Assembly: GCA_963281255.1 (NCBI GenBank)
Contig: OY725495.1
Span: 1,240,001 to 1,304,000 of the forward strand
Origin: Aphrocallistes beatrix
Taxonomy: Eukaryota; Porifera; Hexactinellida; Sceptrulophora; Aphrocallistidae
Direction of reading: 5' to 3'
Length of the DNA stretch: 64,000 bases
Both the position numbers and the translations under genes were made by a program. Position 1 is the first letter of the stretch; each line of letters starts with the position of its first letter. Below the pieces are notes generated by a model. It was not told where the DNA came from and searched no databases. It saw nothing but the letters and a program-made list of their open reading frames with translations. This document shows, piece after piece, positions 1 to 64,000 of the stretch.

Positions 1-312
1 CTTACTTTACCGTCTTCTTCTCTTAATTATTATGTGGAATCTGCTTTTTGTGCCCTTGAAGCTAGTGAAACTGAAATTGTCCAAACTGCATTTCCTTGGA
101 AAACAGTAAGCTTGAGATTATTACAGGAAATCTCACAAACCTGGGATAGTGCATTTGCATGCATCTCACACACACCACAAGTCCGAAAAACTGTCAACAG
201 AATTATTGCCAACATTTATTACAACAACTTGCGTAAATGCATTAATGAGAGCATACGGAAAGACCAAGTAGCAGCGTTCAAATCGGTAAAACGTCAAAAA
301 GTTACTCAATAA
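1..312 (+). CDS. C-terminal coding exon of an unidentified gene (possibly COG2-like)
   Basis: Frame 1 is open from the window edge to TAA at 310-312, giving 103 residues. Composition is ordinary protein-like, with amphipathic stretches such as LRLLQEISQTWDSAF and VRKTVNRIIANIYYNNL, and it ends in a basic tail. No start is needed because the frame enters from outside. An AATAAA at 479-484, about 170 nt after the stop, fits a terminal exon with a poly(A) signal. The segment PSSSLNYYVESAF recalls, from memory only, the region near the C terminus of the Golgi tether subunit COG2. That is weak and no symbol is given. It is on the same strand as the G-alpha gene but about 12.6 kb upstream, so it is probably a different gene. 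Confidence 0.5.
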   Translation, partial: LTLPSSSLNYYVESAFCALEASETEIVQTAFPWKTVSLRLLQEISQTWDSAFACISHTPQVRKTVNRIIANIYYNNLRKCINESIRKDQVAAFKSVKRQKVTQ

Positions 313-548
313 CATATATGTATGAATAATCCAGTCGTTATTCGATTTGTTAGTCGATAATATTTTGTATTGATTCATACAGCAAATCAATCAATCTTAT
401 TTATCATTCAATGAAATATTCAGTAATTCTTTAACGTTGAGTCACTAATTTAGGTTTAAATAGGAAGTTTAATGAAGTAAATAAAGTGGCCTGCTATTTT
501 ATATTCCATTTCGGGAACTTAGCAGGCCGTGTATTTAGTAGGCCATGG
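313..548. other. 3' flank with candidate poly(A) signal
   Basis: AT-rich non-coding sequence after the stop codon. The only recognisable element is AATAAA at 479-484. Confidence 0.4.
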
Positions 549-825
549 TAGTGCCCTTAAACCGTCCTTGAAAATCACTAAATTTGTGACAAAATTAACC
601 TATTGCGTAATCATATGATGACTAGTCAAAATTTTAACAACGGATATGGGTATGGTGACACTATTTGTACATGCTGGCAAATTTTTACTTTTTTTTAACA
701 TTCCTTAGCTCTATTGTGCGTGGTTATGATTTAAGGGAGCTCATGTATTAGTTCAACCATCTTCTACCGCATCCCGAGTCTAAAATCGGAAAGTTACTGT
801 GAGGCCTTATATGTAGTAGGCTATG
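549..825. mobile_element. Fragment of the palindromic P-type MITE family
   Basis: Matches the right arm of the full copy at 3810-4812. It starts near the middle (GTGCCCTTAAACC) and ends with the terminal inverted repeat GTAGGCTATG. The left arm is missing. Confidence 0.7.
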
Positions 826-837
826 CATATATATATG

Positions 838-877
838 CACATTAATCGAGTTTACTAGTAAGGATACCACTCAAAAA
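838..877 (-). mobile_element. 5' tip of a Helitron-like element
   Basis: Contains ACATTAATCGAG followed by AGTAAGGAT, the reverse complement of the family's 5' end. Only the tip is present. Confidence 0.55.
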
Positions 878-1845
878 CCCTTAAAATCTCCCCTGTCTCC
901 CAAAAAAGCAAATTCTTTGGTTCACGAATTAAAAACTATTCTTCCTTTAGAGCCAAATTAATATTCGACCTTACTCCAGTTTAAACAATTCGGCCTTATT
1001 CCACTTTTGAAAATTCGGCCTAATCCGTTTTCCCCATACTATTATTTGTATGTGCTAAAACTCTAATAGTGCTTACAGTAATCAAATTTTATCAAGCAAT
1101 GACTATGAGTAGAATCAATAAGATTGGATTTTTGTTTGGGATTTTGCTTTATAACTAACAAAACCTCGCTCTTAAAATAGCAATGTCTAATATCGACTGG
1201 GTAAGATAGTAAGATTAAAAAGGAAGTAGGCAGATCGCGATATCATTGCACAATCATTTGTAATGCGTTATATTGCATCAGTCAGTATAGCAACATTTTC
1301 CTATATACTTGTAACACTACCCCATATACCATATACTTTTAATATTAAAATCGCTGTAACTTGATTGAAACTCAACCGATTCGGCTTCTCTTTCGCTCTT
1401 TCAGCTTCCTGAAATTCTATCAATACGTAAACAGGTATTATGGTAATTCTGAAAAAAAGTGAGTTCCGGGTATATAATATTTCAAAAATTTGTATTAAAA
1501 ATATTTTGCGCAATGAATATTGTCCATTTCTAAACTAGAAAATGTGGCAGATTTCATAGATACAAACCGGTTTAAAGTTACTAAATTATCTTAGTCAAAT
1601 CAATCAAATCAAATTTACCGTTGCAATAATATTTAGTAATGTGAAATTTGTGGATTCAAATTGACCTTACATTCAGGATTAGTTGACTTAATACGGAGTA
1701 AATTCTATTTATCATGAATCTAAATTTTCTCATACAGTTCTGATTTCATTAATGTAACTTCAGACAAATGGCAATTCGGCATACTTAGTTGAGAACAAGA
1801 AAGCGACATATTGTTTCTCTAATATCACCAAGCACCCACTTAGTA
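878..1845. other. No gene recognised
   Basis: AT-rich sequence without a supported reading frame. Around 960-1020 the short motif ATTCGGCC recurs two or three times with spacing near 30-40 bases. Nothing else stands out. Confidence 0.3.
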
Positions 1846-2440
1846 ACGCTGCGGACACACAGTGTCCGCAAGCTGCGAAGCAAGCAAGCGAAGCGCGCTT
1901 GTATATACATATATGTGTAAACGTTAATCGAGTATTAATAGTAACAAGCGCGCTTCGCTTGCTTGCGCTGCGCGGCTGGCGGACACTTCGTGTCCGCCGG
2001 AGGCTCCCTTCGGTTGCCTGAGGTCACATTGGTTAATTATAAGGGAGATAGCATCTATAAATATGTCTGTCCAACTGTTATAATCGATATCACTCGAAAA
2101 ATCACCAAATTTGACAATATTAAATTTTTTTGATGAGTAATGATGACGTCATAACAAAGTGATGAGTCATCATTTTTTGATGATAGTTGCAGCCTTCTAT
2201 CTCCTATAATGGATGAGTTATGCTCGAATAACTGTGTTGCTTAACTTTTAAAAATGTGACAATGACGTCATAATTCCATGATGAGTCGACATTTTGCTCC
2301 GAGCTCAGAACTTACTGGAGCCATAGCCAAAAAACTCCCACGTGCCAAAAATCAGCTTTCTGCGCCTCGCAGTTTCTTCAATCAATTCGTTACAGATATA
2401 TATATATACACAAACATTAATCGAGTTTTAATAGTAAGGA
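1846..2440 (-). mobile_element. Helitron-like copies, tandem (fragment plus full-length)
   Basis: A + strand 3' fragment ends CGCGCTTG at 1901. It is followed by an isolated 5' tip (1902-1943), then a full minus-strand copy at 1945-2440. The full copy reads, on +, CAAGCGCGCTTCG, the hairpin around GGACACTTCGTGTCC, TGACGTCAT (about 2144 and 2263), ATTCGTTACAGA, (TA)n, and finally TAGTAAGGA. No reading frame of its own is present, so it is non-autonomous. Confidence 0.75.
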
Positions 2441-2547
2441 TTATTTTCTGTATTTCAGCTTCCATGATCCACTATCACACATGTCAAAATTGTCATAACT
2501 CTTTATGAAATAATCCAAATGTGAATTTATTTTGATTATTATTCAAA

Positions 2548-3060
2548 CAAGCGCGCTTCGCTTGCTTGCGCTGCGCGGTTGGCGGATACAAATTGTCCGC
2601 CAGAGGCTCCCTTCGGTCATCTGGGGTCACATTAATTAATTATATGGGAGATAACATCTCTAAATACATCTTTCTTGACTGTCATAATCGAAATCGCACA
2701 GAAAATCACCAAATCTGTCAATTTTTAAATTTTGATGCGTAATGATGACGTCATAACAAAGTGATGAGTCCTCATTTTTTCATGATAGTTGTATCACATG
2801 TGAGGTATATTAATATACCGGTACACATCCTATTAAAAGTTCAGCCTTCAATCACTTTAAAATGGCTGAGTTATGGTCGAAAAACTGAAATTTCTAATTA
2901 TAAAAAAAGGTGACAATGATGTCATAATTCCATGATGAATCGACATTTTCGTCTGAACTCAGAACTTAGCGGAGCAATAGCCAAAGGACTCCCGCAAGCC
3001 AAAATTCAGCTTTCTGTGCCTGGCTGTTTCTTTAATCAATTTGTTACAGATATATATATA
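2548..3060 (-). mobile_element. Helitron-like copy, 5' end replaced by a TA-inserted MITE
   Basis: Begins CAAGCGCGCTTCG and runs to GTTACAGATATATATATA, where a pogo-type MITE begins at 3061. The expected 5' tip is not found beyond that MITE. Confidence 0.75.
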
Positions 3061-3396
3061 CAGTCGAGCCTGCTATAACGGCCACTCTATATAACGGTCG
3101 CCTGTCTATAGCGGTCACCAATGAACAGTCCCGTCCGAAATTCCATAATGTTCAACCTGTGTATAACGGTCACCTGCTCAACGCGGGCAGCGGCCATCCG
3201 TTTGTAGTCCCTTACTGACCCTAAAACTGTGTATAACGGCCATCACCTGTCTATAACGGCCATCTCCTGTCTATAACGGCCATCCTTTTTCACCCTTTTA
3301 TGTGTTTATTACAGGACCTGTTACGAACGATAAGCAAGTTTCATGTAATTACTTCAAGTAATGGATTTCTAAAAACTTGATATTCCTTAAGATTAT
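3061..3396. mobile_element. Pogo-type MITE, truncated at its right end
   Basis: Starts CAGTCGAGCCTGCTATAACG next to TA and contains repeated TATAACGGCCAT motifs. It matches the complete copy at 10645-11089 up to ACTTGATATTC and then diverges, so the right terminal repeat is lost. Confidence 0.65.
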
Positions 3397-3809
3397 AATA
3401 GATTATATATCTTCACTAGTTTTTAAGATATGACATCGGCCTCTTTCGGGACCATTGAGAGATATTATGCCCGAACTTTACGTATAATAAGCGATATCCC
3501 ACGAACCAATGGTCGGATCTGAAACTATTCTTTTTGAAAATGAAAAGAATTTTATTTCTGATCCAATTATCGCAGAATATCTGATATCAAACTGGCGATT
3601 TCCCGGGCATTATCTAAATGAACTCCATTATAGAGCTATTTTAATTGGATTTTATTTGGCCTTTCTTCTAAATCTTTGTGTTGTATAATCCAAGGGGCCA
3701 AAACAATGTTAAGGTCCATATCATTAAAAAAATATCAAACAAGTTAAAAACTAATTGATGAATGGTTCAAAAACCTCCAATAATTTTTCAATTTTTAGCA
3801 ACGCTAAAC
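3397..3809. other. No gene recognised
   Basis: AT-rich sequence between two mobile elements. The last seven bases (GCTAAAC) are the left target duplication of the next element. Confidence 0.3.
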
Positions 3810-4812
3810 CATAGCCTACTATAATAAGGCCTCAGAGTAACTTGCGAATTTGGCACTAGGGATGCAGTAGAAGATGGTTGAAGAAATACATGAGCTGCCT
3901 TAAATCATTAACAAAGAACAATAGAGCTTAGGAATGTATTACCAGCATATATAAATATGGTGTCAAAGCACCCATATCCGTTGTTAAAAACTAGATTAGT
4001 CATCAAATGATTGCGCAACAGGTTATATTTGGGTCAAATTTAGTGATTTTCAGAGGTCGTTTAAGGGCACTTCTAAGTGTTTTTATTATAAAGTTTTTCA
4101 CATAGAACTGAGAAGTGAATGTGTTAATACTAAAAATTTGGAATTTTTTCATGTAATGTTCTTACATTCCAGTGTTGCCATGGAAACGTGTTTTGATAGC
4201 AAATAGGCTACTTCCTATTAAGCTATAATACAATTTCTATGTCTTAATTCAATAATGTTATTAGACAATTTATCATATTAGTCACATTTGGTAATTTGTC
4301 GAATATCTCGTAAACCATTGAATTTAGACACAGAAATTGTATTATAGCTAAATAGGAAGTAGCCTATTTGCTATTAAATGGGATTAAATTTGAATGTCTA
4401 GCTATCGCTGTTTTCAAGATATAGCCCCAACTGGCCGAAACACGTTTCCATAGCAACACTGGAATGTAAGAACATTCCATGAAAAAATTCCAAATTTTTA
4501 GTATTAACACATTCACTTCTCAGTTCTATGCAAAAAACCTTATAATAAAAACACTTAGAAGTGCCCTTAAACGGCCTCTGAAAATCACTAAATTTGACCC
4601 AAATATAACCTGTTGCGCAATCATTTGATGACTAATCTAAATTTTAACAACGGATATGGGTGCTTTGACACCATATTTATATATGCTGGTAATACATTAC
4701 TAAGCTCGATTGTGCTTTGTTAATGATTTAAGGCAGCTTATGTATTTCTTCATCCATCTTCTACCGCATCCCTGGTTAAGTTACTCTTAGGCCTTATATA
4801 TAGTAGGCTATG
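3810..4812. mobile_element. Palindromic 1-kb MITE of the P-element type
   Basis: A 1003-bp near-palindrome with ends CATAGCCTAC and GTAGGCTATG. Its arms of 400-500 bp are inverted copies of one another; the left arm lacks about 90 bp near the centre. It is flanked by the 7-bp duplication GCTAAAC (3803-3809 and 4813-4819). It has no coding frame. The terminal repeats, including the subterminal GGGATGC motif, resemble those of the P element at 43107-45869, which suggests P-type mobilisation. Confidence 0.85.
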
Positions 4813-4819
4813 GCTAAAC

Positions 4820-5072
4820 TTTAGGGGTTTAACTCATAAAAATCAAAATAAATACCGTCCAACAGTACTATCAGATGGTAAACCGCTCAGTAACACTTTG
4901 GAATTAACAAAAAAAAATTTTTCCCGCTTTTTTTACGCCAGGCAAAGTTTGTCGAGGGCGGTATCCTTAACTATTATACGTAATATAGTATCGTATTTAG
5001 TAAATTCATTCCGTTCCACGAGGTTTATACGAGAATTGTTCACAATATAAAATATAAATTATGGCGTGCGTT
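4820..5072. other. No gene recognised
   Basis: AT-rich sequence between repeats. Confidence 0.3.
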
Positions 5073-5354
5073 GAGGTTGGCCTTTCCTATGGGCATTTGT
5101 TTTTTATCAAAAATTTGCCAAAGGCCTTTTTAATCATTTATAGATCCCTGAAGGGGTTCTAAACATTAATCTCGATTTTTAGAATTTCAATACTAATATT
5201 TCGCCACTTAGAGCCACTTGTACCACCTGGTGTCGCCCAAAAAAGGACACATTTTTGAACCGAAATGTCTCATATCCATAACTTCTTTGAACCATGTCAG
5301 ATCATCATCTTAATGCTAAATTCGTCCTCAGCACTAAATTTCCAGCAATTTGAA

Positions 5355-5485
5355 ATATATATTGGACACATTTAGAGAAATTCTTTGGCTGCAGGTTCCT
5401 AGCAACGGCCAGGAATGTGAAAAAATTACTGGCCGTTGCTATGCACGGACATCCAAAGAAATCTCCAAATATGGTCAATATATAT
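5355..5485. repeat. Hairpin cassette (CCTAGCAACGGCC family), copy 1
   Basis: A palindrome of about 130 bp: ATTGGACACATTT on the left and AAATATGGTCAAT on the right surround an inner stem CCTAGCAACGGCCAGGAAT, imperfect on the right arm of this copy. Flanks are (TA)-rich. Related copies are near 7991, 10023 and 11467. Confidence 0.7.
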
Positions 5486-6019
5486 GTCTTGGGGAAGCTT
5501 CAAATTTGGTGGAATTCCCCGTTCCCCCAGGGTAATTTGAAGTTCCCCCAGGGGAAATTCAAATTGGAAATTCTCTCAGTACAATTTCCAATTCGAGTTT
5601 CCCCTAGTGAGAACTCTAATTATAATTTGCCCTGGGGGAATTTAAATTTCTAAAGACTAGATTTTGCCGTACAAAAGATTGGAGTTTCCCCTAGTGGAAA
5701 TTTAAATTCCCCTAGTGGGAACTCTGATTATAATTTGCCCTGGGGGTATTTAAAATCAAATGACTAAATTTTGCCGTTTACAATTGGGTGTCCCACTGGT
5801 GAAACTTTAAATTGCCCCTAATTAGAGTTCCCACTAGGGAAATTTAAAGTTCCAAATTTAAATTCCCCCAGGGCAAATTATAATTAGAGTTCCCATTAGG
5901 GAGATTTAAATTTCCACTAGGAGAAACTCCAATTGAAATTCCCCCCAGTGGAAACTCCAATTTTAATTTCCACTAGGGGAATTTAAAATTCCACCAAATT
6001 TGAAGCTTCCCCATGACAT
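5484..6019. mobile_element. Palindromic element built from GGGGAA/TTCCCC sub-repeats
   Basis: Terminal inverted repeats ATGTC(T/A)TGGGGAAGCTTC, continuing to GGTGGAATT. The inside is a chain of inverted CCCCTAGTGG, CCCAGGGC and ATTATAATTTGCCC motifs. It sits in (TA)-rich sequence and has no coding frame. Confidence 0.65.
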
Positions 6020-6796
6020 ATATATATATCAAATTGCTGGAAATTTAGTGCTGAGCACGAATTTAGCATTAGAATGATGATCTGACATGGTTCAAAGAAG
6101 TTGTTGATCTGGGATTCCGGCGGAAACTATCGAATTTGGTTATTTTTGGGTGACCAGTCATCAATGACCAGTTTTTCACACTTTTGATGGTGAAAAATTT
6201 TTATATACCATATTTTGAAGTTAAGTACTGCTATAAGTTGTCGAATAAGGATATTTGCATGTTATTTAATATTACAAAGCAGTTATAACAAACGGAAATT
6301 GAGGGAAATGTATAAATATTTTCTAAATCCTATTTTCTGAGACTTTTTATCAGCAATTATAAAGGTGATAACTTTTTGTAAATTCAACATAGGAGCGAAA
6401 ACGGGAGTAGAACATAATGAACAGACAGATTTTTGATATTAGGAATAAAAAGAGAATTATGGAAAAAATAGTTTCAAAATTACTAAAAATATAATTCCTC
6501 GGTTGTTTTGCTGTGAATTTTTATTAATTTTCAAAATTTCAAAAATCTGTCTGTTCATTAGTTAGATCATCGATTTATGAATGAATTTGAAAAGTTTCTA
6601 AAGGATTGTAAGCATATTGTGTCCGATTTCTTCCTTGTAAAATGACCAAATTTTTTAAAAATTTTTTTATCTTTTGCAATATTTCAATTATTAATGCAGT
6701 TTTGCAGATAATTCTGCGATTCAAATCTGCACTGAAAAATTAATTGAATCAGTTGAAAAGGTCAAAAGTTAGCTCTTATAGGAAAGGCCAACCTTA

Positions 6797-7708
6797 ACTA
6801 GGGACGGGAGACTAGACGAGAAGATCGTTATATATAAAATACTACAGGCGTTCAATAAGTTCTGATCACTATGTCTTGTAGAGATACATTGAACTAGTTC
6901 CATAAATCGCTCCTAGATAATAGGAATTTGATCGTTTATCTACAAGTTAGTTTTTATTTCATTTCAATTAATCAATTATTTCCAAAGTTATCACGAATTA
7001 TCGTCATTTTCAGTATTCGTGGCCCTCGAATGATCAAAGTTATCACTTCCGAAAACACAATCGATTTAGTCATTAATTTTAGTCATTAATTTGCGTTCCA
7101 ATCAATTAACTCCTTACTTCTAGGTATTCGTGTTATTTTGCTTGACCCATTTGATCTCAACTTGTTTCTCATTGCGGCACACTTAAATATAACTTATAGG
7201 TTATATTCTACAAGCCTTTTTATCGTCAAGATCGAATAGGTAGCGACTCAATATGAATTTATCATTAGGTTCTACACTCGATCTCCTTGATCTACATGCT
7301 GATAATGGCTGAAGAACTCTATATTTTAAATTTTGCTCTTATTAAATTCAAGGCTAGTCACGCCTGCTATAGAATTGGCTAGTGGGTGAACCTAATGATT
7401 ATCATAAAAAATTAATTTCAGAAATATCAAAATCAGGTGAGATAAAAACTTTTCTTCCTCCTCAAAATTCCAAATAAAGTATATGATGACTATAAATTTC
7501 AACACACCTAATACAGGTTACTCCGCTTATCGGGACATTTGATCAAGGATATTTATTTTAAAAAATTTTCACTCTTCCCTTGACAACTGAGGAATGTTAT
7601 TATGAACCAAAACACCCAAAGTGGACCTTTTGGAGCTTTTAGTGTATAATAACAAATTTCAACATGTTATGCGCAGAATACGACACTTTTTTCTATAACT
7701 TCTTTTAA
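6797..7708. other. No gene recognised
   Basis: AT-rich sequence. A short inverted pair, ATTTATCATTAGGTTC near 7256 and GAACCTAATGATTATC near 7388, could mark a small decayed MITE. Confidence 0.3.
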
Positions 7709-7990
7709 GGTTGGCTTTTCCAATGAGAATATTGTTTTTTATCAAAAATTGCCAAAAGTCCTTTTTTATCATTTTTAAATCCCTAAAGGGGTTCGGAACA
7801 TTAATCTAACGATTTTTAGAATTTCAATGCCAATATTTCACCACTTAGAGCCACTTATACCACCTGGTGTCGCTCAAAATAGGACATATTTTTGAAGCAA
7901 AATGTCTCATATCTATAACTTCTTTTAATCATGCCAGATCATCATTTTAATGCTGAGTTCGTCCTCAGCACTAAATTTCCAGCAATTTGA

Positions 7991-8120
7991 TATATATATT
8001 GGACACATTTGGAGAAATCTTTGGCTACCGGTTCCTAGCAACGGCTAGGAATGTGAAACAATTCCTGGCCGTTGCTGGCACGGACAACCAAAAGATTCTC
8101 CAAATATCGTCATTTTATAT
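7991..8120. repeat. Hairpin cassette, copy 2
   Basis: Same design as 5355-5485: CCTAGCAACGGCTAGGAAT faces ATTCCTGGCCGTTGCTGG, inside ATTGGACACATTTGG arms. Confidence 0.65.
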
Positions 8121-8391
8121 ATCAAATTGCTGGAAATTCAATGCTGGACACGAATTTAAAATTCAATCTGACATGATTCAAAGAAGTTATTGATCTGGGA
8201 TTCGGGCGGATACTATCGGATGTGGTTATTTTTGGGTGGCGAGTCATCAATGACGAGTTTTTCACACTTTTGATGGTGAAAATTTTTGATATAACATATT
8301 TTGAAGCTAAGTACTGCCATAAGTTGTCGAATAAGGATATTTGCGTGCTATTTAATATTACAAAGCAGTTAAAACTAATAGAAGTTGAGGG

Positions 8392-9070
8392 TAGGGTTGC
8401 CAGATATCCGGGTTTGATCCGGACAGTCCGGGTTTCGAGCCATTTGTCCGGAGTCCGGGAATGGGATGAATTTGTCCGAGTTTGGAGAATTTTTAGTTCT
8501 GTCCGACTACTCACTACTCAGGACTGTCAATATATTCTATCCGTATCTAAGTTATTTAGTTAGCTATTGCTCTGCTGCAAACGTGTCACTCTCTAATATT
8601 TGAAGAAAGAGTGCAAGTTTGTGAAATTTGGATTATTACTGATTTGTAATGCTACCTTAGTGTACGTATACTACTGAGTACTGACCCTTAACTGCCTAAC
8701 ATGTTTCGTAATGAGTATACTTGGAATCTTCTTTTTGTTTCTGTGTTCAATGGCTTCAACGATGAATTATGATATGTAGATATGTAGTCACGTGGGTCAA
8801 GGGTCATTTTATGTGTCTTTGCAGCTCTGGTTTACAGTGAATTACCTATACATTCAAATTGTTATTTCAAATTTTATTCTCTAAGATTTTAGTTTACCCG
8901 CAATAACTAATAGACGAAATATAATTTGTTTTTCTTGATTATTTATGTATTCTGTATATTTTGACGATAAGTTATTGATACAAATTTAAAATTAGATAAC
9001 ATTACAATAAGCATTTTTTTAGAGAATAAATTATGTCCGGGTTTGGCCTTTTGAAAATCTGGCAACCCTA
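8392..9070. mobile_element. Non-autonomous hAT element with 8-bp target duplication
   Basis: Terminal inverted repeats TAGGGTTGCCAGAT and ATCTGGCAACCCTA. Exact 8-bp duplication GTTGAGGG at 8384-8391 and 9071-9078. The interior repeats GTCCGGG-type motifs near the left end and has no transposase. Eight-bp duplication plus this repeat type fits the hAT superfamily. Confidence 0.85.
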
Positions 9071-9085
9071 GTTGAGGGACATATG

Positions 9086-9827
9086 CAGGGTGGCTCATAA
9101 GTTCTGATACAAGCTTCATTATGTGTAAAATCATTTATATTCAAACTATCTTGGTTATTATGATCTTTAGAGAATGTTATTCGAATATTCTCAATGATTT
9201 TAATAAATTTATCAAGTCTAGGACCTGTAACTGTGTTTTGTATGATGAGTTTTATGGAGAAAAAATGTGTCCTGCACGCAGCGAAAATCGAGAATCAAGG
9301 TCTCAACTTCTGTAAAAATGTCTTTATAATCGATGTCCTATGGCGATTTAGCACCAGATACCTTTCATTCATCATGGAAATATTTCATAAACCCATTGAA
9401 TTCATTATCAGAAACGAGAGAAAGTTATTATTTCACGAGATCAAATTAGGTACATTTTGCAAAATCACCAAAATTCTGATCCAAATGGTTCTCAATATGT
9501 GCTGATATAAACATCCTATATTTCTACAAATTTAGAGTGTTCGAGGGAAATGTGAGAGCCAATTTTTCGTAGAATTTGAAGACTCTAGAAAGATAATTTG
9601 AAAAGCAGTGGGACCTGATACTGGATTTTCGCTGCGTGCCAGGACACATTTTTTCCCAATAAAAATCACCATACAAAACACAGTTCAGGTCTTAGACTGG
9701 AAAAGTCTTCTAAAATCATTGAGAATATTATATTTAGAATCTCTAAAGACCATAATAGCTAAGATTGTTTGAGTATAAGAAATTTTATACTTAATGAAGC
9801 TTGTCACAGAACTTATGAGCCACCCTG
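9086..9827. mobile_element. Palindromic mariner-type MITE (CAGGGTGGCTCATAAG)
   Basis: Ends CAGGGTGGCTCATAAGTTCTG and its inverse ending CCACCCTG. A TA follows on the right; the left flank is TG, probably a mutated TA. Long inverted arms include TGTGTCCTGCACGCAGCG. Related elements lie at 11593-12354, 24205-24390 and, decayed, 62580-63500. Confidence 0.8.
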
Positions 9828-10022
9828 TATAAATATTTTCTAAATCCTATTTTCTGAGACTTTTTTTTCAGCAATTATAGATGTAATAACTTTTGGTAAA
9901 TTCAACATAGAAGCGAAACTCAACGGTTTTGATAGATCAAGAATAGTAGAACAAAATGAAAACCATGCCAGATCATTATTTTAATGTTGATTTAGAGCTC
10001 AGCAATAAATTTCCAGCATTTT

Positions 10023-10141
10023 GATATATATTGGACACATTTATAGAAACTTTTGGCTGCCGGTTCCTAGCAACGGCCAGGAATGTGAAAAAAATTCCTG
10101 GCCGTTGCTAGGCACGGACAACCAATGGTTCAAATGGTTAA
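10023..10141. repeat. Hairpin cassette, copy 3 (near-perfect stem)
   Basis: CCTAGCAACGGCCAGGAAT and ATTCCTGGCCGTTGCTAGG form a 19-bp perfect stem around a short A-rich loop. The outer right arm is cut by the Helitron-like copy at 10142. Confidence 0.7.
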
Positions 10142-10644
10142 CAAGCGCGCTTCGCTCGCTTGCACTGCGGGGTTGGCGGACACTTTGTGTCCGCCGGAGA
10201 TCCCGTTTAGGCGCTTGGGGTCACATTGATTAATTATAAGGGAGATAACATCTCTAAATACGTCTGTCCTACTGTGATAATCGATTTCGCTCGAAAAATC
10301 ACCAAATTTGTCAATTTTTAAAATGTTGATGCGTAATGATGACGTCATAACAGAGTGATGTGTCATCATTTTTTTACTATAGTAGCATCATTATTGAGAT
10401 ATATTAATGTACACATTCTATTAAGGTCTCAGTCTTCTATCACTTAAAATGGCTGAGTTATTGTAGAAATACTGAAATTTCAACATAAAAATGGTGACAA
10501 TGGCTCCATAATTCCATGATGAGTCAACATTTTCGTCTGAGGTCAGAACTTGGTGGAGCCATAGCCAAAAAACTCCCACATGCCAAAAATCAGCTTTCTG
10601 CGCCTTGCAGTTTCTTCAATCAATTCGTTGCAGATAAATATATA
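10142..10644 (-). mobile_element. Helitron-like copy interrupted at its (TA) core
   Basis: Starts CAAGCGCGCTTCG and carries the hairpin GGCGGACACTTTGTGTCC and TGACGTCAT near 10340. It ends at GTTGCAGATAAATATATA, where a pogo-type MITE begins. Confidence 0.75.
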
Positions 10645-11089
10645 CAGTCGAACCTGCTATAACGGCCACGCTGTATAACGGTCACCTGTCTATAGCGGCC
10701 ACCATTGAACAGTCCCGTCCGAAATTCCATAATATTGACCCTGTGTATAGCGGTCACCTGCTCAACGCGGCCAGCGGCCACCCATTTGCAGTCCCTTACT
10801 GACCCAAAAACTGTGTATAACGGCCATTATCTGTCTATAATGGTCACTACCTGTCTATAACGACCATCACCTTTTTCACATTTTATGTGTTTATGACAGA
10901 ACCTGTTACGAACGATAAACAAGTTTCATTATATTACTTCAAGTAATAGATTTCTAAAAGCTTGATATTCATTTCACTACGTCGATACCTTTTGGGGATT
11001 AAGACAATCACCTGTATATAACGGCCACCTGTGTATAACGGCCAATCTTGTCCAATCCCTTGGGTGGCCGTTATATACAGATTCCACTG
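10645..11089. mobile_element. Pogo-type MITE, complete
   Basis: Terminal repeats CAGTCGAACCTGCTATA and its degenerate inverse ending GATTCCACTG, flanked by TA on both sides. The inside repeats TATAACGGCCAC. It shares sequence with 3061-3396 and 39245-39648. Confidence 0.75.
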
Positions 11090-11109
11090 TATATATAATT
11101 AAATATATA

Positions 11110-11463
11110 CAAGCGCGCTTCATTCGATTTTCCAGTGATGCAAATTCGACCTGTATATTCCGACATTTTTTTCGTCTATCAAATAATGTCGGATTATGGA
11201 GGTTATTTACCTCCATAATCCGACAAATTATTCGTCTATCAAAAAATGTCGGATTATGGAGTGGTTATTTTACCTCTTTGATCAGACAAATTATTCGTCT
11301 GTCAAATATTGTCGGATTTTGGAGGTTATTTTACCTCTATAATCCGACATTTTGCTGATTTTCCACAAATGTCGGATTATGGAGGTTATTCGATAATCCG
11401 ACAATTTGCTAATCCGACATTTTTTTCGTCTCCCATTGAATGTCGGATTATGGAGGTTCCACT
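11110..11463. repeat. Array of inverted ATGTCGGATTATGGAGG motifs (MITE-like)
   Basis: At least eight copies of TGTCGGATTATGGAGG or its inverse, ending with GAGGTTCCACTG next to TA. A 12-bp Helitron 3' tip (CAAGCGCGCTTC) lies at its left edge. The end motif CAGTGGAACCTCC is typical of TA-inserting MITEs. Confidence 0.55.
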
Positions 11464-11466
11464 GTA

Positions 11467-11592
11467 TATATATTGACCTTATTTGGAGGATATTTTGGTT
11501 GCCTTTTCCTAGCAACGGTCAGGAATGTGAAAAAATTCCTGGCCGTTGTTAGGCACGGTCAAACAAAAATGTTTCCAAATATGGTCAATATA
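11467..11592. repeat. Hairpin cassette, copy 4
   Basis: Inner stem CCTAGCAACGGTCAGGAAT against ATTCCTGGCCGTTGTTAGG, outer arms ATATTGACC / GGTCAATAT. A mariner MITE begins at the right edge. Confidence 0.65.
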
Positions 11593-12354
11593 CAGGGTGA
11601 CACATAAGTTCTGTTACAAGCTTCATTAGGTATATAATTTCTTATACTCAAACGATCTTAGTTATTATGGTCCTTAGAGATTGTAATTCGAATATCCTCA
11701 ATGATTTTGAAAGATTTTTCGATTCTATGACTTAGAAATGTGTTTTGTATGGTGAATTTTGAGAGAAAAAAAATGTGTCCTTGCACGCAGCGAAAATCGT
11801 GAACCAAGGTCCCCTGCTTTTCTAGTTATCTTCTCAGAGTCTTCAAATTCTAGGAAAAATTAGCTCACACATGTTCCTCGAACACTCTAAATTTGTAGAG
11901 ATATTTGTAGAGACTTGAAGACCAATTGGGTTTGATTCTTTTGTGATGTAAAAAAAAGTCCCATTTTGGGGAATTTTGCATAATGTACCTGATTTGAACT
12001 GTGACTGAATAACCTTTTCTAGTTTCTGATAACGAATTCAGTGGATTTATGAAATATTTCTATGGCGAATGAAAGGTACCTGGTGTTAAATCGTCATGGG
12101 ACATCGATTATGAAGACATTTTTTACAGAAGCAGTGGCCCCTAATTCCGCGATTTTCGCTGCGTGCCAGGACACATTTTTTTTCTCAAAATTCACCATAC
12201 AAAACACATTTCTAAGTCATAGAATCGAAAAATCTTTTAAAATCATTGAAAATATTCGAATTACAATCTCTAAGGACCATAATAACTAAGATCGTTTGAG
12301 TATAATAAATTTTATACCTAATGAAGCTTGTAACAGAACTTATGTGTCACCCTG
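11593..12354. mobile_element. Palindromic mariner-type MITE (CAGGGTGACACATAAG)
   Basis: Ends CAGGGTGACACATAAGTTCTG and inverse, flanked by TA on both sides. Arms of about 230 bp are near-identical inverted copies. No coding frame is supported. Confidence 0.8.
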
Positions 12355-12652
12355 TATATATCAAATTGCTGGAAATCTAATGCTGAGCATGAATTCAGCA
12401 TAAAAAAAGAAAAAAAGTTGATCTGGCGCTGTTAAAAGAAGTTATAGCTGTGGGACATTTCGCATTTAAAATGTGTCGTTTTTAGAACGACACCAGGTGA
12501 TACAAGTGGCTCAAAGTGCCGAAATATTGGGGCTGGAGTTATAAAAATGGGAATTAATGTTTAGAATCCCTATAAGGATCTAAAAATGATAAAAAAAGCA
12601 ATTTGGGCACATTTTAGTAAAAAACAAGTCTCCCATGGGAAACACCAACCTT

Positions 12653-12826
12653 TATAGGATCACTGTTTAATCCGGTCAACTGCTTAATCGGGCCACTTTT
12701 GTCAGGACCAGAATTGGTCTCACACCTCGAAGCTAATACAAAATATTTTCGGTTTATAGGGTTCTCCGCTAGATCGGGACTAAATGTCCTCTGACCGATG
12801 TGACCCTATTAAGCGGAGTCACCTGT
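12653..12826. mobile_element. Decayed pogo-type MITE (CCGCTTAATCGGG family)
   Basis: Matches 57242-57429 and 54522-54694: CTGCTTAATCGGGCCAC on the left, GACCCTATTAAGCGGAGTC on the right. The outermost bases have drifted. Confidence 0.6.
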
Positions 12827-12972
12827 CTATCAAAGTTATTTCTTTACATTTTTTGATCTATTTATGTATTAATTATTTGGTTATGTGAATAACTTTTCTT
12901 GTGTGTTTGTTTGATATTAATTTTTTGTTTACATTTTTTTGAATATGCTAGATAAGCAATATATATATTAAT

Positions 12973-13093
12973 ATGCTCTGCGTCCGTGAAAACCCCGAGC
13001 AACGTGCTATTAAAGCCATAAGCAAACAAATCGATAAAGATTTGAAGAATGCTCGGCGTAAGCTTAGAACTGAAAAAAAGTTACTTCTCTTAG
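12973..13093 (+). CDS. G-protein alpha subunit, Gq-like: exon 1
   Basis: Codes for 40 residues plus one base, starting MLCVRENPEQRAIKAISKQI. It continues through a basic amphipathic helix that ends KKLLLL before the P-loop, the usual place for a Gq-class exon 1 to end. The donor is TTAG|GTAAGT at 13093/13094. There is no Gly at position 2, so N-myristoylation as in Gi/o is not expected. A single Cys at position 3 could be palmitoylated. The N-terminal helix contacts Gbeta-gamma and the membrane in known family members. The ATG is the first in frame after AT-rich non-coding sequence. No promoter could be recognised. Confidence 0.85.
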
Positions 13094-13761
13094 GTAAGTT
13101 TCTTAATCATGTTCTTCCTCATTATTTTATTATTTTTATGATTATATTTACAGCCAATACTGTACATTTGCTTCTTAACTACTCAATCCTGTTTTAAATG
13201 CTCTTCAACTATGACTCTGCTTTTTTTCCTATCTGATAATTGAATTTTCAATCAAATGGGCGGAATTTTAAAAATTAGACAAATATTTATCAATATTTTT
13301 CATCAGTGATAAGTTATTAAGCGTTCATTAATTCTTGGAAGGAAATGATATGCCTACATTCAAATTGTGCACTTTGTTCCCCGAGTATTTTCTAAAGGAC
13401 TTAGCACACCCTTGCCCTCCCCAGCAACAGGTCTATTGATACAAACTTATATAATTATGTCAGTTCGTTAATTTGGCATTCTATATATTTTTTATCATTT
13501 TATTTTTTATATGCTTAGATACTTTTGAATAATACCAATAAAATTAACATGCAATATTTATACGTATAAAGTTTTGAACAAACCTTTGTATATAATGCTT
13601 CAAAAATTAAAAAATACATGTTATTCCATATAAAGTTAAAAGCCCATAATAAAGTTAAAAAAATAAAAAAATGTCAATTTTATAGGGGTCTGAAAAAAAG
13701 GAGCAAAAATCCCCGAAAAAAGTAATTCTAAATCAGCTGCCAATTCCTAATATATATGAAT
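13094..13761. other. Start of G-alpha intron 1, no feature
   Basis: AT-rich intron sequence. The last seven bases (TATGAAT) are the target duplication of the next element. Confidence 0.4.
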
Positions 13762-14131
13762 CAAGGCTGGGGTTGGTTAACCGATATTCGGGGTCGGTTA
13801 TTTTGGTTTCCTCCAGGGCGGTTAACCGGTTAACCGATGTCAATATTAAATTAGTATAATTATGGATTTGTCGACTAATATTTAACCTGATATTGAAAAA
13901 TTTACAATCTTCAGTGGTCTCGAAATATACTATTTGGTTGGAAAGATTGTAATAATATTGTAATCTCAAAATAATAGAACTAATATTCATGAATCTTCAT
14001 CGAAAAAGAATGAAATTAGTCTCAATATTTAGAAAATAAAGCAGAACGGCTAACCGATCCAAAATTTTCTTAACCGTTAACCGTAGTTGACGGCGGTTTG
14101 CCGGTTAACCGGTTAACCGAATCCAGCCTTG
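13762..14131. mobile_element. TTAACC-motif element with 7-bp target duplication, copy 1
   Basis: 370 bp with ends CAAGGCTGG and CCAGCCTTG, repeated GGTTAACCGG motifs near both ends, and an exact 7-bp duplication TATGAAT (13755-13761 and 14132-14138). It has no coding frame. A second copy, split by later insertions, occupies 47034-49809. Confidence 0.8.
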
Positions 14132-14138
14132 TATGAAT

Positions 14139-14645
14139 TAAAAAATGTAATGTTCTTTTCTATATTGCACAAAGATGTAAAACAACTATGGAAAACTTTA
14201 GCCCTTCGATCTCAAGCCAAATTTAATATCTTTTATTTTAAAGACGGACAATTTTTTTATTTTAAAGTTTCAAGAAATATAGGGATTTTAAGTTTAATTG
14301 TTACAAACAATTGCGAATGAATCATTAAGACTTCCAGGCATATTTATGCACTCACACTGATGACTTTAACGTGCCCAAACCAAGATTTGGGAAAATATGA
14401 AAAAATGTTGAAATGAATCTTCGTTTAAATCTAATCATTGATCGCCGAAAGTAGATCTTGATGCCTGGATTCTCTTCCCCACATCACCTTGAAAGGTGTT
14501 TGTTCGTGTGATCTTTTCTTGGTGGAATTCATCGCAATGGCTGCGGTTTTAACAATTTTGACCAATGATCACCAATGATCACAATGGGAAATTCATACAA
14601 AATAGATATTAAATTATTTTTTAAAAAACAGTATAAACTAGCATA
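14139..14645. other. Intron sequence, no feature
   Basis: AT-rich, no supported frame. A short direct repeat ACCAATGATC occurs near 14560. Confidence 0.3.
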
Positions 14646-14945
14646 TCCTTACTATTAAAACTCGATTAATGTATATATATTTATTTATTTATATATAGGT
14701 ACACGTATATATATTTCCCTATAACGAATTGATTGAAGAAACTGCCAAACGCTGAAAGTTGATTTTTGGAATGTGGGAGTCTTTTGGCAATGGCTCCACT
14801 AAGTTCTGAGTTCGGACGAAAATGTCAACTCATCATGAAATTATGACGTCATTGCCACCTTTTTTACAAGAGCTAGACATTCAAATGTAAGTCTATTTGA
14901 TAGTGAATAGACTACTTCCTATTAAGCGATATCTAATATAATTTA

Positions 14946-14946
<1 letters not shown>
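14646..14946 (+). mobile_element. Helitron-like 5' part joined to a P-type MITE fragment
   Basis: Starts TCCTTACTATTAAAACTC after A, then (TA)-rich sequence and the family body up to about 14869. It continues as a piece of the palindromic MITE (TAGACTACTTCCTATTAAGC). Confidence 0.65.

Positions 14947-14979
<33 letters not shown>
14947..14979. repeat. (TA)n microsatellite
   Basis: Uninterrupted TA dinucleotides between two Helitron-like copies. Confidence 0.9.
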
Positions 14980-14981
<2 letters not shown>

Positions 14982-15643
14982 AGCGCGCTTCGCTTGCTTG
15001 CGCTGCGCGGCTGGCGGACACTTTGTGTCCGCCGGAGGTTCCCTTCGATCGCCTGTAGGTGACATTGGTTTATTAAACGGGATATATCATCTCTAAATAT
15101 GTCCATCTTAGTTTTAAAATCGATATCACTCGAAAAAACACCAAATTTGTCAATTTTTTAAATTTGATGAGTAATGATGACGTCATAGCAAAGTGATGAG
15201 TCATCATTTTTTGATGATAGTTGCATCATATGTGAGGTATGTCAGTATACTTATTCTATTAAAATTTCAGCCTTCTATCTTCTATAATGGATGAGTTATG
15301 CTCGAATAACTGTGTTGCTTAACTTTTAAAAATGTGACAATGACGTCATAATTCCATGATGAGTCGACATTTTGCTCTAAACTCAGAACTTACTGGAGCC
15401 ATAGCCAAAAGACTCCCACATGCCAAAAATCAGCCTTCTGCGCCCGGCAGTTTCTTCAATCAATTCGTTACAGATATATATATATATACCGTATTTCCCT
15501 GAATAAGCGCCGGGGCTTGAATAAGCGCCGGTTTGAATAAGCGCCGGGTCTAAAGGGTGCACGAAATAAATAAGCTCCCGGGCGCTTATTCGAAGCAATA
15601 CGGTATATATAAATATACAATAATCGAGGTTTAAAAGTAAGGA
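14980..15643 (-). mobile_element. Helitron-like copy with a MITE in its (TA) core
   Basis: Full copy: CAAGCGCGCTTCG, hairpin GGCGGACACTTTGTGTCC, TGACGTCAT near 15178 and 15343, CGTTACAGATATATA, then an inserted 117-bp MITE. The 5' tip ending AAAAGTAAGGA follows at 15643. Confidence 0.75.
15488..15604. mobile_element. Small MITE, ACCGTATT ends
   Basis: Ends ACCGTATTTCCC and AATACGGT, interior repeats GAATAAGCGCCGG. It sits inside TA-rich sequence of a Helitron-like copy. Confidence 0.65.
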
Positions 15644-15663
15644 TATATAAATAAATATATATA

Positions 15664-16185
15664 CAGTAGAACCTCTATAAGTGGGGTCTCTATATGTGGG
15701 GGGACCTCTATAAGTGGGGCAATTTTTTGACATCTTTGCTCATTTCCATACAGATAAACCTCCATAAGTGGGGAAGTGCCATTATGCGGGGAATGGGGGT
15801 GACTTTTAGGCTAATAATACCTCACGACACTAAGATTAACCTCTATATGTGGGGAATATGATAGGAGTTTTTCTATGCGAAATTGGATATTAATCAAAAC
15901 AACCGTTCACAGATGAATCGGAACTTGGGATTGTGCTATACCATTTGCTGGAAATTTCGTGCCTCACAAATCAACCCTTTCTCATATCATTACACCCTTA
16001 ATAAACCATTAAAAAATCGTAAGAAAGTAATAATAAATTTTAGGGAAAGTAGAATAGAGAATTCTCATAGTAATACTAAGGCAAGCTTGTTTTATGGGAA
16101 TATTACAATTGGAATCATAAGTGGGGAATGGGGGAGTATCATCATGCTAGCCGGCCCAACCTCCCCCACTTATAGAGGTTCTACT
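15664..16185. mobile_element. TA-flanked MITE, CAGTAGAACCTC ends
   Basis: CAGTAGAACCTCTATAAGTG and its inverse GAGGTTCTACTG, TA on both sides. Repeats of TATAAGTGGGG occur near both ends. The + frame at 15883-16209 crosses the right end into the neighbouring element and is not a gene. Confidence 0.8.
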
Positions 16186-16189
16186 GTAT

Positions 16190-16219
16190 ATACATTAATC
16201 GAGTTTTAATAGTAAGGAT
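16190..16219 (-). mobile_element. Helitron-like 5' tip
   Basis: ACATTAATCGAGTTTTAATA then GTAAGGA. The body is missing; it probably belonged to a second copy next to 14980-15643. Confidence 0.6.
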
Positions 16220-16220
16220 G

Positions 16221-16752
16221 CATATCCCTCTGTATATAAGGCCTGCCATCTAGATCTCAAAAATGAACCATGGATGCGGTCGAAAATGGTTGAACTAATA
16301 CATAAATCGGCCTAAAATCATTAACAACGCAGAATAGAGCTTCAGAATGTATTACTAGCATACATAAATGTGGTGTTAAAGTACCCATATCCGTTTTAAA
16401 AATTTAGATTAGTCATCACATGATTCGCAATAGATTTAATTTGGGACAAATTTAGTGATTTTCAGAGGCCGTTTAAGGCCTTTTTCTCATAGAACTAAGC
16501 TGTGAATGGGCTTGATGCAAACAATTTGGAAGTTTTTCATTAAATGTTGCTATATCCCAGCGTTGCTATGGAAACGCATTTTGCTCAGTTGTCATATCTT
16601 GAAAACTGCATTAACCATGCATTCAAATTTGATCTTATTTAATAGCCAATCGACTGCTTCCTATAAAGCCCTAATATAATTTCCACGTCTAGATTCAATG
16701 GTTTACGAGTTATTAGACAATTTATCCTTGCGATTAAAACTCGATTAATGTA

Positions 16753-16803
<51 letters not shown>

Positions 16804-17698
16804 GTAACGAATTGATTGAAGAAACTGCCAGTCACAGAAGGCTGATTTTTGGAATGTGGGAGTTTTTTGGCTATGGCTCCTGAGCTCAGACGAAAATGTC
16901 GACCCATCATGGAATTATGACGTCATTGTCACATTTAAAAAGTTAACCAATACAGTTATTCGAGCATAACTGAGCCATTATAGGAGATAGAAGGCTGAAA
17001 TTTTAATAGAAAATGTATACTAACATGCCTCACATATGATGCAACTATCATCAAAAAATGATGACTCATCACTTTGTTATGACGTCATCATTACGCATCA
17101 AAATTTTAAAAATTGACAAATTTGGTGATTTTTCGTGCGATATCGATTATGACAGTAGGACAGACGTATTTAGAGATGTTCTCTCCCTTATAATTAATCA
17201 ATGTGATCCCAGGCGCCCGCAGGGCGCCTCCGGCGGACACAAAGTGTCCGCCAGCCGCGCAGCGCAAGCAAGCAAAGCGCGCTTGTCACTTTAATCACAT
17301 TTGATAATTTGTCTTATAACTCTTAAACCATTGAATCTAGACGTGGAAATTATATTTGGGCATTATAGGAAGTAGTCGATTGGCTATTAAATAAGATCAA
17401 ATTTGAATGCGTAGTTATTGCAGTTTTCAAAATATGACCTCAACTGAGCAAAATGCGTTTTCTAAATTTGTCCAAAATATAATATATTACGCAATCATGT
17501 GATGACTAATCTAAATTTTAACAATGGATATGTGTACTTTGACAGCATATTTATATATGCTAGTGATACATTCCCAAGCTCTATTCTTGTGTCGTTAATT
17601 ATTTTAGTTAGATCATTTATTAGTTCAACCATCTTCGACCGCATCCCTGGTCCATTTTTGAGATTTAGATGGCATGCCTTATGGTACAGAGGGCTATG
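16221..17698. mobile_element. Divergent P-type MITE split by a Helitron-like insertion
   Basis: Ends CATATCCCTCTGTATATAAG and, at 17698, GGTACAGAGGGCTATG. The interior aligns with the 3810-4812 element (CCCATATCCGTT, TTAGTGATTTTCAGAGG). It is interrupted at A16724 / T17286. Confidence 0.7.
16725..17285 (+). mobile_element. Helitron-like element with readable empty site
   Basis: 561 bp: TCCTTGCGATTAAAACTCG, (TA)n, CTGTAACGAATTG, TGACGTCAT near 16918 and 17080, hairpin GGCGGACACAAAGTGTCCGCC, terminal hairpin CAAGC...CGCGCTTG. Removing it joins GACAATTTA to TCACTTTAATCACATTTG, which matches the undisturbed MITE. The target is therefore A|T with no duplication, the signature of rolling-circle Helitrons. 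It has no Rep/helicase frame, so it is non-autonomous. Confidence 0.85.
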
Positions 17699-17781
17699 AT
17701 ATATGATGCGTATTATTGAGACTATATAACAAACATTTGTGCTCACTCTAGTCTTCCACAACTGGATGATGCTCCTGCATA

Positions 17782-18338
17782 TCCTTACTATTAAAACTCG
17801 ATTAATGTATATATAGTATGTGTGTACTATACATGTGTTTATATCTCTGTAACGAATTGATTGAAGAAACTGCCAGGCACAGAAAGCTGATTTTTGGCAT
17901 GTGGGAGTCTTTTGGCTATGGCTCCACTAAGTTCTGAGCTCAGAGCAAAATGTCGACTCATCATGGAATTATGACGTCATTGTCACATTTTTAAAAGTTA
18001 AGCAATGCAGTTATTCGAGCATAACTCAGTCATTATAGGAGATAGAAGGCTGAAATTTGAATAGAATCTGTATACTAACATACCTCACATATGATACAAC
18101 TCATAAAAAAATGATAACTCATCACTTTGTTATGACGTCATCATTACTCATCAAAATTTTCAAAATTGACAAATTTGGTGATTTTTGGAGAGATATCGAT
18201 TTTAACACCAAGATGGACATATTTAGAGATGTTCTCTTCCTTATAATTAACCAATGTGCTCTTAAGCGACCGAAGGGAGCCTCCGGCGGACACCAAGTTC
18301 CCGCCAGCCGCGCAGCGCAAGCAAGCGAAGCGCGCTTG
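17782..18338 (+). mobile_element. Helitron-like copy, full length
   Basis: TCCTTACTATTAAAACTCG to CGCGCTTG, with both TGACGTCAT octamers (about 17970 and 18133). It is immediately followed by the 5' tip of another copy, giving a head-to-tail tandem. Confidence 0.8.
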
Positions 18339-18376
18339 TACTTACTATTAAAACTCGATTAATGTGCATATATATA

Positions 18377-19705
18377 CAGAATGCGGCCATATTTATTTAG
18401 AATGACAAAAATGTAGATATATGGAAAATAGAGGAGGTTCATTATACTTTTTAAGCTGCAATCTAATGATACATAAGTAGGGGCTAATATTTAATTTTGA
18501 AACCATGGTTATCCAACACCATATTTTTAGGCATTCTTTTAGGCATTGACTCCCAGTATGGACATAAAAAATAAGGATCTATGTTTTCCCAGATTTTTTA
18601 AAGACGTTTCTTCAGTTCTCCAATGGTCGTCGGACGCTTGTGCGGGAGTCGATTTAGTTGGTATTTAATCCAGGCGAACAGATTTTCAATCGGATTTAAA
18701 TCCGGACTTTGGCTGGGCCATATGAAGGTATTCTTTGGCATTTTTTCTTTCATCCATGCTTTGGCAACGTTAGAACTGCTTAGGGTCGTTCTCTTGGACC
18801 AAAAACCATTTATTCTCATGAAAAACCTTGGCTTGGTCTAATAAATGCCACTCTAGGATCTTACAAAAGGATGACCCAGTCAAGTTTTGACTAAATATAC
18901 ATAAAGGAAATGTCCCACACGAGGAGAAGGCAGCCCAGATGTGTATTTTAGACGAGTGTTTTGTTGTAGGATAAAATCGTTTTTGTTCCCCCTTGTCCAT
19001 ATCTTTACACGACCTCTTGATAACCAAAATGAAGCTTCATCTGCGAAAATCGCATGCTGCCATCGAGTACGCTTATTTTTCTTGGTCCATAAAATGCGTT
19101 TAGACCTGTTAGCTTCACTAAGCATTGGTACAGCTGTCGGGAAACCATTTTGGTTTTTAAGTTTTTTTGCGCATCGACGCACCATTTGAATGGAAGCTGT
19201 ACCCCCTGAAGAAAGTATTTTGGCATGTATATCATGCAATGTAATTGCTCCATTACTTCTTCTGATTTTTTGCGATACTTTGTATTTGATTGCATCGTGT
19301 ACAACTGGAGGTCTACCAGCCCCCTTTTGATGGTTTAGTGGGGCATCTTTGGTCATTCGCTTTCTTGTATTATAAACTGTGGCCAATGAAACATCAACTA
19401 TTTGAGAAATCTCTTTAGGAGTGTGTTTTTTTCCATCAATTAGTGTTTTAATTTGTTGTCTCTTTGAATATTGCGACATCAATTCAATACAAGAATCTAA
19501 CTTATTTTAGAAAGATACACAGAAAATAATTAAACATTCCGATGACGTCACCAATATTTAAAATAAAAAATTATACACGAATAATATTTTTGAAATTGAG
19601 AAGTCATGTTTTTCGAAAGTATGATGTTGATAATTTAACTTGGTTGTGTATAAATCGTAATAATACTGTATTCTTGGTTTTCTATATAAATATGGCCGCA
19701 TACTG
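18377..19705 (-). mobile_element. Tc1-like transposon
   Basis: 1329 bp, ends CAGAATGCGGCCATATTTAT and CAGTATGCGGCCATATTTAT (inverted), TA duplication on both sides. It contains one transposase gene on the minus strand. Confidence 0.9.
18598..19482 (-). pseudogene. Tc1-like transposase, frameshifted
   Basis: The frame starts MMSQYSKRQQIKTLI with paired helix-turn-helix DNA-binding domains (KEISQIVDVSLATVYNTRKR) and a GRPPVV hinge. The catalytic core shows the first Asp in IFADEASFW and the final Glu in PSQSPDLNPIENL. The frame breaks around 18990-19030 and again near 18790, so three reading frames are needed to cover it. Where Tc1 family members have QDNDPKH, this copy reads QENDPK: the expected second catalytic Asp is Glu. 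It is therefore almost certainly inactive. In life the enzyme cuts and pastes its own element at TA sites in the nucleus. Confidence 0.85.
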
Positions 19706-19731
19706 TATATATATATATATACAGTACCCGG

Positions 19732-20199
19732 ACAAAAGTATTCGACCACCACAGAAACCTCCATACAAATAGTATTAAAGTGGATCTGTACATAAAGGAA
19801 TATGTACACAAATTATTAGAAATACTCTATTTTTGATTTCTAATTCCTAATCTACACATTCTAATTACTCATAATTGAGATCCTCAAATCAATTACTAAC
19901 TCCCAAAATTATAAATATCTACCTTTGATACTTGATGCTACTTGTCCCGAGTCACAGCCATTATATATGGTGGCGATTAGTAATATAAAGTGGCAGAGGT
20001 TGATACTTTTCTAAATAAGAATTAGTATTTGTATTTGAAAGTTTCAAAAATTAGTAATTCGGATGTGTAGTTTACGAATCTGAAATCAAAAATAGAATAT
20101 CTCTTCTGTTTGATCACATATTCCATTATGAATAGATCCACGTTAATACTATTTGTATGGAGGTTTTCGTGGTGGTCGAATACTTTAGTCCGGGTAGTG
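19732..20199. mobile_element. Palindromic mariner MITE (CAGTACCCGGACAAAAG)
   Basis: Ends CAGTACCCGGACAAAAGTAT and inverse, TA flanks, arms over 200 bp inverted (CTCATAATTGAG region near the middle). A second copy is at 58056-58524. Confidence 0.8.
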
Positions 20200-20719
20200 T
20201 ATTTATATATCTGTAACGAATTGATTGAAGAAACGGCCGGGCGCAGAAAGCTGATTTTTGGCATGTGGGAGTCTTTTGGCTATGGCTCCAGGAAGTTCTG
20301 AGTTCAGAGCAAAATGTCGACTCATCATGGAATTATGACGTCATCGTCACATTTTTAAAAGTTAGCCAATACAGTTATTCGAGCATAACTCAGCCATTAT
20401 AGGAGATAGAAGGCTGAAATTTTAATAGAATCTGTATACTAACATAACTCACATATGATCAACAATCATCAAAAAATGATGACTCATCACTCTGTTATGA
20501 CGTCATCAATACGCATCAAAAATTTTAAAAATTGACAATTTTGGTGATTTTTCGAATGATATCGATTTTATAATATATATCACTAAGATGGACATATTTA
20601 GAGATTCTATCTCCTTTATAATTAACTGTGACCCCAGGCTACCGAAGGGAGCCTCGGGCGGACACAAAGTGTCCGCTAGCCGCGCAGCGCAAACAAGCGA
20701 AGCCCGCTTGTACCTATAA

Positions 20720-20880
20720 ATTTACACTGCCTCGAATTACAAAAAATGTTATTGAAATGTTGCCATGGCCTCTTCAATCGTCTGAACTAAATCCCATTAT
20801 GAATATTTAGGATTTTCTGAAGAAATACTGTGATATAAAACAATAAAATTCTTGTATAAAGTGCGAATAAAGATCTATCA
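20720..20880 (+). pseudogene. Tc1-like transposase C-terminal scrap
   Basis: The + frame reads IEMLPWPLQSSELNPIMNI, a degraded version of the WPxQSPDLNPIENIW motif holding the last catalytic Glu (Met here). No ends or upstream parts are present. Confidence 0.5.
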
Positions 20881-20884
20881 GTGA

Positions 20885-21826
20885 ATGATGGATGTTAAAA
20901 CCTTTCCTGACAAGTGTTTTTTTTCGATTTCAAATAGTCAAAAATCACAGTGCGATAAGTCAGGATTATATAGTGGATGGGGTAACTCGACCATCCCAAT
21001 GGCCCTCAACTTTTCCCCGACAACCTTGGCTTTGTGGGGTCGAGCATTATCGTGCAATAATCGGATTCCTTTGGCTCCTCGGCTCGGTCGCTTCGAATAA
21101 TAGTGTTTTTTGATTTCTGTTAAGCAGTCGTCTATATAGAATTGTGCCGTGATACTCTACTTTTCGGAACACATATGGAAGCCACTATACCAATGCGACT
21201 CAAAAAATATGCAGTACAGAACCTTCATTTCCCAGAAGTCGGGCCTAGGATAAGTGTTGGGGGTGGCACCTTTCGGGAGCCAGGTTTTGCTCTGCACCTT
21301 TTTCTACAGCTCAGCGTGCTTAATCCAGGTTTCCTCTCCTGTGTACACACTTCAGATAACCTGCGATAGTCAGAAAATTCATATATCTTTACCAACTCCT
21401 TGGCACAAGACAGACGAGTACTTTCCTGGCCTCAGTAAGGGTATGCGGCGCCCATCTTGAAGAAATTTTTCGGAACTCAAGATGGTTGAGCAGAATGTCA
21501 TCAACACTTCCCGTTGTGATGTCTAGATGACTAACTATCTCATGAATAGTAGAGTGAGGATCATCTTCCACTATATTCTGTACCATATCGATGGTTTGTG
21601 GCGTGATCACCGAGATTGGACGTCCGGATTTCGCCTCATATTCTAGACTCTCTCTCCCCTCATTGAAGCGTTTAGCCCATTCCTTCACCCGGGAATATGA
21701 AAGAGCATCTTCTTAATATACTTTAACCATCTTGGTATGGATTTCAAGTGGTGTTTCTCCAAGTCGTGCGCAAAACTTGATCACTGCTCTTTGTTCAAAT
21801 TTTAACGTCATGTTTGGAGAAGCCAT
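20885..21826 (-). pseudogene. Mariner-type (DD34D) transposase relic
   Basis: Starts MASPNMTLKFEQRAVIKF at 21826, followed after a stop by VKEWAKRFNEGRESLEYEAK, GRPISV and the second helix-turn-helix (HEIVSHLDITTGSVDDIL). Farther down, in shifted frames, LLHDNARPHKA and YNPDLSHCDF carry the second and third Asp, 34 residues apart. That spacing defines mariner proper rather than Tc1. Several stops and frameshifts make it dead. No clear terminal repeats were located. Confidence 0.75.
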
Positions 21827-21849
21827 TTTTACAAAAGGGAGCCAAGTAT

Positions 21850-22263
21850 GATACGTCAAAATGTATAGAACTAAAGAATTATAACTCTGATTCTAAAAAT
21901 TACAAAGGTAATACATAGAGTACCGTTGTGAGTAACTAATATGAACTAGAATATTATATAGTGTAAATATCAGCATAGCTACAGATTAGTGCCAGGAACA
22001 TATTGAATGCCCTAAGTAATATCTTTCAAAATGATTTTGTTGAAATGGAAATATAATTCGTAAGATATTTTATTTGGGAAAAGTAGTCTCTCACATATGG
22101 GATGGGAATTTGTTTAGGTGATGATGCAACTCCCACAACTTATTTGGATTATTTTTCTTATATTTCTGTTTGGTAAAGCTGTTGATTTGTGAAGAACTGC
22201 TCACACTCGACTACACATGCTGTATTCTTTAATGTAAATTATTATTTTCTTCAATCCTTTTAG
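21850..22263. other. End of G-alpha intron 1
   Basis: AT-rich intron ending in a pyrimidine tract and acceptor TTTTAG at 22263. Confidence 0.5.
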
Positions 22264-22448
22264 GGACAGGGGAAGCTGGAAAAACGACTTTTATCAAACA
22301 AATGCGTATAATCCATGGTTCCGGATTTAAAGAAAATGATAGATTAGAGTATAAAAAGATAATATTCCAGAATATTTATGATGGAATAACCAAGTTAGGT
22401 GATGCAATGGACCAATTGGAGATATCATACCACAATAATATTGCCGAG
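22264..22448 (+). CDS. G-protein alpha subunit, Gq-like: exon 2
   Basis: 185 nt, the exon length I recall for exon 2 of vertebrate GNAQ. It opens in phase 1 and reads GTGEAGKTTFIKQMRIIHGS, the P-loop and helix alpha-1, followed by FKENDRLEYKKIIFQNIYDG and the start of the helical domain (AMDQLEISYHNN). The P-loop is GxGEAGKT rather than the usual GxGESGKS: the Lys that binds phosphate is kept, the Mg-coordinating Ser is Thr, and the preceding Ser is Ala. IIHGSGF is typical of the Gq class. It ends phase 0 at GCCGAG|GTTTTT, a weak but GT-type donor. Confidence 0.93.
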
Positions 22449-23283
22449 GTTTTTTTCTTTTTCAATTTTCAATTTTATTATAGTAAATTCGCTTCAGGAT
22501 TGTAACATTGCCTAAATAAAAATTCAATGAATTAGAGTCAATTCACTCTAAGGATCAAAATAGGAAATTAAAAAAGGTCACTTTTGGAAAGGTTTGTGTT
22601 TGAAATTTATATTCTTATACAAAACCCCTCCCAGCATCATATAGAGTTTTTTTAAGTCCAAAATGCCCAATTTCATCAACAACTTTGATATTAACCCTAG
22701 ATTATCGAAAATTCGTGATATCGCGGATGTCTCCGGCCATTTTCAATGGAAAAGAAGCCAAAACGTTGTACCACTGTGGTACATTTCGGTAGTCAGGTTA
22801 AATTGAAACAAAATTTCGAATCACAAATCCTTGGGGAAGGATAGCTAAAAGATATTCATTGAATAAAAAAGTTCCCATTCAAAGAGATGCCCCATCTTCT
22901 CCTCTACGAATGACTGCATTAATTTTCAAAAAATGTATTTTGTGGTTGCTAATTTTAAACATAGTCATTTTAAAAATCGAAATTAATTTTTTGAGGGGAA
23001 ATTATGCTGCTCTTTTTTTAGAGGGACATTTTATTGTGCATCCTTTACACCTACATTAGACCAATAATCCTATATAATATATTGGGTTGGTCTCCGGCTT
23101 GTCGTAATGCCTCCTAAAAATCGGGGCACATTGAGCATATCCTTCCAAATGTATATTCCCACAATATGTTGGAAGCTCATCCCTATATCATCCCTATACC
23201 TAGGAGCGTAGAAGCAAAATTTCAGTGGGGTGTCGGGTAGGAGAATGTATAATTAAATACCTCTGCCTTTTAATAGCAACAGT
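22449..23283. other. Start of G-alpha intron 2
   Basis: AT-rich. The frame at 22859-23059 has no recognisable domain and looks accidental. Confidence 0.4.
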
Positions 23284-23330
23284 CATAGCCTACTCAATAA
23301 AATGCTTCTCAGTAGGCTGAAAATTATGGA
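23284..23330. mobile_element. P-type terminal repeat
   Basis: CATAGCCTACTCAATAAAAT followed by TCAGTAGGC resembles the terminal repeat at the right end of the 43107-45869 P element (CATAGCCTACTCTATATAAT when inverted). It may be the downstream end of the P relic at 25.1-26.8 kb; the matching right end was not found. Confidence 0.45.
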
Positions 23331-23898
23331 CTGAGGATGAAGCAAGACATAGGCGCCAAGTGTGGGTACCTGGGGGAGGCCGCCCCCCTCCCCAAGGTCT
23401 GGAGCCTGTAGGGGACCGTGGTGCCGGGCAGTGGAGCAGTGGAGGATGCTGTGGTATGACAGGACTTCACACAAACTTATAGGTTACAACTAAACCCCAA
23501 AATTATGTTAATTGAATCTAGATATAGTATATCCCAATTACATTTGTAGACCACAATAGTCCTAGATTTTCTTTTTCCTAAGTTACAACAATAGCTGTAT
23601 TTCGATATTTGAGCGCCTACGATTTAATATTTTTTCAAAATAACTGGTACTAATCTTGATTCTACACAAAACTCCTACATACCGAAGTATCCATAAGATA
23701 GTAAAATGATTCTTATTCAATTGATAGGTTAATTTAGTTTTGACACGTTCTAAGTTTTTTTGGTATCCTATTTTCACGATTTGCGACCCCAAAAAGGGTG
23801 AATTTGAACATGTATACCCCAATATTTTTTATGGGAACTTACATGATATTTCAAATAGCTTACACTATAAGTACGTATATATTCATATTTTATATTTA
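23331..23898. other. GC-rich patch, then AT-rich intron
   Basis: 23335-23465 is locally GC-rich (GGGGGAGGCCGCCCCCC, GGTGCCGGGCAGTGG) against an AT-rich surround. No domain was recognised in any frame. The rest is featureless. Confidence 0.35.
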
Positions 23899-24209
23899 CA
23901 AGTGCGCCAGGCTTGCTTCCGCTGCGCGGCTGGTCGACATTTTATGTGCGTCAGAGGCATCCTTTGGTCTCATATGTTAATAATAATTATATATAAAGTA
24001 GATAACATCTCTAAATATGTATATCTTACTATTATAATCGATATCACTCGAAAATCACAAATTTTTTTGATGCGTAATGATGACGTCATAGCAGAGTGAT
24101 GAGTCACCATTTTTTGATGATTAGTGATTTATCGCCTAAAATGGGTGAGTTATAGTCGGAAAATTAAAATTTCTAATTTTAATTAAGGTGACAATGACGT
24201 CATTATCCC
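23899..24209 (-). mobile_element. Decayed Helitron-like copy, 5' half missing
   Basis: CAAGTGCGCCAGGCTTGC, TGACGTCAT at about 24083 and 24193, then cut by a mariner-MITE fragment. Confidence 0.65.
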
Positions 24210-24365
24210 ATAAGTTCTGTCCCAAGCTTCATTAGGTATAAAAATTTTTATACTCAAACAGTCTTAGTTATTATGGTCTTTAGAGATTGTAATTCAAATA
24301 TTCTCAATGATTTTATGAGATTTTTCGAGTCTAAGAACTGGAACTGTGTTTTGTATGGTGAGTTT
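24210..24365. mobile_element. Fragment of CAGGGTGRC mariner MITE
   Basis: AAGTTCTGTCCCAAGCTTCA through GTGTTTTGTATGGTGAG aligns with the left arm of 11593-12354. Confidence 0.6.
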
Positions 24366-25099
24366 TCCCATTATAGTACTATTTGCATGTGAAATAATTA
24401 ATTATCAAAATACTTCTGTCCGGGTGGTGTATAAAGTGATTTTAAAAGAAGATTGTGAAAAAATGGTACTGTTATGCAATATTGTTGCGGTTGCAAGTAG
24501 GTTCAACCTGGAACAAATCTGCTATAAAATTGTCAATTTACAAATTTGTTCCGGGATAAATTAAGACTGTGAATTATATCTATGGCTTTATTCCAATACA
24601 ATCATATATTTGTTCCGGGTTATTTTTAAAATGGAATCGTTTATATGGTTTCCTGATCCAACGCTAGAATTACTCTGACTAGTAGGAATCTAATCATTCG
24701 CACAGTGCATACCAGGTTGAGTAAATCCTGGATAATTATGCCATGCCCCTATCTTAATTACTGTAATAAATAGGGTGGTAGGAGCTGGTGCGGGACAAGA
24801 GCAACATAAGTATGATTTAGTTCGCAACATATAGATATGTACTACTATACAGGCGTGGCATAGGTGAAAGTAGAGAAGACTGCGTATCCTGCTATATAAA
24901 CGAGAAATTGTATTTGAGATACTTCTAATTCAGGAAGTGTGATTTCATTCAATTTGGTGAGATAATGTTCTATATCGAGTTGTTCCTGTGGTAAACAAAC
25001 ATAGTCGTCAGCAAATATGTTGTGGTATTCTTTAAGAGAAATGGTGCAGTAAGTAGAGGTAGAAGAATATTTTAAATCCTACACCTTTAGAATATTTAA
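24366..25099. other. Intron sequence
   Basis: Includes a scrap of another mariner-MITE end (ACTTCTGTCCGGGTGGTGTA near 24410). Otherwise no supported feature. Confidence 0.3.
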
Positions 25100-26780
25100 A
25101 AGTTGGAGTCTGCGTTCGGTTTCTAAAATCTGCGTAAAAGAAATCTGATATTAGGATCCTGATATCTGTCTTATATAGACCATAGTGGTGTTCTAGAGCA
25201 TCATTCTGGAAGTTAGAAGGTACTGGTAGCTGCAGTTCTCTGTAAGTTGTTTGACCAGGAGTGATAATGCCTCACAAGTGTGTCTAAAGCTGGTAAACGT
25301 TTGTGCAGTTAACTTTCCAGATATAAATGGTGGATAAACACAGCAATCCAACCAAGAGAAAGTTATAAAAATGTTTGGTGCGTAGCAAAGTTCAGGATAA
25401 ATAGATTTAGAAGTAAACTTAATAGTTGAAATACTGGCTCGAGAAATTGAAACGTAGAAACCTTTGTTCATCACTTACATTTTGTCACTTATATTTTGTT
25501 GTGTACTTAATTGGCAATAATCGATTCTGTGAAAAATGAATGTATTACCAAAGTTTTTAAGATTTAATCAATTATTAGTTATCTGTACACACTGCTTTGA
25601 CAAACCCCCACAAGCTTCAATATCCTAAAAAGTAGATTTAACAATGGGATGCAATGTTTTTGCGGAAGAAGAACCTAAAGGTAATAACCGGACAATAGAG
25701 GATAACCTGGTTGATAAACTAGAAAATATCATAGAAAATACAGTAGTGTGTGTATCGTCTGGGTTGTCAATCGTCCGATTATCCTTCCCCCCTTATACGA
25801 CGCTTCACTATGACTGTGAACTTTATCCATTTGAAGAATGGCATAACGCCCAAAATCGTTAAATGTGGAAGCAGCCTCTCCTAGAATTTTAGTATACTCG
25901 CTCTCAATTCCAAGACTATTTTTTATCTTCAATAAATTACGCTCGTGCGGAAGAATTATACATTTAGAGCGCTGAATAAGACGGCTGGTGATATTCCCTG
26001 AATTTTTAATCATAAGACCTGAGTTAGAATGCTATAACGGTGAGTATGTTTCCTAACGATTAAGTATTTCAGCTGATTGTGCAAAAAAGTAAGACGCATT
26101 GTCAAATCATTCTCGGGTTCGAAATCAGATATTGAATGAATAGAATTTAATGTGTCAACAGCATTGATGATATTATGAATGGCATTATTCACGTGTTGAA
26201 TCAAAGGTTCGACTTTATTAATGATATTTTCAAATGACATAATATCGGTAAGTGAGTGGCAGGATAGTTGAATTTTGTTTGTTTCCTTATAAAAAGTCTT
26301 ACAATATAATTTTTCATCAATAATGATTGAACTTTCGATTGTAGAAATTTCATTATGATATTGTATCAAATATGACTGTAGAATTTGGTTATCCTCCTTT
26401 CCTTCTTGTCATCTAGAGATTGTCTTTGATAACAACAGTAGCGCCCGCCAGATAGCTAGGACAGTTAGGAAAGATGTTAGGGATGCACCCTTCTTGAGAC
26501 CTACTTTCTTCCTTTCCTTCTCAATAATCTTCAATCCATCATGGAATTGAATGGTCTTTACGATGTCTTCTTCATGGAAGTGGTGTATGCAAGTATTGTG
26601 ATTAAAGTGTATTATCCAACATACCCTCAATCGTTTGTTCATTTCGTAGTCTTCTCTCCGCCGAGGTTTAGTTTGGTACCATTTTTCACGAGTCTCATTG
26701 TCAGCAGGAAAAGTGAAAATAGGTATGTATTCATCTTTATCACAATAATTTGATTTAAAACCAGGTACCAGACAGGCCAT
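25100..26780 (-). pseudogene. P-element (THAP-type) transposase relic
   Basis: From 26780 the minus strand starts MACLVPGFKSNYCDKDE and continues IFTFPADNETREKW and CIHHFHEED, a THAP zinc-finger (C2CH) with one Cys replaced by Phe. A coiled middle part follows at 26369-26010. At 26013-25729 it reads KNSLGIESEYTKILGE and ILQMDKVHSHSEASYKGG, the MDE(I/V)H...SYKGG block of P/THAP9 transposases. The C-terminal LLTSRMM...LEHHYGLY motif is at about 25220-25150. Stops and frameshifts separate these pieces. The intact enzyme would be a GTP-dependent cut-and-paste transposase. Confidence 0.7.
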
Positions 26781-27050
26781 GTTGAAAAATATATATGTGA
26801 ATCATCAGAGTAATAGGGTAGAATGGAGCAGATGTGAAAATGAATGTTGAATAGACTGGCGATGTGCAGATAGGCGATTTGAGTGGGTGATAATATTTTG
26901 AGAACATTTTGAAATATCGTAAAAATATTGTTTTTAATTATTCTGGGTAACCAAAATGTGGTTAGTAATATTATTCAGTGACGTTTATTAGAAATAAGTT
27001 GACATATGGTATATTCAGATGCTTATTTCGTAATTACACCATTGTATCTA
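26781..27050. other. Intron sequence, no feature
   Basis: AT-rich; no right terminal repeat of the P relic is visible. Confidence 0.3.
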
Positions 27051-27526
27051 CACTGCCCTATCAAAATATTCGTACACTCCAATAGTTCCCATACAAATTG
27101 TATAAATCGTATCTATTTTTGGAGTCAATAGTAATAAATCAGTAACAGTTTGACTAAATTTGGCTTAAAATTCATATTCTACACACTCGATTTACTCATC
27201 GTATAGTCTTTCAAATCAATTACTCTATTTTAAAGTTAAATGTCTTAACCCTTGACACCTAGTGTCACTAATGCCATAATATATTGTGCATTAATTTATG
27301 GTATGTGGCACAATTAAGTGAATATTCAACTATTTATGTTTGAAGGAGAGTAATTGAGTTGAAAGACTACACGATGAGTAAATCGAGTGTGTAGAATATG
27401 AACTTTAAGCCAAATTTAGTCAAACTGTTACTGATTTATTACTATTGACTCCAAAATAGGTACGATTTATACAATTTGTATTATTCGGAATTATTGGGGT
27501 GTACGAATACTTTTGGTAGGGTAGTG
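27051..27526. mobile_element. Palindromic mariner MITE (CACTGCCCTATCAAAA)
   Basis: Ends CACTGCCCTATCAAAATATT and inverse ending GGTAGGGTAGTG, flanked by TA on both sides. Arms of about 200 bp mirror each other around 27290. Confidence 0.8.
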
Positions 27527-27528
27527 TA

Positions 27529-27838
27529 TTTCCTGAACACGAAGTTGTTAAAATCAATATGTTATCATCGTAAGGTGTTGTATCCTGATATTTTTCACGC
27601 ATAGATAAATGATGCAAATATCCAAGAAAATGAATTATTTCAGTTTCGGAAAATTATTCCAAAATATCTTCTAAGTAGAGAGTATATGAATTTATCAAAT
27701 TTACTCGTAAAATCATAAAACTTCGTAAACTAATTGCCTAGAAAGTTCCAGGGTAATTGCCATCCATGGTCTAGATTTTGAATATAAATATGGTTTGAAA
27801 TAGTTCCACAATTTCGGTCTTTTTTCTCTGTCCCGCTA
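27529..27838. other. Intron sequence, no feature
   Basis: AT-rich, no supported frame. Confidence 0.3.
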
Positions 27839-28003
27839 CCTACCATCATAACTTTGCACGCAATCTTAATATACGCTTGCCTACCATCGTAACTTGACAC
27901 GTAATATTAGTACACGCTAGCCTACCATCAGAAGTTGACACGCATTATTAATATACGCTAGCCTACCATCGTAACTTGGCACGCAATATTAATATACGCT
28001 AGT
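27839..28003. repeat. 41-bp tandem repeat, four units
   Basis: Units contain CCTACCATCGTAACTTG and a central CACGCAATATTAATATACGC, differing from each other at a few bases. Confidence 0.8.
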
Positions 28004-28253
28004 TTATAAAACTGGATTCTAAATATGTAGAATTTCGTCAATCCAATCAACCAAAACCCTCTCACTAATTCAGATGAACACCTTATCTTCACAATTGGAA
28101 CTACCTATAATTACATACAAGGTCTTAAAAATGGTAAAAATATTTCAAATGGTAGATGTTTCTACAAATTGGTTAAGAATAATGGTGGATGTAGAAATTT
28201 TAGGTGTTCTGAGTTTTCTAAAGGAATCTAGTTGTATCCTATCATCCATGACA

Positions 28254-28800
28254 TTACCTTTGATCTCTTAATATCGACAATAATTTGCACATCTCTACTG
28301 ACTCTCGTTCAAGTGTAACATTCTGGTTTCTGATAAATTTTATCTCATCATCAATATCATCAATATCGGTTTGAGTCTTGTTGGAATAAGGATCGACTTG
28401 AGTTTCGCTTTGGATAGATTCATCGTCTGAGGATTGTTCACTGTGATAGGTGCTGTATGTCATACCAAAATTTAGCAGTGGAATGAAATCACATTACGTC
28501 CAAACATAATTTCGAAGGCTGAGAATTTCATGCCTCGCTGTATTTTCGTATTTGCATCAATAATTGCGAAAGATAGCTTTGTTGGTCATGCACCATCTGA
28601 ACTTTAGCGAGGTTTCTCAATTTTCCTAAGTTATGCAATTATAGTAAATGAGGTTAACAGGAATAACAGCTAACAAATTTATTTAAAAATCCACGTGTAG
28701 AAAAAATATTACTAGTAGAAGTTTGTTGTGGGCCTCCACAAGACCGTTACTTTGGGGATGATAAGCACTGGTACTCCTGTCAGCATTTGAATATGCAAAT
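28254..28800 (-). pseudogene. LTR-retrotransposon integrase end and acidic tail, relic
   Basis: At about 28773-28728 the minus strand reads SAYHPQSNGLVEAHNKLL, the conserved end of the integrase catalytic core in Ty3/gypsy-type elements. A frame-shifted FSAFEIMFGRN follows near 28520-28490. Downstream, 28463-28254 is an open acidic stretch (MTYSTYHSEQSSDDES ... ILRDQR) ending at a GT-type donor. Upstream it is cut by the Helitron-like cluster at 28826. No reverse transcriptase or LTR was found, so this is a fragment. Confidence 0.6.
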
Positions 28801-28825
28801 AACTCTTTTTAATTATAAACAAATC

Positions 28826-29367
28826 CTTACAATTAAAACTCGATTAGTGTTTATATATATATATATATATACAAGCGCACTTAGCTTGCTTGCTTGCGCT
28901 GCGCGGCTGGAGGATACTTTGTGTCCGCCAGAGGCGCCCTTTGGGCCCCTGGGGTAACATTGATTAATTATTAGGGAAATAACATCTCTAAATACGTCTG
29001 TCTTACTGTTATAATCGATATCGCACGGAAAATCACCAAATTTGTCGATTTTTACAATTTTGATGCGTAATGATGGCTTCATAACAGAGTGATGAGTCAT
29101 CATCTTTTGTTGATAGTTGTATTATATTTGAGATATACTAATATATACATTTTATTAAAATTTTTGCCTTCTATTACCTAAAATGACTGAGTTATGTCGA
29201 AAAACTGAATTTTCTAATTATTAAAAAGGTGACAATGACGTCATAAATCCATGATGACTCGACATTTTCGTCTGAACTCAGAACATAGTGGAGCCATAGC
29301 CAAAAGACTCCCACATGCCAAAAATCAGCTTTCTCTGCTTTGCAGTTTCTTCAATCAATTCGTTACA
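28826..29367 (-). mobile_element. Helitron-like 5' tip and body in opposed orientation
   Basis: A + strand 5' tip (TCCTTACAATTAAAACTCG, 28826 on) and (TA)n run directly into a minus-strand body from CAAGCGCACTTAGC at 28872 to ATTCGTTACA at 29367. The two share one TA core. TGACGTCAT lies near 29236. Confidence 0.7.
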
Positions 29368-29519
29368 TTGTGGTAGTATTTGGCTATGGGCCAAGGTTGT
29401 GTCAAACTCAATGATTTGAATTATTTTTTTGTAATATTGCATCTGATCATTTACATAAAACACACCAGATCAATCAATTCGATCATTTGCGCTTATTCAA
29501 ATCGTTCAGCTCATTCATT
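29368..29519. other. Intron sequence, no feature
   Basis: AT-rich; leads into the AATTC repeat. Confidence 0.3.
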
Positions 29520-29905
29520 TTAATCATTCAATTCAATTCAATTCAAATCAATTCAATTCAATTCAATTCAATTCAAATCAATTCTATTCAAATCAATTCA
29601 ATTCAATTCAATTTAATTCAATTCAGATACCGTAGAAAATTTTTAGCCCCATTTAGCATTTAGCCCCTGAAGAAAAATAAATGTTTCACAATACATATGC
29701 AAGAGAGCTTTCGATAAATATAACCGCACGAGTGAACCAAGAAATTTAGAACCTTCTTTTTGGAGGGGGATGGTTCGAGGGCAACTATTCGAGTATATAC
29801 GGTCATTCAAATAAAAATCAAATTCAGATAACTCGAATCAATTATAATCAGTTCAAATCAATTCAATTCAAATCAAATCAATTCAATTCAATTCAATTAA
29901 TTTAA
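29520..29905. repeat. (AATTC)n pentanucleotide tract split by a small MITE
   Basis: Runs of ATTCA with ATCA variants at 29520-29628 and 29815-29905. Between them, 29629-29813 starts ACCGTA and ends TATATACGGT, a possible MITE of the same type as 15488-15604. Confidence 0.7.
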
Positions 29906-31239
29906 ATGAAATTTCAGATAATTCAGATCATTTTATTCAAGTTTTTTTCAAATCAAATTGATTTGACTCAACCTTGGCTATGGCTCCAATAAGTTTTGAC
30001 CGCAAATACGAAAATGTCGACTGATCATGGAATAAATTTCAATGACGACTGATCATGGAAAACAATTCAATGACAATGGCGCAGACCTTTTTTTCTGGAC
30101 CATGGATTGGTTAAACGAGCTAAGTGAATTTTTCACTAATTATCAATTTAACATTTATTCGCTTTCTATTTGTGCACCACACTTACTAAAGCCATATAAT
30201 TGGGTTCAAAAGGTTAAGTAGTTAATTTAATTGAGCGTTTATAATCATAATAAGTTCAATTTTAATTAGCAAACAAACAAATACATTCGAAATAGATTCA
30301 TAGCACAGCACAGCAAGACTAACAATTAGACACTAAGTACGAATAATAATTATTGAAATGGTGAATTACATGAATTAAAATTAGTAAACTGGAGGATATT
30401 ATGAAGAGAAGATAATATTCTTAGATTAAGGAAAACATTGTTATTACGTTTGACATCACTTCTCTTTTTTCATCCTTTATCCGCTTTTGTCACACCGTTC
30501 TTGAAAAAGAGAAGAATTATTATACTTTTGAAGTTTAGAGTTGTCTGTTTTTGAAATTAGACCATTATAACTCCTAATTTTTTTGCGAGGATACGGTTAC
30601 ACATGGTTTTGCAATTTTTATGAATATGTCCCATCGTCATACATCACAACAACACAATTCTCTCTCCACGTATCAATCCATTTGTCATCAACTATGATTG
30701 AAAATTTAAAATTAATACTGTAATTTAGTACGAGTTGAACCGAGATAAAACCTGTTTTCGAAGTACTCCAGAGTTAGCAATTTGATGAAAGTTTTATGGA
30801 TAATACAAGTAGTAGCGCAGTCGATAACAGCAATATATGGATACATAAGTGACCCTTTTCTAATAAATCCACGATAATTTATTGAGATCCTGCATCACTT
30901 GATACTTACATCGTTTATCAGTTGTTAAATAGGTTAGATTTTTTGTATAAGAGAAAACTTCACACCCAGCCACGTTATTTAGGTACTCAATTTGTGAATC
31001 ATCAAATACAGGTCAGCAATATATTTTATTTCATTTGTTACAAACTCAAAATCGAAATATATTAAATACCTTTCATTCATTAATATCCCTGCAAACTATT
31101 CAAATATTCTTTAAGAGTTATGACTGCTGTTAATAGTAAAGTTGTTTCAGCTCTAAAAAGACCTTCGGTGGGGATGCGGGCAGGCGTTATATCATGACCA
31201 TTATCTCATTATTTTATAATGTAATCAAGGTTGTTAATT
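29906..31239. other. Intron sequence with a Helitron scrap
   Basis: 29970-30070 keeps GGCTATGGCTCCAATAAG and AATGTCGACTGATCATGG from the Helitron-like family. The rest is AT-rich without a supported frame. Confidence 0.4.
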
Positions 31240-31440
31240 TGATATATAATTGGCTACCAACATTCAATTCACGCATTGAAGTCTCAATAACCATCAATAA
31301 ATTTTGAAATGCTGGTATATCGACTGTATAACAAAATATCCAGCAATAAATCCTTGTACCTGAAATATAATGGGATACTGATCCCAAAATGACGACATAT
31401 GCGGTAGCTAAATTTTGATGTGGGCTAGGAGATGAAACAT
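31240..31440 (-). pseudogene. Conserved coding remnant of unknown family, copy 1
   Basis: The minus strand reads VDIPAFQNLLMVIETSMREL NVGSQLYIKL before a stop. The same protein segment occurs, also on the minus strand, at about 54213-54420. Conservation at protein level suggests a decayed mobile-element protein. The family was not recognised. Confidence 0.45.
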
Positions 31441-32330
31441 GGCCCCAGAAAGATAGGAAGGGTAGTCGGGGAATATCCTAGGTACTGAAGTTTTATATAA
31501 AGCTATTCTATCCTGGAAACTGTAACAGTACGAAGCCCGTCATTGTAGGTAATGGTTCTCTCAATGTCATCTGGTTTAAAATAATGTATACATATCTAAA
31601 CGGTGGGTAGAAGTGTAAATGTGACAATCAGTTAATACCTATAACACAAATGATAGAAACTTACATTAGCGTGTTTGCTTCCTATTCTTTCCGTGTGCGT
31701 GGAATTACCCTAAACGATTCTTTGGGAAATGAAAAGCAGAGGGATATTCTGCTTCACTAATAAATATTGGGAGAAATTTGTTTTTAATATTTCCATAAAT
31801 CGTAACAACTATGCATGATACACTTACGATACGTGTAACTAACCTTGCTGGTGAATTATTTCCTTGGTCATGCTGACATACTTTAAGGACACCTAGAGTG
31901 AGGTAGGTGCTTAACAACTCAGCTACAACCTCTGCGCTAGTTCTTCTTTTGAGTGGACTCGCAAAGCGAATTTGCTGAGATAAAATATAACGTCGAGTAC
32001 GTGTTTATACCCCAATTAATTTTCAGGACTATCTACGAATAAATCCATGCCAATATGCTGTCATAGCCGCTCGGGGGATGAGGGGCTGGAGTTCTCGCTG
32101 CTGTTGTTGAATCTTAGAAGATTCCGTCCGAAAATCTGGCATGACTTGAGCTGTAGGAAATTCCCAAAATGATTAGACAAAATAATGGAAGAATGAATTA
32201 TTTGAGGTGTAAACTAGTGTTTAGTGTTGCTGTATTTCCTGATAATTCTTTCCGGGAAATCGGGAAATGGATGCTTATTGTTATTGCAAAGTTAATTTGT
32301 GTACAGTAGATATTGGATATAATAATATTT
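31441..32330. other. Intron sequence, no feature
   Basis: AT-rich, short unsupported frames only. Confidence 0.3.
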
Positions 32331-32488
32331 GACTTATCACTCTGTTATGACGTCATCATTACGCATCAAAAATTTGAGTTGTTTTCCACCTTATAATTAA
32401 TCAATGTGACCCCAGGCGCCCAAAGGGCGCCTCCGGTGAACGCAAAACGCTCGCCAACCGCGCAGCGCAAGCAAGCGAAGCGCGCTTG
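32331..32488 (+). mobile_element. Helitron-like 3' part
   Basis: From TGACGTCATCATTACGC to the terminal CGCGCTTG, with a variant hairpin GGTGAACGCAAAACGCTC. Confidence 0.7.
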
Positions 32489-32851
32489 TTATTATTAATT
32501 TAGATTTAATTGCTAATATAAGATTTTGTTTTCGCATCCAATCTATGCTTCCTTCTGACTTTAATCTTGGTAATCCGCCCCATCTCGGCATGTGCCCCCC
32601 TCTCGCTGGCACTGACTTCAGTTGACTTTTGTCAACTATACAGGTCTTCTCTATCTAAATTACCTGATAATGCACTAAAACTTATTAATCTTGAAGAATG
32701 CAATGAGATCAAACAATTACTAATCTACAGGAGGCAAACAAGATCATTGCATATCATTTATTTTTTTCCCGTGCTGGAAATGGGAAGTAAATATATGTAC
32801 ATGATCTCGGGAAAGCAACACTAATGTAAACGTATAAATTATTCTCTATAC

Positions 32852-35237
32852 CAGTGGTTCTCGACCTTTTTCTTTTGGCGCCCCCTTTGGTTCCTATCAA
32901 TTCTTTCAGCGCCCCCCTTCTACGTAGTTGTAATTTGTAACCTTAGGAATTTTAGAATCATTATTAATACTATGTCAAGTATACTGTAATAATTGTCAAT
33001 CAATGTATTTCAAAGTCAAATTCTAGTAATTTATCCTTGAGATTCATAGTTAATGGGAACCCTGAAGTTGATGATCACCGGCAAGTTTCGCTACATCAGG
33101 CTCAAAATTCGTCAACATTATAAACGTAGGTCGCCATTTTTCACTATATCCAACCGATTTCGCTGCTTAGTGTGAAGTCCCATTACTGTACTGAATCCCT
33201 TCTCAACTAAATATGAAGTTGGAAATGCGATGATCAAAAGCTTTGACCTTTCCCATAACTGCGGCCAACGTAAAATATTTTTCTTTTGTACCCAGAAGGT
33301 CGAGAAATCATGTTGACCAAACTCTATTCGAGCTTCAATATCAGCCTGTAGCTCAGCTAATACTTCTTGGATTTCAATCTCCACCTTCTCTAGATCTGCA
33401 GTAAAAGGGTTGACCACCCAATCTGGTACATTGAGCTCTCTCAGGTCCTTAAACCGGATCAGCATATCTTCCTTAATTGATTCGATATGCGAAGCATATA
33501 CTCGCAGTTGATCATCAGTGACATCTGGAACTGCTTGCAGATAAGGGAATTGATAAAACTCTCTACGGCAGAGGTTCTGTTTATACAGAGTTAGTCGATT
33601 TATAAATGATAAAACGACAGATTTAGTTCTTATTAAATTAACATTTTTGCCTTGAAGTTGCAAATTGAGTGAATTCAATTTATCAAATATGTCAGCTAGA
33701 TATGCGATATCATGCTTTCTGATACTGATATCATGACCTAACTTTGGATTGAAATCATCCATGAACTGGATTATTGTATCAAATAGTTCATTGAATCGTT
33801 TTAAACAGTTTCCCTTCGACAACCATCTGACTTCTGTGTGGAGGAGGAGACGTTCAAATTGTTCACCATTCTCATGGCAAAGCTGTCGGAAAAGACGGTC
33901 TTTGAGAGCACGTGTCTTGATAGCATTAACTGCTGTAATAACGAATTGAAGTGAGACATTGTGTTTCTCACTAAGATTCTTGGCAACTAAGTGCTGTCGG
34001 TGAATTACACAGTGTATGGTAAACACGTTGGGAACTGTCTTCTTTAACAAAGCAATAAATCCTCGGTAACAACCTTTCATTGAAGGTGCACCATCCGTTG
34101 AGCATGCAATAATGTTCGACAAAGGAATATTATGATAGTCAAAAAACGATCGAACAACTTCAAATATAGATACTCCCCTCGTATCCGTAACTAGAGATCT
34201 GGCGAATAGTAATTCCTCGAATACTACTCCATCTTTTGTAAAGCGTACGTATGCCAGTAATAGTGCTTCATTGTCATGAAGAGTAGACTCATCCAACTGG
34301 AGAGAAAATTCTATAACTCGAAGTAAATCAATTAGCTGATTCTCCATATCAATGGCCATCTCGTCGATTCTCCTAGATACATTATCATTGCTCAAAGGGA
34401 TGGATCTGACTATCTCTGGGGCACTCTGGTGCATAACAGTTGGAAATAACTTCTGTAATAGGAGGTAGAATTAGCGTTTCTCCAATATTATATGGTTTCC
34501 CACATTTTGCAATTAATTTGGAAATGTTATATGATGCCACGAGTCCATCTCTATTCTTTTTATTGCCTTTCTTGAACATATCAGAAACATGCTTTTGCTT
34601 AATGGCTTTATCTTTCAAATGTTCGAAGAATTCAATGTCTTTATTTACGTGATCACTATGCTTTGTAGAAAAATGTTCTTTCAATCGGGACGGCTTCATC
34701 GCTTCATTGGAAAAAACATGATCACAAAGGAGACACATAGGAATCTGACAATTATATGGTGAGGGGATAAATCCATAACGCAAATATTCCACGGAATATT
34801 GTAGACATTTCCTTTTAATTGAAGCAGTCATTCAGCCTTTATCTATAATATATTCTGGACGATAATTATATATTACGAATTTCGTTTTCCTTTTATACTA
34901 TTGATGAATGGAATACAGACGATTCGGGAGGAAGTGGGCGTTATTTGAATCCAAACAAGCGCTTCTTGACAATAACAGAATACATAAAGTTAATAATAGA
35001 ATCCTTATCTTACTTGAGTTCAATTGTTGGTTGTAATTCGATAAATATTACTTGAAACCACATCTACAAGTGATTTATGTTATACTTTCATAATACAATT
35101 TGACCAATATGTTTTTAAGAAGGGCAAATACCCCCTAAAATTTATCTTTTTCTTTCAGGGCCCAAGTTCCCCTCAGCGCCCCCCTGGCGCCCCCCTAGCG
35201 CCCCTTTCACTCTCAGCGCCCCCGTTGAGAACCCCTG
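32852..35237 (-). mobile_element. hAT transposon, nearly intact
   Basis: 2386 bp with ends CAGTGGTTCTCGACC and CAGGGGTTCTCAACG (inverted) and an exact 8-bp duplication CTCTATAC at 32844-32851 and 35238-35245. GGCGCCCCC motifs recur just inside both ends. It carries one transposase on the minus strand. Confidence 0.93.
33118..34831 (-). pseudogene. hAT transposase (ZBED5-like), single frameshift
   Basis: Two overlapping frames, 34831-34385 and 34434-33118, give about 570 residues. The N-terminal part has a BED-like zinc finger (MCLLCDHVFSNEAMKPSRL then EHFSTKH). The second frame continues IVRSIPLSNDNVSRRIDEMA, the catalytic region LDESTL and CSTDGAPSMKG, then EVRWLSKG. It ends with the hAT dimerisation motif FPTSYLVEKGFSTVMGLHT. 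The frames join at a single shift near 34438. Domesticated host relatives include the ZBED5 group. The surrounding terminal repeats and target duplication show this copy is a transposon, recent enough to keep most of its frame. Confidence 0.9.
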
Positions 35238-35245
35238 CTCTATAC

Positions 35246-35559
35246 TAATACATTCAGTCCCAAAGTATTTTTTGTCTATAGAAACTGACATGGTGTTGAT
35301 TCCTAGGTGGTCGATGTGATAGTCTTCGACGATGTTTGGGACCTCTGATTTCAGCTGGTATTCAAAACGCTCCATTATTCCCTTTTACCCCGAATAATCT
35401 AAAAAGTAAAGGAGCATTAAAAGTGAAAGTGAAATTTTGAGACTGGATTACCTACTGACAATATGACCAGATAAAAAGTGGTTGATAAAGCTTACCATGA
35501 ATAACTTTTCGCCTTCTACCCGAAATGTAAGGCTTTCCTGCGTAAATTAGCCCAAGTAT
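35246..35559. other. Intron sequence, no feature
   Basis: AT-rich; nothing recognised. Confidence 0.3.
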
Positions 35560-36960
35560 ATCCTGAATTTTAAATTTCTGCCGGATGTGCAGCAGGAGAT
35601 ATTGAGTGAGGTTCTAAAGGAGATGTTGTATATTCATGGTCATGTTTCGATGAAACAGGCCTTTGACAGCATTTCCATAAACCTAATATGGGAAGAAGTA
35701 GATGAACATAATGGAAAGTTTCGACAAGAATACGCCTTCTAAGCGCTCTAAACCTCTTGCAGTAGCTGCAGTTTTGACATCTGAAGTATCAGCTAAAGAT
35801 TCCATCATTTGAATAAGCATATCATACTTATCCAGAGTAACTGATAATAGTTTCCCCTAAGGACCCAACGGTTGGACGACCGCGCGACGAATATCAGAAG
35901 TTAGATGATCATCTTGCTTGAAATCATGGTACAATTTCAACTTAAGTCTCTAACGGTTGTCATGTATGAAATTAGCGTGGTGAATTAAAAATTGCATCAA
36001 GTCTTAAGTCTACTGATTACTTCAATGCAAGGTTGCAACCGAATAGTTCAATATTCGGTTAGACCAAATAATATTTGGCAAATAGTTGATATTCGGTTGG
36101 GAACCGAATATCAGTATTCGTATTCGGTTTGAGTAACCGAATATCAGTATTCGTATTCGGTTTGAGTATCCGAATATCAGTATTCGTATTCGTTTGGAGT
36201 AACCGAATATTATCAGTATTCGTATTCGGTTAGAGTAACCGAATATTATCAGTATTCATCAGGCTTTTATCCATGCGTACTGGGCGCTCCTAGAGGCGCG
36301 TATTTGATCTCATGGATCATAATTAGGCGTATGATTTTTGGGGGCTAGGCGCGCGGCACAAAACATATATAAAATTGCTACTAGTATATAAAAATTAGTC
36401 TAGGCGCGTCGAAAAAGTGGTGACGTCCATTTAGGCGTATAACTTTGGAAAGCTGAATGAAACCTTGTATTCATATTCGTTAGTAACCAAATATTATCAG
36501 TATTCGTATTCGGTTAGGGAACTATTCATGAATACTGATATTTGGTTAGGGAACTATTCATGAATACTGATATTTGGTTAGAGAACTATTCATGAATACT
36601 GATATTCGGTTCAATTGGTTTCAACCTTGCTTCAATGACTTGTTGCTAATCCAAATTAACACCATGTTGTTTACAATATTCAAAAACTGCCTCCGGTGCA
36701 ATTTTCTGATGTGTGTTTTTACTCCTTTGTAAACTCCTTCTGCACAATAAAATCATTGCACAGCAAAGACATATGTCAATATTCAAACGTAATAACACAT
36801 CCCTGATAGTATCCACAATTCTTTCGCCAGTGTTAGAATATCTTAGCTATCAAAATTCGTTCCAGATCGGTCTTGTGAACTTTCAAATTGTTATTGGTGA
36901 ATGGTACTCACGAATCCATTGGTAATACTGAAGTACAAGTACTATACAGCTATATAATTA
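35560..36960 (-). pseudogene. Decayed hAT-like protein remnant
   Basis: Minus-strand pieces IVDTIRDVLLRLNIDI (about 36830) and LLSVTLDKYDMLIQMMES (about 35840) look like parts of a ZMYM1-type hAT protein, recognised from memory only. A MITE with CTTCAATG duplications sits between them. Confidence 0.35.
36028..36629. mobile_element. hAT-type MITE with CCGAATA minisatellite
   Basis: Ends CAAGGTTGCAACCG and GGTTTCAACCTTG, exact 8-bp duplication CTTCAATG (36020-36027 and 36630-36637). Both halves consist of repeats of GTATTCGGTT and CCGAATATCAG. The centre (36256-36475) is a different, GC-richer block with GGCGCG motifs, perhaps a further insertion. Confidence 0.8.
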
Positions 36961-37664
36961 GGTTTTATTAAATTGCATCACACCTAACAAAATTTAGTTA
37001 ATTAAAATATTAATTAAACTGTGGTCACGCTTTTGGTAATGGGTGTCTTTAAATATTCAATAAATTAAAGACTCAAAATGGGGATTAGTAACACCAAATA
37101 GGGCTGATTCAGGATTGGTAGGGCCATTGCATTTCCAAACCACCTAGATCCTACGTCAATGGAAATAAGTAATATTGAATGATTTAAGTTCAAGAGCCAC
37201 ATTGTATTGGGCTTTTTTTTTTAATCCTAACCCTTGACCCAAATGTTAGCAGTGTCCGATAATAATCGTTGGAAATGCACCCTATCAATATTTATGCCTA
37301 ATTTAGGTTCAGCATTCAATTTCTGATCATTTGATGTGTCGCATGAACAATTTAAAGAATATACTCCTCAAGAGTGCTGTTACTTAACATTCCATTCTCA
37401 TATTTATTTTCTTGTGACACCTACTTTTGCTTCGCTCTGCATTCAGCGAGACCTGTGCCACCTTTGTTTTGTAAATTAATTTCTTAGAGTTAATGACAAA
37501 TAGAGCACTGTGATACAGTGCTAAACTATACTTGTCTAGGACTGACACATGGAAGAAGAATCCCAATCTGCCCTTGTGGAAAGTTATCATTTGACTTTTA
37601 AGGGATAGTGTTAGATTTATTGATTATTTCTTGAATATGAAAAACGGATATCGAAAATCCTTAC
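36961..37664. other. Intron sequence, no feature
   Basis: AT-rich; no supported frame. Confidence 0.3.
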
Positions 37665-38149
37665 TGTCAAAACTCGATTAATGTTTGCGTAGTAGTATAC
37701 AAGAACCCTTCGTTTGCTTGCCCTGAGCAGCTGGCGGACACTTTGTATCCGCCGGAGCCGCACTTTGGGTGCCTGGGCTTACATCGATTTATTATAAGGG
37801 AGATTACATTCCAAATGTATGTCTTCCTGCTAAAATCGATATCACTCGAAAAATCATCAGATTTGTCAATTTTTAAATTTTTGATGCGTAATGTGACGTC
37901 ATAACAGAGTGATGTGTCATCTTTTTTGACGATACTTGTATCACATATGAATAGTATTAATATACAGATTCTCTTAAAATTTCATCCTTCTATCACTTAA
38001 AATGACTGAGTTATATTCGAAAAACTGAAATTTCAAATGATAAAATGGGTGACGATGACGTCATAAATCCATGATGAGTCGAGATTTTCATCTGAGGTAA
38101 GAACGAGTTGAGCCATAACCAAAAAACTCTTCAATCAATTCGTTGCAGA

Positions 38150-38184
<35 letters not shown>

Positions 38185-38674
38185 CTGTAACGAATTGATT
38201 GAAGAAACTGCCTGGCCCAAAAAGCTGATTTTTGGCATGTGGGGGTCTTTTGGCTATGGCTCTACTAAGTTCTGAGCTCAGACGAAAATGTCTACTCATC
38301 ATGGAATTATGGCGTCATTGTCACTTTTTTTATAATGAGAAATTTCAGTTTTTCGACCATAACTCAGCCATTTTAGGTGATAGAAGGCTGAAATTTTAAA
38401 AGAATATGTATATTAATATATCTCACATATGATGTATAGTGAAGAAATGATGACTCCTCACTTTGTTATGACGTCATCATTACGCATCAAAAATTTAATA
38501 ATTTTAAAATTTGGTGAGTTTCCGAGTGATATCGATTTAAACACTAAGATGGGTATATTTTGAGATGCTATTTCCCTTATAATTAACCAGTGTAACCACA
38601 AGCGACTGAGGGGTGTCTCTGGCGAACATTAAGTGTCTGCCAGCCGCGCAGCAAAAGCAAGCGAAGCGCGCTTG
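37665..38674. mobile_element. Head-to-head pair of Helitron-like copies around one (TA)n
   Basis: After a + 5' tip (37665-37699), a minus body runs 37700-38148. It is followed by (TA)n at 38149-38184 and a plus body 38186-38674 ending CGCGCTTG. Neither body has its own 5' tip at the shared centre. TGACGTCAT occurs near 37906, 38056 and 38471. Confidence 0.75.
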
Positions 38675-38684
38675 TATATATATA

Positions 38685-39225
38685 TCCTTACTATTAAAAC
38701 TCGATTAATGTTTGTGTATATATATATATATCTGTAACGAATTGATTGAAGAAACTGCCTGGCACAGAAAGCTGATTTTTGGCATGTGGGAGTCTTTTGG
38801 CTATGGCTCCAGTAATTTCTGAGCTCAGAGCAAAATGTCGACATCTTCATGGAATTATGACGTCATTGTCACATTTTTAAAAGTTAAGCAATACAGTAAT
38901 TCGAGCTTAACTCAGCCATTACAGGAGATAGAAGGCTGAAATTTTAATAGAATCTGTATACTAACACGCCTCACATATGATGCAACTATCATCAAAAAAT
39001 GATGACTCATCACTTTGTTATGACGTCATCATTACTCATCAAAATTTTAAAATTGACAAATTTGGTGATTTTTCGAGTGATATCGATTTTAAAACTAAGA
39101 TAGACATATTTAGAGATTATATCTCCCTTATAATTATCCAATGTCACCTCCAGGCGACCGAAAGGAGCCTCCGGCGGACACGAAGTGTCCGCCAGCCGCG
39201 CAGCGCAAGCAAGCGAAGCGCGCTT
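38685..39225 (+). mobile_element. Helitron-like copy, full length
   Basis: TCCTTACTATTAAAACTCG, (TA)n, CTGTAACGAATTG, TGACGTCAT near 38859 and 39020, hairpin GGCGGACACGAAGTGTCC, CGCGCTTG. Confidence 0.85.
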
Positions 39226-39244
39226 GTATATATATATATATATA

Positions 39245-39648
39245 GTGGGACCTGTATATAACAGCCACCCAAGGGACTACAAAATTGGCCATTATACACA
39301 GGTGACTGTTATATACAAGTGATTGTCTTAATCCCTAAAATCTATCGATGTAGTGCACTAAATATCAAGTTTTTAGTAATCCATTACTTGAAGTAGTAAC
39401 ATGAAACTTGTTTATCGTTCGTATCAGGTCCTGTAATAAACACATAAAAAGATGAAAAAGGTAGTGGCCGTTATAGACTGGTGATGGCCGTTATACACTT
39501 ACATTTAGGGTCAGTAAGAGACTGAAAACGGGTGGCCGCTGACCGCGTTGACCTGGTGCTCGCTATACACAGGTTCAATATTATGGAATTTAGGACGAGA
39601 CTGTTCATTGTTGATCGTTATATAGAGTGGCCGTTATAGCAGGTTCGG
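39245..39648. mobile_element. Pogo-type MITE between two Helitron-like copies
   Basis: GTGGGACCTGTATATAACAG on the left, GGCCGTTATAGCAGGTTCG on the right. Same family as 10645-11089, inverted relative to it. The outermost bases are lost. Confidence 0.7.
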
Positions 39649-40126
39649 ATTGATTTAAGAAACTGCCGGGCACTGCAAGCTGATTTTGGTAGGTAACAAT
39701 CTTTTGGTTATGGCTTCGCTAATTTCAGACGAAAAGTCTACTCATCATGGAATTATGACGTATTTGTCACATTTTTAATGATTTAAATTTCAGTTTTTCG
39801 GCTGTAACTCAGCCATTTTAAGTGATGGATGGCAGAAATTTTAATAAAATGTGTATACTTCTGTTAATATATTTAAAATATGATACAACTATCATTGAAA
39901 ATGTAACCCAACACTCTGTTATGACGTTATTATTGTGTATCAAAGATTTCAACATTGTCTTCTGTGATGATTTTTTAGTGATATCGACTATAAAAGTAAG
40001 ACAGACATATTTAGTGATGTTTTCCTATTGATAATTAATCAATGCAAGCCCAGACGCCCAAATGTCGCATCTAGCGGACGCAAAGCGTCCACCACCCGCG
40101 CAGCGCAAGCAAGTGAAGCGCACTTG
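39649..40126 (+). mobile_element. Helitron-like copy, 5' end replaced
   Basis: From GATTGATTTAAGAAACTGCC to GCGCACTTG. The hairpin carries a paired change (GGACGCAAAGCGTCC). Confidence 0.7.
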
Positions 40127-40586
40127 TCATAATGAAAATAATCTAAATCGTAGAGCCAAACTACTACACACTGATTTTGACTTCAAATATTATTGCTCCT
40201 GCAACTACTTAACAAACGATAGTATCTCCTTATTTCATCATATTTTAGATATGATACAATCATAGAGATGCGCTCTGTCGTAGCCTGGGAAATGCATGTA
40301 AACCTTCGAGATGAAACACCATTTAGAATAAGAGTAATGCCAGATCTCGGGGGTTATTGATCTTAAAGGTTGCTTCATTAATCCATAAATTAGTCGCGGA
40401 CATTTTTTTACGTTCGATTTCGTTAATGAAACGTCTAAAGCACTTTATTCTGTAACTCTAAAAAAGGGTTCGTTGTAGAGATATAGATGCAGCTTTTTGT
40501 GAATGATCTAGAGCAGGTCATCCGAAATGGCGGCACGCGCGCCGTTTTTGACGCCTGAACCTTTCCATGTGCCGCGTGGACTACTA
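40127..40586. other. Intron with possible Tc1-like scrap
   Basis: On the minus strand about 40440-40330 reads INEIERKKMSATNLWINEAT, vaguely like the region before the first catalytic Asp of Tc1/mariner enzymes. 40515-40578 is GC-rich (GGCGGCACGCGCGCC). Confidence 0.3.
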
Positions 40587-40903
40587 TCCTTACTATTAAA
40601 ACTCGATTATTGTCTTGTGTATGTATATATATATATATATATATAAGCGCACTTCGCTTGCTTGCGCTGCTCAGCAGTGGGACACTTTGTGTCCGCCGGA
40701 GGCGCCCTTTATGCGCCCAGGATCACATTGATCAATGAAAAGGTAGATAACACCTCTAAAGACGTCCTTCTTACTGTTATAATCGATAGCACTCGAAAAA
40801 TCACAAAATTTGTCAATTTTCAATGTCTGAGGCGTATGATGACATCATAACGGAGTGATGAGTCATCATTTTTGATGATAGTTTTATTATATGTGAATAA
40901 TAT
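40587..40903 (-). mobile_element. Helitron-like 5' tip opposed to a truncated body
   Basis: + tip TCCTTACTATTAAAACTCG, (TA)n, then a minus-strand body from AAGCGCACTTCGC that fades at about 40903. Confidence 0.65.
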
Positions 40904-41927
40904 TGTGCGAGATTTACTTCTTTTTAGAACTACATTTCTATTTATAATATTGGATTCATATAGTGGTTGCACTTCGGAATTCCAATTCATGAATCCAAGC
41001 ATATTTCCGTTCGCGGTTTAATTTACTATAGCGGGTATGATCTTTTTTTAATTGACACGTTATTGATTGGATTTTCTTTTAGCTCAATCTTAACAAAATA
41101 TCTTGACACATCCGAGGCAATATTAACAGGAAATCTGTACTTCAAATAATGCTTAAAATCATCCATAGTCTAAGCATACCTCTAATCCAGAGCTACTAAC
41201 TCATTTCGCTCATGGGCTAATTGAATGCCTAGTGATGTGTATCGGGCCAATTTTTAAATGAATGATAGCATCATACCATGCCCTTTTGTGCCCACCCAAA
41301 AATGCCCTAGTTGCGTCCTTAAGGTTGAATATTCCTCATGGGTCAAAATTTAGAAATAGCAAAGAGGCCCAATTTAAGATGAAAAGGATTTTGAAATTTA
41401 GAATTCTGTGCCAAAGCTCTCAAAATTCCCTTTAGATTTTTTAGATTAAATGTCCGCTTCATTCAATAATTTTGGAGGTCGGATACTTTTCTCTGGGTAC
41501 TGTATATATTACAATTTATTGTGACATTGTTGAGTTTTTGTTCAGTAAAGAGATCTATTTGTAGTTATTGTGAAGTTGGATTTTCTTATAGTATGTGGTA
41601 TAATTTTAACTATCTATTCTTAAGAATTCAAATTTAAGACTACTTCTCAAATAGTTTAACACCTCTCCTAGACTTCAGTACTCATAAATAGTGCAGGCAC
41701 CCGTTTGAGGACTTCTCATTCGCGGTTTTGACTATTCGCAGAAATATATAAGTCAAGTTTTGCCTTTCGCGATTGAGTGCCTCGACTATTAGCGGTTTGA
41801 AATGTGCAGGAGTGTAACAATCATTACATAGCATTCGGATTATGAGGATGTACTCTATTCGTGTTCTTCAGGGATAACTATTATTGTCAATATTTACGAT
41901 TCCTTTTTTTTCTTTAATTTTTAGCCT
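40904..41927. other. Intron sequence
   Basis: One mariner-MITE end (GGATACTTTTCTCTGGGTAC near 41480). Otherwise nothing supported. Confidence 0.3.
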
Positions 41928-42049
41928 CTAATCGAACTGAGGTTTTCTCAAAAAGACACATTCCAGAAAAGACAGCTGACGAAATCGGTGCATGCGTCAA
42001 CCATTCAGTATGCAACGCCCTCATGGCCGAATTCCAGTATGAACCTCTC
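41928..42049 (+). CDS. Possible cryptic exon, unidentified
   Basis: A strong pyrimidine tract and TTTTTAG acceptor lead into about 120 bases of unusually GC-rich sequence that is open in two frames (SNRTEVFSKRHIPEKTADEI in one). A GTTTAC could serve as donor. It resembles no G-alpha segment. The next bases are a decayed TTCG repeat (to about 42220). It could be an alternative exon, a relic or chance. Confidence 0.25.
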
Positions 42050-42220
42050 TGGTTTACGGTATTCGTCTTCGTTTGAGTCGAGCGAATATGATGTGTTCAT
42101 ATTCGTTTTGAGTAATCGAATATTATCAGTTTCGAATTCAATCAACTGATCGAATATATATATTTGTATTCGATGAGACAGCTATTATCGAATACTGATA
42201 CCAGGTTTGATCGGTTTTAA
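42050..42220. repeat. Decayed CCGAATA-type repeat
   Basis: GTATTCGTCTTCG, ATATTCGTTTTGAGTAATCG and similar units match the 36028-36629 minisatellite loosely. Confidence 0.45.
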
Positions 42221-42617
42221 AAATTTTCAACAATTTTAACATTATTTAAATTTTATATTCAAACCAGGCTAAATTTGATTTAATCATTTACGTACTAGAA
42301 ATCGGTAATAATGAACCAAACCGAAGGAACCTAGTAATTTGTGCGTGCTATTGATGTAATCGTGACTTAAATATTTCTTTAGAAATTCTAACTATACTAT
42401 ACATCATTCAATCCGCAATCTTATTTCTTATACGATGATATTAATGTTCATTTATTTATTTATAATATTATTTGAGTTATAGGATTTTGTAATCATATAT
42501 ATATGAGTAATATGATGTTAAATATCTTCGAAACTCAGATAATATCAAAAATATAGTATGTAATAAACATTATTGTTATCATTAGGGAAGGATTATATTT
42601 CAGATTGAATGGTATAA
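42221..42617. other. Intron sequence, no feature
   Basis: AT-rich. Confidence 0.3.
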
Positions 42618-42812
42618 TCCTTACGATTAAAACTCGGTTAATGTTTGTGTATATGTATATAAATATTTATATCTGTAACGAATTGACTGAAGAAACTGTC
42701 AAGCGCAGAAAGTTGATTTTTGGCATTTGAGAGTCTTTTGGCAATGGCTCCACTAAATTCTGACCTCAGACGAAACTGTCGACTCATCATGGAATTATGA
42801 CGTTATTCTCCC
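42618..42812 (+). mobile_element. Helitron-like 5' part beside G-alpha exon 3
   Basis: TCCTTACGATTAAAACTCG, (TA)-rich core, body to ATTATGACGTTATTC, then stops about 40 bp before the exon 3 acceptor. Confidence 0.7.
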
Positions 42813-42854
42813 TTTGATGTATATGCTTTTTTTATTTTCTTATTTTTTCTTTAG

Positions 42855-43018
42855 CCTATTTTAAATGAGTTGTTTGATGTGAACTCGGATATTATTGAAT
42901 TGCCAACTACGATTCCACCTCATCATGTTGAGGCAATTCAATCTTTTTGGAGCGATCCGGGAGTACAAGTGTGTTTCAAGAGAAGAAGTGAATTTCAACT
43001 TATTGATTCTGCCCAATA
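42855..43018 (+). CDS. G-protein alpha subunit, Gq-like: exon 3
   Basis: 164 nt after acceptor TTTCTTTAG. Reads [20 protein letters not shown], then [20 protein letters not shown] and [12 protein letters not shown], ending in phase 2 at CAATA|GTTAGT. This is the helical domain; the IxxFWxDPGVQ and EFQLxDS blocks are highly conserved in G-alpha. Phase 0 entry matches the end of exon 2, and the split Tyr codon is completed by exon 4. It lies on a short island between a Helitron-like fragment (ends about 42812) and a P element that begins at 43107. Confidence 0.93.
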
Positions 43019-43315
43019 GTTAGTTATTATTTCATGCTATATAATTTATCAATGTTTGTTAATATTTGATTACAATTATATTATAGATCCAAGTGATTGA
43101 TTATTACATAACCGACTCTATATAAGGCTTCAAAGTACTAATGGATATTTGACCATGGATGCTCTAGTCGAAGTAACTATCACAAAATATCTTATTAATT
43201 CAATATAGGTTGAACTAAATGCAGATAATGGTTGAGGTCGTTTTTTGATTCTACATTCATCTAATTTAAACTGGTTTGATATAATTCTCTCCCTATTGTT
43301 ATATTTTATATAAAA

Positions 43316-44082
43316 CAAGCGCGCTTTGCTTGTTTGCGCTGCGCGGCTTGCGGACACTGTGTGTCCGCAGAGTCGCCCTTCGGGCGCCTGGAGTTACTCA
43401 ATCTCAACTATTTTTGGAATTTTTTTCCTTTATACATATGTATATTGTAAACAAAAGTCAACGAATAATTTTTCATATGGAATCCGAAAATTTGATATTC
43501 GAAATCTACACCCCTGAAAACCCCATGTCAACCGTTGAAAGCAAGTCTCTAGCCTATTTTTGTAATTTGTTTACTTTACGTATCTATTGTAAACAAAAGT
43601 AAACAAATAATTTATCGTATCGATCTGAAAATTTGATATTCGAAATCTACACCCCTAAAAACTCTATGTCAACCGTTGGAAGCATAATTTTCAAAATTCG
43701 TCAAATCGTGTGAAAATATGTATATAAAGGTGTGAAAATATACACATAACCTTTTTACTGCCATACACTATAATATAATTGAGACATCTATTTAAGTGAT
43801 TGCTTTGAAGTATTAATAACAATGACAGCCTAAAATAGAGTCATTCAATGATTTATATTGTGATAGTGAAGCCGTACATAGTATTGTATAGAAAAGGTGT
43901 GAAACATTGTTTTCCATTTTTTTTGCAGAGGTGTGTAAATTTCGCTTAGATTTTCTAATTTAATCGTAGATACATCATTTGACACCTACATGCCAAATTT
44001 CATATCTCTACGACTTGCCAATTCTTCAATCAATTCGGACAAACAAACAAACAAAAAAATCCTAGTATTTTAATATATAAGA
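43316..44082 (-). mobile_element. Second subfamily of Helitron-like element
   Basis: Its 3' end (CAAGCGCGCTTTGC plus hairpin CGGACACTGTGTGTCCG) matches the main family. Its 5' end, read on the minus strand, is TCTTATATATTAAAATACTA after A, next to (GTTT)n and CCGAATTGATTGAAGAA. The body holds a direct repeat of about 110 bp (near 43436 and 43582; both units contain GATATTCGAAATCTACACCC). No Rep/helicase frame. Confidence 0.7.
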
Positions 44083-44164
44083 TTGATTACAAATTGTGAA
44101 TTACAAGTATAAAGATTTGGTTTTCTAATATTTAGATAGAGACTAGTAATTGAAGGTCAACTCG

Positions 44165-44213
44165 GGTGTAGATTCTAATCGCGAAGGTCAACTTCGCGAT
44201 TAGAATCTACACC
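44165..44213. repeat. Perfect 22-bp hairpin
   Basis: GGTGTAGATTCTAATCGCGA plus AG at 44165-44186, loop GTCAA, and an exact inverse at 44192-44213. It lies where the transposase C terminus ends. Confidence 0.9.
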
Positions 44214-45834
44214 ACCCTCAGATTAAAAGATTCAATAAATTCTTGAAGTGAAGAAGTGCTAGAAACATCTTGGCTAGATACAAGTTTAAAATAATAGAAA
44301 CTTTGAGACGGCGTTCTGATTCTAAAATCTTGATACGAAAAAGATACGAAACAAGATAATAAGCACCTGACATCATGCGATAAAGCACAAAATGGTGTTC
44401 CAATGGGTCTGTAAAAACAACGATAGGATAAGAAAAGCCACAATTCTCAGATAGATAACTTGTAGTATGAGGTCGCACGAGACACGCATGCTTGAAGTTT
44501 GTAATGTCTTCTTACTTAATTTCCCACCTTTGGCAGAAGCTATTAAATCAAACACTTCCGTCTTCATTAGGATTCTATTGTCTTTGTGGAAAATATGTTC
44601 GGCGTAATATATAAACATGTTCGTTTGAATGACTCGATGTGTAAGCCTTTGACGTTTAATGACGAGTGGTTTACTTTTCTAACTCGGATCGGTATTTGGT
44701 TAGATGCTTAGGAGTCACTTTCTGACGGATTCGTGAACTATTTTTAGCACCAAATTAATTTTTTGACGTTCGATGCAGGAAGGATAACATGATTTTAAAG
44801 TCAAACGTGGAGCTAGTTTCGCAAAACTATTTCTCTCAGAAATTATAAAGGATATGAATATCACGAAAAAAAAAAGTTCAAACCACATCTGTCCATTGCA
44901 AAACAATCTGAATCAGAATATGAAAATGTTTTACTATCAGATTTTTTATTCAACTAGTTACTACGAGTATCTTTTTGGATATGCACAAAATCAAAAGTTA
45001 AAAAAGACTTCTGTTTATATCACAAGGATGGGGTACTCGGGTCTCCAGTTTACAAATAGGCGAAAACAATTTGAAAAGTTTCACATTAAGTTGAAAGTTG
45101 TCGTTAGAGATGATATGAACGAATAACCCGCAATGTTCAACATCTTTAATACAAGATCTTATAATATCAAATATCTTTCCAGCTGATACAGAATCGCAAG
45201 GCAATAGACGGACTATACAAGACCATTTCTTATAAAGACTAAACACCATGATAGCGAATCAGTTTTGGTATGATCATCGGGATCGAGATTAGAACTAAAC
45301 ACTGTGCCTCCTTTGTAAGAGACGTCTAATTTGACATGTATTTCATCCATTTGGATAATAACATGCTTCTGTTCAGGAGAAAACGGTTGGGTAGCTTGCT
45401 TAAGAAATGACACAATTTTCTAAAGTATTGAAATTTGTCAGAGATAAATAAGACATGCTTTGAAGATATTTGCAGCAAGCAGGCGAAATCAGATGTACTT
45501 TGAGGGTCAAGGGTCAATTGCGTCAGTATGTTATATATCCGCCTGTTGTTCGGTACAAGGCTATTTTGAAGCTGACATAGAATGAATTGGAGCCTAGAAA
45601 CTTCGGGACAATCAAGCAATTCGTCTTTTGACTTGGAATCATGGATGTTACCAATAATGTGTTGTATAAGACTTTCTGCGGATGCAATATGAGACCCGTT
45701 AGAAGAATCGGTAATAGTAACCTTAGTGTGGGTGCTGCTATATAGTGGACTAGAAATTTCATCCAGAATATATTCGAGTTGTCGGCTATCCCTGTATATA
45801 TCCTCGACTTGTGCATCCCTGGTAAAATATCCAT
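44207..45834 (-). pseudogene. P-element (THAP9-type) transposase relic
   Basis: Order on the minus strand: RLQFILCQLQNSLVPNNRRI and FACLLQISSKHVLFISDKF (about 45600-45450); IIQMDEIHVKLDVSYKGG (about 45370-45320), the conserved block around a catalytic acidic residue; LYKKWSCIVRLLPCDSVSAG to VPHPCDINRSLF (45249-44998); RLTLKSCYPSCIERQKINL (about 44800); DPLEHHF.LYRMMSGA (about 44420) and ILESERRLKVS (about 44310). Every conserved block of the family is present but in several frames with stops. No THAP finger was found at the N terminus here. Inactive. Confidence 0.8.
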
Positions 45835-45869
45835 TAGCTACTGTAAGGTATTATATAGAGTAGGCTATG

Positions 45870-46052
45870 ATAATTATTAAAAGCTAGGAATAAATGATAA
45901 ATTAGAAAAAGTGTGACTAATTCGAATTTGTCTTATTTGAATCTTGAATGCAATTATCCCGTATCCCATGCCGTTTAGAAGTAAACCTCCTCATTAATAT
46001 ACCCATTTTAGTCATTTTTTGTGTGAAATAATGAATTGTTTAAATACTTTTC
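45870..46052. other. Gap between P element and unknown transposon protein
   Basis: AT-rich, no feature beyond ATTATTA at about 45873. Confidence 0.3.
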
Positions 46053-47033
46053 TCACCTTCGTGTAAAAGTGGACATATATAATTGATGAAATGTTAAGAT
46101 CTTCATGATGACAATGAAGTTTAGTCCACGTTTTGTCATAAAGGTATTTATTCTGATAATTAAGGATTTATAATTATTTCGTAGTTCTGATTGCTTCTGA
46201 GGTTTCCAATGAATACTTTTGGATGGATATTTTTTAGATATTTTTAACTGTTCCAGCCCCTCAAAAGAATTTTTAACTGATGATAGAAGGCGTCGATAAC
46301 TTGGGAAAATCTTCTTCATCCTATTCCATTCCTCGGTGCAATATTCTTCAGTGGTGTCTCTTGACCGTTTATGCCGATTAAATCCTTTTTGAGCTCTTGA
46401 ATGAAATTCAAATTTAATTGCTGACAAACGACTGACAATATTCTGATATAAATTTCTGATGAAGTCACCTGGTCTCAAATTTGTCTGGAATGTAAAATAT
46501 CTCATTTGACTTCCCTCATCCAATTCTCTACAATGGCATTACTATAATGCGTCATATTATATTTAGATTCGATATTACGATTACCTAAAATTATTCCACT
46601 CCACAAAGGCAAAATAGGTAGATAAGATGTCAGTAAATATTCAGTTATCTCTAGATTATAGCACGGATTATATTCAGAGGAATTGCTAAAGTGGTCCACA
46701 TAGTTAATCCTCTTGACAACAATCCAAAATTGTAACAAAATGTTGCCCGAACGGATTTCTGCCTGTATGTGGAATTTGCTTTGTTCTCCGAAATCGGGAT
46801 ATCATCCATGCACTCAGGCTCAGAAAAATCGATATTTCAGGATTATTGTTGAAAATAAATGATTCTAATTTTGAAATATGATCATTTGTCTTTGTATTTC
46901 AAATTTTACTGCAAAATACAAAACATAATGAATCAAAAATATTTTTTATTTCAATTCCGGAGACTAAATTATAAATCCTGAATGGAGAATTAACTTTCGG
47001 ACATTCTTATTAATTCTGAATTTTTTATTTAGA
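46053..47033 (-). pseudogene. Unknown transposon protein, C-terminal part
   Basis: Minus-strand frames 46738-46502 (PLWSGIILGNRNIESKYNMT, then SNAIVENWMREVK) and 46523-46053 (FQTNLRPGDFIRNLYQNI, then basic sequence) overlap by a frameshift and read as one protein. The SNAxVENW...RPGxFI pattern is known to me from mobile-element proteins in other invertebrate genomes, but I cannot name the superfamily. The N-terminal part lies beyond the nested insertion that begins at 47034. Confidence 0.55.
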
Positions 47034-47466
47034 CAGGGCTGGGGTTGGTTAACCGATTTTTGGGCTCGGTTATTTTGGTTTCCTCTATAGCGGTTAACCA
47101 GTTAACCGATGTCAATACTAATTGGTTGAAATATGGATTTTTAGACTAATATTTAACCTGCTAGTGATTAATTTGATAATTTTCAGTTGTCTCGAAATAT
47201 ACTATATGGCATAGCCTACTATATATAAGGCCTAAGAGTAACTTAACCAGGGATGAGGTAGAAGATGGATGAAGAAATACATGAGCTGCCTTAAATCATT
47301 AACAAAGCACAATAGAGTTTAAGAATGTATTACCAGCATATATAAATATGGTGTCAAAACACCCATATCCGTTGTTAAAATTTAGATTAGTCATCAAATG
47401 ATTCCGCAACAGGCTATATTTGGGTCAAATTTAGTGATTTTCAGAGGCCGTTTAAGGGCACTTCTA

Positions 47467-48817
47467 CAGGGTGTCTCAAAATTATTGCGGTGTTGTATTA
47501 GATCAAATATGATGGAATAAGAACAGTGTAATTGAATACAGCTTCAATTTACTATTGCGAATTTTATAAGCTAACCTTGGTTAATGAATATTTTGAATTA
47601 TTCCATAGAAAGTTGTAGTTATTTTTACAATTTTGAGTTTAGCTTAGAATATTGGCGAATTATTAGCAGATGAATGTGCGATTGGACAAAGTTGAAGTCC
47701 GTAACAGGGCTATTGGGATGCTGCTTAGTGGAAAAACACAAAAAAACGTTGCTCTCTCTCTTGGGAAAGATGTTTCAACCATACAAAGATGGTGGTACAA
47801 ACATAAAGCACATAAGAGCCTACAACATAGGAGGGGTGCTGGACGTCCGAAAAAGTTATCCAGAGTCTCCAAAATTGTTATCGCGAAATCATTGGGTAAA
47901 AGACGCAAGTCTACAAGATCTATGGTTAAGAGACTTACAAACATGGGAAATGCTGTTTCAAAAGACACGGTACACCGGTATTTGACCAAGGATTTAAAAG
48001 TTCCCCCTTATAAAAGACCAAAAAACCCCAAACTAACAGAATTTCATAAGAAAAACAGGCTAACCTTCTGCATGGATAAGGTGAATTGGACAGTTGACGA
48101 TTGGAAACGCATACTCTGGTCAGACGAGTCTCCCTATGAGTTATTTCACCCATCGAAGCACAGAACGATCGAATATGGGCAAAAGACAATGCACAAGTAG
48201 CTCCCCGCCAAACTGTTAAATTTCCCGCAAATGTGATGGTTTGGGGGCATGGTGAGCTATCAAGCGCTTTCTACACTCCATATATTGCCTCAAAAACAGA
48301 CAATAAATGCGAAATATTATGTAGACGAGATTCTAGAAGGGCCATGTATTCATGCGTTGCGTAGAACAGATGAAATCGGAGGGATATTAGAAAGGAAAAT
48401 GATACCAGACATGTCCAAGGCAATTTTTATGCAGGATGGAGCTCCGGCTCACAGAGCTAGAAGGACTCAAGATTGGTGCAGACAGAACTTACCTGGGTTC
48501 TGGGAGAAACAGAAGTGGCCAGGCAACTCTCCGGATCTCAATCCAATTGAGAATATTTGGTCAATCGTTCAGGATAAGATTGACAGGATGAAGCCTGCTG
48601 TCAACGTTGATGATTTGGAAAAAATGCTAGAAAATGCTTGGGCATCAATCGGCCCTGATATTTTAGAAAGATTGTATTTAGGGATGCCAATGCGCATTCA
48701 GAAATGTATAGAATTGTCAGGGGATTAGTATATTGGTAAATAGAACGTTATTCTAAGTGTATTAATTCTAAAGTTATTGAGTATTTCACAACCCCACAAT
48801 AATTTTGAGACACCCTG
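47467..48817 (+). mobile_element. Tc1/mariner transposon, almost intact
   Basis: 1351 bp, ends CAGGGTGTCTCAAAATTATT and exact-type inverse, TA on both sides. Removal restores CACTTCTAAGTG of the host MITE. Confidence 0.93.
47670..48728 (+). pseudogene. Tc1/mariner transposase, single frameshift
   Basis: First frame 47670-48200: MNVRLDKVEVRNRAIGMLLS, helix-turn-helix TQKNVALSLGKDVSTIQRWW, hinge GAGRPKK, second DNA-binding half, then ILWSDESPYELF with the first Asp. A one-base loss near 48170 ends this frame. The next frame resumes at NDRIWAKDNAQVAP and runs to 48728, with MVWGMVSY, FMQDGAPAHRA (second Asp) and NSPDLNPIENIW (Glu). Second Asp and Glu are 37 residues apart, i.e. DD37E rather than the DD34E of classical Tc1. 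With one base restored the protein would be about 350 residues, the usual length. Confidence 0.9.
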
Positions 48818-49813
48818 TAAGTGTTTTTATTGTAAGGTTTTTCGCATAGAACTGAGAAGTGAATGTGTTAATACTAAAATTTGGAATTTTTTCATGGAAT
48901 GTTCTTACATTCCAGTGTTGCTATGGAAACGTGTTTTGGTCAGTTGAGGCTATATCTTGAAAACAGCGATAGCTAGACATTCAAATATAATCCCATTTGA
49001 TAGCAAATAGACTACTTCCTATTTAGCTATAATACAATTTATGTGTCTAAATTCAATGGTTTACGAGATATTCGACAAATTACCAAATGTGACCAATATG
49101 ATAATTTGTCTAATAACTCGTAAATTATTGAATTAAGACATAGAAATTGTATTATAGCTTAATAGGAAGTAACCTATTTGCTATCAAATGGGATTAAATT
49201 TGAATGTCTAGCTATCGCTGTTTTCAAGATATGGCCCCAACTGACCAAAACACGTTTCCATAGCAACACTGGAAAGTAAGAACATTCCTCGAAATTTTTC
49301 GTATTAACACATTCACTTCTCAGTTCTATGCGAAAAACTTTATAATAAAAACACTTAGATGTACCCTTAAACGACCTCTGAAAATCACTAAATTTGACCC
49401 AAATATAGCCTGTTGCGCAATCATTTGATTACTAATCTAAATTTTAACAACGGATATGGGTGCCTTGACACCATATTTATATATGCTGGTAATACATTCC
49501 TAAGCTCTATTGTGCTTTGTTAATGATCATGTATTTCTTCAACCATCTTCTACTGCATCCCTAGTGCCAAATTCGCAAGTTACTCTGAGACCTTATTATA
49601 GTAGGCTATGTATATGGTTAAAAATAGAAATAATAATGTATTATTAATTTTCTAGAAGTAATATTCATGAATCTCTGTCGAAAAACAATGAAATTAGTGT
49701 AAATATTTAGAAAACAAAGCAGATCGGCTAGCCGATCCAAGATTTTCTTAACCGTTAACCGAGATCGACGGCGGTTAGCCGGTTAACCGGTTAACCGAAT
49801 CCAGTCTTGATTT

Positions 49814-51330
49814 AGATTAGAACTAATTTCATGAATTAAATGTGCTGAACATAAATGAAGACTAACCTTAAGATCAATTACTCCTCCCTCTGGATTTTTA
49901 ACGCATTTCAACATTTGTCTAAATAGGTGTCTACATCCGAATTAACCCGCGCTTGGCGAGGTGTTTTGTAGCGTCATTTCCGGTTTAAGCCATTTTGTGT
50001 GGGGAAGCCATACAAGTTTGGTGTCTGACTATAAATAGAAAAAAACACCAAGCCAACCGCAGTTTAAGAAAAGCATTGCACACACTATGTATTAGTGCCC
50101 AACTAAAATCAATTTCAATTTCCTCTATATTAAGCTCACCTCCTAACACTTTCTTTGCATCTAGATTCCACTTATGCAAGAAATATGTTATTTCTGCAGC
50201 AGATTGACCGCCACTAATCATTTCAGAAAGTGGAATCGGAATTCAGGATGTCACGTTTAAAGCATAATAGAAACCCTTTTTCTTGGATATATATATCTTC
50301 GTACAATTGAACCAGTAGCATATAAGCGTAGTACTAAATACTAGATATATGACTCCAAACACTCCAGTTAAAACCGTACACTCAACACTATCCAAATGAT
50401 CTATACCTCTAAGAAAGAACTATTATTTTTAATCAACTTAAATTCTCTTAAATCTGTAGGCACAAAATAGTTAACTCTTTTAAGATTTTCCAGTTAACTA
50501 TAATTGAATCCATCTTTTGTTTCGGTAGGATTCAAATTATAAAATTTTAAAACATTGAGACAAAGGAATTTCAGATTCACAGGGCGGTGCCCTAGATAGG
50601 GGTTCCCCCTACAATTCTAAGTCTTCACAACCTGAAACTATTATACTTAGTAAGTTTTCATCCAACAATTCCCTCTTTTTGCTATTAATGCTACAACTAA
50701 TTTCATTAGGGGTACTACCAATTCTACTAATCAAACTATTGCAACTACTGTTATCCCTAAGGTAACCTACACTATCTAAATTTATCAAATTTCTTACCTT
50801 ACTTTTCAAAAGTGCAATACCTTTTCTCCAGATCACACGATTTACCTGAGACACAACTGTTGGCACCACTTGCTGCATCTCTTCTGTCAACTCTGTCCAT
50901 TTCGTTTGTTCGATCTGCTCTAGCTGTTCTGCTAGATCCGTCTTTTCTTATTGTCCCGTCTTTTCTGTCTGTTCCTACTCCTCCGTCTGTACAACTGCTT
51001 GGTCCTGTCCTTTCTGTCCGCTCCGCTGTCCCAACTGTCCCGTCTGCTCTGTCTTTTGTGTACAATGCTGCTGATTTTTTCGCTTCATCATTCGCTCCCT
51101 TAGGATTGTGGATGTTCCCTCTATTAAGTCTCCACCTGCAACTGTTTTTTGCTGTAGACCATAAGAGCCAGTTTCCTCCTAATGATTTCGGAAATTTTGG
51201 GCCTTTCCGAATCAAGTACAGCCTTCAAAGTATCCAAGTCATTGTACCCTAATGACAGCAAAGCTTCGATAAAAGTGACTTTGCCGTCTCCTGTCATACC
51301 TAAAATCAGTGCGTAATGAAGATTCAAATA
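49814..51330 (-). pseudogene. Unknown transposon protein, N-terminal and middle parts
   Basis: Minus-strand pieces in order: GMTGDGKVTFIEALLSLGYN to LALMVYSKKQLQVE (51301-51124); a degenerate Arg/Asp/Thr/Gly-rich repeat (about 51060-50885); GIALLKSKVRNLINLDSVGY (50890-50609); AEITYFLHKWNLDAKKVLGG and IEIDFSWALIHSVCNAF (50221-49985); RQMLKCVKNPEGGVIDLKVS then LHLCSAHLIHEISSNLN (49925-49814). The last reads directly into 47033-46975 once the inserted element and one ATTTAGA are removed. It is followed by the C-terminal part at 46.7-46.05 kb. Function unknown. Confidence 0.5.
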
Positions 51331-51486
51331 ATAATTACAAAGATCAATTCGTAAATCAATTAACTATTTATTGTGTGATAGAAAACTACTTACTTGCGAA
51401 AGGATTTTCTGGATAGACTTAACCCTACTTAGACTTGGGGTACAAAGTATAAATAGAAAATTCCCACTTTCATTTTCACTCTCAAT

Positions 51487-53405
51487 CATAGACTCCTTAA
51501 ATAGAAGGACTAGTATCTGGCAATCTCGGATTACGGAACTTGGGTCCCATTGTTTCGTGTCGCAACGACGTCGTTGTGCCACGAAAATGGCAGATCATGG
51601 AAAGTTTTTGCTTTTTTTTGCCGTTCCTGGCGCCAACTGACGCTGTCCTTACCTCATGCTGCTGTATTATGATTTTTTTTCAGGTTTGTAGCTTGGTGGT
51701 GTTGGTTTAACTTCATAATGCCTAAGAAGTGTAACGTCTATGGTTGTCGTGGAAATTACAGGGGTGAACCTTACACAAAAGTAGTACCATTTCCAAGTGA
51801 TGGAGTGGAGCGAAATCGTTGGATTGATGCTATGCCAAATGAGCGCTCCGGTCTGTTACAACTTAAACAAATCTATGCTTGCGTCCATCATTTTGACTGT
51901 GACTGGGTCACAGTTAAATGTGGTAAACGACCTAGCCAACCGCCATCCATTTTTCCTGGTATCCCACAGTCATGTTTAAAAAGATAAGCTCCGTATTAGT
52001 GAAGGGACCATTGTTTTTGTTAAACTCATCACTGACTGGTTCCATATGATGAATGTCAAAGACAGGTTTTCTAGGATAAATACGCGTGATGAGTGTCGTC
52101 AACCGTGGACCAAGGATTGCTCAAGTTTCAAAAAACTCGATGAAACTTGTGATGTCATATCATCTTGTGCATGGTCAGGTGGACAAGGTCGGACACAGAA
52201 ACTCACAAAGCAGACTGGATATGCATTTGTACTGTCTACAAGAGTCAATGTCCAAGCAGCAGAGTTGCTGTTGGCACACCACAACTTCAGGCATGTTTTT
52301 CCTGGTGTGTTCGCGGATTAGGCCCTAGAGAAGTTTTTTGGCCAAGCTAGACAACGCAGTGCAGGAAATTTCTATATTGACGTCATTGACATCAAGGCAT
52401 CTGCAGAAACCAAGAATCTTCACAATCTTTTGAAATATGATTCGACCCCACAGCCTCATAGTGAAGTATCTTGCACTTGTAGCATTCACATAGAAGAAGA
52501 TCAATTTGATATCACTATTTCAGAGACTGAAGGTCTTGTTCAAAGTAATGACACAAGGAAACATAAAGTAATATTTCTCGCTGGATATTTGGAACACAAA
52601 TTTCGAGCTATTATTTCAACGGCCGAAGCTGAAGATGATGATGACAATCTGACTGATTCGGAGTTTCTCACTTATTTAAACAGGGGTGGACTAACTGTAC
52701 CCCTAATTTCAACTGTTCATTTCGTTCATTCAGCGTACAAACTGTTTGTTAATTGCAATTTACACTGCTGTCTAGCTCACCTCAGCCAAGCTTTATCTCG
52801 TATTGACAGTCCAATGGCTATTATTCAAGGAGCATGTATTACTTTGTCAAACATACTTTTGAAGTCCTTTGTGCTTGATAATAGTGATAAACAAAGGCAA
52901 CTTGGCTGCTTGAGAAGGAAGGAAAAACTCTCATCTCAAAACTAAATAGGGAGTAATATTCCTGTTCAGAATGATATCCCTATATGTGTAATATTGTGTA
53001 TGGTTGATTATGCGCCAATTTGCAATGTTTACCTTTTGTTTGCATTTTATACTGACCTTATTAATTCATCCGTGCTAATGTTAGCATTTAAACTGTCATT
53101 TTGACTTATATAATCACAATGTAAACTATTTTGACTGTGTTTGTCTCGTTACCCTGCATTTAATTAGAAAAATACACAAAATTTTAGATAAATTCCTGTT
53201 ATTTTGAGTGTTTTAACCTTCAAATGACTTTCAGATGACCTTATAGAAGGTCAAAAGTATAAAAAATGAATTCCACATCCCTCAAAACCCCATGTTAAAC
53301 ACCAAGATGAAGCTTTTAGCATGTGTACAACCCAATCTATGATGGGACCCAAGTTCCAGGACCCTAGCATAGGAGATACTAGTCCTTCTATTTAAGGAGT
53401 CTATG
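51487..53405 (+). mobile_element. P element with 32-bp terminal and subterminal inverted repeats
   Basis: Exact 32-bp terminal repeats beginning CATAGACTCCTTAAATAG (51487-51518 and 53374-53405). A 16-bp subterminal pair GGAACTTGGGTCCCAT also faces inward. Flanks CTCTCAAT (51479-51486) and CTTTCAAT (53406-53413) form an 8-bp duplication with one change. Layout and duplication length match P elements. Confidence 0.9.
51718..52945 (+). pseudogene. THAP-type P-element transposase relic
   Basis: Frame 51718-51987 is a THAP zinc finger: MPKKCNVYGCRGNY, VVPFPSDGVERNRWIDAMPN and CVHHFDCDW hold the C2CH ligands and the AVPTFIP-like spacing. The middle of the enzyme is missing or broken. After frameshifts the sequence resumes at about 52220 with VNVQAAELLLAHHNFRHVFP, ALEKFFGQARQRSAGNF, VIFLAGYLEHKFRA and FLTYLNRGGLTVPLIS, the C-terminal domain of P/THAP9 proteins, to a stop at 52945. 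At under 400 residues it is far shorter than a working P transposase. An intron-like AG precedes the start at about 51684. Confidence 0.85.
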
Positions 53406-53439
53406 CTTTCAATTCACTTTCAATTCACTTTCACTTTCA

Positions 53440-54102
53440 CTTCAACATTCCGAGTCCAAGTAGGGTTAAAAATAAGCAATCCAATCAAGCTTATCGTGTT
53501 CAGTGGGCTAAGGAGAACAAGAAAACCGATTGGGAAAAAGTAGTATTTAGCGATGAGATGTCAATTTTCCTAGCTGGTGGTAGGATATGTCTCTGGTGTA
53601 AGGGAAATTCGAAAAAAGTAAAACAAAGTAAAAACACTCACCTAAATTGCATGTTTGGGGAGCGTTTTCAGCTCATGGAACATTTCCTATTAAGATTTTC
53701 ACAGAAAATCTTACCGGACAGCTCTATTGTGACATTCTACATGAATGTCTAGTAGAACAAGGAAGTGTTTTGTATCCAGATGAGTGGGTTTCCAAGAGGA
53801 CAACGGCCCAAAACACACATCTAAAGTCGCCAAAAGATTCATGCAAGATATATATAAGTACGATAGATTGGTCTGCTTGTAGTCCGGATATGAATCCAAT
53901 TGGAAATATTTGGTCGTGGATCAAAAGAAAAATCGATCTCAAGTCACCACGAAATTTAATAGAGCTCGCTGAGGTGTTGAATGACACATGGAATTCCTTA
54001 GAACCGGAGTTTTCAGAACCATTTTGGACATCAATGTACAAAAGAGTCAAACTAGCACTAATATCAAGTGGTGGGAATGAGATAAATTATTATATTCAAT
54101 AA
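53440..54102 (+). pseudogene. Tc1-like transposase relic
   Basis: AYRVQWAKENKKTDWEKVVF then SDEMSIF (first Asp) at about 53490-53570, shift, LHVWGAFSAHGTFPIKIFTE (53644 on), and CSPDMNPIGNIWSWIKRKID near the end. The second Asp region is altered and the Glu is Gly. No terminal repeats were recognised. Confidence 0.75.
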
Positions 54103-54212
54103 ATTCTTTAGTGTTAGGGCATTCTATTAAAACCTGTAGAATTAAAGTAGAAAAAGAGAGTTAGAAGGTTAGGGAAGAGAAATATTTTCCCAATTTCAAG
54201 TTGACAGACTGT

Positions 54213-54430
54213 AATTAAGGCTGCTAATTTGATATATAATTGGCTACAAACATTCAGTTCACGCATTGAAGTCTCAATAACCATCAATATATTTTGAAAT
54301 GCTGGTGTATCGATTGTATAACTCAATCTCTAGCAACAAATTCCTTGTGCCTGAATAGAATAGGATACTGATCCCAAGATGACAATACGTATATGCGGTA
54401 GCTAACTATTGATGCGGGCGTGGAGATGAA
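54213..54430 (-). pseudogene. Conserved coding remnant of unknown family, copy 2
   Basis: IDTPAFQNILMVIETSMREL with NVCSQLYIKL matches 31240-31440 in both DNA and protein. Confidence 0.45.
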
Positions 54431-54521
54431 ACACGATCCCAATTAGAAGTCTAATACTAGGATTATTGGATTGGATAATTGAAGTCGACGTTCACTCTCC
54501 GAAATTTAACAATAAGGAATA

Positions 54522-54694
54522 CAGTCGATCTGCTTAATAGGGTCAAATCGGTCAGAAGACATTTGGCCTGATTAAGCAGAGAATCCTATTGGCCGAAAAT
54601 ATTTTGTATTTGCTTCTATGTGTGAGAGCTATTCCGGTCCTGCCGAAAGTGCCCCAATTAGGGTTACTGTTTCCCTATTAAGTGGATTCGACTG
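54522..54694. mobile_element. Pogo-type MITE (CCGCTTAATCGGG family)
   Basis: CAGTCGATCTGCTTAATAGG and its inverse ending GGATTCGACTG, TA on both sides. Related to 57242-57429. Confidence 0.8.
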
Positions 54695-54696
54695 TA

Positions 54697-55139
54697 TTAT
54701 AGTTTGAACTAGATATCTGACAATATATGCCGACATGATGTTTTATTCAGTTTAATGGATCATTTGTATTCGAACCTGTTTGTAAATATGGGTTTCTGAA
54801 ATACGTAATTATCTTAATAAAAAATAAAAAATAGTCATTGGACACATGAACTATCCAGGCTTTTCGTAGGTCGAGGCAGTGTTTCCCTCAGGATTCTTGA
54901 AAATCGCGTTAAATTTTGTAATTTTTGTGCGGTTTATTCGGGTAAATTGCATTATTTCACAAATTCAAGTTATTCGACAAGCTAAGCGTGCTAAATAGCA
55001 CGCTTAACGCGCTCGGCGGGAAACACTGGGTCGAGGTGGCTAAGAATGCTCATACCTTTCGAGATATTCAAGATTAAGTGCAACATGCAAATCGGCTGCT
55101 AAGATAACGCCCGTTATTTTTTGCATGTCTTTTATGTAT
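54697..55139. other. Intron sequence
   Basis: A short inverted pair GCTAAGCGTGCTA / TAGCACGCTTAAC lies near 54980-55005. Nothing else. Confidence 0.35.
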
Positions 55140-55392
55140 GGATTTACTAAGTTCTGACCTCAGACGAAAATTTCCACTCATCGTTGAATTGGGACGTCAT
55201 TGTCACCTTTTTATAATTTGAAATATCAGTTTTTGAATATACCTTTCGAATATAAACCATTTAGGTGATAGAAGGCTGAAATTTTAATAATATGTGTATA
55301 TTAATAGTATTCTCATATGATACAACATGATACAACATTCCGTGATATGACGTCATCATCATGATTAAAAAATCGAAAATTGACAAATGTGC
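55140..55392 (+). mobile_element. Internal fragment of Helitron-like family
   Basis: GGATTTACTAAGTTCTGACC to AAATTGACAAATGTG-type sequence, with TGACGTCATC near 55348. Both ends are missing. Confidence 0.6.
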
Positions 55393-55812
55393 TATTCTTT
55401 GAATGCAATGGATTTCCATTTCTCTTTTTTTCTCTTTGTTCATGTGCCAATACTTTCTTTGTATGGTCTTGTAACTGTTTAGTTAATATTTTGTCAATTC
55501 TTCCCATGATTTGTAGTTTTTTTCTGTCTTTGCTAAACTTCAAAAAACTGGTCATATTCTAAGTTTATTGAGGAACTGATCAGTATTTCGGTTTATTATC
55601 GGAGTCTTAGTTAGACTCTTGGCAGATAGTACAGAAAATCTACGAAAATTTGGCCCAGTTTAGAACAAATTATAACAGAATGTATTTCAATAGTAAATGA
55701 ACGGAGGAAGGTACATAAGTATCATACTAAGAATGCCAAAAAATCCTTCTGTGGAACATCCCTAAATGCCACTTAAAGTGCAATTTTCGGACACACTTTA
55801 AGGTATTGAAAT

Positions 55813-56285
55813 TAGAGGTGTACCGGATTAGAGATTTTCTACTCCGGCCGGATCCGGATATCCGGCCGGATATCCGGCTAAATATTTATTTAATAAATGA
55901 TACCATAATATCACATCAAGACCTAAAAAAACGAAGTAGGCTACTACCAGTAAATGGTGAGAGATTAATATTCATACAAAAGATTCTTTCCTTATTGAAT
56001 TACAACTATTACCTAGCATTTAGAGTTTTAATATAGTAGATTAGAATAGGTTATAGATTAGATTAGATTTATGGATTGATAATAGCTTTAGAATTAAATT
56101 GTAGTTAATTGAATAAATTGCTTCTGTTTCTATCCTTTTTGTAGTTAATGTTTAATTCATACACAATCACAATTGGAACCACTATCCGGCCGGATAGTGG
56201 TTCATATCCGGTCCGGCCGGATATCCGGTAAATGGCCGGATATAGCCGGATACCGGATTAGAACCGGATATCCGGTACACCCCTA
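55813..56285. mobile_element. hAT-type MITE rich in CCGGATATCCGG
   Basis: Ends TAGAGGTGTACCGGAT and TAGGGGTGTACCGGAT (inverted), exact 8-bp duplication ATTGAAAT (55805-55812, 56286-56293). GGCCGGATATCCGG palindromes cluster at both ends. Confidence 0.88.
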
Positions 56286-56293
56286 ATTGAAAT

Positions 56294-57239
56294 CCATATA
56301 ACTTCTAGTTTTAAACTATTCGAATTTGTATTATGATATTCGTTATCAGCGTTAAATTTCCCTTCGTTTAGGTCGTCTTTACTATATTTGGAAATATTTT
56401 CCTAGCATCGCAGGAATGTGTCAGGAATGTAACAACATTCCATTCTCAAATTTTTTTCCAACCATATCGAGTGCACAATGGGCTTTTTGTTGGAAATAGG
56501 GTGAAATTTTCAACCCCTCAGAATTGTATTTAATTATTATCATTGAATTCGCCATCGTTTCAAACCTAGAAATACGTGATTACATTCTGATCGAACAAGT
56601 GTATTGATTGTTATGGTAATGCTTAGGAGCATGCTTTGGATAATTGGAATTTCTGTTGTGTGAATTATCAAAATTGACAGAGTTTCATTGTTTTATTTTT
56701 AGCACTTGTAACTTAGAAGGCTGAAATCCTTTATTGCATACTAATACATTTATATTTCAAGTATCAAATTTAAATCTTGAATGCCATTTGTTTTGCTTGT
56801 TTCTATTCTACAATAGATAAAAGCGATATGACAACTCAAAAAGAGGATTTTATCGGCGTCTACAGCATATTTTCTTCTGAAACTTATTGTGGCGTTTCGT
56901 CGATGGAACTCTCACTGATTTAAATGTAGGTTATAATATTACTTTCAAAAGAAATAATAGTTTAGACCCGCCGGAAGGGGCCCAAAATATCAAACTTTCA
57001 TTTGAACGTCTGTAACTTTATCGTGAACACCTTGCCGAAAATATGTCATTTTCTCTCAACACACGAGAAATCTTTATACGACTGATGTGTAATAACGATC
57101 CTATCCTCAATGTCTATAGAAAATCTATGAAAGCTAACAAGAAAAACAACTCTTCCGAACCTCCCGACCAAGAAATTTTATTTACGCGGAATAAATCATA
57201 GGTAATAATTGCGCAATAAACCATAGATAATAATTGAAA
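56294..57239. other. Intron sequence
   Basis: A trace of the hairpin cassette (TCCTAGCATCGCAGGAATGT near 56400). No supported frame. Confidence 0.3.
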
Positions 57240-57241
57240 TA

Positions 57242-57429
57242 CAGTCGACTCCGCTTAATAGGGCCATTGTTTAATCGGGTCAACCGCTTAATCGGGCCAC
57301 TTTTGGCAGGACCGGAATAGCTCTCACACATAGAAGCTAATACAAAATATTTTCGGTTAATAGGGTTCTCCGCTTAATCGGGGCAAAATATCCTCTGACC
57401 GATATGACCCTATTAAGCGGAGTCGACTG
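57242..57429. mobile_element. Pogo-type MITE, CCGCTTAATCGGG family, best copy
   Basis: CAGTCGACTCCGCTTAATAG and its inverse GCGGAGTCGACTG, TA on both sides. The right TA is shared with the next element. Confidence 0.87.
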
Positions 57430-57431
57430 TA

Positions 57432-57908
57432 TACTAAGCGGACAAAAATATTTCAACACTTGATTTTTTCCCATACAAATAATACTAAATGGGTCTATTC
57501 ATGAAGAGGGTTACTTCTAAACGGTATGAGATACAGCTAATCGGATTCCAGATTCGAATAATACGCATTCAAATTAGTCACAGGTTAATTTCTCTAATAA
57601 TCATTCATTCCTAACTATTTGTAGTTATCGATCAGTGGCACTTTATGCCACATACGCCCATTTTGACCACTATACATGATGACAATGAATTACCTATGGT
57701 GGCTCAGGCTGATAAGATTGTTCATTGAGTTGAGTAATTTATTAGTTATGGTCAACTATGACTAATTCAAATGTGTAGATTTCGAATCTGAAATCAGATT
57801 TTTAGTATCTCTTTGAATTTGAACGTATTGCCCTTCATGAAAAAATCCGATTTAGTATTATTTGTATGAGAAAGAATCAAGTGTTGAAATACTTTTGTCC
57901 GCTTAGTG
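57432..57908. mobile_element. Palindromic mariner MITE (CACTAAGCGGACAAAAG)
   Basis: Left TACTAAGCGGACAAAA, right inverse CTTTTGTCCGCTTAGTG, TA on both sides. Arms include AACACTTGATT. Confidence 0.8.
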
Positions 57909-58055
57909 TATATGGGAATTTTTACCAAAAAATAAAGAGGTCATTATATTTCGATTAATATACTATTAGGATGTAGATATGTTAATTGTGTGCCTGTCTT
58001 TTATAATAAAATGCTTCTATTGCCTCTAGTTACTGCATTTTAATACTCTAAACTA

Positions 58056-58524
58056 CAGTACCCGGACAAAAGTATTCGACCACCACAGAAACCTTCATAC
58101 AAATAGTATTAAAGTGGGTATATTCATAAAAGAATATGTACTCAAACCGTAAGGAATACTCTATTTTTTATTTCAAATTCGTAAACTACACTTTCTAATT
58201 ATTCATAATTGATAGCCTCAACTCAATAACTAACTCCCAAGGTAATTAATATCAATATTTGATACTTGATACTACTTGTCCCAAGTCACAGCCATTATAT
58301 ATGATGGTGATTAGTGACACAAAGTGACAAGTACATAAGAATAAGTATTTGAGTTGACGAGACTCTGAATTACGAGTACACAATTAGAATGTGTAGAATA
58401 CGAATTTGGAATAAAAAAAGAGTTTTCTACTGTTTGAGGACATGTTCCTTTTTTGAATAGTTCCAATTTAATACTATTTGGATGGAAGTTTTCGTAGTGG
58501 TTGAATACTTTTGTTCGGGTAATG
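58056..58524. mobile_element. Palindromic mariner MITE (CAGTACCCGGACAAAAG), copy 2
   Basis: Same as 19732-20199. The left TA is intact; the right TA has drifted to TC. Confidence 0.8.
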
Positions 58525-58664
58525 TCTAATTTCTGATTATGACGTCATGTGATAACGTCATAACTTGAGATGACCTAGATGACCTAGATTTTCTGCAGAA
58601 ATCGTTTTCTTTTGGTTGATATCCTATAAGTTAGTAATACATTATGTATCTCTAGCATAGTTTT

Positions 58665-58758
58665 ACTACTTATATTTCACCCCACAAAAATTGTCCTCTG
58701 TGGAGTGGAAGGAGTCCACTCCACAGTGGCCAATTTTGTGGGATGAAATGTAAGTAGG
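58665..58758. repeat. Long imperfect hairpin
   Basis: ACTTATATTTCACCCCACA on the left faces TGTGGGATGAAATGTAAGT on the right. The inner part GTGGAGTGG / CCACTCCAC is perfect. Confidence 0.75.
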
Positions 58759-60927
58759 ATTCGATTCCTCTCAGCTAGCTGTGTATAGTCATGCATATAT
58801 TAATCCTCAAAACTGCCTTTTAACATTATTTTTCGCGATAAACCCTAGAATTATTAGCTATGTGATGAATAAATCTAGAAAATCGTGTTCGACCTATTGG
58901 ATTTTTAGTATGTTTCTTAAGTATGTTCCCTCGTTCCTTTACCATTGAAATAAAATCTGATGCTATTTTTTCCAATTCAAACCATTGTTTAACTGGACTA
59001 AGAGAGACTATATATTTGAACTTTCGTTGTGATACTTGTATTAGATATTGTTGGTATTCCTGTACTCTGCTAAATTGATACTAATTCTATAGTTATCTGG
59101 TTGGCAATAGAATGTTGACTTGTATTACCCGCTAGAACCATTCAGTAAAATGGTATGAATTAACAATATTTCAGATTGTGGAAAGTTGTCGTAGATTTAC
59201 TTAAAGGTGATTGAAATCCAAACAATGATTACTTCATAAAGCCATTTATTTAAGACGATTAGTATTTGATTTCCTAAAATGATGGATATAATATATAATT
59301 AATATATAAGTTTATTAAGTAATTACCTGGCAACAAATGCTGAAATTGTAATGATTATCTTAAAAAGACTTTTTCAACCAATCAAGTGAAATTTGTGAAT
59401 TCAGATAACTATATTCAATCCACATTTCAAATCAATTTCAGTTTCCATAGAAAGCTAAAATTTGAATGAATTCTACCACTTTGAATTCATACCACATACC
59501 AAATTTGGAATATAATCATGAAAAATGGGATAGATTTCATCGTGGGAAATTAGAACCTTTTAATTTCCCCCTATTGTTCCGACAGATTGATCTTTGGAAA
59601 AAATATCTCGACCAATAACGGTAATGATAAACGCGTTTTTCCATTGTACATACTTTTTGAAAGTGAGACTCAGATCAGACTAATGTTCGGAGTCTTCGAT
59701 TTTTCCATTATGTTGGAGAGCGGAGTTATTTCAGGCTAAGTTCAGAATGAACTATTCGCCCCGCTCGTTATAGCTACTGTGGATACGAAATAATATTTTG
59801 CACTTTTTTTGGAATTGTTAAGGAGCAAGTCAAACTTATTTGAAGTTATTGATTGATAGTATGTCTTTCCACTGAGTAATTGTTAATAAATTAGGCTAGA
59901 GGGCAATTGGGTCGATTTTAATAATTTCTAAAACCTAGTTTTGGACAAAGTACTTGCTAAACTTAACTAAGTTCAAATACCACTGAAATTGGGGTGAACA
60001 TTAACTTCAAAGCACCATTACCCGCAAAAACAACTATTTCGATTCTCACATAAAGTGAAAGCCGCGACCATTCTCGTCGGTTTCCATCAAAAAATCTCTG
60101 AAGCATGAAAACTCGCTCAGTTATACTCACACCCAGGTTTGGTGAAAATTATTTCAAAAAGTTACCCCTAGAATTTGATGTCCTATATGCAGAGTTGGAT
60201 CCAGGCATGAATTTCAGAGTGGAGTTTAAGCGATCTAAAATATTTTCAGGAGGGGTACTAGTCCCCCTGATGGGGTAAATACTGGAGTGCTGGATGGAGT
60301 CACGGATCTAATACGGGGGTTAAGGAGATCTAAAATATTTTCAGGGGATCTAACCCCCCCTGCGGGAGTGGCTAAATGCAACCCTGGCCATTTGATGATT
60401 TTGATACCTTAAAGCCCCCCTTTGGAAACCTTTGCTGATTTTAGCTGGAGAATAGGAAAGTTTGACATACACTATGTTTAAAGTGACGCGTGGTTCGATG
60501 TTGCATCTTTGATAATTTAAGGTAGGGATTCCCGATTCCGAAACTTGATTTTCTTTCTATTTAAAAAAAATTAATTTAATGTTTTTGAATTTTTGTTATA
60601 AGTTCAATACACTATAGAAGGCGTATAATTTTAATTATCTTTAGATGGATACGATAAAAATTATGATAATCATGTAAAGCTCTTATTTAAATCAGAGAAA
60701 ATTTAATAAGACCACGGGGTCAATGTGAATTTCTCAATAAAGTAAGACCACTGAAATAAATTTTACTATACTTATCGAATATTTTTATATAATTGTATTT
60801 TATTGATATGATTTTAGGATAGCAACCTAAGGTGCCGTTTTTTTCTCAACAACCTTGGTTGCTGATTAAAATCCACCTATTAATCTATCGTGAGCACACG
60901 CAATTTTTGTTTTACTTCCAATTACAG
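58759..60927. other. Intron sequence
   Basis: AT-rich. 60195-60400 has a direct repeat GATCTAAAATATTTTCAGG (near 60232 and 60330). GGAGAATAGGAAAGTTT near 60450 recurs inverted near 61090. Confidence 0.35.
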
Positions 60928-61022
60928 ATGTTGATCAGTATTTCGGAGAAGTTGAGTATAACGAATCTTCCATTCAGTTTCGATTTGATTCCGCAGTTTT
61001 AGATGTTGTTATGCCTAAATAA
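60928..61022 (+). CDS. Possible terminal exon, unidentified
   Basis: After the acceptor AATTACAG, an open frame (entered in phase 1) reads VDQYFGEVEYNESSIQFRFD then SAVLDVVMPK and a TAA. It is not a G-alpha sequence and lies between G-alpha exons 3 and 4. It could be a relic of another gene or an alternative 3' exon. Confidence 0.25.
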
Positions 61023-62139
61023 TTTTTTTTGCTTAAAGCTAATGTTCGATCAATTTTTGTTGATCTTTAAACTTTTACCAATCGTTGTTAAACTTTCCTA
61101 TTCTCCGCCTAAGTGCCTCTAAAGCCCACTTTACGGGATTTGGAGGATCAAAAAGAAGAGAAAAAGGCCCTATGCCCTATGCTCTCAGTGCAATTAAGTT
61201 TAACAAAACTTTGCCCAAAGGGAGGCTTTTTTAAAATTTCATAATCACAATATACCGAAAATTAGTTTTTCTAATTAAAAAGTGTTGTGAATTGGTTTAA
61301 TAAAACCGTAACAGTCATAAATATGTTTTTGCTCCCTCAGTAAATTGTCTGAGATAAATTAATTTTTCTCACCTGGTCAAGGGGTAAATATCCAGAAAAG
61401 TTTAAGAACGCCTGATAAAACTGTTAATTAATACGGAAAAAAAAATGATTGTAAATTCGTTTATTTTAGCGCATTTAGACTATTGCTGTGAAATTAGTTG
61501 TTCTCAACGCTATGACATAAATCACTTATTGAAGTTTTATATAAGCTCTGTTACTATTCGAAGATAGAAAAGTATCCCTTTGTTAATGGCCTAAAGTTAA
61601 ATCACGCTCGCCTGGGCAAACTTTAAATATTACCAATAACTCAATTTTGGATGAATTCGATGTTGAAATATTTATTTCTGTTCCAAAAGTCTTTAAAAGA
61701 CATTTGGAATCCATTTTATCTAATGCCTCATTGTTCCAATATCCCTGATGTAGAAATTTACCCTATTCCCAATTTAAAATAAAATAAATAAATAAATACA
61801 AAAAAGGAACTAAAGCCATTTAGCCCTTCTTCGTAGTGACCCGAGGAAGGGATTTTCAACGAAATAATCGACTCAAATTACCTAAAAATGTTTAATAATA
61901 TAGTTATGGAATTATAAGTTTTTAAATTAAGTCATTCCTGAAGTTCAGATCGCATTTGTGTATTTGAATTTTTATTATGATGTTTTTATTGGAATGCCAA
62001 TAAATAAACCTATAAAATAGCTAGATGACTGAATTTTGTATGGGGCATGTAAAGTCAATAATTAATACGTAGTGGGCATAAAATCCATTTTTATTATTGT
62101 TGTTTAATTATTTTTTATTTCTTGAACATTTTCTTTTAG
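61023..62139. other. End of G-alpha intron 3
   Basis: AT-rich, ending in a pyrimidine tract with acceptor TTTTAG at 62139. Confidence 0.4.
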
Positions 62140-62268
62140 TTTTCTTGACGGTATTTCGAGAATATCTGCTGAGAATTATATCCCAACAGTTGATGATGTA
62201 TTACGTTCTCGAAAAGCAACTACTGGAATACAAGAATATCCCTTCGACATAGCTAATATTACCTTTAG
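62140..62268 (+). CDS. G-protein alpha subunit, Gq-like: exon 4
   Basis: 129 nt, the length I recall for the matching GNAQ exon. It completes the split Tyr codon, then reads FLDGISRISAENYIPTVDDV, LRSRKATTGIQEYPFD and IANITF. This is the end of the helical domain and switch I: the catalytic Arg and the Mg-binding Thr are present in RKATTG, where Gq family members usually have RVPTTG. The donor TTTAG|GTGAGT splits the Arg codon just before the expected DVGGQ exon, which is outside the window. Confidence 0.93.
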
Positions 62269-62490
62269 GTGAGTTGGTCAGATTAATGTTAATTTTCTAA
62301 TTTAAAAAAAATTATTCACATCAATCATCTCTATTTTATTGTCTGTTGCTACACAAGTTATTTAATTTTAATTTTGTCTCCTTAAAACTTTTTTTGTAGT
62401 TGCGTTGTGAGGAATGAAATTATCACCCTTAACATATGCTTTTGTACCCACATGCGTAGAATGCAGAAAATATTTAATGTATTTTTTATG

Positions 62491-62578
62491 CAAGCGTACT
62501 TCACTTGTTTGCGCTGCGCACATGTGTCCGCTGGAGACGTCCTTTGGTGCCTAGGCTCACATTGATTATTTGCAAGGG
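62491..62578 (-). mobile_element. Helitron-like 3' tip
   Basis: CAAGCGTACTTCACTTGTTT, GCGCTGCGC and TCACATTGATTATTTG, then lost. Confidence 0.55.
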
Positions 62579-63500
62579 GCATTAGTTCTGTTCCCAACAT
62601 AATTGTGTATATTTTTCCACGAGTCGAATAATCTTAGTTATTATGGTGGTTAGATATTGTAGATAAAATTTTCTGAAAGATTTTGACGAGTTTATCCTAT
62701 CTAGAATCTTGAACTGCAACTTGCGGACAAAGTTTGTAAAGAAGAAATGTGCCGCGTGCCGCAGTTAAAATCGAGATTTTGTGTCCACTACTCTCCTAAT
62801 TATCTCTCTAGACTCCCTACGTTATGGAAAATTTAGCTCAGACGTTTAAAGTTAAAGTTTATAGATTTATATACCCCCCGAATCCATGCTAATATGTTCT
62901 CAGGGGGTTCACAATCTGGGTGAGAGGCTAAACCTACTGTTAGTTACTTATTACTGTCATGTATGCGACATGTGTGTATGCATATGATAGAGTGTTACAG
63001 AGGAAAACTCGGCTAACAGTAAGCAAGAAAGATTGCACCTAACTTAACTTTACCTTTAAATGAGATGACATCCTTAGTGCTTTCAGCTCACTAAGGTTCT
63101 GCAAGAATGTAGCCTGAGATTACATTACCGAACAATGTAATTGAGGGTAAATTGCAAATGACTTGAGCGAGGTTAGAACCAATTACCTAAGTCTTGGTAT
63201 TCAAACGCCCTAACCACTGCACCACCCAAGCAGAACTTTGGGTGTATGAAAAATAGTTTTCGATATGTCCAAATTGACCTGATTTCAACTTATCATTGAA
63301 TTGATAACTTCTCCTATAGAACTAAGATGAATGGATTTCTTTGATAAAACAGTAGATTTCGGGCGCTAATCATCTCCCCGAATATCGATGGTGAAGAGAT
63401 AGTTGTGAAAGTAGTGGGGCCATATTATCGATTTAGCTGCGGCACGCGACGCATTTTTTCTTCATAAGCTTTGTCCTATAAATTGTAGTCCAAGGTTCAA
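62579..63500. mobile_element. Decayed CAGGGTGRC-type mariner MITE interrupted by a SINE
   Basis: Left AATCTTAGTTATTATGGTGG and GTGCCGCGTGCCGCAG; right GCGGCACGCGACGCATTTTT. These match the arms of 11593-12354 loosely. The SINE-like segment lies in its middle. Confidence 0.45.
62930..63231 (-). repeat. tRNA-derived SINE
   Basis: From 63231 the minus strand reads GCTTGGGTGGTGCAGTGG, an A-box-like start, then TTGGTTCTAACCTC as a B-box-like sequence about 40 nt on. GCTTGGG and CTCAAGT can pair as an acceptor stem with two G-U pairs, but anticodon and T stems do not fold well, so it is not a working tRNA. A non-tRNA tail of about 230 nt follows (GTGAGCTGAAAGCACTAAGG). Confidence 0.55.
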
Positions 63501-63551
63501 GATTGGATAAACTTGGATAAACTACTTTTTGATACATATTTCGTCCTAATA

Positions 63552-63613
63552 GAATGATGAGTCATCATTTTTGTTTATAGTTGTATCATATGTGACGAAT
63601 GTTAATATACACA
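63552..63613 (-). mobile_element. Helitron-like internal scrap
   Basis: GATGAGTCATCATTTTTG and GTTGTATCATATGTGA match the middle of the family. Confidence 0.55.
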
Positions 63614-63615
63614 GT

Positions 63616-64000
63616 CATAGCCTACTATATATAAGGCCTAAGAGTAACTTAACCAGGGATGCGGTAGAAGATGGATGAAGAAATACATGAGCTGCCTTAA
63701 ATCATTAACAAAGCACAATAGAGCTTAGGAATGTATTACCAGCATATATAAATATGGTATCAAAGCACCCATATCCGTTGTTAAAATTTAGATTAGCCAT
63801 CAAAAGATTGCGCAACAGGTTATATTTGGGTCAAATTTAGTGATTTTCAGAGGCCGTTTAAGGGCACTTCTAAGTGTTTTTATTATAAGATTTTTCGCAT
63901 TGAACTGAGAAGTGAATGTGTAAATACGAAAAATTTGGAATTTTTTCATGGAATGTTCTTACATTCCAGTGTTGCTATGGAAACGTATTTTGGTCAGTTG
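63616..64000. mobile_element. Palindromic P-type MITE, cut by window end
   Basis: CATAGCCTACTATATATAAG through GTTGCTATGGAAACG, nearly identical to the left arms at 3810 and 47220. Confidence 0.85.

Follow-up and report, generated by a model that had tools for sequence, protein, structure and literature searches.

Helraiser/Helibat1 (Myotis), as described in PMC4778049, ends in CTAG, carries a palindrome 11 nt inside this end and encodes a protein of 1,496 aa. CTTG ends occur among the by-products of Helraiser and were also seen with maize Helitrons (PMC4778049), and a CTTG 3' end is reported for HELPO2 of Pleurotus ostreatus (PMC4289320). Two readings were offered for a pair of adjacent maize Helitrons, namely insertion at GT or insertion at the AT of the existing copy's 5' edge (PMC2267711). 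For Helentrons and DINE-1 (HINE), a TT target, subterminal inverted repeats and an endonuclease are described (PMC4067079), and for the Helitron2-like FoHeli, TNAT-type or undefined targets and asymmetric inverted repeats (PMC5148889).

We analysed a 64,000-nt stretch of sponge DNA (the window; plain coordinates refer to it) around a copy at 16725-17285. This copy belongs to a real, abundant family with slightly unusual tips, which is no new kind of element. A sequence-only reading had called the family Helitron-like, an assignment borne out and strengthened by long Rep-helicase copies that share both ends. The features of the window are collected in the table.

Insertion site and copies in the window

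The copy reads TCCTTGCGATT...AAGCGCGCTTG between A16724 and T17286; its TC start, CTTG end, upstream A and downstream T could be read directly, as first reported. It lies within a palindromic MITE, again as claimed, with arms 16591-16726 and 17303-17438 that are 93% complementary. The further arm pairs are 16331-16425 with 17493-17587, 16426-16455 with 17462-17491, and 16572-16591 with 17441-17460. Joining the flanks after removal of the copy gave ..GACAATTTA/TCACTTT.. (the slash marks the junction), which aligns to two unfilled MITE copies in the window. These two copies bear out the proposed insertion between A and T without visible duplication. The alignment to 49160-49045 is gap-free against joined positions 2-117 (82.8%), and that to 4220-4329 is identical at the junction (GACAATTTATCA), with a 6-nt gap elsewhere. 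Since the unfilled copies are palindromic, each also aligns in the opposite orientation: 4344-4257 gap-free, and 49030-49139 with compensating 1-nt gaps, the first of them 3 nt from the junction. The host bases after the copy, TC, equal the element's own start and therefore leave the boundary of this copy, taken alone, ambiguous by 2 nt; other copies narrow this to the usual 1-nt (T) ambiguity, which cannot be removed.

The empty-site test included 31 candidates with both ends, some of which pair ends of neighbouring copies. Their 60-nt flanks were joined and compared with 266.7 kb. The base before the 5' end was A in 22 and G in nine, and the base after the 3' end was T in all 31. Empty sites were found at two loci, 16725-17285 and a tandem pair (dimer) at L049:976-2053. 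Three unfilled copies of the latter (L031, window 3535-3428 and L043) show no gap at the junction, L043 having a 5-nt gap 6 nt away from it. Because all three align across the junction, the whole pair occupies a single A/T site.

Genome-wide searches covered 28 contigs (100.5 Mb). The counts rest on exact words and are lower bounds for the family; reversed controls were zero for each of them. Of 4059 occurrences of the 3' word AAGCAAGCGAAGCGCGCTTG, 3987 have T as the next base; of 2043 occurrences of the A-type 5' word, 1930 have A immediately before them. The 72 and 113 places with another base run against the A/T rule. Chance is excluded, since the 21-mer ending CTTGT occurs 3987 times genome-wide and its reversed control not once. 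Among 100 listed 5' exceptions the preceding base was G in 69, T in 20 and C in 11, and 45 of the 69 G cases coincide by position with listed head-to-tail junctions. The B-type 5' word with a preceding A occurs 104 times. Within 248.5 kb we located 45 3'-end-like sites. CTTG ends 38 of these, always with T next, and the two following host bases are TA (24), TT (10), TC (3) or TG (1); the other seven read CAAA (three), TTGA, GTTG, TTAA and CTTA. Word counts and empty sites agree on an A/T target without visible duplication, which together with the TC start is what is found in Helitrons. An exact 26-nt pattern had no match in viral_contigs or genome_contigs; these are viral and prokaryotic collections, so the result is little informative.

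The window had been said to hold more than 20 copies. We found 32 merged similarity blocks (8717 of 64,000 bases), in line with this claim, although the blocks overlap or nest in places and their number is hence not a copy number. Seventeen of the 45 3' sites lie in the window, the diverged end at 62491 makes 18, and a doubtful short end is also listed at 11110. The proposed second subfamily (B) at 43316-44082 was likewise recovered, with the 5' end ascribed to it and the 3' end of the A type. Several copies besides the focal one are flanked by (TA)n stretches. At four palindromic junctions (28824/28872, 37658/37700, 40587/40645 and 1901-1945) an inverted 3' end directly adjoins a short 5' piece. 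These may be nested insertions into (TA)n that later lost parts; the (TA)n in the 5' region of A copies would offer a ready A/T target.

Table. Family copies, their insertion host and 3' structures in the window
Positions	Strand	Feature	Basis
1846..1901	+	B-type 3' end fragment	
1945..2440	-	A-type copy, both ends	
2548..3062	-	A-type copy with 3' end	
4220..4344	.	unfilled MITE copy (empty site)	joined-flank alignment
10142..10646	-	A-type copy with 3' end	
14646..14864	+	A-type copy, 5' part	
14980..15643	-	A-type copy with 5' end at 15643 and an interruption of about 115 nt	
16331..17587	.	inverted-repeat (MITE-like) element, insertion host of the focal copy	arm pairs
16725..17285	+	focal copy, almost certainly a non-autonomous A-type Helitron; both ends present, A/.../T	sequence ends and joined-flank alignment
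16751..16802	+	(TA)n stretch in 5' region of focal copy	
17211..17229	+	predicted 3' hairpin 1, GC-rich	fold; 255/315 pair cells kept, whole in 13/40 copies
17232..17252	+	predicted 3' hairpin 2, 9 bp	fold; 320/354 pair cells kept, whole in 17/40 copies
17257..17285	+	3' terminal segment, two mutually exclusive predicted folds, ends CTTG	fold and 40-copy alignment
17782..18338	+	A-type copy, both ends	
18339..18376	+	A 5' fragment directly after CTTG of copy 17782..18338, head-to-tail; begins with TA instead of TC	
20198..20710	+	A-type copy with 3' end	
23899..24211	-	diverged A-type copy with 3' end	
28824..28871	+	A 5' fragment, inverted 3' end immediately after	
28872..29367	-	A body with 3' end, opposite in orientation to 28824	
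32332..32488	+	A-type 3' part	
37658..38674	+	composite: A 5' fragment 37658-37699, inverted A body 37700-38184 (minus), then plus A body	
38685..39226	+	A-type copy, both ends	
39646..40126	+	diverged A-type copy with 3' end	
40587..40644	+	A 5' fragment, inverted 3' end immediately after	
40645..40896	-	A 3' part, inverted relative to 40587; last base at 40644 reads CTTA	
42618..42810	+	A-type copy, 5' part	
43316..44082	-	non-autonomous B-type copy; 5' end that of gene-bearing L039, L040, L042	
49030..49160	.	unfilled MITE copy (empty site)	joined-flank alignment
62491..62577	-	diverged 3' end	

Other features were noted in the window. Tc1/mariner-like fragments lie at 47667-48200 and 48237-48728 (+; Pfam HTH_Tnp_Tc3_2 and DDE_3), at 53632-54102 (+; DDE_3 match below cut-off) and at 18880-19506 (-; HTH only, below cut-off). 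A THAP-domain frame (PF05485) at 26409-26801 (-) is possibly P-element-like or a host gene. Long overlapping frames at 33118-34831 (-) look hAT/ZBED-like by eye, and a 450-aa part of them had no Pfam match at E 0.001.

Gene-bearing copies with the same ends

The decisive test named by the sequence-only reading was a full-length Rep-helicase element with these ends, and five such elements of 9.2-9.9 kb exist. A profile search with PF14214 (Helitron_like_N) gave 106 genome matches, certain of which are fragments of a single copy. From four long-frame loci (L039, L040, L041, L042) we extracted 10 kb and then lengthened these by 8 kb; in each of them A precedes TC and T follows CTTG. All five elements, the fifth being L035, end CTTG/T. 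At the 5' end, L041 and L035 are of the A type like the focal copy, and L039, L040 and L042 of the B type.

The three B-type elements are 97-99% alike and span 9.5-9.9 kb, from TCTTATATATTAAAACTC at the start, preceded by A, to GCGCACTTG at the end, followed by T (oriented coordinates L039 877-10825, L040 938-10447, L042 868-10454). Their 5' end closely resembles that of copy 43316-44082 in the window, and in L040 CTTG is directly joined, head-to-tail, to the TC of another B copy (L044:7554). L041 starts TCCTTACTATTAAAACTCGAT after A like A-type copies and ends GCGCGCTTG before T, 9.5 kb apart (709-10213). L035, also of the A lineage, has both ends (L056:704, L058:1116) at a distance of 9.2 kb. 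Unbroken frames of 1947-1970 aa are present in three of the five (L040, L041, L042); the frame of L039 is broken (1531 + 452 aa), as is that of L035, with two stops in the Rep match. BLAST with two gene regions matched 29 of the 30 Rep loci from the family search, L033 giving no match, and distinguished two lineages that are about 69% alike in DNA.

Repeats also occur in these elements: minisatellite arrays lie 3' of the Rep-helicase gene (L039 8094-9010, L041 7507-7957, L042 8130-8598, in gene orientation), and a repeat with a 69-nt period occupies the coding region for the N-terminal repeats. Two pairs of Rep loci have identical scores and are possibly segmental duplications, L024/L025 (C2:5470199 and 5481661, about 11 kb apart in opposite orientation) and L036/L037 (C2:5642281 and 5661563, about 19 kb apart).

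Pfam lists Helitron_like_N, PIF1 and Pif1_2B in both the L041 and the L042 protein, OTU in L042 and STPR repeats in L041, and no endonuclease domain in either. DGNCLYR near the end of the L041 protein is presumably an OTU-like motif; Pfam lists no OTU for L041. When the L041 protein was compared with the PDB by phmmer, Helraiser (7lcc) came first with 1036 bits over residues 175-1646 (1,472 residues). The HUH motif GLPHAHIL and the two tyrosines of KYLYKYVYKG, which we take to hold the catalytic residues, were read in both proteins, and in L041 they align to GLPHAHIL and KYLFKYIYKG of Helraiser.

Because of the phmmer match and since no endonuclease domain is listed, the family belongs, as judged from its proteins, with Helraiser among the Helitrons and not with the Helentrons. 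An element akin to Helentrons or HINE, rolling-circle relatives that have an endonuclease and subterminal inverted repeats and insert at TT, would account for the OTU domain of L042, and the 3' stem-loops and microsatellite recall DINE-1/HINE (PMC4067079). But neither protein has a listed endonuclease domain, the target is A/T and not T/T (A before TC in 1930 of 2043), and the closest solved protein is that of Helraiser. We therefore rejected Helentron identity, which is very improbable, on target and domains. Asymmetric terminal inverted repeats of the Helitron2 kind were not seen by eye. Even less probable, to a negligible degree, is a DDE-transposon MITE or a LINE or tyrosine-recombinase derivative sitting at A/T by chance: the copies are short, AT-rich and high in number and the window holds Tc1-like DDE fragments, but both ends are carried by Rep-helicase elements and the empty sites lack a duplication. 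The Rep-helicase copies with the same ends rule out such a sole source.

Taken together, shared ends, A/T target, empty sites and three unbroken Rep-helicase frames make it almost certain that 16725-17285 is a non-autonomous A-type Helitron, mobilised in trans by the Rep-helicase of full-length Helitrons of the same genome. The shared 5' ends suggest that A-type copies are served by the A-type protein and not by both types indiscriminately. Helitrons are mobile DNA presumed to spread by rolling-circle replication. By analogy with the work on Helraiser, an HUH nuclease with two tyrosines would nick at A/TC and the helicase would peel off one strand 5' to 3'. The GC-rich 3' hairpins would then halt the enzyme, the strand would be cut after CTTG, and the circle or strand would be joined into an AT dinucleotide. 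Where the 3' stop failed, the enzyme would read on to the next terminator (end bypass), and copies with a dead internal terminator may be traces of such events.

3' terminus, inner ends and head-to-tail pairs

That CTTG stands in place of CTRR was confirmed by the 3987 CTTG ends followed by T, compared to 18 CTRR ends followed by T in the same exact context (CTAG 15, CTGG 2, CTGA 1). The canonical Helitron end CTRR is thus replaced by CTTG here. Since CTTG exceptions are published, this bars the label 'canonical ends', not membership of the Helitrons, and the CTTG terminus is not new (PMC4778049, PMC4289320). Software that requires CTRR would by design miss these ends; a single exact 3' word already accounts for 3987 of them with T in the 100.5 Mb.

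For the 3' structure we aligned 40 ends, namely the 45 sites minus five lacking an end (CAAA three times, TTGA, TTAA), with one GTTG and one CTTA retained. The fold z of the last 80 nt is -4.4 for the focal copy and -3.8 for a B-type gene-bearing copy. Two details of the sequence-only reading were not supported. The 6-bp stem of CAAGCG with CGCTTG is not present in the focal copy, where CAAGCA and CGCTTG form 5 bp followed by an A.C mismatch. A hairpin at the very end is also not secure. The last 33 nt can form either this terminal stem or a subterminal hairpin stopping 5 nt before the end. Folding with DNA energies, G-T pairs off, favours the subterminal hairpin in 24 of the 40 copies, the terminal stem in 11 and neither in five, two of which (L007:3003-3082 and window 10142) form another stem reaching the last base.

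A functional stem at the very end, with CTTG inside it, is rather improbable. Pair counts put it slightly ahead: 226 of 240 pair cells are kept and all six pairs are present in 29 of the 40 copies, compared to 256 of 278 and 22 whole copies for the subterminal hairpin. In the copy at 40126, moreover, T-A replaces C-G within the stem. However, the fifth pair is broken in all three B-type gene-bearing copies (L043:746, L044:7554, L046:7547), and the single compensated change may reflect two deaminations, since the fifth and sixth pairs involve CpG sites. Covariation was uninformative for choosing between the folds, the columns being nearly invariant. Because the columns hardly vary, the choice of the subterminal hairpin is a preference from predicted folds and no proof. 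Canonical Helitrons have a hairpin about 10-12 nt from the 3' end; here the last one ends 5 nt from the terminus or at it.

Several gene-bearing copies carry fossil 3' ends. The working A-type end of L039, L040 and L042 is preceded, at a distance of about 121 nt, by a B-type end that has decayed. L041 and L035 have a dead end some 133 nt inside their working end. L019 ends CTTG/T at the older place, where the end of L041 and L035 is dead. The 3' part of a short copy was found upstream of the gene in all five A-lineage copies examined (L041, L035, L019, L023, L015), of which only L041 is unbroken, the other four having stops in the Rep match. In L041, L035, L015 and L023 this relict is traceable as far as GCAAGCAA(ACGA)A, at the loop of the last stem; there, about 10 nt before a proper end would be reached, it breaks off, and all four share the continuation TGTTTACTAAT. 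The alignment stops earlier in L019, and part of the relict is deleted in L035. A similar break occurs at L004:896, and the last hairpin's loop is where dead terminators tend to be broken. For the B copies it is equally possible that the last letters simply decayed by point changes.

These inner ends fit the end-bypass model of Helraiser (PMC4778049), as natural traces of bypass within gene-bearing copies. Selection accounts for part of them, because an intact inner end would stop the enzyme. A possible but tentative history is that the A-type gene-bearing Helitrons descend from a short non-coding copy whose 3' terminator was lost, so that it extended into a Rep-helicase gene; the B type would later have taken the A-type terminator, and L041 and L035 would have replaced theirs once more, L019 keeping the older end. 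In the opposite direction, short copies may instead have been cut from the leader of a gene-bearing copy by termination there.

One pattern search for truncated 3' ends (GCGAA followed by unlike letters) gave 56 places, which continue with T (35), CGCG or CGCA (19), CACG (one, L059) or CAAT (one). The CGCG, CGCA and CACG continuations are single-base variants of the intact end. Loop-truncated GCGAA ends followed by T in L061, L062, L063, L066 and L067 often run into (TA)n or the 5' ends of other copies; L061, L062 and L066 have GCGAA/TATA joins resembling nested-copy junctions.

Genome-wide, 112 exact CTTG/TC head-to-tail junctions were found. Base composition implies roughly 10 million AT sites; several thousand insertions placed on these at random would be expected to produce only a few such junctions, and insertion next to an existing copy therefore seems favoured. 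Rolling-circle dimers from one event would also explain this excess over random AT insertion, and the partner is the nearest relative in one of six loci (L052), and the second nearest for the upstream copy of L048. However, in these six loci, the first six of one list, partner identity is 0.915-0.972 (mean 0.935), compared to a mean of 0.933 between different tandem loci (60 pairs). The mean over all 372 non-partner pairs is 0.839, but older rows and rows with poor alignment contribute to it. As the partners resemble each other no more than copies from different tandem loci do, the sequences favour re-insertion into the A/T at the 5' edge of an existing copy as the best reading. Dimers are disfavoured, on six loci only, and appear unlikely. 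The 112 junctions offer a natural set for deciding the origin of head-to-tail Helitron pairs.

Relation to described elements

The family offers passenger and gene-bearing copies, empty sites and the stages before and after replacement of a 3' terminator. With Helraiser (PMC4778049) it shares the Rep-helicase over 1,472 residues, the TC start, the A/T target and a 3' hairpin; end bypass yields new 3' ends there, some of them CTTG. It differs from Helraiser by its CTTG end, several hairpins and frames of about 1,950 aa with STPR repeats (L041) or OTU (L042). HELPO2 has an AT target, a 3' CTTG and a subterminal hairpin as well, but is fungal and is likened by description, not by sequence (PMC4289320). 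Helentrons and DINE-1 resemble the family in abundant non-autonomous copies, a microsatellite, a 3' stem-loop and OTU (PMC4067079), but differ in the target, inverted repeats and endonuclease given above. FoHeli likewise has non-canonical ends, and self-insertion was proposed for its composite copies (PMC5148889), but targets and inverted repeats differ. Directly adjoining copies are also known from maize, with one pair described in PMC2267711, compared to the 112 junctions found here.
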